Below are positions 1 to 64,000 of a stretch of 64,000 nt of DNA, one piece after another. Within the stretch, counting starts at the first letter, position 1. The number at the start of each line of letters is the position of its first letter. Origin of the DNA: Tridacna crocea (taxonomy: Eukaryota; Mollusca; Bivalvia; Cardiida; Cardiidae); NCBI GenBank assembly GCA_943736015.1, contig OX031071.1:12310119-12374118 (forward strand). Direction: 5' to 3'. The notes beneath the pieces were generated by a model that did not search any database, was not told the origin of the DNA, and worked only from the letters and a program-made list of their open reading frames with translations. Both the position numbers and the translations under genes were made by a program.

Positions 1-119
1 TGGTTGATGTAAATTTTCTTCTGGCGATTTTTTGCGTCTCACCTTCGATGCATGGGAGAAAGTAGTGATTAGCATGGTACATGTAAGTAGTTGTGTCAGT
101 ATTGGTATGAAAAAGTTTG

Positions 120-345
120 TATGTTTGAATGGCGTTTTACGCCAATATCTAGATTATTTTAGTCATATCAAGGCGATAGTTCATGTTTACCTGGGTTTCA
201 CCAGTACTAGGCTAGGCTCTGAAGTGCTTTGCCTAAGGACATTCCTGTGAAAAAAAAAACAGTAGGGCCAGGGCTTGAACCCATGACCTCCAGGTCAGAA
301 GTCCTACACTTGACCACTGAGCAACACTGGACAGAGAAGGGCAGG
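120..345 (-). repeat. tRNA-derived SINE, antisense
   Basis: GGGCTTGAACCCATGACC (B-box complement) and GACCACTGAGCAACACTGG; preceded by GGCTAGGCTCTGAAGTGC. Matches 59790-59925. Confidence 0.7.
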
Positions 346-718
346 GACACTTGCATAGTTTCACTGACTACTGATATATGACCTAAGCAGTTAAAAGGGT
401 GTTAAACTCCAACATAAACACATCAGGTTGTAAAAACATATTGTTGCTAGACTTACCCCTGTACAAGCTTGGGCAATAATCCCGTAATATTCTCAGGCCT
501 TCAGGATCTGTCATCTTTGGGGCGTTTCTTGTTGTGGCATTGGCGGGACAATTCAATTTTCCCTTGTTCCATCCCGGACCACACTCTCCATACCAAATAC
601 ATTGGGGCTGAACTTGACCTGGATCTTCCAGAAAGCACTGAAAAAAAAAAAGGATAACTTACTATAAGCCAAGTTATACAGTCAGACATGTATTATCCCT
701 TTACAATACAATGAGGAG
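346..718. other. no gene recognised
   Basis: Includes GTGTTAAACTCCAACATAAAC, a SINE-tail-like phrase also at 61680. Two overlapping frames at 469-689 are not protein-like. Confidence 0.4.
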
Positions 719-1290
719 TTAAAGATGGCCCTTCAGATTTTGGATGAAAATTTTACAAGAATACAGAAAAATCATCCTTATACTCCAAAAGCCTTATAAT
801 TTTCATTTATAAAACCCCAGAAGTCGAAAATCATCTGACAACAAGAGAAATTAGAGATTTACTACTGCCAAGGTCAACACCAACGGGAACACAGTCTGTT
901 TTTACATGAGCTACCCACTCATTAAGTCATTTACACACCGGAAATAAACAGATGAAGCTTCAAACATAGCGTCCGAAGAAGACATTATGGAAAATAATTA
1001 CATATTTGTTATGTTATGGAATTTCAGCAGCATTAGTCATGTGCCTGTCACTTAACATTCCCACAATGCTTTTTATAAGTTTTGGTGGGAAATCTAAAAA
1101 TAGCTTAGTAGGCTATGTAGCCTGTTAAGGGAATGCCATCCAAAAAAAGTTCTTTTTTTAATTTTGTGATTCTTAATTTTTGATGATTTGTATTGCTTCT
1201 TCATATAAATTGCCTTTTCATATAAATTTCAGTGATTAAAATATCTTTTTAATTTGGTGGGATGTGAAAATTCTAGATACCCACCTTTAA
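719..1290 (+). mobile_element. family F element
   Basis: TTAAAGATGGCCCTTCAG at the left and TACCCACCTTTAA at the right. Internal GGCTATGTAGCCTGTTAAGG is the family hallmark. Confidence 0.75.
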
Positions 1291-1299
1291 AGTCACAGA

Positions 1300-1640
1300 G
1301 GAAGAGGCCCATAGAACACATTGCGGAAAAAGGAGAAAATGCTGGTAACCAGCACATTCTCCATTTCCCACAAAGTTTCTAACCTATCAAAACAAAATTG
1401 CACCATTTCAGCCACTTTGAAATTGTTCTCTCTGAATGTTTTCAATTTGGATAGGTCTAAATTTTGCCGTGTGGTAACACAGGTTATGCAAGCATTATCA
1501 ATGAGTCGCAAAAACCAGGAAATGTTTGGTAAAGGATTAAATGTGGTTCAAATAGTGGGTTTGTCTTTGAATACTGATACAACACTGTGGAAAAACCAAA
1601 AATGCTGGTTACCAGCATCTTCCCCTTTTTTCAGAATGTT
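1300..1640. mobile_element. two degraded family A copies
   Basis: Hairpin remnants at 1318-1380 (AATGCTGGTAACCAGCACATT) and 1585-1640. GGTAAAGGATTAAA at 1530 marks a former end. Confidence 0.6.
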
Positions 1641-1667
1641 GTAAAAGACCTTTGTCCTCTAAGTTGT

Positions 1668-1889
1668 TTAACTGTTTACCACACAATGACAACTTTTGAC
1701 GATCCTGAAAGAGAAGGCTTTAGAAAACATTGTAGGAAAAGGAGAAAATGCTGGTAACCAGCATTTTCTCCTTTTCCCACAATGTTTTCTACCCTTCCCA
1801 TAGCAAATTTTAACTTTTCAGTCACATTTATTTTGTTGTCTGCAAATTCTCTCAATTTGGACCAGTCCAAAAATTTGTTGTTTGGTTAA
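1668..1889 (-). mobile_element. family A element
   Basis: TTAACTGTTTACCACACAAT to TTTGGTTAA. Long perfect hairpin at 1726-1790. Confidence 0.9.
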
Positions 1890-2279
1890 ACTTAGGATTG
1901 CATGGTACAAGCTTAACTCTTTACCACATGATACAATTTTAGAATTTTCCAAATTTATAACATTTTGCACAAGAAAAAATTAGACCTAACTCAAATAATT
2001 GAATCACCTTCTAATAGTATAAAACACTGAGAGAAAAGGGGAAAATACTGAATACAAGCTGGTTTTCAAAAACCTTCTACCGGTACCTTGGGCCATTCAA
2101 ACGCAGATTGTAGAGTGAATAACTCCAACTATCACCATGTTATCATAAAATTTTTGATAAAGTTTAACTCTCGATAGGATTTTAAAATCACGCCATGTAT
2201 CCTTCTTCCAAAGGTGGGTTAAGATGTATAATCACCTTACATAGCCACATGCCATCACAAATGACATATCTTTAACCCT

Positions 2280-2464
2280 TTACTCCAAAGATACTCATTT
2301 CTACGCATTGCTTGTAGGAGCCTTTGGAAAACGTTGTGGCAAAAGGTGAAATTGCTTTCTACACTAGCAAAAGGTGTCATATACACATGAGAAACAGCTT
2401 CGTCCTTGCTGTTATTTAGGGTCAGTTATAGATACCATAGAAATGCCTTACAGGGTAAAGGGTT
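2280..2464 (+). mobile_element. family B, right hairpin arm lost
   Basis: CTTTACTCCAAAGATACTCA to GGTAAAGGGTTAA. The left arm GGCAAAAGGTGAAATTGCT runs straight into ACTAGCAAAAGGTGTCATAT. Confidence 0.75.
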
Positions 2465-2554
2465 AACACACTACAGAACAACCAAATTTTCTACTTGTAT
2501 TATCGAAACCAAGTTCAAGCCAACATTGAATGTTACTGTAACTTAAAAATATTT

Positions 2555-2673
2555 TTGGATAAGGATAAAATGCTTGTTACTGCTTTTTCTCCTTTTCTTT
2601 TTCCCATGTTTTCCAATGCTTTCTTTATTTGGGTTCATGTAACATTGGGCTTGTGTGGTAAAGGATTAACTTT
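2555..2673. mobile_element. degraded family A copy
   Basis: AAAATGCTTGTTACTGC..TTTTCTCC hairpin remnant and GTGTGGTAAAGGATTAA end. Confidence 0.5.
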
Positions 2674-2785
2674 TTAACACAATACAACATTTGGATGAAA
2701 ATCACTGGAAAAGGAAAGAGTAAAAAAAAAAATTCTCCTTCCCCCCCCCAATATTTTCTTCCCCTCCGATAACTTATTCAAACCA

Positions 2786-2982
2786 TTAACTCTCTACAAC
2801 CCAATCCTGACTTTAACGACCCTGAGAAAGAAAGCTTTTGAAAACAGCATTTTCTCCTTTTCCCACAATGTTTTCTACCCTGCTGGAAACAAATTTCAAT
2901 TTTTCAGTTACGTTTATTTTATCAACTGCAAGAGCTTTCAATTTGGACCAGTCTAAAATTTTACCATTTTGAAAAGGGTTAA
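2786..2982 (-). mobile_element. family A, left hairpin arm deleted
   Basis: TTAACTCTCTACAACCCAAT to AAAAGGGTTAA. GAAAACAGCATTTTCTCC shows that one arm of the hairpin was removed cleanly. Confidence 0.85.
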
Positions 2983-3174
2983 GCTGTTTGGAAATGGTCA
3001 TCTACAAATACTTTCACATTGTTAAAAATTTTATCATTTGGAAATAATATAACACGACTGATTTAAAAAATTTAAAAACAACTAGACCTAGAGAGTAGAT
3101 ACCGGCACAAATTATGTTAGTACCAGAATTTTTACATGTTAGTTTGTATGTTTGTTTCATTCAGTTTACTACAT

Positions 3175-3350
3175 TATTTTAGTTATGTTACAGAAGCCTT
3201 TGCAACCATCCTTGATTTCCTGGAGATTTTCTTTGCACAGTATTCTCACAAAGCCACTGGCTGCTTTCCCAAATAGGACCATCATCGAAACAATGATCAG
3301 CAGTGAAAGAGGAATGAATCGTATGGCAATAACTATAGTATCATGAGTCC
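3175..3350 (-). repeat. SINE-like fragment
   Basis: CAAAGCCACTGGCTGCTTTC and GAAAGAGGAATGAATC match parts of the SINEs at 59.2, 61.8 and 63.4 kb. Confidence 0.5.
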
Positions 3351-3439
3351 TTTTCCTGCAGTATAGTATTCTACCCTACTGAAGACAAATTTGAGACACA
3401 ATCTTCATGGGTCATTTGTCAGCTGTAATTAAATATCAT

Positions 3440-3575
3440 CTTGAAATGGAAAAGTTGTTTAAGAAAGGACAGAAAACAGTGTGGATACCAGCATTTTCTC
3501 CTTTTACCACAATGTTTTGAACAGCCCCCTTTCTAAAGAGTTGTTAGAAACCTAGTGGATTGTCAGACAAAGGGT
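3440..3575. mobile_element. degraded family A copy
   Basis: Hairpin side ATACCAGCATTTTCTCC at 3486 and end GACAAAGGGTTAA near 3573. Confidence 0.5.
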
Positions 3576-3777
3576 TAATCTACTGGTCAGGAAAAGCTGA
3601 ACATGTTGATCAGCCCATAAATCAGGTGATTATAATACAGTCCTTCATTGAGCAACATAAAGCATCTGTATCAACCAATCAGGCAATATCTAACCTTCCT
3701 AATCTACCAATCAACACAGTAAACAAAGATCATGTCATGTTTGTATTGCCATGTCAACATCCGTGCACAGAGAACTC

Positions 3778-4000
3778 TTAACCCATTACCAAACGATCCC
3801 TGGTTTTTATGGCCCTGAAAAAGAAGCCTTTTGAAAACATTATGGGAAAAGGAGAAAATGCTGGTAACCAGCATTTTCTCCTTTTCCCACAATGTTTTCT
3901 ACCCTACCAGAAACAAATTTTAATTTTTGATTCGCATTTATTTTGTTGTCTGCAAGTGCTTTTGATTTGGACCAGTCTAAAATTTTGTTGTTTGGGAAAG
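3778..4000 (-). mobile_element. family A element
   Basis: TTAACCCATTACCAAACGAT to TTGTTGTTTGGGAAAG; the right TTAA is lost. Hairpin at 3835-3900. Confidence 0.85.
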
Positions 4001-4009
4001 CAGTGCTCG

Positions 4010-4100
4010 CGCTGCCAATCGACATTATCGACATTTGTCGATTAATTAATTCAGATGTCGATTAATTCTACCAATTGTCGATAAAAATTGTCGATTAACT
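4010..4100. repeat. cluster of GTCGAT motifs
   Basis: Six or more copies of (T)GTCGAT or its reverse ATCGAC within 80 bp (ATTATCGACATTTGTCGATT), partly palindromic. Confidence 0.6.
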
Positions 4101-5580
4101 TATTCCCCAAAAAAGGCGGGTAAAATTTCCTTCACATGCCTGGATCACAGGTAATTTGCGCCGGAAATGTGTGGTAATCGTTTGTTTCACACCTTGGCGG
4201 ACGCAGAATTTGGCAATCAACAGGTCACAATGGGCTGGTTTATTATACAACACGTGTCATATTGCTCTAAGCCGCTAATTGGCCATTATTGTTTGTTTCT
4301 TCTTAAATTTTTATCGAAAACTTTAACTGATGCGGTGATAGAAGGGAACCAGTTAAGTGTTACTACGCTGACATTAAAATTTAAATTCAAGTAACATTAA
4401 CAAATTTTGTTTACGTGCGAGACCTCACGTAAAAAAGAAAAAAAAAACATTATCCGCTTAACTTGTGTAAAATGACAAGATTTGAAATTATTTGCTACCC
4501 TTATTGATAATTATAGTCAAGTCACGCGGAAATATCTATCAACAAATCAACAAACATGAAAAAATGCTCGATGCAAAAAACACGGAAACCCATGACACAA
4601 CAAAATGTTCTTTGTGACATTGACCGATCAGTGTCACTTTAGACCGTCTTTTCAGCTTTTTAATGACTTCAAGCAGTAAATTTCCATAGGTATCTTACTT
4701 AAACAGAGTTTTGTTCAGCAAATCATCAATATTGACTACCTCTAGCTGAGGACAACTATTGTCATACCATATTATGACATCTTACCCCTAGATTTACAGT
4801 TCCGGGGGTAAGTGTATCCTTGAAACAGAAAAAGCTACTGGGATAACTGTTCACTTATACAAGTCTACCTCACTGTTTAGGTACTATAGAGTGAATAACT
4901 TTTTCTTTACATGGTCTGACTCGCCTATCACACCGACTTAATTTGAAAATAATTGAGGTTAAAACAATAAAGGGAGGTAATCATGTAATAGAAATTTTCC
5001 TCCATTTACTTGTGCATATCATTTATTATGAAAATAAAAATGTTGTTTGGTAAAGAAGTACTCTCAAAAGTCCTTATGCTTTTAGGCAATATTGTGGTAA
5101 AAGGACCACTATCCCAGGAAGTAGTGCTTAACAAATTTTCCTTTTTTCCCCTCAACACTTTTAAGCATTCTAAGATTAAAACAAAATTGTGTTGTATGTT
5201 AAAAGAGTCATCTTTCATCAAAGGAAACCAAGAAATCAGTCTTTGTGCTTTTATGCAAATCTTGTGGGAAAATGAGCACTATCCCAGGAAAAGGTATAGA
5301 GCAAATGTTCCTTTTCCCCCAATATTTCTAGAATATAAGATTAAATATATAGAGGATTTATTATTATTATTGACACAGATTTAATAAAATGTAAATGAAA
5401 GTTTGAAACTATGAGTTAACAGTAAAGTTTGTTCAATGGCACATGTGCATTTTTTTTTTTTTAAACTAACTTCACACGCTAATTTTGTCTATTATTTTTT
5501 GTAAGAAAAAGTTGTTGGCCATTATTTTACTTGGGCCAGAGCTAGCACTGGGAAAGGGTTAATCAAATGGCCAGATCTTA
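4101..5580. other. no gene recognised
   Basis: AT-rich. Contains open frames at 4167-4394 and 5010-5384 without protein character. Around 5050-5320 a loose repeat (GGTAAAGAAGTACTCTC, GAGCACTATCCCAGGA) recalls the hairpin elements but is too decayed to classify. Confidence 0.5.
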
Positions 5581-5582
5581 AA

Positions 5583-5810
5583 TTAACCCTTTACCAGACA
5601 AATCCGTATTTTTACATGTCCTCAGTACATGTCTTTAGAAAACACTGTAGGAAAAGGAGAAATTGCTCATAACAAGCAATTTGTCCTTTCTCCACAATGT
5701 TTTTTATCCTATTGGAGAACTTTCTACCATTTCTATCAAATTTAACGGTGCGGTTTCCAAACTTTTACAGGTGGAAAGAGTCTAAAATTTGTTGTTTGGG
5801 AAAGGGTTAA
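5583..5810 (-). mobile_element. family A-related element with C-like hairpin
   Basis: TTAACCCTTTACCAGACAAA to GGGAAAGGGTTAA. Arm AATTGCTCATAACAAGCAATTT. Same subtype as 41355-41582. Confidence 0.85.
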
Positions 5811-6017
5811 TCAAATTCAAGAGCATTAATTTTGCAGACCACAAATTAAATGAGGCTCAAATAAAGAAATTATTTTTAATAGGAAAGACAGTATTGCAGG
5901 AAGAGGGAAAATATTACTTACCCACATTTTTCCTTTTTTTCAAACTGTTTTTAAAATGGGTCTCAAATCCCTTAACACCTGGAGTCATTTGGTTTCTCAA
6001 ATACATGTACCTTAACT

Positions 6018-6110
6018 TTTTCTCAAACGACCAAATTTTAAACTAGCTCAAATTCAAAGCATTGGCAGGGGACAAATTCAATATGACTTAAAAAATGAAA
6101 TTTGTCTTTT
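6018..6110 (+). mobile_element. family A left-half fragment
   Basis: ACGACCAAATTTTAAACTAG through CATTGGCAGGGGACAAATTC, abutting the next full copy at its TTAA. Confidence 0.65.
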
Positions 6111-6338
6111 TAACCCTTTACCAAACGACCAAATTTAAGACTGGCCCAAATTAAAAGCACTTGCAGGTGACAAAATAGATGCAACTCAAAAATTGAAATT
6201 TGTTTCCAGCAAAGTAGAAAACATTGTGGGAAAAGGAGAAAATGCTGGTTACCAGCAATTTCTTCTTTTCCCACAATGTTTTCATAAGGCTTCTATTTCA
6301 GGGTCCTAAAAACCAGGGATTGTTTGGTAAAGGGTTAA
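6110..6338 (+). mobile_element. family A element
   Basis: TTAACCCTTTACCAAACGAC to GGTAAAGGGTTAA, 229 bp. Hairpin at 6228-6287. Confidence 0.95.
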
Positions 6339-6465
6339 TGGCAGAAAACAATGTGGGAAAAGAAGAAAATGCTGGTTACCAGCATTTTCTTCTTTTCCCA
6401 CATTGTTTTCAAAAGGATTTTTCTTTAAGGTTGTTAAAACTTTAGCCTGTTTGGTAAAGGGTTAA
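6335..6465 (+). mobile_element. family A right half sharing a TTAA with the previous copy
   Basis: Hairpin with mirrored changes (AGAAGAAAATGCTGG / CCAGCATTTTCTTCT) and end GGTAAAGGGTTAA. Confidence 0.85.
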
Positions 6466-6689
6466 AACTTAAGATTGTTTCGTAAGGGGCTGAATGATGG
6501 CAGACAAAATTGCAGAATAAATAAACATGAAAGTGCATTTTTCTCTGATAAGAAAGGCAGTGCACTGCTGCATTTTGCATAGCTCAATATAAAATAATAT
6601 GAAATACACTAGCTATACAATCTTTGGTTCCACTTGACAAATTCAAAGAAATCTGTGCCATGCTCTGTGAAAAGAGAGCTTTACTCTTT

Positions 6690-6815
6690 CCTAAACAAGC
6701 CCTGGTTTTTACGTGTCTGCAGTAAAAGTCTTTTGAAAACACTGTGGGAAAAAGAGAAATTGATGAGCAATTTCTCCTGTTCCCACAGTGTTTTCTACTC
6801 TTTTCGAGAACATCA
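6690..6815 (-). mobile_element. family A-related left part
   Basis: AACAAGCCCTGGTTTTTACG then hairpin GAGAAATTGATGAGCAATTTC; same subtype as 41355, right end missing. Confidence 0.75.
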
Positions 6816-6979
6816 CAATAGCTCACCTTTAGCACTTTGTGATAAGGTAAGCTAATAATGGACCCATGTCAGTCTGTTCAGTCTGCCTTAGGTTGATTCT
6901 GCTGATGCATTAAAACTATCCTAGCCACAGAGCAGGGTAAAAGAAAATATTGAGGTAAAAGAAGAAAGTGCTTCCTTCC

Positions 6980-7207
6980 TTAACCCACTACCGCACAATC
7001 CCTTCTTTTGACGCCCCTGAGAAAGAAGCCTTTAGAAAACATTGTGGGAATAGGAGAAAATGCTGCTAACCAGCATTTTGTCCTTTTTCCACAATGTTTT
7101 CTACCCTTCACAAACCAAATTTCAAATTTTCAGTCACTTTTATTTTGTCATCTGCAAATATTTTCAATTTGGACACATCTAAAATTTTGTCCTTTGGTAA
7201 TGAGCTA
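6980..7207 (-). mobile_element. family A element
   Basis: TTAACCCACTACCGCACAAT to CCTTTGGTAATGAGCTAA. Hairpin at 7035-7101. Confidence 0.9.
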
Positions 7208-7429
7208 AGATCCTTAAAAGTCAGGAAAGCTTGCGTGATAAAACTAAAGGTTAGATCACATAAAAGTGCGTAAATTATTGTGAAGATGACAATCTGTCAT
7301 TTTACAATGTTTCTATGTATTAGTCATTGGCACAAAAATTCATTTCAAAATTAGGTAAAAAAGTTGTCAGGTCACTCTGTCTTTTGTTTACTTTAGTTGT
7401 CTTTCCACAGATATTTAAAGCAATACATT

Positions 7430-7660
7430 TGGCAAAAGGGGGCTTAAGGCATCTACAAAAAGTATCAAACAAGGTCAGCCTACGCAGTTCCCAGGCTGAC
7501 CTGAGCTGAAATTTTTCACTATCTGTCAATTTTCTGTGTGTAAAATGACCAGTCTACCTCAGCATTGAGATGGTTATTAAAAAAGTGGCTTTCAGAAATC
7601 CATTATTACATGATGGCTGGATATGTATAAAGCATTACACCAGCATTAAGCCCCCATTTA
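7430..7660 (+). mobile_element. family E element
   Basis: GGCAAAAGGGGGCTTAAGGC to GCATTAAGCCCCCATTT, with the AGGTCAGCCTACGCAG palindrome at 7474. A complete, uninterrupted copy of about 230 bp. Confidence 0.85.
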
Positions 7661-8370
7661 CACAAGCATGGCACAAATACATATATCTAACAATAAGGGA
7701 AATTTTTATAATTATATAAGAGGTTAGTTCATTTCCCTTGTGTCAATAATCACGTTACAAGAAAGTTCAAGGACCTTAACTCTTGACCCTTAACCCAAAT
7801 ATCTCCACCTTTAGTCATCCTCAGGGGGGGAATCTTGAAAACATCATATGAGAAGCAGAAAGTCTTCGCATTCAGTATTTTTTCCTCTCTCAAATTTTTT
7901 TGTGACAAAAAGTTCTTTATTAGAGCTACATCTAACCCCTTGCAACACTCTCCTGAGTTTTAACATCTTTTGAGGATTATAACCTTTCATTTACCAAACA
8001 ACAAAACTTTAGACTGGTCCAAGTCGAAAACGCTTGCAGTCAACAGTATAAATTAACTCAAAAACTGAAGATAACACTTGAAAAAACTATTGTTAAATAA
8101 AGTTAAATTACTCATTCTGAGAATCTGGGTACATTTCTTCTTTTGTCACCCACTCCCACTTTGAGTTTTTCTTGAAATTTAATCAAATCTTAAGTTGATC
8201 ATTGTTACAAACTATTTTGCTGGATTTTTTAGCAAAGTCAGCTACAGGAACTTCGTTTCCAGTGGTGATGAATTACGCAATAAACCTTTTACCACAAGGC
8301 GTAAGTTTAGACTCACCAATATTGAAGATGTTTACAGACTACAGTTCAAATCATTATAGTATTTGTGCCT
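7661..8370. other. no gene recognised; family A fragment near 7998-8080
   Basis: Only a left-half family A remnant (CAACAAAACTTTAGACTGG) is visible in otherwise plain AT-rich sequence. Confidence 0.5.
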
Positions 8371-8660
8371 TAAATATGTAGAAATTGTTAAGGGAAAAGG
8401 AGAAAATGCTGGTCATCAGCATTTTCTAAATCTCCCACAATGTTTTCCAAAGGCTTCTTTCTCAGAGTTGTTAAAAGTCGGGATTGTGTGGTAAAGTGTT
8501 TTTAACCTCAAGTGCTCCAAAGTCCATATGTCATTGTCCTATATTATAGTCTACACCAAACAATCACAAGTTTTGACAACCCTTGCAGAGACAGCTTTGG
8601 AAACTGAAAAACATTCTGGGAAAAGGAGAAAATACTGGTAACAAAGCAGTCCACTGTTTT
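8370..8660. mobile_element. two degraded family A copies
   Basis: Hairpin with a CATC centre (AATGCTGGTCATCAGCATTT) at 8402 and end GTGTGGTAAAGTGTT; a second left half at 8550-8645. Confidence 0.65.
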
Positions 8661-8891
8661 CCTGCCCCTTCTTTGAATTTGGAACCACAAATTTTCTGAA
8701 TGTCTCTAAAAGTTCACATGTTTGCCTTCTCAAATTCATATGAAGGGAGTCATTTGACCCCCATTTGAGAAATTCAGTGGAAAACTCTGGTAATTGCAGA
8801 TGATAAATTAAATGCCACTCAACGATGAGATGAAAAAAAGGTAGAAAATATTGTTGGGAAAATCAAACAAACTTTACAAAATGCATCTTTC

Positions 8892-9122
8892 TTAACCCTT
8901 TACCTAATATGCCAATTTGAGGCTCTTCCATTTCAGCAGCAAATAAAGATATGATGTCAAAAATATGGACAAATGAGGATACAAATATCTGATTGAGTGG
9001 AAAACATTGTGGGAAAAGGAGAAATTGCTCGTTACGAGCAATTTCTCCTTTTCCCACAATGTTTTCAAAAGCTGTCTGTTGTTGATAGGTCAAAATGAGT
9101 ATCTATGGAAGTAAACGGTTAA
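8892..9122 (-). mobile_element. family C element
   Basis: TTAACCCTTTACCTAATATG to GTAAACGGTTAA. Perfect hairpin 9000-9068 with centre CTCGTTACGAG. Confidence 0.92.
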
Positions 9123-10270
9123 CACTATTAAATCTCTACGATCTGTGACAAGGAATTAGCCCATTGACCAAAAACTGAGACTGCAGTTATTCATATTCTT
9201 ACGAACATGAAAGTTTTCGACAAATGCATATAGCTGAAATACAAACCACACCTGGGGGGATTCAAACCTGTGCAGATAGAACAGTTGTTACAGGGTATTT
9301 CTTTTGTTCAATCAACTTTACATCAGAATTTAATGTACTTACCCTCAGTATTAACAGAGATAAAATGTTATAAGGTTGTTTAAAATTCTAAGTAGAAGAA
9401 AGGGCCAAATATCGGAGACAAAAACATTTTGGTGGTTGCCTGCCCCTGTGATGTGGTTTTCTCTTTTAAAAGCAAGCTGATAGACAGTTAAAAGCACATC
9501 TTATATAAATCCTAGGTATCTTAAAGAATGACACAGATAACAAAAAATATTACTTTACACTCAGCAACACAGTAGTCTCAATAATGAGATGCTACAGTGA
9601 TTTTTTTCATATTTGGACATTAATTTTGCACCTTATCATCTAAAGTCTATCATAGATTTTCCAGTAGCATAGATAAAGCACTATACTGCCTTTCTGTGTC
9701 GTCGGTTAAATCTGTATTGCAGCAAAATGCGATTAAATCTAAGTAACTAACATGACAAAAGACAAACTATTAAACCCTTCATTACCTAAAAAGCTTGTAG
9801 AAGTCATTTATAACATGTAAATTTCTCGAGAAAACACCAACCAATTTTATCGTGCGTGGCGGCCATTTGGAATGTTTTCGGAATGTAAGTAACTGGAAGT
9901 AACAGATGAAATGCATGGTTTTCTCTTACATTCAGCGTTTAAATTTAAAATATTTGTATTTCAAATGAAAGGATTTCTAAATACATAAGCAACAAGTACA
10001 TGTATGTTGAAAACCTAGTTTTGTGCTCTATTTGCAAAATTATGAAAGTTCATACTTGGGCACAAAATCTGTGTGGAATTTTGAACTGGTTTTGTCTTGA
10101 TTATATCTGTACTGAAAGGGAACCAGTCAAAAATCGCCTTTGGGGAAAGCTATCTGTACTAAAAAACACAGATGACAATGAGTCCATGGTTCATACAAAA
10201 TACTGAGGGAAAAATCTAAGTTTTTTTAAAATACTTTTTAAGGACTCAAACTTGAAATTTAAGGCAGACA
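9123..10270. other. no gene recognised
   Basis: AT-rich with a tRNA-like B-box remnant near 9256 (GGGATTCAAACC). Nothing else supported. Confidence 0.5.
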
Positions 10271-10860
10271 TTATAGTGAATGTTTTCCCAAACAATTTGA
10301 TTGTCTACCAAGTGTTACTTGAGCTTTATTTCTGCACAGTTTTGATTCATCATCATTGGACTTAAATGAACAATGTTGGGTAACAGTGTGTAAAGTCCAC
10401 AAAATTTCAGCTTTTAATGTGTCATTCCGTGAAACAACCATGTCTAATGTCACAGTGTTTGCTTGTGTGGGAAGAATGTTACTCAACTGGGGATCATCTG
10501 TTGGTAAGGGGATTGTTAATTCGGCAGCACTACCATGAACAGGTTCTGCACGTTTAAAAGATGCTGCAATAAGTGTTGTCATAGTAGCAGCAATACATTG
10601 GATGTGCTTCTTACTTTTCATATGCGAGTTCATGGCATACTCTCACATTTTACCCGAGTCTATTATCATATTTCACAGACAACACATTACGCTGTGTTTG
10701 TCCGGCTTCAATTCTCTGATGCATGATTTGTATTTCTGGTCTATCAGCCACTTTCTTATAGTTGAAGATTTTCCCTCGCAGACTATTGCTGATTACGTAT
10801 TCAAAAAGAGCCGATTCATGCACTCAAGGTTTTGAAATGCTTATTAATCATGAATAGTAA
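10271..10860 (-). pseudogene. decayed hAT-type transposase N-terminal region
   Basis: Minus-strand frame 10633-10271 reads MNSHMKSKKHIQ (end of a zinc-finger: His..Lys-His), then KAEILWTLHTVTQHCSFKSN, a pattern I recognise from hAT-like and zinc-finger transposase-derived proteins (SHMKxKKH followed by AEILWALxVVxxHYSFNS). Upstream in the same direction lie KWLIDQKYKSCIRELKPDKH and MCCL, broken by stops, fitting the rest of the finger. It ends abruptly at 10271 with no catalytic region, so it is a fragment. Confidence 0.6.
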
Positions 10861-11259
10861 AAAATCGACATTCTTTGATCATGTATAAAACTACTGACTT
10901 TAGTTTGATCGTTGCAGAAAAAAGCCAAACTTTTATTCCATTTGTTTTGATGACATATCTAAATATCCATTTTCTTCTCCTTTTCCAAACAAGTTAAATT
11001 CAAATGATCATTTTGTCACTGAACTCATCGATATTCTGTTTTGATACATCAGATTTTTCTCATAGACAACATAGAAAAGGTTCTGTATTTTATGCCGTTT
11101 GTGTGGTATCCTGCTTTCTGTTTTCAAGTATTTTTGCTACCATTAGGAGGGGTACAAGTGTATACCCATGTCACAATTGACTGGTACCCATAATATTTGT
11201 GCAGCCTAATATTTAAGACCGGCCAGCAATAAATCTACAGCTTACTCGGGAAACAATCA

Positions 11260-11491
11260 TAACTCTTTACCACACAATCCCAACTTTAAATGACCACTAA
11301 AAAGAAGCCTTTTGAAAAAAATGTGGGAAAAGGAGAAAATACTGGTAATCAGCATTTTCTCCATTTCCAACAATGTTTTTAACCCTTCCCAAACCAATTT
11401 TCCATTTTTAAGTAACATTTATTTATTTTTTTGTCTGCAAGTGCTTTGAAATTGAACAAGTCTCCAATTTTGTCGTTTGGAAAAGAGTTAA
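11260..11491 (-). mobile_element. family A element
   Basis: AACTCTTTACCACACAATCC to GAAAAGAGTTAA. Hairpin arms AATACTGGTAATCAGCATTT are imperfect. Confidence 0.85.
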
Positions 11492-11831
11492 AGGCTTTTT
11501 TTTGAGGACTTTCTGTAGTTTTTATTTGATCTACCATCATTTCACATTACATCCAATATGAATAAACGTTGTAAAATGTTGTCGTCTGTTGGAAATCAAA
11601 ATTTGACTTACGATTCCGGATGAGAGAAACAAGTTTAAAATGAAAAGCGTTTTTGTCAGCTGTCCTTCCATCTCTCTTACTTCAACACAAATAAATAAAA
11701 ATTTCCAAGTGTATTTTCTATCACCTACGAATTCTTCTATAATTCTAAGTAGTAAATAATGTCATTAATTAATGAATCATGAGATTAAAGGTTTTTACGT
11801 AAAGCTTGAGACAAAGTCTAATCACACCATC

Positions 11832-12128
11832 TTAGTCAACAAAAGCATGGATTGTAATTCGTTCGATTGATATGGAAATCATAATAAATTTGGTTTCCAG
11901 CACATTGGAAAGCGGATCAGTCAGGAAACCAGTTATATCGTACGATGTATTATCAACATCGAAGTACTGAAGGTAGTTCATTGCAACGTACGGGTAACCA
12001 ATCTCCAAGCAGAGTTGTCGTTCGTTACTCTCACATACATGAATGTGAATGATCCGGAGTGCAAGAGTGACGGGTAACAAGTTAACAACCAGAAGAATGT
12101 CGAACTTGCGGTCGTTGGTTTTGTCTCT
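11832..12128 (-). other. unidentified open frame with hydrophobic start
   Basis: Minus frame of about 98 codons ending TAA at 11832. It reads KFDILLVVNLLPVTLALRII, a possible membrane segment, then LCLEIGYPYVAMNYLQYFDV. An overlapping frame (12202-11978) starts with a Met-initiated hydrophobic stretch, so a small frameshift or an exon border is possible. The sequence is not repeated elsewhere in the window. No family recognised. Confidence 0.25.
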
Positions 12129-12512
12129 TGATTATCAAAGACAGCAACAGTTATACCCCACAGAAATATAGATCTAATAATCTGATTTAGGATTTTCATC
12201 ATACTTTTTTTTTAATCAAACTTGAGTTTAATTACCTCTCTGGATCGGGGATCTAATTCTCTTTTTGATCATACATCGATCATTTGACAATCCATGGACC
12301 AAACGCGAATCACAGTCCACACTTGAACAAATAAGCAGGTAGTAGTTGGGTACAACGCCGAAGTTCGAAAATCAAAGCGCTGAAGGCGCCGCGGGAATCA
12401 GAAGGGGCGAAGAAGCAGGAAGGAGAGGCCTACCAGAGCTCAAGCTCAAAATTGCTATCACATTAAAGCAGGTTTAACATTGCTGGATCTAGATCTATCT
12501 CATTTGTACAAA
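12129..12512. other. no gene recognised; single-copy DNA
   Basis: Includes a less AT-rich patch at 12355-12450 (GAAGGCGCCGCGGGAATC), unlike the surroundings, which could be an exon or promoter of an unseen gene. Confidence 0.3.
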
Positions 12513-12737
12513 TTAACCCTTTATCAAACAATCCCTGGTTTATACGACCCTGAAATATGAGCCTTTTGAAAACTTTGTAAGAAAATGCTGGTAACCATGC
12601 AGCATCTTCTCTTTTTCCCCCAATGTTTTCTACTCTGCTGAAAACAAATCAAAATTTTTGAGTTACATTTATTTTGTTTTCTGTTAGTGCTTTCAATTTG
12701 GACCGGTTTAATATTTTGTTGTTTGGGAAAAGGTTAA
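12513..12737 (-). mobile_element. family A element, first of a tandem pair
   Basis: TTAACCCTTTATCAAACAAT to GGGAAAAGGTTAA, damaged hairpin. Shares its right TTAA with the next copy. Confidence 0.9.
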
Positions 12738-12961
12738 CTCATTACCACACAATCCCTACTTTTGACACCCCTGAGAAAGAAGCCTTTTGAAAACACCGTG
12801 GGAAAAGGAGAAAATGCTGGTAAGCAGCATTTTCTCCTTTTCCCACAGTGTTTTCTATCCTTCCCTGAACAAATTTCAATTTTTCAGTCACCTTTATTTT
12901 GTCGTCTGCAAATGCTTTAATTTGGACCAGTCTAAAATTTTCTCGTGTGGTAAAGGGTTAA
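12734..12961 (-). mobile_element. family A element, second of a tandem pair
   Basis: TTAACTCATTACCACACAAT to GTGTGGTAAAGGGTTAA. Hairpin centre GCTGGTAAGCAGC is one base off perfect. Confidence 0.93.
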
Positions 12962-13584
12962 GAAAAAATCTACAAAGTTTCACACTGACAGTCTGTGGAG
13001 TCAACAGCAGAATGGAAAAACGTAGACTTGTACCTGTAGGCTGATTTCAGGAACTGATATAATGAGTATATAATTTCTGTAAAGTCTTGGTATCGTGGTC
13101 TTTACGGATTCAAAAGAGTTGACATACCAACTAGATCTAATTGGTCAAGAAAAAATATGACCGACAGAGCAAAACCCAGGGACCATTTGTGTAAAAAGGT
13201 GAAAAAACCCCTAATGTCTCAGCAATGAGAAGCCCAAATCTATCATTTTTTCCCCACTTTCAGTCTACGGCAACTTTAAAGTTGCGATATCAACCATACC
13301 TGTCCTTTGAGCAATGACAAGGACAAACACAAAATCTGCAAAGGCAAATATCATATGAGGAATAATTTCATAAAGTCTCAGTTTCACAAATGTGGTTTCT
13401 AAGAAGATAATTTTCTAAATATAAAATTTCTTCTTTTGCATTTTAGTTTTATGGCAATGTTCAAATAAAAACAGCACCGCAAGCAAGACCCGAAGCTCTG
13501 CGACAGTTACTTATAGACAAGATTTAGTCAAAACAGGGAAATAACTGTGTCAAAAATATCTTAATGGTTACCTGATTCTGTTGC
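12962..13584. other. no gene recognised
   Basis: Plain AT-rich sequence with no strong repeat or exon signal. Confidence 0.4.
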
Positions 13585-13824
13585 TTAACCCTTTACCCCA
13601 TAGATACTCATTTGCACGCATTGCTTGTAGGAGCCTTTGGAAAACATTGTAGCAAAAGGTGAAATTGCTCGTCACGAGCAATTTCACCTTTTGCAACAAT
13701 GTTTTCTACACTATCAAAAGGTGTCATATATACGAAAAATATATCTAAGAAACGGCTTCATCCTTGCTGTTAATTAGGGTCAATTAGAGATACCATAGAA
13801 ATGCCTTATGGGGTAAAGGGTTAG
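13585..13824 (+). mobile_element. family B element
   Basis: TTAACCCTTTACCCCATAGA to GGGGTAAAGGGTTAG. Hairpin centre GCTCGTCACGAGC. Confidence 0.93.
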
Positions 13825-14026
13825 TATCTCCTTTTTTGATATTTTACAATTTGTCCAAGTCTTTTAAAGCAGAAATAAAGTAGAGGAACGATACAAGCCT
13901 ATTCAAGGAACATTTCTTTGAGAAAGATTTTAAGTACTCTTCGACTGGATCACTCGTCACAGATCGTCCGATTCCATGGTTTGGAACATCGGATCATGCG
14001 AGCTTTGCCAAATGTCTTTTACAATG

Positions 14027-14257
14027 TTAACTCTTTACCAAACGACAAAATTTTGGACTAGTCCAAATTGAAAGCATTGGCAGACGACATAATAATGTGA
14101 CTGAAAAATTCAAGTTTGGTTTGGGAAGGGTAGAAAACAGTGTGGGAAAAGGAGAAAATGCTGGTTACCAGCATTTTTTTTTCATTCTCCCACAATGTTT
14201 TCAAAAGACTTCTCTCTCAGGGTCGTTAAAAGTCGGAATTGTGCGGTAAATAGTCAA
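14027..14257 (+). mobile_element. family A element
   Basis: TTAACTCTTTACCAAACGAC to GTGCGGTAAATAGTCAA; right TTAA mutated. Extra T run in the right hairpin arm. Confidence 0.88.
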
Positions 14258-14807
14258 AGTGCATTAATTTGCATTAATTACGACTCGAACTTTTAAGTCT
14301 TTAAAACACTTTCGTGCGATAAGTTGACGTCGCATGTCTTTTTCAAAGGTTCTGTGAACTTAAATCCTACTTTCATGTTCACACCCGATTTTTTTCCAAA
14401 GCAAAGTGAGATACATTGCAAGAGTATTTTAGTGGTACTTTTGCAATACATTTCATTTCCAATTTCATTTTGCGGTTAACTTCGTCGCCGTAAATCATGA
14501 AGGCTCTGAAAATTTAAGGCTCCTCTTAAAAAAGAAAACGAGTTCCAATTTTCTATCGAAATCTTTCTAACTATATTTCAGTTGACAAACAGTTCATACA
14601 TTCTATTTTTTAACGAGGTTTGTCAATTCCGATTGAAGTTTGTATCAATTCTGACTGAAGTTGTTACCAACATAAAGAAGTGAATAACTTCATTGAGGCT
14701 GTTTATGTTCTTGCTAAACGACGTTTACGGTGGCGCCGCCATGTGTAAGATCACGTGATTGTCTGTTCAAATGGAAACGACCGTTACACAGACGAGGTCA
14801 ACACTAA
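14258..14807. other. no gene recognised
   Basis: Mostly AT-rich; 14660-14800 is more balanced (GGTGGCGCCGCCATG). Nothing assignable. Confidence 0.4.
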
Positions 14808-15159
14808 TCTATCTAATACGGGCATCCTGGGTACAGAACCGAACCACTTTCCTATGCGACAACCGTTACTTTGAATTTAAAACTAAAATAAAGGTTTACT
14901 CAATAAAACGCTACCTCGTGTAATTCACTCAGCTATTATCGGTTGCTTAGAGAATATGTAGTCTGGTACCCCTCCGATAACATAGTGATAGGGGCAGGTA
15001 ATCCAGATTAAGAGAATATGGAGCTAAAGCAGGTCTCATTTCTCCTCAAACGTATTGATTAAAGCTATTTTCAACATTGCTACTTTATAGAGCGTAATAT
15101 TACAGTCTACCCTCTTTCGGGTTCGGTTCTGTACCCAGGATGCCCAAATTAGATAGATG
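14808..15159. mobile_element. 350-bp element with about 35-bp inverted ends
   Basis: ATCTAATACGGGCATCCTGG at the left and CCAGGATGCCCAAATTAGAT at the right are inverted, continuing through GTACAGAACCGAAC. Shares the interior (ACTTTGAATTT, TATAGAGCGTAATATTACAG) with copies at 21.9 and 38.4 kb. Confidence 0.85.
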
Positions 15160-15396
15160 TGTATTTATAGAATGCCATCTAGCGGGAGATAATGTTACCG
15201 GGTGCCTTCAAGGTACCTATGCTGGCTGTTTCTTATGGTCGAGGAAACGGAATGGAGGAGTGGTTTGAGGTGAAGTGTTGCAATCCCATAGTGAGGTTAA
15301 TGAAATTGTTAAAACATAGAGCGGACGTCTTATCAAAGATCACGTGATACCTCACGGGCTACCTCTCTACCAGACTCGTCTATAACGAAAGCATTT

Positions 15397-15890
15397 GTGG
15401 ATGACAAACTAAATGTGACCCGTCACGCAAAAAGGGACCTTCTCGGAACTGCGAAAAGTGTCAATCCTGGTCAGACTGCGCGAATTCCGCAGGCTGACCA
15501 GGGCCCGTATTCACCAACCATTCTTGAGAATATTCTTAGTCTTATTCTCCAAGGTGTTTCCAAATTTGTAAGTAACACAACTTCTGATTGGCTAAACCAT
15601 TCGGTTTAGCCAATCAGAAGTTGTGTTACTTACAAATGTAGAAAATTCTGGAGAATAAGACCAAGAGCGTTCTTAAGAATGGTTGGTGAATAAAGGCCCC
15701 GGATTGACACTTTTCGTTTTAATGACACATTCTGTATGAAAAGTGGTCATTGTACCTTGTTATACAATCATTTTTTAATTATCAACTTAAACTGACCTGC
15801 ACTATCGTTTATCTGTTTTTCATCTACTTGATGTACAGAATTCCCGGATGGTCCCTTTTTGCGTGATGGGTCACAAATATATGTAAATTG
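15397..15890. mobile_element. GTGACCCGTCACGC repeat interrupted by a family D palindrome
   Basis: The left part ends CAGGCTGACCAGGG at 15503; the right part resumes at about 15695 and ends TTTTTGCGTGATGGGTCAC, inverted to the start. The same left part is uninterrupted at 37918. Confidence 0.8.
15511..15690. mobile_element. family D palindromic element
   Basis: CACCAACCATTCTTGAG to CTTAAGAATGGTTGGTG; the two halves are near-perfect mirrors about CCATTCGG (15597), with GCCAATCAGAAGTTGTGTTA arms. Confidence 0.95.
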
Positions 15891-16415
15891 TTGTTTGAGT
15901 GTTTTAGAAATCATTACATGTAAAAAAGAAAATACTGTTTAATTGCATGGTTTTTTTTTTAAGTTCTTTTTCCTAAGATGTCTTGAATGAACCATCCGTG
16001 AGGTCGTTAAAATATCGGACCGTATGGTATAGAGCTGATACCGGAAAGTACCGAAATTTCTGATAAGCCACTCTATATTGTCACGCGATTGAACATGGTA
16101 CCCGGCTCTATATATTTCAAGTAGTGCTGAGAACTAGGATACATAAATGAATATCGTAAGTTCTACCCGGTAAAACCTTCATTCAACCCCTTTCTTCATT
16201 TTTACTGTTGCAGTTCTAAAACTGAAATAAAATGGAGATAAGAACTACTCTAGCGCGCTTTTTCTTTTTTGCTTATTTGGAAACGTCACGATCTGGTTAA
16301 ATGCTGGAAAATGATGGTTTCTTGGATTGTGTAGAGCGTATAGCGCGGAAAATTTAGATTTAGTTCTGCTCAAGACGTCCCTTCCCCCCCTACCCCCCAA
16401 CCCTTAAAAAAATGT

Positions 16416-16545
16416 TTAACCATTTACCAAGCAAGCTCGTGTTTTAAAAGCCACAGGGAAAAAACACTGTTTGAAATATTTTGGGAAGAGGAGAAAATGT
16501 TGATAAACATCAATTTCTCCTTTTCCCACAATTTTCTATCCTTTA
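16416..16545 (-). mobile_element. family A left part sharing a TTAA with the next copy
   Basis: TTAACCATTTACCAAGCAAG; hairpin AATGTTGATAAACATCAATTT; right half missing. Confidence 0.75.
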
Positions 16546-16771
16546 ATCCATTACCACACAATCCCTACTTTTGACCCCTCCCCCCTGAGAAAGAAGCCTT
16601 TATTTTGTGGGAAAAGGAGAAAATGCTGTTAACCAGCATTTCCTCCTTTTCCTACGATGTTTTCTACTCTTCACAAAACAAATTTCAAAATTTCAGTCAC
16701 TTTTATTTTGTGGTCTGCAAATGCTTTTAATTTGGACCAGTCTAAAATATTGTCGTTTGGTAATGGGTTAA
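16542..16771 (-). mobile_element. family A element
   Basis: TTAATCCATTACCACACAAT to TTTGGTAATGGGTTAA, with a CCCCTCCCCCC insertion in the left half. Confidence 0.92.
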
Positions 16772-17361
16772 AGGATAAATCCCATATTTTTGACTACGTT
16801 TAGTTTGTCGTCTGCAAGTGCCTTTCTATGGTGGCATATCTCTGCCACGAGATAGCTATCAAGTAAATTGTACAAAACTATCGCGACAGATAAAACTTTA
16901 CCAAGACAGTAGACAATTACCTGAAAAAAATATATCTATAAACTTAACATTTTAACGCAAACATTCTCATTCGTGTACGAAGCTGACATGCAAGATAAAA
17001 TTGTCGCTATAGTTCTAGCTGTTTCTCTATACCTATAAATAGAAAACTTACCATTTGGATTAACTCGGTAGTTTTTGACTTCACAAGATTGTAGTAAGTA
17101 AAAATTCGAGTAATTATTAGCTTTACGGGTAAATTTTTACACGACTCTAGAAAACAGTTCTCTTTAAAATCACGATCCGAAATGCGTCACACAAACACTT
17201 CTAAACCATTCAGGGAAAAGGAGAAATCATGAGGTTGTAGACGAAGATGTTCCGAATCCGTATCTAATTATAGGTAACATGAATGTCATGCTGTTGTGGG
17301 AACGAAAGCACAAAAAATCATGGTAACAGTTAGAATTACCGCGCTGTTTATCTTGAAAAGT
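16772..17361. other. no gene recognised
   Basis: AT-rich single-copy sequence; the first about 40 bp are a family A fragment. Confidence 0.4.
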
Positions 17362-17436
17362 TTAGTTTTATCACGATACTTCGCTTAAAATACCGCAATA
17401 GTTTTATCACGATACTTCGCTTGAAATACCGCAATA
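17362..17436 (+). repeat. short tandem duplication
   Basis: GTTTTATCACGATACTTCGC followed by a TTRAAATACCGCAATA segment occurs twice back to back, with one substitution. Confidence 0.8.
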
Positions 17437-17630
17437 GTTATCTCGTATCTCGCGGCACAAATATGCCACCATACCCTTCAATTCGGAACAGTCTAAAATT
17501 GTGTCCTTTCGTAAAGAGCCATCGTATGACAGTGGCGCGAGGACTGCCTACCAAGAAAAGTAAACAAAACTTAGATAAAAATTTCCTTATTAAAGTGAGG
17601 TCTCCCAACCACAGCCTTTATTTCATGATT

Positions 17631-17912
17631 AACACTGTCACACTGGAGAGACCTTACGAACTTGCTCCCGGGCAACGTTACTGTCCCTGTCAATTTTACG
17701 CACCTGTTCGAGTAAAAAACATGGCTGCGCCCATAAAATTACACATGGTAAGCACAAAAACATACTTCTATTACAACCAGATGAGTAGATGTGCAGTAGA
17801 CGGTTGGCGCACGGAATGTCTGGGATGTCATTGCATATTTATGTATAGTTCCTTTAGTGGTTTGTTATTTGTTAAAGACGTTTAATCCAACAAACTTCCG
17901 TCAGCGACTGCG
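17631..17912 (+). repeat. left arm of 280-bp inverted duplication
   Basis: Matches 21100-21388 in reverse complement: nearly identical over 17637-17765, then roughly 75-80% alike to the motif GACGTTTAATCCAACAAA. The arms lie 3.2 kb apart and flank the NPC1-like gene's 5' side. Confidence 0.85.
17721..17747 (+). other. duplicate of the 9-codon putative first exon
   Basis: Reads MAAPIKLHM then GTAAGC at 17748. About 80 bp upstream and the exon itself are nearly identical to the copy at 21.3 kb, while the sequence after the donor diverges more. The frame stays open through the donor to 17885, which is why it shows as a longer ORF. Confidence 0.3.
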
Positions 17913-18223
17913 ATTTCTGAATAATCAACACATGGGAGTCAGCAAAAAGCTTTTTTAAACATATACACACAATAATCTGAAGTTTGTGTTATGTCAGGTG
18001 AATCACATATGCTTTATTCACCACAGTTGAAAACAAAAACTATACGACATCCATTAAAGAGCACTTTTCTGTCAATTTTTGTTGGCAACGCTCCACGCTC
18101 CAGAACACAATAAAACGATCCAGTTCCTGTATTGAAAAAGAGAACGATATCATAATGTGATTGTGTCCTAATTTAATGATTGTTTTCCCTTTTTTCCCTT
18201 CTTTAATCAGTATGTTTAATTGT

Positions 18224-18418
18224 CTACTCGTCCATCTTTCGGTTTTTCTTTCCGGCAAGTTTATTGTCCTTTTGATGCTTTTGAAATGAAATGCCATGAT
18301 ATAGATGAAGAGCTTGATGACAGACAGTATCATGCAAAGGATATCTATCATAACTATCGTGCAGAAGATCCATAACTTTTGTAAATACCATCTTTGATAT
18401 CGTCATCAAGAGACTCAT
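18224..18418 (-). other. unidentified 64-codon open frame
   Basis: Starts MSLLMTISKMVFTKVMDLL and ends in a lysine-rich KKNRKMDE. Single copy here. The composition is protein-like but there is no family match and no convincing splice context. Confidence 0.15.
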
Positions 18419-18549
18419 TTTTGTGAATATAATTTAATAATAATGATCATCAACGAACAACCATTCATATGCCTTGTAAGGGGCACACCTAAAAGTAACC
18501 AGTAATATCTAATACTATGCTTTAAATATTGATCAGCGATACTTTGTGC

Positions 18550-18700
18550 ATTTTCGAAAGAATCTGCCCAGGTCAGCTTGTGCATTCCGCGCAGGCGGAA
18601 CTGGACCGAGACTTTTCGCTTTAAGTCAATTTTCTGTCTACCTAAGGATTGAGTAGTGTTTGTTTTTTTCGAAAAGGTGATTATTGTGGATCAATATGTA
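18550..18700 (+). mobile_element. family E fragment
   Basis: CTGCCCAGGTCAGCTTGTGC and GAGACTTTTCGCTTT; outer ends not intact. Confidence 0.6.
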
Positions 18701-19030
18701 GGCAAAGGGTTGTTTGGCACTACGAATGACGCAGATGCATTAAGTTTCATAGAGCATGGCTCCAATATATATAAATCTTCTCACACCTTTGCAAAACAGT
18801 AGATCATATAGCTAATTAGACCTCAAAGTAGCTTACGAATCGCAAATTTGTTTCAAATTTAACAACCATTTTTGTGAAAAACACTAATTAGATGCATTTT
18901 TTTTTCCACGAAAACAGATCCGGTTTATCCATAAATCTTTTGGCATAAGAAAACGGCATGGGCAAATAATGCAGTTCCGGATCAGCCTCTACCGAAGCTG
19001 TCAGAGTATGATCATGAAATTTCACTACTT
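18701..19030. other. no gene recognised
   Basis: AT-rich, nothing supported. Confidence 0.4.
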
Positions 19031-19145
19031 GCCAGCATTTTCTCCTTTTCCCACTGTGTTTTCAATCCTTTCCAAATCAAGTTTCAATTTTTGATTCACA
19101 TTCACTTTGTCGTCTGCAAATGCTGTCAATTTTGGACAAGTTTTG
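19030..19145 (-). mobile_element. family A right-half fragment
   Basis: CCAGCATTTTCTCCTTTTCC through GTCGTCTGCAAATGCTGTCA. Confidence 0.75.
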
Positions 19146-19406
19146 CGTGAAAACTAGATACCATATATATGGGATTTACACGCTTACCAAAGAAGCATGT
19201 TTGTTTTATTTATAGATAAAATTTTAATAAAGATGGGAAAAAGAAAAAAGACTAAGCTTTGGCTGAATAAGCCAAAAAGACGACCCATGACTTTCTGTAC
19301 TCCAATGAAAAAAATATGCAATAGTTTACCTAGAACACCAAGTACCCGGAAATATGTAGGGACACCATCAGAACGTAGATCCAATATGAAACCGACCCCG
19401 CTCTAA

Positions 19407-19444
19407 AACATCTTCTTCTTCTTCTTCTTCTTCTTCTTCTTCTT
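19407..19444 (+). repeat. (CTT)n microsatellite
   Basis: About 12 CTT units followed by a pyrimidine-rich tract to 19520. Confidence 0.95.
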
Positions 19445-19548
19445 GCTACACCCCTCCCTTTATCTCCCTTTCTTTCTCTTCTTCCTTCCCCCTTCCCCCC
19501 CCCTCTCTATCTCTCTATTTTTCACGATAGGTGTCTGATTCTGCCTCC

Positions 19549-20099
19549 TTAAAGGTGGGTATTTAGAATTTTTTACATCTCGCCAAATTAAAAAAAATAT
19601 ATATCACGGAAATTCATATGATAAAATAATTCAATTCATCAACAATTAAGATTCAGAAAATTTAAAAAAAAAATTTTTTTTGGTGGTATTCCCTTAAAAG
19701 GCTACGTAGCCTCTTAAGTTATTTTTAGATTTCGCGCCAAAAATCAATAAAGCATTGTGGGAATGTCAAGTGACTGACACGTGACTCATAACGCTTAAAT
19801 TCCCTATCATAATAAACATGTAAAAATTTAATTTCCATAATGTCTTCTTCGGACGCTATGTTTGAAGCTTCTTCTATGTATCCCTGTAAGTAAATGAGCG
19901 AATTGACCATCTAAAAATAGAACGTGTCTCCCGATGGTGTCAACCTGGGCCGTAGTAAATCTCTAATTTCTCGTGTTGTCGGACGGTTTTCGATTACTTG
20001 GGTTTTATGAACGAAAATTAAGAGGCTTTGGTAGTATAAGGATGATTTTTTTGCAACTTTGTAAAATTTTCGTCCCAAAAACTGAAGGGCCACCTTTAA
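19549..20099 (-). mobile_element. family F element, left arm of a 1.1-kb palindrome
   Basis: TTAAAGGTGGGTATTTAG to GGGCCACCTTTAA. Paired head to head with the next entry, 12 bp apart. Confidence 0.9.
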
Positions 20100-20111
20100 A
20101 GGTGGCTAACT

Positions 20112-20658
20112 TTAAAGGTGGCCCTTCAGATTTTAGGTCGAAAATTTTACAAAAATGCAAAAAAATCATCCTTATACTCCCAAAGCCTTTTAATTTGCGT
20201 TCATAAAACCCCAGTTTTCCAAAACCTTCCTACAACACGAGAAATTAGAAATTTACTACAGCCCAGACTGACACCAACGGGAGACACGTTGTATTTTTAG
20301 ATGATCAATTCTTTCATTTACATACAGGAATACACAAACAAAGTTTAAACCTAGCGTCGGAAGAAGACATTATGGAAAATAATTATTACCTGTTTGTTTT
20401 GTAATGGAATTTAAGTGTTATTAGACACGTGCCAGTCACTTGACATTCCCATAATACTATTTTGATTTTTGGCGCGAAATCTAAAAATAGCTTAAGAGGC
20501 TACTTAGCCTTTTAAGGGAATACCATCAAAAATTTTTTTATTTGTAATTTTATGATTCTTAATTATTGATGATTTCTATCATTTTTTCATATAAATTTCA
20601 GTAAAATATATATTTTTTAATTTGGCGAGATGTAAAAATTCTAAATACCCACCTTTAA
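20112..20658 (+). mobile_element. family F element, right arm of the palindrome
   Basis: TTAAAGGTGGCCCTTCAG to ATACCCACCTTTAA. It differs from the left arm by scattered substitutions, so the pairing is old or came from two insertions. Confidence 0.9.
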
Positions 20659-21099
20659 TAAAATTGGGGATAGAAACAGAGAACCCGAGATCGCCTGAAT
20701 ACATGCCCAGTAACATTAAGCCTATTGATAGAAAAAAGAGTTCAACGTGTTTTAGAATTGTACTTCCATTCAAGTATTTATTTAACTACTTTACGACTGT
20801 GACTACGATAATTAATATAGAATCTTGACCAAAATAACAAAATTGTTCACTGTAACACAAACCTATACGCTTACCGTATTTTCAGCTCAGAAGCTGAATC
20901 GTTGTATTGAATTTAGGAGCATCTTACGTTGTAATGTAAAAATGGCAAAATATCCTTTAATAACTGCAACTTGATTTTTTATCAGTTTATAGCTCTGAGG
21001 ATAATCACTGTATTGGTCATCTGACACGACACACACTTCAGAATATCGACTATATATGTTTTACAAAGGTTTTTGGAGACTCCATGTAGTGTTTTTGCA
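20659..21099. other. no gene recognised
   Basis: AT-rich spacer before the inverted duplication upstream of the NPC1-like gene. Confidence 0.4.
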
Positions 21100-21388
21100 G
21101 AAATCGTAGTCGCCGACGAAACTTTGTTGGATTAAACGTCTTCAACAAACGATTAACCACCAAAAGAACTAAAGATTAACGTGCACTGACACCCCAGACA
21201 TTCCGTGCGACAACCTGCAACTGCATATCTATTCAATAACATGTTTAAAAAAATATGTTTTTGTGCTTACCTTGTGTAATTTTATGGGCGCAGCCATGTT
21301 TTTTACTCGAACAGGTGCGTAAAATTGACAGGGACAGTAACGTTGCCCGGGAGCAAGTTCGTAAGGTCTCTCCAGTGTGACTGTAGGG
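21100..21388 (-). repeat. right arm of 280-bp inverted duplication; upstream region of NPC1-like gene
   Basis: Ends about 100 bp before the NPC1-like start codon and so probably contains its promoter. It includes GTTGCCCGGGAGCAAG and CACTGGAGAGAC shared with 17.6 kb. No TATA box is evident. Confidence 0.8.
21271..21297 (-). other. possible divergent first coding exon (9 codons)
   Basis: On the minus strand an ATG at 21297 opens MAAPIKLHK, followed by a GTAAGC donor at 21270. The ATG is 189 bp from the NPC1-like ATG in head-to-head orientation. The same mini-exon occurs in the inverted copy at 17721-17747, where AAG is ATG. The next exon could not be located, so the gene is hypothetical. Confidence 0.35.
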
Positions 21389-21485
21389 AGAATTCATACG
21401 AAATATAGATTGACAGTTAAAGCATTTGGTGAAGAAGAAGAAGATTTTACATTTTATATTTACTGGTCTTTGGGAACTTCAGAAA

Positions 21486-21548
21486 ATGGTGAAAAGAACA
21501 GAACTGCTTGGCGATTTTGTGATGCTTTGCCTTATTTCGACGGGAGTT
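21486..21548 (+). CDS. NPC1-like: NPC1-like exon 1: signal peptide
   Basis: 21 codons starting at an ATG with A at -3 and G at +4. The peptide has a basic start (MVKRTE), a hydrophobic stretch LLGDFVMLCLI and a small-residue end STG, a typical signal peptide. Donor GTAAGT at 21549, phase 0. The open frame continues upstream to about 21426, but no ATG lies there. In human NPC1 the signal peptide is likewise on its own first exon. The link to exon 2 rests on matching phase and order, since 5 kb separate them. Confidence 0.75.
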
Positions 21549-24500
21549 GTAAGTCGTAAAACTTTTCATTTACATTGTATATGGGCTATGCCGTGTGAAA
21601 TAAGGGGGCTTAATGCAATGCAAAATGTATCAACCCAGGTCAGCCTACGCAGTCCGCGCAGGCTGACCTGGGTCGATACTTTTTCCTGTTGGCAAATTTT
21701 ATGCATGTTCGAGGGCAATGCTACCCCAGGATTTCGTGGGGTTTTAGACAAAATGGATTTTATGGTTCCATAATCATGCCGTGACTTGCTTGATATAATG
21801 CCATCACGCGTTGTCTGCGCATGTCATATTCTTCGAAGATTCTACCTGTCTTTTATGACGCATCACTGGCCCCGAAAGTGGGCAGACTATAATATTACGC
21901 TCTATAAAGTAGCGATGTAGAAAATAGCTTTTATCAATACGTTTGAGGAGAAATGAGACCTGCTTTAGCTCCGGATTTCTCTAAACTGCTGATCATAGCT
22001 GAGTGAATTGTACGAGGTAGCGTTTTATTGAGTAAACGTTTATTTTAGTTTGAAATTCAAAGTAACGCTTTTCGCGTAGGAAAGTGGTTCGGTTCTGTAT
22101 CCAGGATGCCCAAATTAGATAGATGAGTATTTATAGAATGCCATCTAGCGGGAGATAATGGAGTATTTATAGAATGCCATCTAGCGGGATATAATGGCCA
22201 TCACGGGGATGCAGTAAACCCCTATATGCCAGAGCACGACTGACACGTAATTGTAACCGTTTAAATGGTAACGTTATTAAATATTTCAATGAACTGAATC
22301 AAAGAATTCTTTTCAGTCCGAGATAGAAGACCTGTAACGCGGTAATTTCAATCCTCGTTTGCTACACTCCTGGTGTGTCTCAGATTGTACAGATCAACCT
22401 TGGACTTGACCATCTACGCAGTCTGATCTGAAATTGTCTGTATTCTGGTGAAGCTCCAGAAAGCTCATATATTATGTTACAGTGGGAACATCTTTGCGAG
22501 CCAAGGTTACGATCACTACGTGGATCTTACCTTGGCTGATCGAGCCCGATTTCGAGATTCCTGCAATGCGCCCTCTATTGGATGCTGGTTATTAAACCCC
22601 CCCCCTTTACATCATTTTTCTTAAAGCCAATGAAATATCGTTTTAGAAACCGTTTACGAAAACAATTATTCAACATGAAGCGATAAGCAGACATCCACGT
22701 GGATTTCCATGTTTACCTTGTCTTCGAAAGCTCTATTTTTATCAAAGATGAAATGCTACTAGCGATTTCATTCGTTGCAGTTAGAGCTGGCTGCATCCAA
22801 TGAAAAAGCGTATCGAGTGAATGTAAAAATCAAGCTCGATCCGTCAAGGGTAGAGACCCGTAGTGAATCGTACGTCAGCCTTGGCTTGCGAAGATGCTGT
22901 GGGAATAGCACAGAAGATTGATATGTTGCGGGGAAAAGTGTATTAGGCTGTAAGTGATGTTACAGTGGAAAGTAAGAAGGCTGTAAGTTATGTTAACCCT
23001 TTCCCAAATGACAAACTTTTGGACTAGGCCAAATTGAAAGCATTTGCAGACGACAATTCAACTCTTGCTGAAAAGATGATTTCTGTCTACAATAGGGTAG
23101 AAAACATTGTGGGAAAAGGAGAAAATGCTGGTTACCAGCATTTTCTCCTTTTCCCACAATGTTTTCAAAAGGCTACTTTTCCAGACCCGTAAAAACCAGG
23201 GATTGTTTGGGAAAGGGTTAAGGAGGACAGTACAAAAGACCAAAAGACATGGGCATAATATGTAACACTGTTAGCTATGTTACGGGGTATAGAGCAGAGG
23301 GCAGTTAGTTATGTTGCGAGGTATAGTGCAGAAGACTCTCAATTATTTTGCAGGGGAAATAGTATAGAAGGCTATAAGTTATGTTGCGGGGGATAGTACA
23401 GGAGGCTGTTAGTTATGTTGCGGGGGATAGTACAGAAGGCTGTTAGTTATGTTACGGGGGATAGTGCAGAAGGCTGTTAGTTATGTTGCGGAGGGGAGTA
23501 CAGAAGGCTGTTAATTATGTTGCGGTGGGAGGAATAGGACAGAAGACTTAGTTATGTTACGGGGGATAGTGCAGAAGGCTGTTAGTTATTTTGCGGGGGA
23601 TAGTATAGAAGGCTATAGAAGGTTATGTTGCGGGGGTTAGTACAGAAGGTTGTTAGTTATGTTGCGGAGAGGAGGACATAAGGCTGTGAGTTATGTTGCG
23701 GGGGAAAGTGCAAAAGGTTGTTACTTATTTTACGGGGGTAGTGCAGACGGCTGTTAGTTATGTTGCAGAGGGGAGTACAGAAGGCTGTTAGTTATGCTGC
23801 GGAGAATGGTACTGAAGGCTGTTAGTTAGGTGACAATACACGGTTGTCAGCGAAACTCGTCTCGCTCCGCCATACGCCAAACTGATCTTCCTCAAACAAA
23901 GGTCTATATAGTCAGCCTGAAATTATAAGGAGCACTTAAATGCAACAGCACAATCCCAATTCTTTAGATTTTATCAGTAAATCATGTTCAACTGGTGAAA
24001 TAGTGATATTAATGATCAATATAAGCAATTGGCATGATCGGAAAAAAAACTGAAAAAATATGCCATTTTAGCCTATATTCCAAAATTCACAAAATGCAAA
24101 CCCAGAAAGCTAGCCTGAAAATGCCAAGCTAAATTGAAACTTAAAACAACACATAATCTGGGGATAAAATCCAAAATAGCACCTTACCATGCCGATTTAA
24201 CGCAATCTTTCGTGCCCTGACCCTACCCTTGTTTTCGACGCTAAAAACAGCCGCTTGCTCCATGACCCCTCACTTTCGCATTTGGGGTCAAAACTATAGA
24301 ACAAAGAAGGAAAGATCATGACCCCCCCCATATCACATACAAACGAAATGCTTCTTTTCCTTAATCTAACACACTTTATGGGTGTAATAGCTACTCTTCT
24401 TATCAAAATTGCATTAAAAACCTATACTTTACCCACTTATTCCTAATTTTGACCCGGTCAAAACTGTTTACACGTGCCTTAAGTTGCGGGGGACAGTGTA

Positions 24501-27500
24501 GTAGACTGTTAGTTATGTCATGGGGATAGTACAGAAGTTTGTTAGTTATCTTACGGGGGATAGAGCAGAAGGTTGTTAGTTATGTTGCGGGGGATAGTGC
24601 AGAGGTCTGTGAGTTATGTTACGGATGATAGTTATGTTGCGGGGGATAGTACAGAAGACTATTAATTATGTTGCGGTGGACAGTACAGAAGGCTGTTAGT
24701 TTTGTTACCGGAGTAGTAAAGACGGCTGTTAGTTATTTCGAGGTGGGAAGTACGGAAGTCAGTGAGTTATGTTACGGGGGATAGTATTGAAGTCTGTTAG
24801 TTATGTTGCGGGGAAAAGTACAGAAGACTGTTAGTTATGTCGTGGAGGATGGTAAAGAAGGCTGTAAGGCTGCGGTGGACAGTACAGAATGCTGTTAGTT
24901 ATGTCGCGGGGGATAGTGCAGAAGGCTGTTAAGTTGCGGGTTATAGTACAGAAGGCTGTTAGTTGTGTTGCGGGGGAAAGTACAGAAGACTGTTAGTTAT
25001 GTTGTGGGGAATAATGCAAACGGCTGTTAGTTATGTTGCGGTGGAAAGTACAGAAGGCTGTTAGGTTGAGGGGGATATTGCAGACGGTTGTTAGTTATGC
25101 TGCGGTAGATAGTACAGAAGGCTGTTAATTATGTTGCGGTGGATAGTACAGAAGGCTGTTAGTTGTGTTGAGGGGGACAATACAGAAGACTGTTAGTTAT
25201 GTCGTGGGGAATAGTGCAGACGGCTGTTAGTTATGTTGCGGTAGATAGTACAGAAGGCTGTTAATTATGTTGCGGTGGATAGTACAGAAGGCTGTTAGTT
25301 GTGTTGCGGTGGACAGTACAGAAGACTGTAAGTAATGTCGTGGGGATAGTGCAAACGGCTGTTAGTTATGTCGTGGGAGATAGTGCAGACGACTGTTAGT
25401 TATGTTGCGGTAGATAGTACAGAAGACTGTTAATTATGTTACAGTGGATAGTATAGAAGGCTGTTAGTTGTGTTGCGGGGGACAGTACAGAAGACTGTTA
25501 GTTATGTCGTGGGGGATATTGCAGACAGCTGTTAGTTATGTTGTTGGGGAAAGTGCAGACGGCTGTTAGTTATATTGCGGTAGATAGTACAGAAGGCTGT
25601 TAGTTGTGTTGCGGGGGACAGTACAGAAGACTGTTTATTATATATGTCGTGGGGGATAATGCAGACGGCTGTTTGTTATGTTGTGGTGGATAGTTTAGAA
25701 GGCTGTTAGTAATGTCATGGGGGATAGTGCAGACGGCTGTTAGTTAGGTTGCGGTGGATAGTACAGAAGGCTGTCAGTTAGGTTGCGGGGGATAGTGCGG
25801 AAGTCTGTTAGTTGTGTCGCGGTAGGTAGTACGGAAGTTCGTGAGTTATGTTACGGGGGATAGTACGGAAGTCTGTTAGTTATGTTGCGGCAGATAGTAC
25901 AGAAGACCTTTAGTTATGTCGTGAGGGATAGTGCAGACGGCTGTAAGTTAGGTTGCGGGGGATAGTGCAGAAGTCTTAGTTATGTCCCGGTGAGTAGTGC
26001 GGAAGGCTGCTAGGTTGAGGGGGATAGTGAAGACAGCTGTTAGTTATATTGCACTGGATAGTACAGAAGGCTGTAAGTTATACTGTGGGGAATAGTGCAG
26101 TCGGCTGTTAGAAATATTGCGGTGGATAGTACAGAAGGCCGTTAGTTATGTCGTTGGGGATAGTGCAGACGGCTGTTAGGTTGCGGTGGATAGTACAAAA
26201 GGCTGTTAGTTAGGTTGCCGGGAATAGCGCAGAAGGCTGTTGGTTATGTCTTGGGTGATACTATAGAAGTCTGTTAGTTATGTCTTTGGTGATAGTATAG
26301 AGGGCTGTTAGTTATGTTGCGGGGGATAGTACAGAAGGTTGTTATTTATGTTGCAAGGGATAGTACAGAAGACTGTTATTTATGTTCAGGGGGACATTGC
26401 AGAGATCTTTGACGACCCTGAGGTAGAACCCCTTTGAAAACATTGTGGGAAAAGGAGAAATGCTGTTTTCTAACCTCCCAAAATCAAATTTCGATTTTTC
26501 AGTCACATTTATTTTGTCGTCTGCAAATGCTTTCAGTTTGGACCAGTCTATATATTTATCGTTTGATAAGGAATTAAGGGCTATACACTCAATTGACAAT
26601 TTACATTTCAGGGTTTTCTGCTGGATGAAGATAAATGTATATGGTATGGACGGTGTGGTAACGGATGGAACAGGGGAAGGTTAAACTGTCCCGCGGACCC
26701 AACCACATCAAGGGCCCCGCTGCTTACGGACCCCGAGGGTTTGAGGATTGTAAGGGACTACTGTCCGAGCCTCTATAAAGGTTGGTGGCTATTATAAAGG
26801 GGAATAACTCCATTTCGTTGAATATCTTGGCCTCTGCACACAAAACATGAGTTAATATATTCGACAATGCTGTGGTAATCCGAAAATAATACACTTTGAA
26901 TTACGAAGAAATGAAACTCTTTCTTTTTTCCCTTTGAGATTAATGGGTTTAATAGCTACGATTTAACTCATTACCAAACGACAATATTTTAGGCTTGTCC
27001 AAATCGAAAGCATTTGCAGACAACAAAATAAAAGTGAATGAAAATTAAAGATTTGTTCTTTGAGGAGTAGAAAACATTGTGGGAAAAGGAGAAAATGCTG
27101 GTTACCAGCATTTTCTCCTTTTTCCACAATGTTTTCTTAAGGCTTCTTTCTCATGGCCGTCAAAAGGAGGGATTGAGTGTTAATGGGTTAAGAAGCCAAA
27201 AGTACAAATCCACTTGTTGTGATGCCACACATACTTCTTGCAGCGTAGATAAGCTGAAGGACCTCTCGGTAAAATTTCTCAAATTTCTCAGCTGTATTAC
27301 TCTAAGTGATATACAAAATATAACGAGCGACATGTATATTGCTGCGGCCAGTACACCTACCAAGCTTTCTTGAAGTTCTTTTCACCAGTGCTCTGCCCAA
27401 TATTCTTCCCAACCTACTGACCAATTCCTCGTAAAAATCAAAGTCTGTTTTATATAGATCGTGCAGTGAGAAATGTTCCCGTAAACTGGTCTTTACAAGT

Positions 27501-30500
27501 GCATGAAAATCTTTCTGGACATAAATTGACAAAATTGTCACGGATCTGTCTTAATTTGTTCAGGAAATCAGGGACAGTTTGCCCTATTTCACATGTATAA
27601 ATCTACGAAAAAACATGTTTTCTGCTTTTTGACAAAGCTCAAAATTAGTGTACGCAAAGCCGGAATTCGAACTCAAAACCCTTTGATTTCAAAATCTAGA
27701 ATCTGGCTTGTCATTTGAATTTATAGATATCTATTCTATAAATCATTCACGTCGCTCGTGTAGAGGCTTTACCTTTTTCATATTATACATACATGTGCAT
27801 AATACATATCTTTGCCGGAAGTAGACCGCCTTACCATTCTTAAAGGCGTAACACTCCGCTTACAAAAAAATAAGACTAGTCAAAATTTCCTATCGAAATT
27901 GTTCCAAGTACATTTCCGTTCCTTAAATGTTTGTAAATCCATTTTGTGATGTGGTTAATCAATTCCGTTGGTAATTTTCACTGATAATTCGATACACGTG
28001 ACTGCCTGTACATGACACTTCACAATGGAAACTTCTTTATATAGACAAGGGTAGATGTCGGCTGAGATATGATCAGTGCTTAAAACATGCGAAAAAGTGA
28101 TAGGTGTAATGAGAACAAAGATAAAGATTTTCAGGATTTGAAAACAAGAAATAAAGGAATATTATATTTCATGTGTCTATTTTTTAGGAATGTTATGGGT
28201 AAAGAGATATCGTAATTTAAGCTAATTGGGGGAATTATTTCCCCGTCACAGTCAATATTTTCCTCCTGCCGAAAATCTGGAACTACCTTTTTTGAAAATA
28301 TCGGTTATCCGGTTAATTGACTTGAGATCACTAGTTTTAAAAGTGGCATTCGTTGACAAAATAATCAGAGGAAATATAATATATAATTCATTTCATCAGC
28401 TTGTGGTTAATATGGGGAAATATTTGCCGAAAAAGGGAAAGGTCCGCGAAAATAAGTGAGAACAAAGATAAAGATTTTTAGGATTTGAAAACAAGAAATA
28501 AAGGAATATTATATTTCATGTGTCTATTTTTTAGGAATGTTATGGGTAAAGAGATATCGTAATTTAAGCTAATTGGGGGAATTATTTCCCCGTCACAGTC
28601 AATATTTTCCTCCTGCCGAAAATCTGGAACTACCTTTTTTGAAAATATCGGTTATCCGGTTAATTGACTTGAGATCACTAGTTTTAAAAGTGGCATTCGT
28701 TGACAAAATAATCAGAGGAAATATAATATATAATTCATTTCATCAGCTTGTGGTTAATATGGGGAAATATTTGCCGAAAAAGGGAAAGGTCCGCGAAAAT
28801 AAGTGAGAACAAAGATAAAGATTTTTAGGATTTGAAAACAAGAAATAAAGGAATATTATATTTCATGTGTCTATTTTTTAGGAATGTTATGGGTAAAGAG
28901 ATATCGTAATTTAAGCTAATTGGGGGAATTATTTCCCCGTCACAGTCAATATTTTCCTCCTGCCGAAAATCTGGAACTACCTTTTTTGAAAATATCGGTT
29001 ATCCGGTTAATTGACTTGAGATCACTAGTTTTAAAAGTGGCATTCGTTGACAAAATAATCAGAGGAAATATAATATATAATTCATTTCATCAGCTTGTGG
29101 TTAATATGGGGAAATATTTGCCGAAAAAGGGAAAGGTCCGCGAAAATAAGTCGTGCCTTACGGCACTCGTTATTTTCGCATACCTTTCCCTTTTTCGTCA
29201 AATATTTTCCAATATTAACCACAAGCTGATGTAATAAACTCTTTTTATATCCACAGGTGACACGGCAACACGGACTTGCTGCAGTGTAGATCAGCTGAGG
29301 GACATCAGAAGGAGCATGTCCTTGCCCAAAACGTTCCTTGGCCACTGCCCAGCCTGCTTCCACAATTTTGCAAACCTATTCTGTCAGATGACTTGCTCTC
29401 CGCTGCAAAGTCGATTCCTGATGGCTAACAACACAGCACCGAAACCCGTCTCCTACACTACTGGTATACCTAGAGTCACCTACGTTGTAAGTACTGACTT
29501 TGCCAACGGCTTGTTGGATTCGTGCGTTGAAGTACAGACATTTTTCGCAGCAAAGGCTATTGGTTTTCTCTGTGGGAGACCGGCGTCACAGTGTACACCC
29601 CAAAGCTGGTTATCGTACTTAGGTGATGTTAATGTGGGTCAAGCACCGTTTCCGATTGACTTCGTGATTACAGATAGCCAGACCTGGACGGCTCCGGATG
29701 GTTTCAAACTCGAGCCTCTGGGCAACATGAACGCCCGATGTAACAAAGAGCTACCTACACAAAGTACAGTGATAGGTATGTATATATGAATATGCACAGC
29801 TTTGAGGATTATTTTGGCTTGTCTTACGAACGAAGTCCGTAACAGACACAAATGCAGAAGTAGAGGGACCGGGTAGGATTGGAACCTAAAGCGCCCGGAC
29901 GAAGGCCAACACCATAACCACTGAGCGTACGAGAATTCTCCCTAAAAACACATTTGTCAGGTATTGTATTTAAACCGGGATGAAGCCGTGCAAGAAGGAG
30001 TGGTGTCCCGTAATGCATCCCATCTTAAAGTCATCATTTATTGATGACTCAAAGCCTTATTAGACAGAAAGTCCGTTTTTGGACAAAAAAAAAATAGGAT
30101 TAGCAACAAATGGCGAAATGGACAATCTCGGAGAATTGACAAATGAGCTAAAGAGAATTCTCCCTAACGCAGTTGTTAAGTATTATATTAAAATGGGATG
30201 AAGCCATGCATGAAGAATGGGTATCCCGTAACACATCCCATCTTAAAGTCATCATTTATTGATGACTCGAAGCCTTATTAGACAGAAAGTCCGTTTTTGG
30301 AAAAAAAATAGGATTAGCAACAAATGGCTCAATGGCCAATCTCGGAGAATTAACAAATGAGCTTAAGAGAGTTCTTCCTAATGCAGTTGTTAGGTATTAT
30401 ATTTAAATCGGGATGAAGCCATGCGCGATGGAGTTGTCTCCCGTAACACTTGCAACACGGAAAAATGTACATTCGGGCATTTGCAAAAAGTGTCGTTCGG

Positions 30501-31191
30501 ATCAGCCTGCACAGTCCGTGCAGGCTAATCCGAAACAACACTTTCCATTTTTATGCAATTTTCTTTCCTGTGCAAGTGTAATGTAGTCTAAAATTTTGTC
30601 CTTTGGTAAAAAAAGTTAATAATTTCACTGGTATAGTTTATAGTTTATGCTACCCGATAATATGAACTTGTCCCTCACAATCCTGAGTTTCAACGAATCC
30701 CGAGAAGCTGTTTAAAAGCATTATGGGAGAAAGAGACAGTGATGGTAACCAGCATTTTCTCCTTTCCCACAATATTTTCCACCGTTTTAGACACAAATTC
30801 CATCATCGAAACCGCATATAATGGGTCGTCTGCCAATGTTTTCGAGCTGGACCAGTTCAAAGTTTTTAACTTGGCAAAGAGTTTAACGGTTTAGTTAAAA
30901 AAAAACTTCGTAACTAAAACTTGTTTCAAGCTGTAGTTGCGAGGTTTTTGAAGTAAACCGATGTTAAATCCTTTTTCAGGAAAATCCAAATGTGCTTGCA
31001 AGGAATGCAGAGCGTCACAACCGTGTATTGCTGATCCACGACCTACAAGTGACACACGGAAAAAATATTTTGACAAGGTGTTTGGGTACGTGTTCCCTAT
31101 TTACGTAACAAAGAATTTATAATACATTCTTTTCAGGTTTAAGACTTCCTTCCTGAGAACAGAAAATATATTTATGTGATTTTCTTTTGTG

Positions 31192-31225
<34 letters not shown>

Positions 31226-34200
31226 ATAATAATAATAATAATAATAATTCAGTGATATTATTATCATTATTATTATTGCTTACTATGTCACTTGATTTGT
31301 GAAGCTTTATTATTGAAAAAAAAAAACAACTAGGATCATGCTTTTGATAAAAGAATGTCTTTTAGTTGTAGTAAATAGGGAATAGTAGCTATTTACCATA
31401 TTTCAAATGCTATAAGGAAAGATACGTCAGAGTATTTCAGCATGTAAATCACTTGTTTACAGTATATAAGCCCGAAAATGTATACTAGGACGAAAGAGAA
31501 ACGCAGGGTAACCTTTCAAGGCAATTTAGAGGTTAACTTGATTAAGAATTCTAAATTATGATTTCATGTTTACCACTGATCAGTTTTTAATATTTTGACG
31601 AAATTTCATTTCAGTGTGGCCAAAATACAATAAAAGTAGTAACTGACTGCATATGGAGACTCAAAGCTTATTCAGTATCTCGTATGGTACCCTGCGTTTC
31701 TTTTTCCTCCTAGTATAAATGAAAAAAAATATATTAACATCAATTTCTTCTTTGTTTTTAGAGCCGGAAAGTATGAGACAGTTGAAATTATTGTACAGCG
31801 CGCGGATAACCACACAAGGATTGAACATGCGCTACCACCGCCATCTGTAGCTAAAGTTGACTTCACTTCCATTTACGATAAACAGTTTCTTTATCAGGTC
31901 TGTATACAAATGTATACCAATTTCTCTAACGAATGAGAACAAAATAAAAATGCATGGAGACCTTACAAATTATAATCATAAACCAAATTACATTTATCGC
32001 AACATCCCAAGAGGACTCAATGATGAAAGAAGAAGAATGCAAATGAAAGAATGTGTTATTTGGTTACCCTTAGTCTTTATCTTGCAAGGGAGATAAATTG
32101 ACCTACAGGAATGCCTCCTTTCCCCATTACTGGACAATATTTGTTACACAGGCTGGTCGAACTTTTCATCATCGATAATTTTTTGGGTCGATCTTTTTTT
32201 GAAAATGCATTAATGTCCCTTTTCACAGAGAATGGCTTATGTGTCTTTGTCACGTGCTCGGCCGTTTTGACCGATCGGCGGCTGAGCCTTGTAAGTCAGT
32301 TATAAACATATGTACAATGCTTGAAACTAAAGGAGTCTTGGGGACTAATTCCCAGAGAAGCCAATATCTTTCCGAGTATTGATGATAATCATTATATACC
32401 CCCCCCCACAACGAAGTGGAGAGGGTGTACTGGTATCGCCATGTGGCTAACTGTCCGTCCGGCTGTCTGTCCGTCCGACTGCCCGTAGACGCAAATTTGT
32501 CCGGATTAATACTCACGCACTGAACTCAAATTTACACACAGGCTTCCTATATATAAAAGTTGTGCATCTGCAAATTATCATGACCCTGCTGCGATTTGTT
32601 GCAGAATTATCTCCCCTTGAACTTTTTTCAACTCTTACTTTTGTACTAACCATTCTGCATCCTGTGACAAAGACCTGTTTTTGTGACAATGAGCTAGTGG
32701 GGGATATAATCATGTTTAGTGATAGCTTTTGTTTCAGCTAGATTCATTCCTCTTTCACCGCTAATTATTATCTCATTTATTGTTATGTGAGAAACCAGCC
32801 CGAGGCTCAGGAAGAATATAGTGCGAAGAACTTGCAAAAGAAAGCTCAGGAGAGAGTCGATAAGTGAAGAACAAATCTGAAATGATAAAAAGCATTTTAA
32901 TGAGGCAACAAGCTCCTAGATGTCCAATACATGTACTCGTCAGTAAATCATGTTCGATTGTGAAATAGTAAAATTGCTGACTTTTTTTTCAGATTTGTGG
33001 TTTGGTAAAAAATAAACACACACAAATTGTATATTGATATTCTTCAGTTATTTATCTTGATTCCTCTTCGGTACTACATTGTCCTAATAAGGGGATTACT
33101 TGGGTTTTATCCTTGATTTTCTTGCACTGAACAAAGAAATTCTTGAGATAATGTCTCAACTTTATCTGGTTAAACAAGTCAATGTATACAAATTTCTCTA
33201 ACGAATGAGAACAAAATTTGCTTTAAAAAATGCATGGAGACCTTACACATAATAATCATAAACCAAATTACATTTATCGCAACGTCTCAAGAGGACTTTT
33301 AAAATGATAAAAACAGAGGAATGCAAATGAAAGAATGCGTTATTTGGTTAACCTTAGTCTTTATCTTGCAAGGGAGATAAATTGACCTACAGGAATGCCT
33401 CCTTCCCCCATTATTGGATTATATTTGTTATACACGTATTCCAAAATTTAATGATGCAAAACCATGGACTAAATTTCGAAATCACTTGGCTAAATTGACT
33501 TAATATGTCCATACAGTCTGTGGATGTAATATAAGAATACTGGTAATCATTACCCCACCCTAAATTCAGGTCAGCCTGACTCAAGTCACCAACCATTCTT
33601 AAGAACGTCCTCTGTCTTGTTCTTCGGGATTTTCTGACTGTGAAAGTAACAGTTCTTCTGATTGGCTAAACCAAATGGTTTAGCCAATCAGAAGTTCTGT
33701 TACTTTCACATTGACAAAATTCTGGAGAATAAGACTAAGGATGTTCTTAAGAATGGTCGGTGAATATACGAACCCAGGCTGAGCGCACTGCATAGGCTGA
33801 TTTGAATGGCTACTTTTTAGAAATGCATTAAGTCCCCTTTTCACAGGGCACGGTTTGGGTTTTTTTAGGTTTTGGATCTACAGACGGCTATATCACAAAT
33901 AACAACAAACGCTAATGGTGTGACAATATCATTGGACGATGTTTGTTTGAAATTGGCCAATCATCAGGAATGTGTCATAGAGAGTGTCTTACAGTATTAT
34001 CAAAACAACGGAAGTAAAATAGACGCCATTGTTTATGATGAATTTGGTATATTCGTACTGGCCAGCTATCTCGACCATTTCATTCAGTGTGCTGGGTAAG
34101 TATGTGAATCATTCCTCCCATTTATCTTTCATCTAACCGAATATACGTGCACATGAAAGAATACCTTTGCGATATTTTTGATATACCACGGATATTTAAT

Positions 34201-37200
34201 GAACTTCATCGCTCTTCACAATCCGGCCGTGTTTGTAAATACATCTAACCTTCGTATGAAGGAAATTTCCATTCTGGATTGCCAATGACATGATCGTAAA
34301 CATGGCGGCGTTCGTGAAAGTTAAATAGAAACGACAAAAACAACCGGTAGAATTGATAAACCACGGTAAAAATGTCATGTGCAAACTGCCTGTCAATGTT
34401 TAATGTATTTAGGCATATTTCGACAGAAAATTATGACTGTTGTTTTCTTTTATAAGAGGAGCCTTAAAAATTTAAGAGCGGTTAAATGGCGAATTTCCGC
34501 CAAAGAAATATACCGCGTAGATACATATCAAGCTACATGATACTTGATCAACTGGGAGCACCCGAGATTTCCGAATGATAACAGCACGTGGAGCCGGAAC
34601 ATCTATTACTTAATTATGTACTGCTTAACTGTTTTGTTTTTGTTAAAAATAATAAACACCAACAAGTTAAACATTTAAAGATAAATATATAGAGGATATT
34701 TGTTTTTTTCGGTGAAAGATCTAAATTTATTTCATCGAGTGGACACCATCGGTAATATTTTCACGAGTGGCGCAGCCACGAGTGAAAATATTACCGATGG
34801 TGTTCATGAGATGAAATAAATTTCGATCTTTCACCGAAAAAAACAAATATTCTATTTATTTTATGCTTTTAACTCTTTCTGGGAGAGCTTTATCAAAATT
34901 CAGTACAGTTCTTTTCCTTTATTCCCCGTGGCGTACCCCTCCCGCATAGCAACGTTATGTCAAGCGCGAGAAATTTAAGGTATATGACGTCATATTTCCC
35001 ATCTGGTTGTTAGGCAAGCGCAATTTACCTAGGCATCAAGAACGTGAAAATCGGTATTTTCACTGGTGGTACCAGTGTAAGATCGAAAAATATTTTCACT
35101 GCTATTTCTCGATATCCTACCGGAAAGCATGAAATAAAGTATTATCGTATATCAAAAGTATTGTATAAGATACAACAACAACAACATGCCTACTTTCGGC
35201 AGTGAACGACAATTTTATCAACTCCATCAGATATCTTTGATATAAGACAGGTAGGTCTATGTATGTATAACATGTATATAAACAGCCCTTCACCATACGA
35301 TGTGCACAGGCACAGCTGTCCTCAAACCACGAAGAACATAGCTATTTCTTATTCTATTCTACAGGGACCCGACTGTTGCACGAGACTCGTTAAGCTATCA
35401 TATGACATGTGGTGCCGAATTTGGCGGAGTGACACAACCCTACACAGTGCTTGAAGGATATCACGGTTAGTGTTAAATAAGCCACGCATGTGAAAAGGGA
35501 GATTGGTGCAGTCCGCGCAGGCTGGCCAGAATCATTACTTTTTTCTTTTTAGTTAATTTTCTGCTTGTCAAAGCGCCAACCTGTCTCAGGATTCAGACAC
35601 AGTGGATTGATGGATCCCAAGTTATGTTCTGTTAAAAAAAATACGTCAAGCGCGAGAAATATGAGATAAATTACTTCATATTTCCACCTTGTTGAGAGTC
35701 ACGCCCATTTTAAATAGCTAGGTAATTTGAATATAAAAATCGGTATTTTTACTGGTCATAACCATGAAATATCGTATAATATTTCAGCGATATTTCTCGA
35801 TAACCCAACGGGAAGCATGAAATAATTCTTGTTTATCACATTACCAGGAGAAGCTGATTATCCAAACGCTACGGCCTTCGTCATCACGTTTCTCTTGAAA
35901 ACAGGCGGGTCTTATACACAGAGCCAAGCATGGACAAAAGCCTTCACTGCATTTATGAGTTCGTACAGCAACCCTAACATGACGATAACATACAATCCAA
36001 GGCCACAGGTATGAAACTACACAGTTATATATTCTTTGTATGCTGATATCATTATGGTAAGTTGGGATCTGTACTCACCACAATGAACATTCCGAGTCTT
36101 ATTCTCAGATTTTTTTCTAAATTTAAATGTAACACAACTTCTTATTGGCTAAATCAAATGGGTTAGCCAATCAGAAGCTGTGTTGCTTTCTAAATCTATT
36201 ATTAGACTTTGAATGAAATTCAGAACGGCTCGCCGATACGCACCCTGGTCTTGAAAACGATATTAGGCCTACTCCCTCTGTGTTTCATAATTTCAGCCTG
36301 TCTTTCCTTTTCTTACAATATTTTCTGTCGTTTCATAAACAATTCCCGTCTACTGAGAATTATCTGATTTATTGTCTGTAAGCAAACTCGCAATTTGGAC
36401 AAATCTAGACTTTTGCCATGCGATTACTGCAAGATTTGTTCCAGCAGAAAATCTTTATCACTTGAGTCGTGCTCTATGATAAGGGTGCTTAATGCATCTG
36501 CGAAAAGTATCGATCCAGGTCAGCCTGCGCAATCCGCACAGGCTGACCTGAACCGAAACTTTTCGCTATTGGTCAATGTTTTGTATGCCGAAGGACCAGT
36601 CTACCTCATGACTATCATGGATCCCAAATTATGCGATGCCTTAACCCTTTACTCCATAGATACTCATTTCTACGCACTGCTTGTAGGAGCCTTTGGAAAA
36701 CATTGTGGCAAAAGGTGAAATTGCTCGTGATGAACAATTTCACCTTTTGCCACAATGTTCTCTATGCTATCAAAAGGTGTCATATACACATAAGAAACAG
36801 CTTCATCCTTGCTGTTATCTAGGTTCATTTAGAGATACCATAGAAATGCCTAATGGGGTAAAGGGTTAATCGGTATAATGCATCACGGACATGCGTTAAG
36901 CCCCCTTTTGCCAGAGCAGGGTTCGTTTGTTTTTGGACTGAGCTCTGTTACGTTCGGTTCTAACGCTTATTATAGGTCATGTAAACTTGGTGGTTAGAGT
37001 TCGAACTTTGGCTGGGTTCAAAGTCTTTCCGGGGATCTTATTATAGATTACAAACTTCGATGATGTCAAACTTGTGTGATGCCGATTTTGGCAACGACAA
37101 CTTGATTTGGCTCCCATGACAAAAATTGTCTTCCAGAGCGTAGAAAACATCTTTAGAAATGGAGTAAATGCTTGTAACCAGCATTTTCTCCTTTTCCCAC

Positions 37201-37469
37201 AATGATTTCTACCCTACTGGAAACAAATTTGAATTTTTGAGTTACTTTGTTTTTTTGCTGTCTGCAAATGCTTTCAATTTAGACTAAGTCTAAAATGTTG
37301 TTTGCTATAGAGTTAATAAATCTAATAATTACATTTCATTTTTCTTTTATCACTGGTAATATTGAATTCTTCCATTATTTTACAGACTGTATTTCGGACT
37401 GTCAACTTGGATGACAAGGAAGCAGAAGAAGATACCGTTACAGTTGACAAAAACGTTCTTGTTAATTAA
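21486..37469 (+). CDS. NPC1-like: NPC1-family gene encoding a soluble NTD-MLD protein (9 exons, 521 aa)
   Basis: Seen: nine exons (21486-21548, 26612-26780, 29257-29775, 30980-31085, 31762-31897, 33869-34095, 35365-35465, 35848-36008, 37386-37469), all with GT-AG borders, total 1566 nt, phases 0,1,1,2,0,2,1,0, no internal stop. Residues 1-21 are a signal peptide. Residues 22-266 match the NPC1 N-terminal sterol-binding domain, with 18 cysteines (30,36,47,72,85,86,108,111,120,124,167,183,190,239,255,257,260,266) in the family order. Residues about 270-505 match the middle luminal domain, with cysteines 357,366,405,422. N-glycosylation sequons lie at 135, 302, 378, 447 and 484. Known: human NPC1 has 1278 residues and 13 TM helices, takes sterol from NPC2 and exports it from lysosomes; Asn41 and Gln79 contact the sterol hydroxyl. 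These correspond to N46 and Q90 here. Odd: no TM helix after the signal peptide; the segment carrying TM1/TM2 and everything after the MLD is missing. Inference: a secreted or endolysosomal-lumen sterol carrier. A recent decaying partial duplicate is less likely, given the intact frame, splice sites and cysteines. Confidence 0.9.
21598..21775 (+). mobile_element. family E fragment at the start of intron 1
   Basis: ATAAGGGGGCTTAATGC then a perfect palindrome around AGGTCAGCCTACGCAG (21640-21672). Begins 50 bp after the exon 1 donor. Confidence 0.75.
21875..22127 (-). mobile_element. related 350-bp element, one end degraded
   Basis: Has TATAATATTACGCTCTATAA and right end CCAGGATGCCCAAATTAGAT. 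In intron 1. Confidence 0.75.
22127..22197 (+). repeat. two tandem 36-bp units
   Basis: GAGTATTTATAGAATGCCAT with CTAGCGGGA(G/T)ATAATG occurs twice in a row at the end of the 21.9-kb repeat. Confidence 0.85.
22489..22898 (+). mobile_element. 410-bp inverted-end repeat, copy 1
   Basis: Ends CATCTTTGCGAGCCAAGG and CCTTGGCTTGCGAAGATG are inverted repeats. In NPC1-like intron 1. Non-autonomous, no ORF of note. Confidence 0.75.
22915..22992 (+). repeat. 34-bp minisatellite, first segment
   Basis: Start of the intron-1 array, about two degraded units (GGCTGTAAGTTATGTT), cut by the family A element at 22993. Confidence 0.7.
22993..23221 (+). mobile_element. family A element in the minisatellite
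   Basis: TTAACCCTTTCCCAAATGAC to TTTGGGAAAGGGTTAA, exactly 229 bp, perfect hairpin 23099-23167. The array continues on both sides. Confidence 0.97.
23222..23832 (+). repeat. 34-bp minisatellite, second segment
   Basis: About 17 units of consensus GGCTGTTAGTTATGTTGCGG plus GGGATAGTACAGAA. Clean 34-bp spacing, for example 23404 and 23438. Confidence 0.95.
23833..24477. other. 645-bp non-repeat stretch interrupting the minisatellite
   Basis: Runs from GTGACAATACACGG to GTGCCTT with minisatellite on both sides. Probably an inserted element, but neither inverted ends nor a target duplication could be shown. A 69-codon minus frame (24197-24406) is unremarkable. Confidence 0.5.
24478..26395 (+). 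repeat. 34-bp minisatellite, third and longest segment
   Basis: About 55 units, more varied than the earlier segment: GTCGTGGGG and GTTGCGGTGG variants and AGTGCAGACGG / AGTACAGAAGG alternate, giving higher-order blocks (for example around 25050-25330). Ends about 215 bp before exon 2. Confidence 0.95.
26400..26580 (-). mobile_element. family A element, hairpin collapsed
   Basis: TTTGACGACCCTGAGG to ATCGTTTGATAAGGAATTAA. The hairpin right arm is lost (GGAGAAATGCTGTTTTC). Ends 32 bp before exon 2. Confidence 0.8.
26612..26780 (+). CDS. NPC1-like: NPC1-like exon 2: start of sterol-binding NTD
   Basis: Acceptor ACATTTCAG just before 26612, donor GTTGGT at 26781, phase 0 in and 1 out. Encodes residues 22-78, including CIWYGRCG (human CVWYGECG), LNC with the sterol-contact Asn (N46) and YCPSLYKG (human LCPGFFFG). 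It carries cysteines 30, 36, 47 and 72. Confidence 0.93.
26963..27191 (+). mobile_element. family A element in intron 2
   Basis: TTAACTCATTACCAAACGAC to GTTAATGGGTTAA, 229 bp, near-perfect hairpin. Confidence 0.95.
27212..27300 (+). pseudogene. decayed copy of the start of NPC1-like exon 3
   Basis: A 33-nt stretch starting ACTTCTTGCAGCGTAGAT aligns without gaps to exon 3 (27 of 33 identical), and the frame gives CSVDKLKDL against CSVDQLRDI. Similarity starts before the exon, around the acceptor, and fades after about 50 nt; a stop follows in frame at 27372. It looks like a relic of a local exon duplication in intron 2, 2 kb upstream of the working exon. Confidence 0.55.
28111..29151 (+). repeat. 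three tandem 347-bp repeats
   Basis: Copies at 28111-28457, 28458-28804 and 28805-29151 appear identical except one base early in copy 1 (TTTTCAGG for TTTTTAGG). Each contains the same 77-codon frame, which is a repeat shadow. It ends 105 bp before exon 3. Confidence 0.98.
29168..29231 (-). repeat. inverted partial copy of the 347-bp repeat
   Basis: CGTTATTTTCGCATACCTTT onward is the reverse complement of the last about 65 bp of the 347-bp unit. With the unit end it forms a hairpin around GTGCCTTACGGCAC at 29152-29168. Confidence 0.85.
29257..29775 (+). CDS. NPC1-like: NPC1-like exon 3: body of NTD
   Basis: Acceptor ATCCACAG, donor GTATGT at 29776, phase 1 to 1, 519 nt. Encodes residues 78-251. 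Landmarks: TCCSVDQL (human SLCCDVRQL, giving Q90 for human Gln79), HCPACFHNFANLFCQMTCSP (human [20 protein letters not shown]), GFLCGRPASQC and VGQAPFPI. This is the longest exon and gives the clearest family match. Confidence 0.97.
29927..30450 (+). repeat. about 220-bp tandem repeat, 2.4 copies
   Basis: AATTCTCCCTAA, GGGATGAAGCC and CATTTATTGATGACTC recur at about 225 and 213 bp spacing. The first copy is preceded by a tRNA-like stretch (29870-29930). In intron 3. A related fragment is at 39070-39165. Confidence 0.85.
30470..30565 (+). mobile_element. family E fragment in intron 3
   Basis: CATTTGCAAAAAGTGTCG and the CAGCCTGCACAGTCCGTGCA palindrome only. Confidence 0.65.
30665..30890 (-). 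mobile_element. degraded family A element in intron 3
   Basis: CTCACAATCCTGAGTTTCAACG to GGCAAAGAGTTTAA; hairpin partly lost. Lies about 90 bp before exon 4. Confidence 0.75.
30980..31085 (+). CDS. NPC1-like: NPC1-like exon 4: NTD end fused directly to MLD start
   Basis: Acceptor CCTTTTTCAG, donor GTACGT at 31086, phase 1 to 2. It encodes KCACKECRASQPC, matching the four-cysteine end of the NTD (human PCSCQDCSIVC), and four residues later PTSDTRKKYFDKVFG, matching the opening of the middle luminal domain (human SSQARLEKEYFDQHFG). In human NPC1 about 120 residues with TM1, a cytosolic loop and TM2 lie between these motifs. Here they are absent within a single exon, so no skipped exon can restore them at this join. 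Confidence 0.92.
31194..31275 (+). repeat. (GA)n-(AAT)n microsatellites
   Basis: GA repeats (31195-31221) then AAT repeats (31223-31248) and an ATTATT echo to 31275. In intron 4. Confidence 0.9.
31762..31897 (+). CDS. NPC1-like: NPC1-like exon 5: MLD
   Basis: Acceptor TTGTTTTTAG, donor GTCTGT at 31898, phase 2 to 0. Encodes residues 286-331, including GKYETVEIIVQRA (human FFRTEQLIIRAP), a proline-rich loop ALPPPSV where human NPC1 has its first NPC2-contact loop, and the helix start KQFLYQ. Sequon N302-H-T. Confidence 0.88.
31903..32155 (+). repeat. intron-5 dispersed duplicate, copy 1
   Basis: From CAATTTCTCTAACGAATGAG to CATTACTGGACAATATTTGTT; matches 33183-33430 with few changes. Starts just after exon 5. 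Confidence 0.9.
33183..33430 (+). repeat. intron-5 dispersed duplicate, copy 2
   Basis: Same orientation as copy 1, 1.28 kb downstream. Between them lies a (C)n run and GTCCGTCCGGCTGTCTGTCC-type sequence common in repeats. Confidence 0.9.
33587..33764. mobile_element. family D palindromic element
   Basis: CACCAACCATTCTTAAG to CTTAAGAATGGTCGGTG; mirror centre ACCAAATGGT. In intron 5, inside what looks like a family E remnant (AGGTCAGCCTGAC before it, GCTGATTTGAA after). Confidence 0.95.
33869..34095 (+). CDS. NPC1-like: NPC1-like exon 6: MLD
   Basis: Acceptor GGTTTTTTTAG, donor GTAAGT at 34096, phase 0 to 2. Encodes residues 332-407, starting VLDLQTAI (human VLDLQIAI). LDDVCLKLANHQECVIESVL aligns with the human disulfide loop C468-C479, and FGIFVLASYLDHFIQC aligns with DDFFVYADYHTHFLYC. 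Confidence 0.95.
34700..34865. repeat. large palindrome
   Basis: GAAAATATTACCGATGGTGT and its mirror flank GAGTGGCGCAGCCACGAGTG. The arms extend outward through GAAATAAATTT and GATCTTTCACCG. In intron 6. Confidence 0.9.
34962..35135 (+). repeat. intron-6 repeat related to intron 7
   Basis: GTCAAGCGCGAGAAAT to GGAAAGCATGAAATAAA; matches 35645-35825. The pair brackets exon 7. Confidence 0.8.
35365..35465 (+). CDS. NPC1-like: NPC1-like exon 7: MLD
   Basis: Acceptor TATTCTACAG, donor GTTAGT at 35466, phase 2 to 1. Encodes residues 407-441. TCGAEFGGVTQPYTVLEGY aligns with human CLGTFGGPVFPWLVLGGY and supplies the cysteine partner (C422) of C405. Confidence 0.85.
35645..35825 (+). repeat. intron-7 copy of the intron-6 repeat
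   Basis: GTCAAGCGCGAGAAAT to GGGAAGCATGAAATAA, including AAAATCGGTATTTTTACTGG, ending about 20 bp before exon 8. Confidence 0.8.
35848..36008 (+). CDS. NPC1-like: NPC1-like exon 8: end of MLD
   Basis: Acceptor ATTACCAG, donor GTATGA at 36009, phase 1 to 0. Encodes residues 441-494. YPNATAFVITFLLK aligns with human NNATALVITFPVN, QAWTKAFTAFM with QAWEKEFINFV, and SNPNMTITY with KNPNLTISF. This strand is the last part of the MLD before TM3 in the human protein. Confidence 0.95.
36073..36240. mobile_element. family D palindromic element, degraded
   Basis: TGTAACACAACTTCTTATTG and GCCAATCAGAAGCTGTGTTG arms; outer ends worn. In intron 8, just after exon 8. Confidence 0.8.
36465..36930 (+). mobile_element. 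family E element carrying a family B insertion
   Basis: Left end GTGCTTAATGCATCTGCG at 36486, right end GCCCCCTTTTGCCAGAGCAG at 36900. The family B element interrupts it in the segment before the right end. Confidence 0.85.
36641..36869 (+). mobile_element. family B element inside family E
   Basis: TTAACCCTTTACTCCATAGA to GGGTAAAGGGTTAA, 229 bp. Hairpin centre GCTCGTGATGAAC has two mismatches. Confidence 0.95.
37130..37315 (-). mobile_element. family A right-half fragment in intron 8
   Basis: GTAACCAGCATTTTCTCC through TCTGCAAATGCTTTCAATTT to ATAGAGTTAA. Confidence 0.75.
37386..37469 (+). CDS. NPC1-like: NPC1-like exon 9: acidic tail and stop codon
   Basis: Acceptor TTATTTTACAG, phase 0, 27 codons and TAA. 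The tail VNLDDKEAEEDTVTVDK is acidic and hydrophilic where human NPC1 has an acidic stretch and then TM3. No hydrophobic run follows and no donor is needed: the frame closes at 37467-37469 inside a TTAA that borders a family A element. Exon identity rests on phase, a good acceptor and position; the sequence itself has only compositional similarity to NPC1. Confidence 0.72.
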   Translation, partial: TVFRTVNLDDKEAEEDTVTVDKNVLVN

Positions 37470-37745
37470 CCCATTAGCAAACGACAAAATTTCGAACTGG
37501 TCCAAATTGAAAGTATTTGCAGACGACGAAATAAAAGTGACTGAAAATTTGGAATTTGTTTTGTGAAGGGTAGAAAACCTCGTGGGAAAAGGAGAAAATG
37601 CTGGCTACCAGCATTGTCTCCCTTTCCCGCAATTTCTCTACCCTATTAAAGAATAATTGCACAATCTGAACAACATGAAATTGTCGTCTGCGTATGCTTT
37701 GAGTTTGGCTAAAATTATGTTGTCTGGTCACAGGTAATGGGTTAA
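37466..37745 (+). mobile_element. family A foldback variant overlapping the NPC1-like stop codon
   Basis: TTAACCCATTAGCAAACGAC to GGTAATGGGTTAA, 280 bp. Unlike other copies, both halves are of the GCATTTGCAGACGAC type, so it is a near-complete inverted repeat. The left TTAA includes the NPC1-like TAA; the left half holds the AATAAA. Confidence 0.92.
37530..37535 (+). promoter_or_regulatory. candidate polyadenylation signal AATAAA
   Basis: First AATAAA after the stop codon, 61 nt downstream, with a GT-rich stretch (TTTGTTTTGTG) about 20 nt further on. It lies inside the family A element at 37466-37745, so the 3' end of the transcript would be transposon-derived. Confidence 0.45.
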
Positions 37746-37917
37746 AAGTCTCTTTTCTGCAACATAATATGGATTTTTTTCCACATTTTTACTTTTTCAC
37801 CAGATTATTTTTCTCGAGCTACATGCATCTTTTTTTTTGCGTGTAGTTCTTATGATGTAAGAACTGACCGTGCACAGGCACTGATTGGTTCGAATAAAAA
37901 AGTCTTGTAAATCCAAG

Positions 37918-38045
37918 AAAATGTGACCCGTCACGCAAAAAGGGACCTCCTGGGAACTGCGAAAAGTGTCAACCCTGGTCAGACTGCGCGAATTTCGCAG
38001 GCTGACCAGGGTGGACACTTTTCGCTTTTATGACATTTTCTGCGT
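37918..38045 (+). mobile_element. GTGACCCGTCACGC repeat, left part
   Basis: GTGACCCGTCACGCAAAAAG then palindrome TGTCAACCCTGGTCAGACTG mirrored by GCTGACCAGGGTGGACACT. Second copy of the 15.4-kb repeat. Confidence 0.85.
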
Positions 38046-38329
38046 GAAAAGTGATCATATTACTTTGTTATACAATCATTATTACCTTATTTGTGTATAT
38101 GTACGTAATACTGCAACAAACTCTGTTGGTAAATCAAAACACGGAAAATGGAGCTTAAGATTTTATTGATTGTTTGATCTTTCACGTCGTTTTCAACATT
38201 ATTTCAGTTAGATCTATGTACATCGCGACGACGAGTGCAGCTATCCATTCTTACGAACATGAAAGTTCGCTACAATGGCACTGCTGAGGGATTCGAACCC
38301 ATACGCACAAATCGATCTATCCCATTATT

Positions 38330-38990
38330 TCCGCTAGATGGCATTCTACAAATACACATCTGATCATTATCTCCCCCTAGATGGCATTCTGTAAATACTC
38401 ATCTATCTAATATGGGCAACGTGGGTACAGAAAACCGAACCACTTTCCTACGCGACAACCGTTACTTTGAATTTAAAACTAAAATAAAGGTTTACTAAAT
38501 AAAAAGCTACCTCGTACAATTCACTCAGCTATGATCCGCAGTGAACAGAAATCTGGAGCTGAAACAGGTCTCATTTTTCCTCAAAGGTATTGACAAAAGC
38601 TATTTACAACATTGCTACTTTATAGAGCGTAATATCACAGTCAGCCCGATTTTGGGGCTAGTGGTGCGTCATATAGGCCTAAGACAGTCGGGTCTTCGAA
38701 GAATATGACATGCGCAGACAACGCACATCTGATTTGGGCATTTGGTACAGAACCGAACTACTTATTCTATCCGACAACCGTTACTTTGAATTTCAAACTT
38801 AAATAAATGTTTACTAAAAAAAACGCTACCTGGTGCGATTTATTCAGCTATGATCAGCAATTTAGAGGAATGTGGAGCTAACATAGGCCTGATTTTTTTC
38901 TTCCAACCGTGACGTATTGATAAAAGCCATTTTCTTCATTGCTAATTTATATCGCGTATTACTATAATCCGCCCAAAATTGGAATTTAAG
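38330..38990. mobile_element. two related inverted-end elements in tandem
   Basis: ATCTAATATGGGCAACGTGG at 38399 and GATTTGGGCATTTGGTACAG at 38730 each start a copy; each has the CGACAACCGTTACTTTGAAT core. CTAGATGGCATTCTG flanks occur before them. Confidence 0.7.
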
Positions 38991-39188
38991 ACAGGTGGAA
39001 TCTTCGAAGAGTATAACATGGGCAGACAACGACAAATATCCTCGTTTTTTGAGGTTTAAAGACCATACCATAACCACTGAGCGAAAGAGATTATCTCTCT
39101 ATCGCATTTGTAAGGTACTGTACTTAAATCGGGACGAAGACATGCATGATAGAGTGGTCTCCCGTAACCGTGTCCTGAAATCTCTGAG

Positions 39189-39503
39189 CTATGGGGGCTC
39201 TGCTTTACAGTTCTGAAAAGTGTCGGTATAAATATAAATAAAGTATTCTAGGGTAAAAGTCACTTTAATATGGCAATATATTGAGCTGTTCATATTAATG
39301 GGAGCCACCATCAGATGTAGGTATGAAATCGGCCGAGTGGTGACGAGTAAGTCCATGTCTACTCTTCTTAATCTCAGCGTAAAAGACGGAAGCTGCCGAG
39401 ATTGCCAATTAGCCTCTACGAAAACGTCGATATTTACCGATGAATTAGGGGACGTAGACCTTAAAATTCCTTGCAGACGACGGGGTAACCCGTTACGGCA
39501 CAA
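39189..39503 (-). other. unidentified open frame, about 104 codons
   Basis: The frame includes NIDVFVEANWQSRQLPSF and DLLVTTRPISYLHLMVAP. Single copy in the window, less AT-rich than its surroundings over 39300-39500. No start context or family recognised. Confidence 0.2.
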
Positions 39504-39987
39504 TAAAATCTTAGACTTTCCAAGCTTAAAGCATGTGCAGACTACAAATTAGATATGGCTCAAACGGTGTTTCTTCTTTTTTTATCTAAAGACAGCACGT
39601 TCTTGGCAGTATGCTGTCGGTCAAAACTCTCCTTGGAACCTCTCACAGTCGGGTTCAGCAGCGTAATGTACTCAATTTATCAACGTATCAATTGCCATTA
39701 CGATGTTAGTACTTTACTGGAACAAAATTGTCGTCAAAAATGAAATGAAAACTTGGTGCAGTATTAGAAAGCCAAAAGTAAAAATGGGCGACTCTAAAAA
39801 TATGCAATTTCATAAAGGGAATGACCGAATCTAAGTTGAGAGAACTTGCGGTCAGACCCTTTTGCCTTGTCCTTTGATTATGTATATTGTTCTGTGTTGT
39901 AAATTTTATTCTTGTAACATAACTTGGCAATAAAATATATTTAAACTGTATAGTTCCAGTGGCTGGTAAAAGTTATCAAAGCGAGTG

Positions 39988-40548
39988 TTAAAGTTGGGTA
40001 TTTAGAATGTTTACATCTCACTAAATTAAAAAATATATATATCACTGAAATTTATATGAAAAAAATAATACAAATCATCAATAACTAAGACTCATAAAAT
40101 TACAAAAAAAAAAAAAAAAAAAAATTTGATCGTTTTCCCTTAAAAGGCTACGTAGCCTCTTAAGGTATTTTTAGATTTCGCGCCAAAAATCAATAAAGCA
40201 TTGTGGGAGTGTCAAGTGACTGGCACGTGACTAGTAACGCTTAAATTCCAAAACAACAAACATGTAATAATTATTTTCAATTATGTCTTCTTTGGATGCT
40301 ATGTTTGAAACTTCGTCTGTGTATTCCTGTATGTAAATGAAAGAATTGATCATCTAAAAATAGAACGTGTCTCCCAATGGTGTCAACCTGGGCCGTATTA
40401 AATCTCTAATTTCTCGTGTTGTCGGATCGTTTTCGACTACTGGGGTTTTATGGATGCAAATTAAAAGGTTTTGGGAGTATAAGAATGATTTTTTTTTTTA
40501 CATTTTTGTAAAAAGGTTTCGTCCCAAAATCTGAAGGGCCACCTTTAA
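39988..40548 (-). mobile_element. family F element
   Basis: TTAAAGTTGGGTATTTAG to GGGCCACCTTTAA with GGCTACGTAGCCTCTTAAGG inside and a long poly-A run at 40105. Confidence 0.85.
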
Positions 40549-40781
40549 GGTCACATTTAAATTTAAATAATATCATTAAGAAATATGGAAATTATTATGT
40601 GAATAACAATTTGTTATAATCTTTTGGGTCCCAGTCTAAATGGCTGGCAGAGAAACTCATTTCATAACTGCCAGGTCACTAGTTTTTGGCTGATTTCAAA
40701 ATTCATCTTTCTGCCAGTGACTTCCACCTTGACTGACCACACAACAACAGATTTGTCATATTCACAATGTTTTATATACTT

Positions 40782-40876
40782 TTAACCTTTTACCACACAA
40801 CCCCGACTTTTTAAACCCCTGAGAATGAAGCCCTTTGAAAACATTGTGAGAAAAGGAGAAAATGCTGATAACCATG
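40782..40876 (-). mobile_element. family A left fragment
   Basis: TTAACCTTTTACCACACAAC to GAAAATGCTGATAACCATG, cut off in the hairpin where family C begins. Confidence 0.8.
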
Positions 40877-40877
40877 A

Positions 40878-41107
40878 TTAACATTTTACTCCATAGATAC
40901 TCACTTTGACGTATCAACAACAGACAGCTTTTGAAAACATTGTAGGAAAAGGAGAAATTGCTCGTAACGAGCAATTTCTCCTTTTCCCACAATGTTTTCC
41001 ACTCAATCAGATATTTGTATCCTCATTTGACTATATTTTTGACATCATATCTTTATTTGCTGCTGAAATGGAAGAGCCTCAAATTGGCATATAAGGTAAA
41101 AGGTTAA
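40878..41107 (+). mobile_element. family C element
   Basis: TTAACATTTTACTCCATAGA to GGTAAAAGGTTAA. Hairpin GAAATTGCTCGTAACGAGC is perfect. The left end resembles family B (TACTCCATAGATACTCA). Confidence 0.92.
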
Positions 41108-41354
41108 AGCTGTCTCCCTTTGGCCAGAGGAATATAAATTTTATGGTGAATGCTTAAAGACGCTCTTTCGTCAATAAATTATTGCTGGAAACCTGTCACC
41201 AAATAATTAATCGCCAGCTCGCTGTTTTTATTACTGTCAGTACTTTGATTTGTACATGCATTTAACCCGCTTGTCACAAAGCAATGCCCTGGTATCTTTT
41301 TTTGAATGGTCCAGACGTTTGGCTCAAGTGATTGCATTTCTGTTTCAAATTGTA

Positions 41355-41582
41355 TTAACCCTTTCCCAAACAAGCCCTGGTTTTTACGTATCTGTAGTAA
41401 AAGTCTTTTGAAAACACTGTGGGAAAAGGAGAAATTGCTCGTAACGAGCAATTTCTCCTTTTCCCAAAGTGTTTTCTACCCTTTTTGAGAACTTTCTGCC
41501 ATTTTCTCAAAATCTAAAATTGTGGTCTGCAAACTCTTTCAGTTTTGAAGAGTTCAAAATTTGTCGTTTGGGAAAGGGTTAA
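41355..41582 (-). mobile_element. family A-related element with C-like hairpin
   Basis: TTAACCCTTTCCCAAACAAG to GTTTGGGAAAGGGTTAA. A-type flanks but arm ATTGCTCGT, a mix of family A and C parts. Confidence 0.93.
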
Positions 41583-41639
41583 ACATTGTTGCTGATGAGA
41601 GAACACGCTTACCAGTTTTTTTTTCTCTCTTTTACCCAA

Positions 41640-41835
41640 TCATTGTGTCCGTGGTTGTTAGGTAAAGCGTCCACCTAATAACCACAAGGTTCCAAGTTCG
41701 ATACCCGGCGTTAACTTTGGGGCCGTTCAATGGCAGACACGTTCGTTGCAAGCACTGGTTTCATTTCAAGGGAGCATAACAGGGAAGGAAATTGGTGTAA
41801 GTTGAATGAACATGTTTCTCATTTGATGGAAAATG
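41640..41835 (+). repeat. tRNA-derived SINE
   Basis: GTCCGTGGTTGTTAGGTAAAGC (A-box-like) and GGTTCCAAGTTCGATACC (B-box-like), then a tail GCAAGCACTGGTTTCATTTC shared with 60583-60790. Confidence 0.75.
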
Positions 41836-41849
41836 AATACGTATAATCT

Positions 41850-42120
41850 TGACCCTTTCACCAAATGATCCCTGATTTTCATGACTGAGGGGAATCCCAT
41901 TTAAAAACATTCCGGAAAAAGGAGAAACTGCCAGTAACCAGCATTTTCTCCTTTTGCCTCAATGTACTGTATTCTACTCTTCTCAAAACAAACTTCAATA
42001 TTTGAGTCACATTAACTTTGTTGTCTGGAAATGTTCAGTTTGGAAGAGTCTAAAATTTTGTCATTTGGAAGAGTCTAAAATTTTGTCATTTGGAAGAGTC
42101 TAAAATTTTGTCGTTTGGGC
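41850..42120 (-). mobile_element. degraded family A element with a triplicated end
   Basis: CCCTTTCACCAAATGATCCC start; hairpin worn; the end unit GGAAGAGTCTAAAATTTTGT is present three times (42043-42117). Confidence 0.8.
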
Positions 42121-42168
42121 AAAGAAATAAGTCGTAAAGCTTTTAAATACACTGTTCTACGTAGTTGT

Positions 42169-42376
42169 TTAATCCTTTACCAAACAATCCCTGGTTTTTA
42201 CAACCCGGAAGTAGAATTAAGCAGTTCGAAAACATTGTGGGAAAAGGAGAAAATGCTGGTAATGTTTTCTACCCTGTTGGAAACAACTTTTAATTTTTAA
42301 GTTATGATTATTTTGTCATCTGCAAGTGCTTTGAATTTGGACCAGTCTAATGCTTTGTCGTTTGGGAAATAGTTAA
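42169..42376 (-). mobile_element. family A element, right hairpin arm lost
   Basis: TTAATCCTTTACCAAACAAT to GGGAAATAGTTAA; GAAAATGCTGGTAATGTTTTC shows the arm deletion. Confidence 0.88.
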
Positions 42377-42444
42377 AGGATCCACTACCTGCCAAACAGT
42401 AACTATTCGGGCATTGAATTGCAGACAAATTTAATTTACACCAT

Positions 42445-42673
42445 TTAACCCTTTACTCCATAGATACTCATTTCTACGCATTGCTTGTATGAGTCCTTGG
42501 AAAACATTGTGGCATAAGGTGAATTTGCTCATGACGAGCAATTTCACCTTTAGCCACATTGTTTTCTACACTATCAAAAGGTGGCATGTACACATAAGAA
42601 ACAGCTTCATCCTTGCCGTTAGTTAGGGTCAATTAGAGATACCATAGAAATGCCTTATGGGGTAAAGGGTTAA
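42445..42673 (+). mobile_element. family B element
   Basis: TTAACCCTTTACTCCATAGA to GGGGTAAAGGGTTAA, 229 bp. Confidence 0.95.
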
Positions 42674-43436
42674 AAGTAAGGACACTATTACGAGTCTGAT
42701 TATACATGTACGTTGCGGTGGAATATGTAAAAGATTCGGTTGCCAGCAGAAAAGGGTAGCCTATTGTAAAACTAAAACAAAAGTTGCCAGTTTTTGTTCT
42801 AGTCTTTAATTTTTCTGGTATACATTTCTCTGTCAGCAACCGACACTTTGGAAGATTGTACTGTTATAGACTAAAAGACTCATGAATAATAAAAAGAAAG
42901 AGATCTACCTATAAATGGAGTACATGTGAATTGAATTAATTGGATTCGGACTGGCAAATAATTTACCTTAGGTCGCTTTAACATTGGACGTTGACATATT
43001 TTTTGACAAGATCTAGACTATACGGCGCATTATAAACAGCTGGTTCATTATAGGAGACAAAAAGCTGCTGTTTTTCTCGTGCATTAAATTCTTCTGGTTC
43101 ATAGGTCTAATCACTAATAATTTTAGCCCTTTACCATACAATCCCATGCCATGTTGTTGTTGTTGTTATAAGTAAGTTCCTCCGTTGATTCTCGGAGCAC
43201 ATGGGTGTGCCGTCGGCTCCCAGTTGATTAGGCTATCCACACAGAATAACAATTAACTGAACACTGTATTTACGATCGCGAACCGTTTCAATAACGAATG
43301 TTATTTACGTGAATTTTATCATGAAATACCTTTATATACATATAAGTGACATATTTGGACGCCAAGAAGAATAAACAGAGACCTGTTTAAATAGAGGTGA
43401 GGAAAAAAGTTAAGTTTGTTTCTAGTTTACAACACA
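42674..43436. other. no gene recognised
   Basis: AT-rich single-copy sequence with a (GTT)n at 43153. Confidence 0.4.
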
Positions 43437-43545
43437 TGGATTTTTAGCGTTTTTTTTTTTATGTTTTAGTCTACATGTATATATAGACTTATATATACAT
43501 GTAAAACATTAAAAACGCTAAAAATCTCTGTGGTTTACAACGGCT
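43437..43545. repeat. hairpin palindrome
   Basis: TTTTTAGCGTTTTT...TATGTTTTAGTC and its mirror GTAAAACATTAAAAACGCTA flank TATATATAGACTTATATATA. Confidence 0.85.
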
Positions 43546-44683
43546 AGATCTAGATCTATAAAAAAATCAAACAAAATGACAAACAAAGGTTTACAAAGCT
43601 GAAACCGCGTTTAAAGGTAGATAATAACGCGTTCAATCTTATCTTCTCATTAAGAGTTCTCCCTCTGGAAATCGGGGGGGGGGGGGGGACGGCGGCTTTC
43701 TGTATTTTTGTATCAGGCGAATTTGTTCGAAAAATAATTCTGCACACGAGTAAAATAACAGCACCGACCTTGTTTTAAAGGGTCTATTAAAATACTAATT
43801 TAGAGCTAGAACAAATGTATAACTTCCGTAAATATTGATGCACTGGGCCTACCGTTTCTCATAAAAAGAAATTACATGTACTTTCCGCTCAAAACTGGAG
43901 AGGGTACCCGGATGGACGGAACGCTGCAGGTGCGCGTTTTTAATTCGCCGACGGCGGTAGAGAGGCCTTAAACGCGTTTGTGTTTGTGTTCAAATTAGGC
44001 TATTGTCCGAGGAAAAAAGGAGGTAAGATACTCGCGTTTTCTTCACCTAATTCATGCACATGTAAGAGTTATTCATGACCACACTCCTAACAAAAAATTC
44101 TTACTTGCGACCGGCGTCCTTCGACCTCATTTTAACTGTAGGTGTCGTGTGTTTTCGCGTCAATTCTGAGTCACATAATATGTCATACTTTACCTGTGTA
44201 TCAGGAAATTAATCATATAGATTGTATTTACATGGGATTGTCCCATTAAGTATATGAACTTTACTCGTCATGGTTTATAAATAATTCGAAGGGATTATAT
44301 TTCCTTGTGTTATTGTAGAAATACATATCAGTCTGCCGAAAGTGAAAATAAAAAAAGTTTCCTTATTCCTACAGATGTGATAGAACCTCAGGTGTGTATT
44401 TTATAGATCTTTCGTAGAGCTAGTGGGACATTAATTTTTTTCACTTACCTCAGGGTATGTAAATACTGTAGTATATTTTTACAGATGTTACACTCTAAAT
44501 AGTTCAAGTTATTGCTTGCACCTTAATCTTCTCAAAATTTAAAATTTAGAGAAAAGGTGTAAAACTGTAAAAAAAAAAAGATGCCCTTGAACACAAACGA
44601 CTGTTAAATTAGTTCTCTTTTGCTTCAAACAGGAGATTGGATTAGGTATTTCTCTTCTGAAACTGTAGATCATAAAGAGAATT
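43546..44683. other. no gene recognised; balanced patch at 43900-44010
   Basis: A G run at 43674-43688. GCGCGTTTTTAATTCGCCGA and neighbours to 44010 are less AT-rich, then GAGGTAAGAT resembles a splice donor. Could be a 5' untranslated exon; not supported further. Confidence 0.3.
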
Positions 44684-45540
44684 AGGGTACACTTACCTTC
44701 AGTCTGAAGGTGTCTGCTCAATGCTATTTTTGTTACTGTTCTTCGCATACACCTTCAGACCAACCTTCATTTCAAGTATCTTGAAAAAATATGATTTTAC
44801 CCGCATCTTTTTGATCGACTCTATGCGACAAAATTTCCAATGACAGCTAATAAAATGGGCATGGATAAGTGATTAATTGTTACAAAAAAACTGGTGGTAG
44901 TTAACTCATTACCAAACGACAATATTTTAGGCTTGTCCAAATTGAAAGCATTTGCAGACGACAAAATATAAGTGACTGAAAATTTGAAATTTGTTTTGTG
45001 AAGAGTAGAAAATATTATGGGAAAACGAGAAAATGCTGGTTACCAGAAATCAAAACATCTTGTCAATGCGCATGTCTCGGCAGAAATCGCAGTATCTCTG
45101 ACACGCTACAGGACGGTTTAGTTGCGAATTTTGCTGTAAACAAACCCACCTTGATCGAACTTGGCTATTTAGGGTTAGGGAACCAGACTGTACAAAATTC
45201 AAATTCCGTTGAGCGAGCATGCCTGTTTAACGGAAGTCGCCGTGTTAGTTGTTTACAAATTACACTGGATTTATTTACGTCTGGGAAAAAAGGTAAATTC
45301 CCATTGATTTAATTGGTATTTTGCAGCACATTTTGTGTGCTGTTTAAGATTAATCATTTATCTAACGATCCATGCCCATTAGCTGTCACAGGAAACTTTG
45401 TTGCATAAAGCTGTTCGAAAAGATGTGGGTAAAATCATATTAATTCCAGACGTGTTTAAAGAGGGCTGATATGAAGGCCTGCAGAGACCAGAAACAAAAA
45501 TAGCATCGGAGCAGACCTTCAGACTGAAGGTAGGGTACAC
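44684..45540. mobile_element. 860-bp element with about 130-bp inverted ends
   Basis: Both ends carry ACCTTCAGTCTGAAGG within a 130-bp inverted repeat (44685-44815 against 45415-45540, with shared GCTATTTTTGTT and ATATGATTTTACCC). A family A half-element sits inside at 44901-45058. A frame at 44998-45312 is not recognisable as a protein. Confidence 0.7.
44901..45058 (+). mobile_element. family A left part within the 860-bp element
   Basis: TTAACTCATTACCAAACGAC through GAAAATGCTGGTTACCAG, then truncated. Confidence 0.85.
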
Positions 45541-45589
45541 TCTGTGTTGATTGAAATATGTGTAGTGCATTGCTACTGTGCAATCCTTC

Positions 45590-45813
45590 AATCCTTTACC
45601 CAAAAATTCCCAGTTTTTATGACCCTGAGATAGAAGCCTTTTGAAAACATTGTGGGTAAAGGAGAAAACGCTGGTAACCAGCATTTTCTCATTTTTAACG
45701 CAATGTTTTCCACCCTTCTCAAACTAAATTTCAATTTTCGAAATACATTAATTTTTTGTCTGCAAATGCTTTCAACTTGGACCAGTCTATAGTTTTGTTT
45801 GGTAATGTGTTAA
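45590..45813 (-). mobile_element. family A element, first of a run of three
   Basis: CTTTACCCAAAAATTCCCAG to TTTGGTAATGTGTTAA. Confidence 0.9.
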
Positions 45814-46029
45814 TCCTTTGCCATACAAACCCCTGTTTTGAAAATTCTGAGGGAAGGACTTTGAAAACATCGTGGGAAGTCGAAAAATGCAGTTTGATAG
45901 CAATTTCTCTTCCACAAACAATGCATTTTAACATATTGTAGACAATTCACATTGTTGAACCTACATCTGTCATCTGCAGATGCTTTTAATTTGGGCTGGT
46001 CTACAATTTTTCATTCAGTAAAGAGTTAA
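45810..46029 (-). mobile_element. family A element, degraded, sharing a TTAA
   Basis: TTAATCCTTTGCCATACAAA to CAGTAAAGAGTTAA; the hairpin has decayed to GAAAAATGCAGTTTGATAGC. Confidence 0.8.
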
Positions 46030-46256
46030 ACCCTTTACCACACAATACAGTTTCAATAGGTTTAACTCTTTACTGAATGAAAAATCGTAGACCAGATGAC
46101 AAGGCTCATAAATGGGAAAATGGTTTGAAAAGGGTATAAAACAATGTGGGAACAGGAGAAAATGCTGTTTACCAGCATTTTTTCCTTTTCCTGAAGTGTT
46201 TTCAAAAGCCTTTCTCTTTGCCGTTAAAAGTTGGGATTGTGTCATAAAGGGTTGAA
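46026..46256 (+). mobile_element. family A element with a 5' stub of another
   Basis: Stub TTAAACCCTTTACCACACAA at 46026, then a copy from TTAACTCTTTACTGAATGAA (46062) to CATAAAGGGTTGAA. Confidence 0.85.
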
Positions 46257-46482
46257 CAAGCTGAAACTGTTATCTCAAGGTTCATTCATGACAAAAATCC
46301 CATTTTAGTATGACATGATGGTCCTATTATTTTCCAAATGTCATTCCCCTGTCATTATCATGGTGATTATTTTGTTGCTGGACAAATTTTATGAAGGCTT
46401 GTTTTTATTGCATGGGAAAGTTTGTAGCTCTGCTGGTAACCTGTTCTCCAAATACACACATAGGATAAGGTAGAGTGCTATG

Positions 46483-46610
46483 TTTAACCCTTTATCACAC
46501 AAAGATAACTTTTAATGACCTTGAAGACGTCAAGGGCACACAAGCCTGTATTTCAAAACAAATGAGAAAGACAGCTTTTGAAAGTGTTGTAAGAAGAGAA
46601 GGAAATGTTG
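46483..46610 (-). mobile_element. degraded family A or C left part
   Basis: TTAACCCTTTATCACACAAA, AGACAGCTTTTGAAAG; the hairpin is not preserved. Confidence 0.55.
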
Positions 46611-46668
46611 GTATGCGGGTACCACTTTACAAACAAATCCTACCATACTTTGTAAGGTATTGGTATGT

Positions 46669-46897
46669 TTAATCCTGTACTCCATAGTTACTCGCTTTGA
46701 TGTATCAACAACAGACAGCTTTTGAAAACATTGTGGGAAAAAGAGAAATTGCTCGTAACGAGCAATTTCTCCTTTATCCACAATGTTTTCCACTCAATCA
46801 GATATTTGTACCTCATTTGTCTATATTTTTGACATCATATCTTTATTTCCTACTGAAATGGAAGAGCCTCAAATTGGCATATCAGGTAAACGGTTAA
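46669..46897 (+). mobile_element. family C element
   Basis: TTAATCCTGTACTCCATAGT to GGTAAACGGTTAA, 229 bp. Hairpin centre GCTCGTAACGAGC. Confidence 0.93.
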
Positions 46898-47589
46898 TTC
46901 AAATTCAGCGAATGCTTTCAAACTTGGGCCTATCTAGAGTTTTGTTGTTTGAGAAACATTCTGAGAGTATTATGTCTTTATTGTACATACATGTATCTTT
47001 TTTGTGGTCAGTTACAAGTATTATGAAGCTGAAATGTTTTACAACATGTTTTGCAGATCCCTGTACAAAAAGTTACTATCCAGGGAATTTTTCTTGTTTA
47101 GTTGTCACAGCGATGAAAATGGAAGAAAGTATAATAATGGCATAAAGGGTCTTGCTAATTAGAAAGTGACAAGGCCAGTGCCCAATAAGATAAAATTAAT
47201 TTGTAGAGAGGTACTGTTTAATCAATGGTGTGTGTTGGGGTAATTACTTTAAATACTACTGGGAATTTATGGAAAAAAGTCCAGAACCCCGAGAGTAAAG
47301 GTTATAAAGTATACATGCAGTGATCGGAAAAGAATTTATTTCAATGAGACAATGTCTCCTGTTTTTGAAAACCAATGAGACATTTTCAAAAGTAATGAGA
47401 CATTTTTATTTTCAGATGAGACATTATAAAGATTTCAAGTAAACCACTTTATCCTGTTTTACTGTTTTAATACATGTATGATAATTAATACTGTTCAATT
47501 TTTCCATATATTTTAATTTCCACACGAGTTAAAAAAAAGAAACCAATCAGACATATTTCAAGCATTTGCAGACGACGATGACTTCACCC

Positions 47590-48350
47590 CCCACCTGTCT
47601 GCTATAGATCTATATTATTATTTCATGAAACAACATTTTTTCACTCATGAACATGGAATATTAGCTTCCAATTATTGTTTTATTCAGCGATTTGTGTAAA
47701 TTCACTGTTTAAATTCATTATTAAAGATGAGAAGATAGTTTGAAGTCCCCATGATCGGATGATGCCACGCTGCTCATTGCAGTGTCATGGGTTTTCACGC
47801 TTTTTTGGCGATCTATTTTTTCTTGACAATTAAGTTTTGGAAAAGTATTGCTACATGATTTGACATCAGTTAGTCAGTTTAAATAGCAAGTAACTTAAAA
47901 ATCGGTCACTTTACTCTAGATAAGAGGAAAAACACCTTTGTTACTCTGTCATAAATGACTCGCCAGCTTCTTTATCATCCTTCTACTATAGATCTATATT
48001 TTCATTTTATAAAACAACATTTATTTTTCACTCATGAACGGAAATTTAGCTTTCAATTATTGTTTTATTCAGATATTTGTGTAAATTCACTGTATAAATT
48101 CATTTTTATTGATGAGAAGATAGTTTGAGGTCCCCCTGATCGGACGATGCAAAGCTGCTCATTGTAGTGTTATGGGTTTTCACGCTTTTTTGGCGATCTA
48201 TTTTTTCGTGACAATTAATTTTTGAAGAAGTATTGCTACATGATTTGACATCATTTAGTCAGTTTAAATAGCAAGTAACTTAAAAATCTGTCACTTTACA
48301 CTAGATAAGAGGAATAACGCCTTTGTAATTCTGTCATAAATGACTCGACA
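47590..48350 (+). repeat. about 384-bp tandem duplication inside the 1.8-kb element
   Basis: CTATAGATCTATATT, CAATTATTGTTTTATTCAG and GGCGATCTATTTTTTC each occur twice, about 384 bp apart, with scattered differences. Confidence 0.8.
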
Positions 48351-48559
48351 GCCTCATTATCATCCGTGTGTCCTTCGCATTTTATACTGATCGTGTTTAG
48401 CCAAATTTTCTGCCGGGTGCGCGCAAGCTAGGTTATATGAAGCTCTAGACAATAATTTCATGCGTCATACTGACATTTTGGCAGATATTTTCCACTGTCA
48501 GAGACAGGTCACTTAAAATTTCCAAGTCTCAAAACCCGGGCTCAGGGATCAAATAATCC

Positions 48560-48790
48560 ATGGACAAAAATTTCTTCCCCTTTTTTGCGGCCAATTTTGA
48601 TATTTGTTTATCCACTGTTAAATCGACGACTGTGATTAATAATAGTCACAAAACCAAGAATTCAAGTTTAGGCACCAAGCGAGTTCAAGAACCAACTACA
48701 GTCGGATCCGGGATTTCTCAATCGATTATCGGAATTGGAAGCCAAAACCAAATGACTATCGACTATAGTCAATCATCAGCCCACCACTAA
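48560..48790 (+). other. 76-codon open frame in the 1.8-kb element
   Basis: ATG-initiated, Ser/Thr/Asn-rich (MDKNFFPFFAANFDIC...). Position inside a hAT-like element suggests a transposase-leader relic, but no domain is recognisable. Confidence 0.2.
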
Positions 48791-49205
48791 GTAATAGATC
48801 TATACAAGGACTTCCTGCAATGAGCAGTTTAATTTATGGCTCAGTCCCGATGATTCAATCACAATATCTCGGATATAAAGTTGCACTTTATCAATGTATT
48901 ATCGAGTAACGTTCCCGAATACCGATGTTAAAATTAGATTTTAACGCATACAATCAATAATAATATTAGCGCAAAGTACGAGAATACTTAACTTCACTTT
49001 TCTTTTGTTTTAGTTTAAGAAGATTTTCAAAAAATATAGGCGCAAACTCCATATTTCTATGAGACAGTTGGGCGCATTTCTAGGATTTTGAATGAGACAT
49101 TTTTGGTTTTTATGTGCCAATGGCGCATGGCGCAGGGGTTTCCCGATCACTGTACATGTACTGTAAACTTGTCATAATGGTACCAAAAGTTTCCTGTCTA
49201 TGAAA

Positions 49206-49434
49206 TTAACTCATTACCAAACGACAAAAAATTGGGCTGGTCCAAATCGAAAGCAATAACAGATGACAAAATCAAAGTGACTCAAAAATTGAAATTTGTT
49301 TTAGGAAGGGTGGAAAACATTGTGGGAAAAAGGAGAAAATGCTGGTTACCAGCATTTTCTCCTTTTCCCACAATGTTTTCAAAAGCCTATCTTTAGGATT
49401 GTTAAAAAGTAAGGATAATGTGGTGAAGATTTAA
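49206..49434 (+). mobile_element. family A element
   Basis: TTAACTCATTACCAAACGAC to GTGGTGAAGATTTAA, 229 bp. Long hairpin 49316-49382. Confidence 0.95.
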
Positions 49435-49625
49435 TACAGCTCCAAGATTTTTATTGAATGATTTAATTTTAAGAAGCCATTCATCAATTAGAAAAAAATA
49501 ACACTTTGTTTTTGAAGAGTTTCTTGAAAAAGGCAGTAGCAGCCTGATTATTGGATATATCAAAACTTTTTTTTCATAGTGCTTGATTCCCAGAGGGATT
49601 CATAGTATCATTCACAAATAAGTTT

Positions 49626-49851
49626 TTAACTTTTTACCCCATATGGCATTTCTTTGACCTCTAATTGACCCTAAATAACAGCAAAGATGAAGCTGTTTCT
49701 TATGTGTAAATGATACCTTTTGATAGCATAGAAAACATTGTGACATAGGTGAAATTGCTCGTGATGAGCAATTTCACCTTTTGCCACAATGTTTTCCAAA
49801 GGCTCCAACAAGCAATGTGTAGAAATGATTATCTATGGAGTAAAGGGTTAA
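49626..49851 (-). mobile_element. family B element
   Basis: TTAACTTTTTACCCCATATG to GGAGTAAAGGGTTAA. Hairpin centre GCTCGTGATGAGC. Confidence 0.95.
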
Positions 49852-49993
49852 CAAGAGCAGACTGGCAAAAAATGAACTTGTGTGAAACCTGGTAAGGAAG
49901 ATGTGTAAGAATGTATACAAGAAAGAAAAGACTGAAAGTGAATGAAAGTACATTACCAAACTTTGCCCAAAGAGCCCTTTATAAACACAACAT

Positions 49994-50733
49994 CAGGGTT
50001 CAATCTAGAATTTTGTCAGAATGGGCCAATGGCCCATCAATATTTTAAAAAGGGGCCACCAGTATTTTGAGATGGGCCAGCACTTTTTATTTAATGACCA
50101 AATAACCAGGATCTTGGCATTTCAAAAGCTCAATTATTACTGACTTACCATACAAAGGAAATAAATCCAAATAATTTACTGCTTGTGTATGGGGATTTCT
50201 TTTGCTGCTACAAATACCGCAAGTCATCAATTTTTTCGCATCGTCATAACGAAGCCAGTGAAATTGAGGCTTTTGTAGCCACTCAGTTTGAAAAAAAAAA
50301 TTGCATACAATTTCCCAGCTTTTTCATCAGCTGATTTTCGCCACTGGTTTCAACCGATTGTTGCGTTTTCGCTTGTTGGGCGGAATTTCTGCCAGAAAAG
50401 AAATCACCGATTCGTTTCTGTGTTTGTGTTGCTGACATGTTTTCAACAGCTGGTTCCCATTGCGTTCGTTCATGGGCCATGAATAAATCATTATCCGATT
50501 ACCAGTAGGTAACTCTCTCCGTGTTGTTGCGACGCTTTGCAGTCAACTTTCAATACCGCGGAAAGCGTCTTCTGACACTGACTCGCTAAAACCTATACTG
50601 CTAAAAAAAGTTAATGGCGGCGCACAACGGAATGGGAAAAGCGCCGATGCATTCCATTTTGCGCCGATTAGGCTCACTAGAGTTTCAAAAATGGGCCAAG
50701 GACTTTGAAAAATGCAGCCTAGATTGAACCCTG
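49994..50733 (-). mobile_element. 740-bp element, ends CAGGGTTCAATCTAG, 6-bp target duplication
   Basis: Inverted ends CAGGGTTCAATCTAG at 49994 and 50733. Perfect CAACAT duplication at 49988-49993 and 50734-50739. GGGCCA-rich subterminal motifs at both sides. The coding relic reads from the right end, hence the minus orientation. Confidence 0.85.
50283..50440 (-). pseudogene. transposase N-terminus relic with PIP-box-like motif
   Basis: Minus ATG at about 50438 gives MSATQTQKRIGDFFSGRN, then a Gln/Ser-rich stretch, closing at 50283. QKRIGDFF fits the Q-x-x-I-x-x-F-F pattern of PCNA-binding peptides. Similar xxLxxFF starts are common in hAT-type transposases. The rest of the protein is missing. 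Confidence 0.4.
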
Positions 50734-50954
50734 CAACATGCATTTTTTAGTGTCTAGAAATAAATGAAAGTTGCAATATTTCATGTTGCTCTTGTCAGAA
50801 ATAGTGAATCATGGGAGGCCGTATGGATCAAACATCAGTGTGATCTTGATATATACCCAGCCCAGTCGAGTAATGAAAGACGGCCCCTTACTCTAGAACT
50901 AGAATGCTGACTTTTCATTGAAAGTGTTTGCTGACTAGAAACTCACTTTATATG

Positions 50955-51155
50955 CTAAAGGGTTAGCTTTTATACCCAAGGACAAAAAAGTAGTCTTTTC
51001 TATATGATTACATTGTCTTACATAGGTTGGAAAACCTTGTAGGGAAAAGGAGAAATTATGTCGGTTTCCAGCATTTTCTCCTTATCCCACAATGTTTTTT
51101 TCGAAAGGCTACTTCCTCAAATAGTAAAATCTCAAGATTATGTGGTAAAGGGCTG
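50955..51155 (+). mobile_element. degraded family A element
   Basis: Hairpin GGTTTCCAGCATTTTCTCC at 51062 and end TATGTGGTAAAGGGCTG. Confidence 0.7.
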
Positions 51156-51364
51156 TCTCGGGATTGATAGTAATTTACATTTCAGTGAGCTTGGTATGAT
51201 AATCTGTCTACATTACTCAAGAGGTTGAATAAAATAAACTTTCTTTTGTAGTTTTGAGTCATGTACTTTTTTTCAACCTAAATAATGTGTCAGTTATCAG
51301 ACAATTTTTTTTTGTTGTGTAATTGTATTATTGTACAATGCGTTTTTTAACCTTATTTCTGTAT

Positions 51365-51583
51365 TCCTGTCTGTAAATGAGCGAATTGATCATCTAAAAA
51401 TAGAACGTGTCCCCCGTTGGTGTCGACCTGGGCAGTAGTAAATCTCTAATTTCTCGTGTTGTTGGACAGTGTTCGACTACTGGGGTTTTATGAATGAAAA
51501 TTAAAAGGCTTTGGGAGTATAAGGATGATTTTTTTTGCATTTTTGTGCAATTTTCGTCCCAAAATCTGAAGGGCCACCTTTAA
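51365..51583 (-). mobile_element. truncated family F element
   Basis: Only the side with AATTTCTCGTGTTGTTGGAC to GGGCCACCTTTAA remains. The family A element at 51580 uses its terminal TTAA. Confidence 0.8.
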
Positions 51584-51812
51584 CCCTTTCCCAAACAATC
51601 CCTGGTTTTCACATCTCTGAAAAAGACTCCTTTTGGAAAACATTTTGGGTAAAGGAGAATATGCTGGTAACCATCATTTTCTCCGATTCCCACAATGTTT
51701 TTCACCTTTCCCATAACAAGTTTACTAGTATCTTTTTGAGTCTCTTTAATTCTTTTATCTGCAAATGCTTTCGATTTGGACCAGTCTAAAATATTGTCAT
51801 TTAGTAAGAGTG
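51580..51812 (-). mobile_element. family A element at the end of family F
   Basis: TTAACCCTTTCCCAAACAAT to TCATTTAGTAAGAGTG; the right end has decayed. The left TTAA is that of the family F copy. Confidence 0.88.
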
Positions 51813-51862
51813 AAATTGTCTGCTTTCAATGGACAAGTGTAAAATGTCTTCTCTGGAAAAGA

Positions 51863-52055
51863 GTCAACCCATTACCACACAATCCCTACTTTTGACGACC
51901 CTGCGAGAAAGAAGCCTCTAGAAAACATTGTGGGAAAAGGAGAAAATACTGGTAACCAGCATTTTGTCCTTTTCCCACAATGCTTTCTACCCTTCACAGA
52001 ACAATTTTCAAATTTTCAGTCACTTTTATTTTGTTGTCTGCAAATGCTTTCGTGA
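51863..52055 (-). mobile_element. family A element, right end missing
   Basis: TCAACCCATTACCACACAAT through TTGTCTGCAAATGCTTTCG. Confidence 0.85.
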
Positions 52056-52559
52056 CAAGTTAAGTTTTGAGTGCTTAATGATTTACCACTCAAAATGTCA
52101 AGTGTTCTTTATCATTTCCAAATCAAAGTGGACCATCCCTGCATAAATGAATGAATACTTTATAAAAACCTCTGAATATCACATGCGGGGCTTTTTTTCT
52201 CTCTATAATTGAGGCTGATATTTGGTGACTTTCCAATTGGAATAAGGATCTTTTTTTCCCAATTATGGCGAAAAAAAATCCCAATTTTGCTGAAAGAATT
52301 TCCTTATTTTGCTTGAAGAATTTCTGATAATATGATGCTGAAGTTCCAAAGAAGTAAAACTACCAGTAACCAATTTCTCAAAAAATATTTTAAATGACCA
52401 GACACAAAACTTTAGTTGTGACTGGAACTGAAAGGAGCCTTTTAAATCATTGGTACCTAAATGACTCAGCTGACTGCGCTGCAGTAAGGCCAAAATGTTG
52501 CAATTTCTTGGGCGATTTGGTTTGTTTAATGGAGGTATTCTTAACCAAATCTATTATTT

Positions 52560-52955
52560 TTTTGTGCTGGTTACCAGCATATTCTCTTTTTCCAACAATC
52601 TTTTCTTCCCTTCCAAACAAAAAATTCAATTCTTTAGTCACATTTATGTTATCGTCTGCAAATGCTGTCTGTGATTGATAAAGAGTGAATGTACAGTCTA
52701 GTACAGTGTCGTAGAAATTTCTGTCTCGGAAAGGAACACACTTGCAATAGGATGGAATTGTCTTATTGAAATCATTTGCGGACAAAGACTTAAACATGGC
52801 CCAAATGATGGAATTTTTCTTTGATGGGTTAGTAAATATTCTGGGAGAAGGAGAAAGTTGGTTACCAGAAATTTATATTTTTTTGCACAGTGTTTCAAAA
52901 AGGCGTCTTTCTCAGGGATGTTAAAACTCAGGATTGTGTGGTAAAGGGGTGAACA
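52560..52955. mobile_element. two degraded family A copies in opposite orientation
   Basis: GCTGGTTACCAGCATATTCTC at 52566 with GTCTGCAAATGCTGTC; second at 52780-52955 ending GTGTGGTAAAGGGGTG. Confidence 0.7.
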
Positions 52956-53334
52956 AGACCATGAGCATGACAACGTGTGGACAGACACATTGCAGTTTGA
53001 TGATTCATCAACCCTTTGGCGAAAAATCTTGCGTTATAACAATTATTGCCTTCTCCAGTTAGAGCAGTCAGTATTGTACAGAATATCAGACGTGGTGGTC
53101 ACTGGTTCAAACACCTTTCCTTTGTGAATTTCGTTCCCAGGATTGATTATAATAATTGCAACAAGATTCACTTCGTCTCTGCTGATCATTGTCTTGACAG
53201 TGGGTATGTGGGAAAGCAGCCAATGGTTTAGGAAGAGTATATTGTGTGAAGAACTCGAACAGATATATTCCAGAAAAGCATAGATAGGTCAACAGGCAGC
53301 AGCAATATATCTGAAATACTATTGAAAATGTCAT

Positions 53335-53575
53335 TGAATACCATGACCATACTAACAAATTTAACACACATAGCTAGTAAAAAGCATTGTGGAAAAGGTA
53401 AAAATGCTTTTAACAGAATTTTCTCCTTTCCCACAACGTCCTCTACATTTTCAAAAGCAAACTCAATCATAAGAACTGCATTAAATATACTTCCTGCAAA
53501 TGCATTTTATGTCTAGCAAAGTCCACCATTCTCTGCCGTCTGGTCAAAAGTCAATGAGTTTATCACTGCAAATGC
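53335..53575. mobile_element. degraded family A-related copy
   Basis: AAAGCATTGTGGAAAAGG, TTTTCTCCTTTCCCACAACG and TGCAAATGCATTTTATG are recognisable; ends are not. Confidence 0.55.
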
Positions 53576-53583
53576 CTAACAGT

Positions 53584-53813
53584 TTAACCCATTACCACAC
53601 AATCCCTACTTTTGACAACCCTGAGAAAGAAGCCTTTTGAAAAGATTGTGGGAAATGGAGAAAATGCTGGTAACCAGCATTTTCTTCTTTTCCCACAATC
53701 TTTTCAACCCTTTCAAGATCAAATTCCATTATTAGAGTAACATTAAAATTGTCATCTGCAAATGCCTTTCAATTTGGAACAGGCTGAAATTTTGTCATCT
53801 GGTAAAGAGTTAA
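53584..53813 (-). mobile_element. family A element
   Basis: TTAACCCATTACCACACAAT to CTGGTAAAGAGTTAA. Confidence 0.94.
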
Positions 53814-53819
53814 CTTTAC

Positions 53820-54055
53820 TGTTTCACTCTTTACAAAACACCAGAATTTGTAGACTAAAACTTGTCCAAATTGAAAGCATTTGCAGAAGACAAAATAAAT
53901 GAAATGATCGCTCAATAATTGAATGTCTTGAGAAGGGTAGAAAACATTGTTGGGAAAAGAAGAAAATGCTGGTTACCAGCATTTTTTTCCTTTTCCTACA
54001 ATGTTTTTAAAAGGCTTCTTCCTCGGGTTGTTAAAAGTCGGGATTGTGTGGTATA
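53820..54055 (+). mobile_element. family A element, ends degraded
   Basis: CACTCTTTACAAAACACCAG to GATTGTGTGGTATATG. Hairpin GAAAATGCTGGTTACCAGC intact. Confidence 0.88.
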
Positions 54056-54191
54056 TGTATAGAGTCAAAACAGCTCATGGGATGATGTTTATATTTGTCT
54101 TGAATGCATTTTCATGCCCTTTCTTTGAAACAAAAGACATCTGGCCGAAAAAGGGAGTTGACAGAGAACAGGTTGTGTGGTATTGTATGTT

Positions 54192-54423
54192 TTAACTCTT
54201 TGCCACACAATCCCGACTTTTAACATCCCTGGGTAAGAGACCTTTTGAAAAGATGGGAATAGGAGAAAATGCTGGTACAGTGTAACTAGCAATTCGTCCT
54301 TTTCCGACAAAATTTTCTTCCCTACCAAAGAAAAACTTTGCTGTATGAGCTACACTGAGTGAAACTGTCGCCTGCAAATGCAATCAATTTGGACCAAAAT
54401 TTTGTCATCAGATGAAGAGTTAA
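54192..54423 (-). mobile_element. family A element
   Basis: TTAACTCTTTGCCACACAAT to GATGAAGAGTTAA. Its right TTAA starts a 40-bp stub of another copy (TTAACCCTTTACCAGATGAC). Confidence 0.9.
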
Positions 54424-54461
54424 CCCTTTACCAGATGACAAGATTTTAGCGTTTTCCAAAT

Positions 54462-54688
54462 TTAACTCTTTACCACACAATCCTGACTTTTAACGACCCT
54501 GAGATAGAAGCCTTTTGAAATCATTGTGGGAAAAGGAGAAAATGCTGGTAACCAGCATTTTCTCCTTTTCCCACAATCTTTTCTACACTCCCAAAATCAA
54601 AAATCAATTTTTGATTCATTTATTTTGTCGTCTGCAAATGCTGTCGATTTGGAGTAGTCCAAAATTTAGTCGTTTGGTAAAGAGTTAA
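54462..54688 (-). mobile_element. family A element
   Basis: TTAACTCTTTACCACACAAT to TTTGGTAAAGAGTTAA. Near-perfect hairpin. Confidence 0.95.
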
Positions 54689-54816
54689 AGCATCTGCAGA
54701 CAATAGTTTCATTGTGGCTCAAATAGTGCAGTTTTTCTTTGATGGGTAGAAAGTTGACATGTGTGATAAAGGGATAATTATTTTGATTATATTTGAAGTT
54801 TTGCACAGTGTGTCTA

Positions 54817-55041
54817 TTAACCCTTTACCCCATAAGCCATTTCTATGATATCTATTGATCCTAAATAACAGCAAGGATGAAGCTGTTTCTTATGTGTATA
54901 TGGCACCTTTTGATAGCATAGAAAACATTGTGACAAAGGTGAAATTGCTCGTAACGAGCAATTTCACCTTTTGCCACAATGTTTTCCAAAGGCTCCTATA
55001 AGCAATGCATAAAAATGAGTATCTATGGAGTAAAGGGTTAA
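54817..55041 (-). mobile_element. family B element
   Basis: TTAACCCTTTACCCCATAAG to GAGTAAAGGGTTAA. Hairpin centre GCTCGTAACGAGC. Confidence 0.95.
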
Positions 55042-55072
55042 TCTGTACGTCCATTGTCAAAATATGAGTCTT

Positions 55073-55513
55073 GCTCTGTGAAGAGGGGACTTGATGCATC
55101 TGCCAGAAGTATTGACCCAGGTCAGCTTGCACAGTCAGTGCAGGCTGACCTTGGCCAAAAAAGTTTGCTATTGTATGTGAAATGACCAGTCTATCACATG
55201 ATTAAGTCGATTGTCAAAAAAGTGACTCTTAATCATCCATGATTATGTTGACTCTTTACCACACGACAAAAGTTTAGACTGGTTAAAATTGAAAGCATTT
55301 GCAGACGACATAATTAAGGTGACTGAAAAATTGAAATTTGTTCTGGGAAGGGTAGAAAGGTTACCAGCATTTTCTCCTTTTCCTACAGTGTTTTCAAAAG
55401 GCTTCTTTCTCAGGGGCATTAAAAGTAGGGATTGTGTGGTAATGGGTTAAGGCTCGGGCTGGCATAGTGCATCACAGAGATCCATGAAGCCCCCTTTTGC
55501 TAGAGCATGGCTT
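55073..55513 (+). mobile_element. family E element carrying a family A insertion
   Basis: GCTCTGTGAAGAGGGGACTT to GCCCCCTTTTGCTAGAGCAT, with AGGTCAGCTTGCACAG palindrome, split by the next entry. Confidence 0.85.
55249..55450 (+). mobile_element. family A element inside family E, left hairpin arm lost
   Basis: TTGACTCTTTACCACACGAC to GTGTGGTAATGGGTTAA; GGGTAGAAAGGTTACCAGC marks the deleted arm. Confidence 0.9.
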
Positions 55514-55515
55514 AT

Positions 55516-55830
55516 ATCAGTACTGTGTGCTGTGCTGAGACATACTCGGGGTAATATTGTGTAGCATAATATTTGATCTGTGATCTTTGATCTGTAACAG
55601 TACTGTGTGCTGTGCTGAGACATACTCGGGGTAATATTGTGTAGCCTAATGTTTGATCTGTGATCTTTGATCTGTAACAGTACTGTGTGCTGTGCTGAGA
55701 CATACTCGGGGTAATATTGTGTAGCCTAATATTTGATCTGTGATCTTTGATGTGTAACAGTACTGTGTGCTGTGCTGAGACATCCAGGGTAATTATTAGC
55801 CTGATTTTTTATCTGTAACAGTACGTTTTA
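55516..55830 (+). repeat. 80-bp tandem repeat, about 3.7 copies
   Basis: CAGTACTGTGTGCTGTGCTG at 55518, 55598, 55678 and 55758. The first three units differ by one or two bases. Confidence 0.95.
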
Positions 55831-55847
55831 TGAGTTATACTCTTTAA

Positions 55848-56265
55848 AAAGGAGGTTTATTGCATGCGGAGAAAGTGTAAGCCCAGATCAGTTTGTACAG
55901 TACTCGCTGAATTTGGCCCGAGTTGAAACACTGAGCTTTTGTTTAATTTTCTGCATGTCAAAGGACTAGTCTACCATATGATTCAGATGGTTTAAAGATA
56001 TCACACACTCCTGACTTTTTACGGCCCTGAGGAAGAAGCCTTTGAAAACATTGTAGGAAAAGGAGAAAATGCTGGTTACCAGCATTTTCTCCTTTTACCA
56101 CAATGTTTTCTGCTCTATCAAGAAAAAATTGTCATTTTTGCCACTTTGAATTTGTCGTCTGCAATTGCTTTCAGCTTGGACCAGTCCAAAATGTTGTTCT
56201 TTGCTAATGAGATAATGCATCAGACAAATATGCACTTCTTCACCCCCTTTTGCCAAAGCAGGGCT
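55848..56265 (+). mobile_element. family E element carrying a family A insertion
   Basis: AAGGAGGTTTATTGCATGCG to ACCCCCTTTTGCCAAAGCAG; inner palindrome worn. Confidence 0.8.
55995..56216 (-). mobile_element. family A element inside family E
   Basis: AAAGATATCACACACTCCTG to TTCTTTGCTAATGAGATAA; perfect hairpin at 56045-56110. Confidence 0.88.
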
Positions 56266-56462
56266 GATTATAAAAGCTTACTACTACAGGGTTTTTGAAA
56301 CTGAGGAATGTTTGGTAAAGAGTCAAATCAATGGTGAGAAATTCTTTGTAACATATTGTACATTCCATAATGGCTTATACTTGTAAAATATAATCTGATA
56401 CATGCATGACAAAGTCTTCCTCTTACTATCCCTCATACAGATGTTTTTTTTCACTGCTTACT

Positions 56463-56661
56463 GTTTTGACTTTTTACCAAATGACAAATTTTTGTACTGG
56501 ACAGAATTGAAAGCATCTGCAGCCAACAAATTAAATCTTGTTATAATGATGATTTCTGCCTTTGAAGGTGTTGAAGATGTTGTGGGAAAAGGAGAAAATG
56601 CTGATTCCATAGGCATCAGTTTCAGGATCGTTAAAAGTCGGGATTGTGTGGTAAAGAGTAA
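56463..56661 (+). mobile_element. family A element, right hairpin arm lost
   Basis: CTTTTTACCAAATGAC to GTGTGGTAAAGAGTAAA. Confidence 0.85.
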
Positions 56662-56667
56662 ACTCTT

Positions 56668-56887
56668 TTAATACCAAATGACAAAATATTTGGCTGGTAT
56701 TATTGGAAGTGGTTGCTGATGACACTTCTGATATGGCCAAAATTGGGGAAAAAGGTCTAAGAAGGGGTAAAAAAACATAGGGGAAAAAGGAGAAAATGCT
56801 GGTAACCAGCATTTTCTCCTTTTCCCACAATGCTTTCAAAAGGCCTTCTTCTTCAGTAAAACTTGGGATTGTGTAGTAAAGAGTTAA
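56668..56887 (+). mobile_element. family A element
   Basis: TTAATACCAAATGACAAAAT to GTGTAGTAAAGAGTTAA; hairpin 56770-56837. Confidence 0.9.
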
Positions 56888-56949
56888 ACCTGTTTGGTCT
56901 TTTAAAACCAAACTATTTTAAATTTTAATTACCCAGAGATTAGCATTAG

Positions 56950-57391
56950 AAATGTTTTTCACTTGAAAATGCTTTCAGTTTGGATGGGTCTAAAATTTTG
57001 TAATTTGGTTTTGGAGGTAAACACATTCCCACATTCTGATTCGTCACCTGTAGATGTTTTTAGTTTTGAAATGTAAAAAAAATCTGGACTGTGAAAGTGT
57101 AAATACTTCTACTCCTATCGATCATTTACCATTTTAGCCGAGTTACTCTTCCAGTCGTTTGACCCACTTTTAAGAAGATGTTCAAAATTCTTTCAAATTG
57201 AACAAGTCTAAAATTTTGCTATCTGATAAAAAGCTAAATTTAGAATATTCTCTGCCCAGATAAATGTTTTGTTATTGTACAAAGAAGATGATGATTCATA
57301 TTATGTAAATTTTTTTGGTCTGACCTAAACATTTTTGCAGAAGTTCTGGAGGTTGTTTTTTACAATGACTATGCATCAGAAAGACAGTTAT
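56950..57391. other. family A scraps, no gene recognised
   Basis: Fragments such as GAAAATGCTTTCAGTTTGGA (56967) and CAAGTCTAAAATTTTGC (57204). Confidence 0.5.
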
Positions 57392-57623
57392 CCTAACTCT
57401 TTACCACATGACAAAAATTTTAGACTTGTCCAATTTGAAAGTGTTTGTGAACTACAAATCAGAGATAGCTCAAATGGTGAAATTGTTCTTGAAAGTGTAG
57501 AAAACTTTGTGGGAAAAGGAGAAAATGCTGGTTACGAGCATTTTCTCCTTTTTTCCCACAATGTTTTCAGAAGCCTTCTCTTTCAGGGTTGTTGAAAGTC
57601 GGGATTGTTTGGTAAAGGGTTAA
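57392..57623 (+). mobile_element. family A element
   Basis: CTAACTCTTTACCACATGAC to GTTTGGTAAAGGGTTAA; hairpin centre GGTTACGAGC has one mismatch. Confidence 0.93.
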
Positions 57624-57955
57624 TCCTTTAATTGTTAATCAAACAATCTTTAGTTCAAACACCAAAAGGAAGAGAGCTATTGAAAACATTATAAGAAAAG
57701 GCATTTTCACATCATGCCCATACTTTTCTGTCATTGAACTATTTGTCATATGATAACATTAATTTTTAAACATATCCTGACTGCAAATGATCTGATATGC
57801 TTTTGATAGTGGAGAAAAACATGCTGGTTTTAAGCATTTTCTTCTTTCCCAACAATGTAGGGATTGTGCTGCAGAGGGTGAACAGAAAAATTCTACCAGT
57901 TGGATTCAATTGTTTGGAAATGTTTTCATTTGTTCAATTCTGGTAAGCAGATCCA
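57624..57955. mobile_element. degraded family A remnants
   Basis: CTATTGAAAACATTATAAG, GCTGGTTTTAAGCATTTTC and GATTGTGCTGCAGAGGGTG are decayed pieces. Confidence 0.5.
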
Positions 57956-58137
57956 AGGCCGTCGGAAGCGGTCCGGCCGGTGCGGCCATGGCCGGACCAA
58001 ATTTTCGGCCGAAAATGAAAAATGGCCAGACCAATTTTCGAAGAAAAAAAAGCGCAATATAAACCTCAAAAAATGCGCCAGACAGCGTCTTATTTTCATG
58101 ACTTAACCCATTACCAAACGGGGTCCCTATAAACTGA

Positions 58138-58318
58138 GAAACGGAACCGAAACGAAACGCAACGAAACGGAACGAAACGCAACGAAACGGAACGAAACGT
58201 TACGAAACGAAACGAAACGCAACGAAACGGAACGAAACGCAACGAAACGGAACGAAACGAAACGAAATAGAACGAAACGGAATGGAACGAGAACGAAACG
58301 GAACGAAACGAAACGGAG
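58138..58318 (+). repeat. GAAACGGAAC-type minisatellite, left subterminal
   Basis: Repeats of GAAACGGAAC and GAAACGCAAC just inside the left end of the 4.35-kb element. A minus-strand open frame rich in Arg-Phe-Val-Ser is only this array read through. Confidence 0.95.
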
Positions 58319-58568
58319 TGCTATTTTTGGTACAAAATCAAGGAAGGAAAACATAATTTGTTTTTGTAAATAACCCTACTTTTGATTGCCGAAATTGTTA
58401 CGAAGTAAGACTTAAAATTTTGACGGCGCACTATGATCGTGATACTTTGGTGAATTTTGACAATTTAAATGAAGACATTTTATTTTAATCTTGGTTTGAG
58501 TGAACGTAGACTATTGTTTACTTCGCTATGGCATAAATCTCCAATAAAATGTTCTTCATGTTTCTGGC

Positions 58569-58948
58569 CATCTCCGGGAGCCAAGGTTACGATCACTACC
58601 TGGATCTTACCTTGGCTGATTGAGCCCGATTTCGAGATTCCTGCGATGCGCCCTCTATTACACCCTTTACATCATATTTCTAAAATCCAATGAAATATCG
58701 GTTTACAAACCGCTTACGAATACACATGAAAGTGATAAGAAGACATCCACGTGGGTTTCCATGTTTGCCTTCTATTCGAAAGGTAGTGATCTTGATCTAT
58801 TTTTATCAAAGATGAAATGCTACGAGCGATTTCATCCGTTGCAGTTAGGACTGGCTGCATCCAATGAAAAAGCGTATTGGAGGAAATGTAAAAATCCCGC
58901 CAAGGGTAGAGTAGCGTAGCGAATCGTCAGCCTTGGCTGGCAAAGATG
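58569..58948 (+). mobile_element. 380-bp inverted-end repeat, copy 2
   Basis: Starts CATCTCCGGGAGCCAAGG and ends CCTTGGCTGGCAAAGATG, so the ends are imperfect inverted repeats. The interior matches 22489-22898, including CTTACCTTGGCTGAT and CCCGATTTCGAGATTCC. Confidence 0.75.
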
Positions 58949-59069
58949 GTTTTTGGCAGCCATCAGTACTGCAAATACGTCGCAGTCTGGTTGATATTTT
59001 GTATATTATTTCCATAAATACTGTGATTAAAAATTCATGTCCAAATACAGCAAGGTTGAATGCACTGAT

Positions 59070-59400
59070 AACCGATTATGAATGATTGATTTTGTATGGC
59101 GTTAAACGCCGATTTCAACATAATTTCAATTACAAAGCAGCTGCCAGTGCAGGTCTATCGGTGCTTTCCTGGAATTTCTTACAAAAGTTTTCAACATAAC
59201 GTTGTTTACATGCCATTTTTCTGCTTTTCTACATAACCCTCGTCGACACAACGGCCTTCGACGAAAGAGGAATGAATCTTGCTGCAATGACTGTCATCAA
59301 TCCTCGAAAAGAAATTGGCAGAGTAGGGAATCGAACCAGCGACTATCTGTTCTCAAGTCCTGTATAGTACTGACTGAGCTACCGAGACCTTTTGATAACA
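59070..59400 (-). repeat. SINE, antisense tRNA-like end
   Basis: TGGCGTTAAACGCCGATTTC at the start, GGGAATCGAACCAGCGACT and CTGACTGAGCTACCGAGACC at the end. Confidence 0.75.
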
Positions 59401-59685
59401 CCTACTGCCGGTAATGAAACCGGTTTGGATTCTTACAAGATGCTTTAGAAAAATAATCCATTTTATATCAGACGAATTAGAATGCCGGTTTTGAGTCTTT
59501 ATTTAAATTTTGTACATTTGAGCAGATATCACCTTTCTTCATGCACTGTCTGTTTTTCAATCACTTTGATTTCTATCCCAAAGTAATAGCCTCGAAGACC
59601 TTATGTCACCGAACATGGCTAATTATATTGAATGTCTTTTTTTTTGCATGAAACAGACATACATAAAAAATCGTCGAGACCGGGA

Positions 59686-59925
59686 CAGACGATTTTGATT
59701 GATTGACTGATTCTAGATTGAACGCCGCTTTCAACAATTTTTCAGTTATATCACGGCAACAGCTCACAGATTCATGTATTGTGAGTTCCACCAGTACCTG
59801 GCTAGGGTTCTGAATGATCTTGCCACAAAAAAGCCAGTGGATCCAGTGAGGATTGAGCCCAAAGCCTCCAGGTCACAAGTCCTACACTTTACTACTGAGC
59901 CACTCAGGACCCTGGAAAATGTTAG
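59686..59925 (-). repeat. SINE, antisense tRNA-like end
   Basis: GAACGCCGCTTTCAACAATT, TCAGTTATATCACGGCAAC, then GGATTGAGCCCAAAGCC and CTACTGAGCCACTCAGG. Confidence 0.75.
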
Positions 59926-60203
59926 GTTTGAAATTATTTTTCTAAGAGAAATTATGTCTGCGGCATATGTACCTATTCATTTTAAGGTTTCTGGATACAT
60001 CAAAAGTTTTATGCACTATTTTTCCCTTTCAGTCACTGTTTGAAACCTTCCAGTTTGCTCTGTCCTAGTTCATTTTAAATAGAAATAGAGGTTTCTTAAA
60101 AAGTACATAAAGAAATTTTAACTAACAGTAGCCCCAAAAGACGACTTTAAAATAAGTTAATACTAACTTACAGTTAACGAAATATGCAATGATACATGCT
60201 CCG

Positions 60204-60470
60204 GCAAAAGGGGGCTTAATATATCTCCGTGATTACATCTCCGTGATGCACGATACCAAGTAGGTCCTCACACAATTTTAGATCCATGAAGTCTTTTTTT
60301 GTGTGTAACTTTGCACTGTAACATGAAGTACTCTGGTCCTTTGACAGGCAGAAAAGTGACCAATAGGGAAAGGTTTCGGCTCACGTCACCCTGCGGGGAC
60401 TGCGCAGGCTGACCTGGGTGGATACTGTTTACGGTTTACGGATTCGTTAAGCTCTCTTTTACAGAATATA
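60204..60470 (-). mobile_element. family E element
   Basis: GGCAAAAGGGGGCTTAATAT at the left, GACTGCGCAGGCTGACCTGG near the right. Confidence 0.8.
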
Positions 60471-60582
60471 GTTCAAATTAAGAATTAAAACCCTGGGAAA
60501 AAAAACATACTTGAAATATTCCAACGCTTGATTTTATTGACTGTATAGTGTCTAACACCTTTTTCAACATTATTGTGTGGCG

Positions 60583-60790
60583 TCCGTGGTCGTAGGGTTG
60601 AGCGTCGGCCTCATAATCATCAGGTCCCGAGTTTGATACACGGGAGCGGGTGTCAGCTTTGGGATTTTTCATTAGCCCACACATTTGGCGCGAGTACTGG
60701 TTTAGTTCCGAGGAAGCAGAATAGCGAGAGATAAGTACAAGTTGTAAGAACTTGTTTTTCAATCGATGTAAGATGAATATGTTTAAACTA
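60583..60790 (+). repeat. tRNA-derived SINE, sense
   Basis: GTCCGTGGTCGTAGGGTTGAGC (A-box-like) with CTCATAATCATCAGG (Met-like anticodon region) and CCCGAGTTTGATACAC (B-box-like); tail AAGTACAAGTTGTAAGAAC. Confidence 0.8.
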
Positions 60791-60814
60791 AACATTATAT
60801 CAGTTGTATCGCTG

Positions 60815-61045
60815 CATGGCGCAATCTGTGCAGGCTGATCTTAATTGAAAATGTTTGCTAGTTAGTCAATATTCTACCTAGTCAATATTCTACCTGTCAA
60901 AGGACCAGTGTACTTCGTGATTCAGTCGGCTTTTAAACAAAGAGGGAAATTATGTATCCATAATAATATGATGACCTACTTGGTATCATGTATAACTGCG
61001 AGGCATTAAACTCCCTTTTGCCAAAAGCAAGGCTCGTATCTAATC
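60815..61045 (+). mobile_element. family E element
   Basis: GGCGCAATCTGTGCAGGCTG to AAACTCCCTTTTGCCAAAAGC; GTCAATATTCTACCT is duplicated at 60866-60898. Confidence 0.75.
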
Positions 61046-61229
61046 GTAGTGTTACATTTTCAACAATATGCACAACAAAGAGGAAAGAGATGAAATTGCT
61101 TGTGTGGTAAAAACAATAAAAAACGTCAGCAGAGTCAACCGAAGCAGTCATAGAATTGAAATCGTATGAAAAGTGGTGTAAGACGCCTTACAACCCAAAG
61201 GCCAGCTAAAAATTGTTAAGCTGTGCCGA

Positions 61230-61330
61230 GATAGCGACGGTCACAGACCTGCCGTAACCAGGATTCAAACCGGAAATGTCGGCTACTTCGCAAAGCACTA
61301 ACCACCATACGATCACAGCTCTCATTGCAG
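61230..61330 (-). repeat. SINE fragment, antisense tRNA-like
   Basis: CAGGATTCAAACCGGAAATG and GCACTAACCACCATACGATC. Confidence 0.6.
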
Positions 61331-61552
61331 AACAGATATGACCTCAGTTTTCGATTTAAACATGAAAGAAACAAACCCCTTGTTACAAAATCATGAGTTT
61401 CACCGCCCCTAAAGGAGAATACTAGTACTTTTGAAAATGTTTTAAGAAAAGGATAAAATGTTCGTTACCAGCATTTTCTCTCTTTACTACAATGTCTTAA
61501 GATTTAACGCCCTATACAACATGAGTTGTATCGTTGCATGTATCGCTACATT

Positions 61553-61725
61553 GGGCCCGGCCGGATAGCACAGTGGTTAGCGCATCAGACTCGTGACCTG
61601 GATCTGGTCAGTACTGGTGTGAAAAAGCCAGGAAACACATTAGTGCGACACTGACCGCCATGATATGACCCACGCTGTTAAAAAGGCATTAAACTCTAAT
61701 ACAAACCAAACAAAATCGCTGCATT
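61553..61725 (+). repeat. tRNA-derived SINE, sense
   Basis: GGCCGGATAGCACAGTGGTTAGC, an A-box-like head with a CTCGTGA loop, then a tail ending GGCATTAAACTCTAATAC. Confidence 0.75.
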
Positions 61726-61749
61726 ACACCTATCTGTGTTTTCCTGCTG

Positions 61750-61965
61750 TTATTTTTACTTTTGGTACTTCGAGAGTAATATTCTTCCCAAGCCACTGGC
61801 TGCTTTTAATTGCTTACTATCGGTGATCACAGGACAGAGAGAATGAATCCTGTCGCAATGACTATCATCAATCTTTGGAAAGAAATTTGTCGAATGGATA
61901 TTTGAACTGGCGACCCATGTTTTGAAGTCCTGTACGCTACCAACTGTGCTACCCAGGCTCGCCAT
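61750..61965 (-). repeat. SINE, antisense
   Basis: AAGCCACTGGCTGCTTTTAA, GAATGAATCCTGTCGCAATG, TTTGAACTGGCGACCC and CAACTGTGCTACCCAGGC. Confidence 0.75.
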
Positions 61966-62288
61966 ATTCCGGCGCCCTGTGATAATACTCTGATACCATA
62001 GTGACAGAACAAAATTAAATTTTCTCTACACGTCAAATATTTAAAATTGCACCTAATATGTTTTTTGTGCAACCTTAAAACTACACTCCCTTGTGGAGGA
62101 TTATCGTTTTAAGTGCTTAATCTTGACTTTGACCAGATTTTCAATGCAAAAAAAATCGCAAAAATTCAGCGACATAATCCTTTTTGTGCCTTAAATACAC
62201 TGTGGGATAAAACAATTGGAAACAGTACAACAGAAAAACGATAAATTGAGACAAAAAGATAAGTTTAAAAAAAAAAAACGCTACTAGA

Positions 62289-62456
62289 TTTCATTTCGTT
62301 TCGTTCCGTTTCGTTTCGTTCACGTTATATTCCGTTTCGTTCTATTTCGTTTCGTTTCGTTCCGTTTCGTTGCGTTTCGTTCCGTTTCGTAACGTTTCGT
62401 TCCGTTTCGTTGCGTTTCGTTCCGTTTCGTTGCGTTTCGTTTCGGTTCCGTTTCTT
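62289..62456 (-). repeat. GAAACGGAAC-type minisatellite, right subterminal
   Basis: Mirror copy of the left array, reading GTTTCGTTCC on the plus strand, just inside the right end of the same element. Confidence 0.95.
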
Positions 62457-63009
62457 ACTTTATAGGGACCCTTACCAAACGACAATATTTTAGACTGGTT
62501 CAATTTGTAAGCATTTGCAGACGACAAAATAAAAGTGACTGAAAATCTGAAATTTGTTTTGTGAAGGGTAGAAAACATTGTGGGAAAAGGAGAAAATGCT
62601 GGTTACCAGCATTTTCTCCTTTTCCCACAATGTTTTCTAAAGGCTTCTTTCTCAGGGGCATCAAAAGTAGGGATTGTGTGGTAATGGGTTAAATGCGTAA
62701 TATTTTTCCAGAGGAGCATGCCCCCGAACCCCCCAAGCATGGCTTGACGACTTCGTCGCTCGCCATACTGGCCGGACCAAATGAAATTTCCTTCCGACGG
62801 GCCTGAGATCATACCAAACCCACCTGGAGTCCAAATGGCTTTACTGTTCACAACATTTGGCTGTAATGAGGATCAAACCTTTTGATTACCGTGTTTGGTG
62901 GGGGGGAAGCTTGTAGCCAGCATTTTTCTCCCTTTCCCACACTGCTTTGTAACTCTCTTACCGTCAAAGACTGAAACCATTTAGACCAGTCGAATGTTTT
63001 ATATTTTGC

Positions 63010-63530
63010 TGTTTTGTAAAGATTGATTGATTGTATGTTATATAGTGCCATTTTCAATGTTGTTTCAGTTATATCATGGCATCCAGGACAATTCTCCATG
63101 CATTCCTGGAGTTTCTTTAACCCTTTACCCCATAAGGCATTTCTATGGTATCTCTAATTGACCCTAAATAACAGCAAGGATGAAGCCATTTCTTATGTGT
63201 ATATGACACCTTTTGATAGCATAGAAAACATCGTGGCAAAAGGTGAAATTGCTCGTCACAAGCAATTTCACCTTTTGCCACAATGTTTTCCAAAGGATCA
63301 TACTAGCAATATGTAGAAATGAGTATCTATGGAGTAAAGGGTTAACTGGTTGCTTTCCCGCTGACATATTGTCGAAACAATGGTCAGCTGTAAGAGAGAA
63401 ATGAATCCTGCTCTAATGACTATCAGCAAGCATTAGAAAGAAATTGGGAATCAAACCTGCTGCCCTCCCTGTTCTCAAGTCCTTTGCTTTTATAAAGCAG
63501 TATAAACCAGGTGACACAGTGTAATCTGTA
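63010..63530 (-). repeat. SINE split by a family B element
   Basis: GATTGATTGTATGTTATATAG and TCAGTTATATCATGGCATCC before 63117; GAATGAATCCTGCTCTAATG and GGGAATCAAACCTGCTGCC after 63345. Confidence 0.75.
63117..63345 (-). mobile_element. family B element inside a SINE
   Basis: TTAACCCTTTACCCCATAAG to GGAGTAAAGGGTTAA, 229 bp. SINE sequence continues on both sides. Confidence 0.95.
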
Positions 63531-63800
63531 AAACTGTATACGAAATTTGTCCCTTTTTTCTGTGATGGTCTGATGTTTACTATGCAAGCCAGTCTGTCAT
63601 TTTGTTATGGTGAAAATTGCCCTTCAGCCGTAATTTTAGCTTGTGTTTTATTTCCGTTGATCACTATGTTCTGTCAGGACCAGTAACTTGATGGCTTGGT
63701 GACCTTTAATTATGGTACTCTGGGTTGTAGTTAACACCTTAATTTGGTTCAGTTAGATCAGGAAAGTGTTTGATAGTCTCTTCAGTTATGACCTTGGTCA
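63531..63800. other. no gene recognised
   Basis: Plain AT-rich sequence. Confidence 0.4.
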
Positions 63801-64000
63801 TTAACACTTTACCACATGACAGAATTTTGGACCTTACCACACTGAAAGCATGTAACTATTGTCAACAGTCTTAAATGTATCTCAAATGATGATTTCTGAC
63901 ATAATATTATATAGGGTAGATAACATTGTGGGAAAAGGAGAAAATGCTGGTTACCAGCATTTTCTCCTTTTCCCATAATGTTTTCAAAAGGCTTCTATTG
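63801..64000 (+). mobile_element. family A element cut by the window edge
   Basis: TTAACACTTTACCACATGAC; near-perfect hairpin 63927-63993; runs off the end. Confidence 0.93.

Follow-up and report, generated by a model that had tools for sequence, protein, structure and literature searches.

Does a gene of the NPC1 family in Tridacna crocea encode a soluble protein built from the two lumenal domains, and could such a protein handle sterol? The gene in question, gene A, lies at 21486-37469 on the + strand of the window, the 64,000-nucleotide stretch of contig OX031071.1 that was analysed. The initial annotation had read it as a nine-exon, in-phase gene of 521 codons ending in a stop, and this structure was borne out: nine exons join in phase to give 521 codons followed by TAA at 37467-37469, and all eight introns are GT-AG. 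When all sites within 21000-38500 were ranked by a weight matrix, the eight donors scored among the best 0.5-4% of the 1100 GT, and the eight acceptors among the best 0.1-7.3% of the 1075 AG. Across the 1566 bp of the nine exons the frame is free of stops and frameshifts, and every splice site is intact; the exons are as follows.

Exon 1, 21486..21548, + strand: signal-peptide-like start MVKRTELLGDFVMLCLISTGV, with a hydrophobic core (KD19 2.08); donor GTAAGT from 21549
Exon 2, 26612..26780, + strand: beginning of the NPC1 N-terminal domain (NTD); carries N46 (human N41) and W32 (W27)
Exon 3, 29257..29775, + strand: bulk of the NTD; Q90 (Q79), F119 (F108), P208/F209 (P202/F203)
Exon 4, 30980..31085, + strand: final NTD cysteines joined straight to the start of the middle lumenal domain (MLD); human 254-384 absent
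Exon 5, 31762..31897, + strand: MLD; the docking loop 1 counterpart falls here
Exon 6, 33869..34095, + strand: 227 bp, MLD, with F390 and F393 in the counterpart of docking loop 2
Exon 7, 35365..35465, + strand: 101 bp, MLD
Exon 8, 35848..36008, + strand: end of the MLD; reading through past the donor gives valine (GTA), then a stop (TGA)
Exon 9, 37386..37469, + strand: acidic tail TVFRTVNLDDKEAEEDTVTVDKNVLVN and stop

Two Pfam domains were identified in the product, both well above cut-off: NPC1_N (E 9.6e-51; residues 28-274, profile positions 2-231 of 244) and NPC1_MLD (E 3.2e-45; residues 278-490, profile positions 1-213 of 216). They were the only matches in a Pfam scan to E 0.001, and no NPC2-type (ML) domain was present. 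Identity to human NPC1 is 36% (89/250) and 40% (98/248) in the two domains, counted over aligned columns with the signal and tail included. As the initial annotation stated, alignment to the human protein confirmed that all 22 cysteines of the NTD and MLD (18 + 4) are kept as cysteine and that N41 and Q79 are retained as N46 and Q90. W27, F108, P202 and F203 are identical too, so that the six residues which we take to be the sterol-site core are conserved 6/6. In the human NTD, the P202A/F203A substitution abolishes cholesterol binding, according to PMC6062155. Judged by these kept contacts, the gene A product is likely to bind sterol.

The wider surroundings of the sterol site are less well conserved. 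Of 27 author-listed human NTD positions, 14 are identical and 13 changed, the changes including E30 to R, K38 to G, N86 to S, D180 to P and E191 to S. When the limits of the NPC2-docking loops in the MLD are taken from PMC9903137, loop 1 keeps four of nine residues (P422, P424, S425 and A427) and loop 2 four of six (D501, F503, F504 and V505), each with two residues inserted; NPC2 docking by the gene A MLD is putative, as both loops are only partly kept. These changes, which affect 13 of the 27 NTD positions and over half of docking loop 1, would fit a working soluble protein that is not a carrier but a decoy or regulator binding NPC2 or another partner via the MLD, or a Juno-like receptor. 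Juno itself offers a precedent among the folate receptors, a paper on it referring in the title to divergent evolution in vitamin B9 binding (PMC4751342). Against such a role stands the identity of the whole presumed core and of 14 of the 27 listed positions, and we regard it as rather unlikely.

No membrane part of NPC1 was found in gene A. Human residues 254-384, comprising TM1, the loop and TM2, are without counterpart, and the MLD opening (372-384) is among the residues lost. As the NTD end and the MLD start lie within one exon, exon 4, the join is a genomic fusion, and exon skipping was rejected as the cause of the absence of TM1-TM2. From residue 23 onward the highest 19-residue hydropathy is 1.17, and therefore no TM segment follows the signal region. 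A tblastn search with human NPC1, which is not fully sensitive (exons 4 and 5 were found at E >5 only, and exons 1 and 9 were missed), gave no match below E 5 to TM3, the sterol-sensing domain (SSD) or the C-terminal lumenal domain (CTD) up to 64000. The CTD with its NTD-binding loop is likewise absent from the 521 codons. Introns 3-4 and the 28 kb downstream yielded neither a TM exon nor any other piece of NPC1; the + strand search for missed TM exons of 60-400 bp returned no candidate in intron 3 and none in intron 4. One downstream phase-open candidate exon bearing a TM segment (53141-53203) was discarded, having no likeness to human NPC1. The score against the full-length family TIGR00917 is 236.5 bits, below the cut-off of 1016.5.

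It is highly improbable that gene A is a full-length NPC1 with TM exons that the assembly has dropped or that fall outside the window. Downstream of the stop the window extends for 26.5 kb, so that more exons could in principle follow after its end, and the limited sensitivity of tblastn also leaves room for this; however, TM1-TM2 are not skippable exons, no TM3, SSD or CTD match was obtained at the threshold used, the sole TM-exon candidate does not resemble human NPC1, and exon 8 stops at once when read past its donor. The architecture first proposed, signal peptide, NTD, MLD and stop without a TM segment, is upheld by the Pfam matches, the hydropathy and the lack of a TM exon match in the window.

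The acidic tail of exon 9 found no family match, and its derivation from the human pre-TM3 segment was not supported, with 627 of 5000 shuffles reaching the observed score. The stop of gene A falls within a TTAA at one border of a repeat (37466-37745). TTAA also occurs at the far end of that repeat and therefore reads as a target site; a stop codon made by a transposon is unlikely. Repeats adjoin exon 9, and a remnant of exon 3 lies in intron 2; the repeats are reminiscent of those of bivalve molluscs. Scanning the window for Rfam families and tRNAs gave no matches.

A second NPC1-like gene, gene B, lies head-to-head with gene A, and the two share a 5′ block in inverted orientation. The features concerned are the following.

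Gene B exon 2, 457..637, - strand: second NPC1-like gene, head-to-head paralogue, with later exons beyond the window
Gene A 5′ region, 21017..21384, + strand: inverted match to 17634-18001, 85%, with an identical 109 bp run at 21273-21381
Inverted counterpart of this block, gene B side, 17634..18001, - strand: identical run at 17637-17745

Exon 1 of gene B was searched for and not found, and the shared 5′ block contains a 37-residue antisense frame with no Pfam or PDB match up to E 1. Comparison of exon 2 of the two genes over 48 codons revealed constraint, with 11 differences at first, 8 at second and 26 at third codon positions. By LWL85, dN is 0.19-0.20 and dS 1.48 (the NG86 dS being undefined), an estimate that covers exon 2 alone and both copies jointly, with silent sites saturated. 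The location of most differences at third positions argues, if crudely, against long pseudogene decay.

These data bear on whether gene A is a disused truncated duplicate, a pseudogene still unbroken. Truncated duplicates are common, and the locus is restless, as the exon 3 relic and the repeats beside exon 9 attest. Against this reading, the frame and splice sites are intact over all nine exons, every one of the 22 cysteines is kept, and the third-position bias, crude as it is, leaves scant room for a long neutral period. We consider a pseudogene improbable.

The best explanation, which we put at about an even chance, is that gene A is a functional copy of NPC1 pared down to a soluble sterol acceptor or carrier, either lumenal or secreted. 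An NPC1 gene would have been duplicated head-to-head, and the gene A copy would have lost TM1, the loop and TM2 via fusion inside one exon. Everything from TM3 on would also have been lost, before or after the duplication, gene B running out of the window. We infer expression, secretion, sterol binding and hand-over: the product would be a soluble, glycosylated, disulfide-rich protein entering the secretory path, and most likely would hold one sterol in the N-terminal pocket, N46 and Q90 contacting the sterol hydroxyl as their equivalents do in NPC1. It may receive sterol from NPC2 or from micelles and then either hand it over in trans to NPC1 in the membrane or retain it. In favour of this explanation are the intact frame and splice sites, the nearly full-length domains, the kept cysteines and core contacts, the constraint on exon 2, the intron positions in common with human NPC1 and the lack of a TM or SSD exon match downstream. 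Weighing against it are the 13 changed NTD positions, the altered docking loops, the lost MLD opening, an acidic tail for which no counterpart is known, and the anchoring and lysosomal targeting of the published NTD fragment.

For such a role as a free sterol shuttle or scavenger, suggested at the outset, the kept contacts and the trans action of an anchored NTD fragment would speak in favour, while the partly kept docking loops and the arginine in place of E30 may count against it. More tentatively, and as a prediction from sequence that we hold at well under even confidence, an animal lineage may have made an NPC1 duplicate into a secreted one-chain NTD-MLD carrier, combining the NPC2 docking domain with the sterol cup and carrying sterol in trans between donors, in the lumen or outside the cell, and NPC2 or membrane NPC1.

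How sterol travels from NPC2 to the membrane by way of the NPC1 MLD and NTD is a matter of continuing debate, including whether the NTD has to move or is able to act in trans. If the proposed carrier is real, it would be a naturally soluble counterpart of what is known as a membrane transporter and a ready test object for sterol hand-off, and the NPC1 family would make carriers besides transporters. Were it widespread in a lineage dependent on sterol from the diet, its presence would suggest a hitherto unknown route for sterol.

That no natural soluble NTD-MLD member has been described, as the initial annotation held, agrees with the open-licence PMC papers among the matches listed, though unnamed database entries may exist. 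Pattern searches gave 13 matches in viral contigs and 31 in bacterial and archaeal genomes, none of them a relative; an animal relative is not expected in either. Gene A resembles human NPC1 in having both lumenal domains nearly full length, with all cysteines and the core sterol contacts, and in four intron positions and phases. The 3′ border and phase of exon 6 correspond to human c.1553/1554, and exon 7 and human exon c.1554-1654 are both 101 bp. These common intron positions indicate descent from an intron-bearing NPC1 gene. Unlike in the 13-TM NPC1, no TM1-TM13, SSD or CTD was found for gene A. NPC1L1 has the same two domains (PDB matches 6v3f and 7dfz) but matches more weakly than NPC1 (171.5 versus 250.4 bits) and, like NPC1, is a membrane protein.

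The folate receptor, Juno and the HHIP N-terminal domain are related in fold to the NPC1 NTD and occur outside any transporter; unlike the gene A product, they have no MLD. NPC2 has a fold unrelated to the NPC1 domains and consists of one small domain. It is a soluble sterol binder and a working analogue only, as are the atypical cnidarian NPC2s of sterol-needing hosts; PMC6548501 reports NPC2 variants recruited to new functions in animals acquiring sterol from elsewhere. The MLD folds alone as a recombinant module (PMC9903137), and NPC1L1 and NPC1 fragments purified as a lone NTD or MLD are soluble single domains; these are laboratory products, unlike the predicted natural two-domain chain of gene A (PMC7228765 and PMC9903137). 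A further parallel may be drawn with the engineered NTD-TM1 fragment of human NPC1, in which the NTD is likewise apart from the transport body and acts in trans. According to PMC6062155, this fragment, separate from the rest but TM1-anchored, restores export in human cells, and cholesterol moves from one NPC1 to another; the working form was membrane-anchored and lysosome-targeted, and an ER-mislocalised version failed. Unlike gene A, it is man-made, anchored by TM1, targeted to lysosomes and without the MLD.

The nine-exon NPC1-like gene (gene A) is located at 21486-37469 on the forward strand. The initial annotation had proposed nine in-phase exons and 521 codons, which were borne out, with all eight introns bounded by GT-AG and a TAA stop codon at 37467-37469. 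Exon 1 encodes a signal-peptide-like start and exon 9 contributes 27 residues before the stop. Pfam matched two domains in the product: NPC1_N, the N-terminal sterol-binding domain (NTD), at residues 28-274 (E 9.6e-51, profile positions 2-231 of 244), and NPC1_MLD, the middle lumenal domain (MLD), at residues 278-490 (E 3.2e-45, profile positions 1-213 of 216). No further domain was found up to E 0.001. The closest solved structure was human NPC1 (3jd8, E 3.9e-73), which aligned in two stretches, residues 27-272 with human 22-253 and residues 271-495 with human 385-608; in this alignment human residues 254-384 (TM1, loop, TM2 and the MLD opening) have no counterpart. The product, about 55 kDa without glycans and carrying five N-glycosylation motifs, is predicted from its sequence to be soluble, because the maximum 19-residue hydropathy from residue 23 on is only 1.17; the earlier claim that no TM segment follows the signal peptide thus held.

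The missing TM parts are no annotation slip. Exon 4 (106 bp) encodes both the last cysteines of the NTD (C-x-C-x2-C-x5-C) and the first residues of the MLD (KKYFDKVFG), so alternative splicing between the exons cannot place TM1-TM2 between the two domains. Reading through the exon 8 donor gives a valine and then a stop codon (GTA TGA). When the whole window was searched by tblastn with human NPC1, the query agreeing with the 3jd8 sequence, exons 2, 3, 6 and 8 reached E 3.4e-4 or better and exon 7 reached E 0.28. Matches to exons 4 and 5 all had E values greater than 5, and exons 1 and 9 were not recovered; TM1-TM2 and the post-MLD parts gave no match below E 5. The forward strand was also scanned for potential exons of 60-400 bp that have an open phase and encode a hydrophobic segment, using splice thresholds as lax as the gene's own sites; introns 3 and 4 gave no candidate, and the single one beyond 36008 does not resemble human NPC1. 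To judge by the weak scores of exons 4 and 5, these searches of the window are not perfectly sensitive.

Nine human NPC1 exon borders fall within the aligned domains (c.57, 180, 287, 463, 631, 1326, 1553, 1654 and 1757); four are common to gene A and five are absent. Two of the shared borders match the human exon ends c.57 and c.1326. The exon 6/7 border corresponds to c.1553/1554 at the same residue and in the same phase (2), and the exon 7/8 border has the same phase (1) as c.1654/1655, its position being shifted by one residue next to an alignment gap. Both genes have a 101-bp exon 7. The human borders c.1553/1554 and c.1654/1655 were inferred from variant names in PMC7141276. Introns 1, 5, 6 and 7 are thus in human places, and introns 2, 3, 4 and 8 are not. 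With introns in NPC1 places, gene A looks like a shortened copy of an NPC1 gene that had introns, rather than a retrocopy.

A second NPC1-like gene (gene B), a paralogue of gene A, leaves the window at its left end, and all of it beyond exon 2 lies past that end:

637-457, reverse strand: gene B exon 2, 67% identical to gene A over 55 residues, head-to-head with gene A

This exon was matched by human NPC1 at E 1.7e-6 and by Pfam NPC1_N at E 9.2e-6, yet 1.1 bits below the cut-off; exon 1 of gene B was looked for in the window and not found. Over 48 aligned codons of exon 2, genes A and B differ at 11 first, 8 second and 26 third positions, and LWL85 gave dN 0.19-0.20 and dS 1.48 (NG86 dS undefined), an estimate from one exon with saturated silent sites. 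This bias and the dN/dS would allow only a short neutral period, at most, for either copy. The 1566 bp of gene A coding sequence are free of stops and frameshifts, every splice signal is intact, and all 22 family cysteines of the NTD and MLD are present, as had been claimed.

The 5′ regions of the two genes have a common inverted stretch (21017-21384 versus 18001-17634), 85% alike over 371 columns. Inside it is an identical 109-bp run, 21273-21381 on the forward and 17637-17745 on the reverse strand, which may be a shared promoter, 5′ UTR or antisense exon; an open frame in this region, VTLERPYELAPGQRYCPCQFYAPVRVKNMAAPIKLHK, had no match in Pfam or PDB. A palindrome of about 1.1 kb (19549-20658, 86.5% self-complementary) lies between the two 5′ regions.

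Several repeats and relics were also found at the locus. Intron 1 holds a diverged minisatellite with strong GC skew (23268-26394; 34-bp unit in arrays of about 16, 5 and 52 copies), and intron 2 a same-strand decayed copy of the exon 3 start (27208-27265, 58 bp, 71%) that has lost its acceptor AG. Just upstream of exon 3, a 347-bp unit occurs three times in tandem with 99% matches (28110-29151). Starting exactly at the gene A stop codon is a repeat flanked by TTAA (37466-37745), which is present in many copies across the window; an AATAAA inside it at 37530 could act as a poly(A) signal.

Alignment to human NPC1 found N41, Q79, W27, F108, P202 and F203 all kept, including the N41 and Q79 equivalents named in the initial annotation; the first four line the sterol pocket of the human NTD. 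A change at P202/F203 abolishes cholesterol binding of human NPC1, according to PMC6062155. Of 27 human NTD positions compared, 14 are identical and 13 changed, among them E30 to R, K38 to G, N86 to S, D180 to P and E191 to S. The NPC2-engaging MLD loops, given as human 420-428 and 501-506 in PMC9903137, are partly kept, with 4/9 (P422, P424, S425, A427) and 4/6 (D501, F503, F504, V505) residues respectively and two extra residues in each. Sterol binding is likely, and with its loops only partly kept the product may or may not dock NPC2; the free sterol shuttle or scavenging carrier proposed earlier would be a putative role.

As to function, we infer that the product would be unable to export sterol alone, because it has no membrane part; it could hold sterol, or pass it to membrane NPC1. 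In PMC6062155, a separate TM1-anchored NTD together with NPC1 lacking its NTD restored export, i.e. acted in trans, and an ER-mislocalised version failed to do so. This is a precedent for action in trans, with the difference that the fragment was anchored by TM1.

No natural soluble NPC1 was found among the matches listed in the open-licence PMC literature, in agreement with the earlier statement that a soluble NTD-MLD member is undescribed; the architecture is unusual and, among those matches, undescribed. By domain content, gene A falls into the NPC1_N and NPC1_MLD families. Its product is not an NPC1 transporter, because its score with the full-length model TIGR00917, 236.5 bits, falls short of the cut-off (1016.5) and because it lacks the membrane part and the C-terminal lumenal domain.
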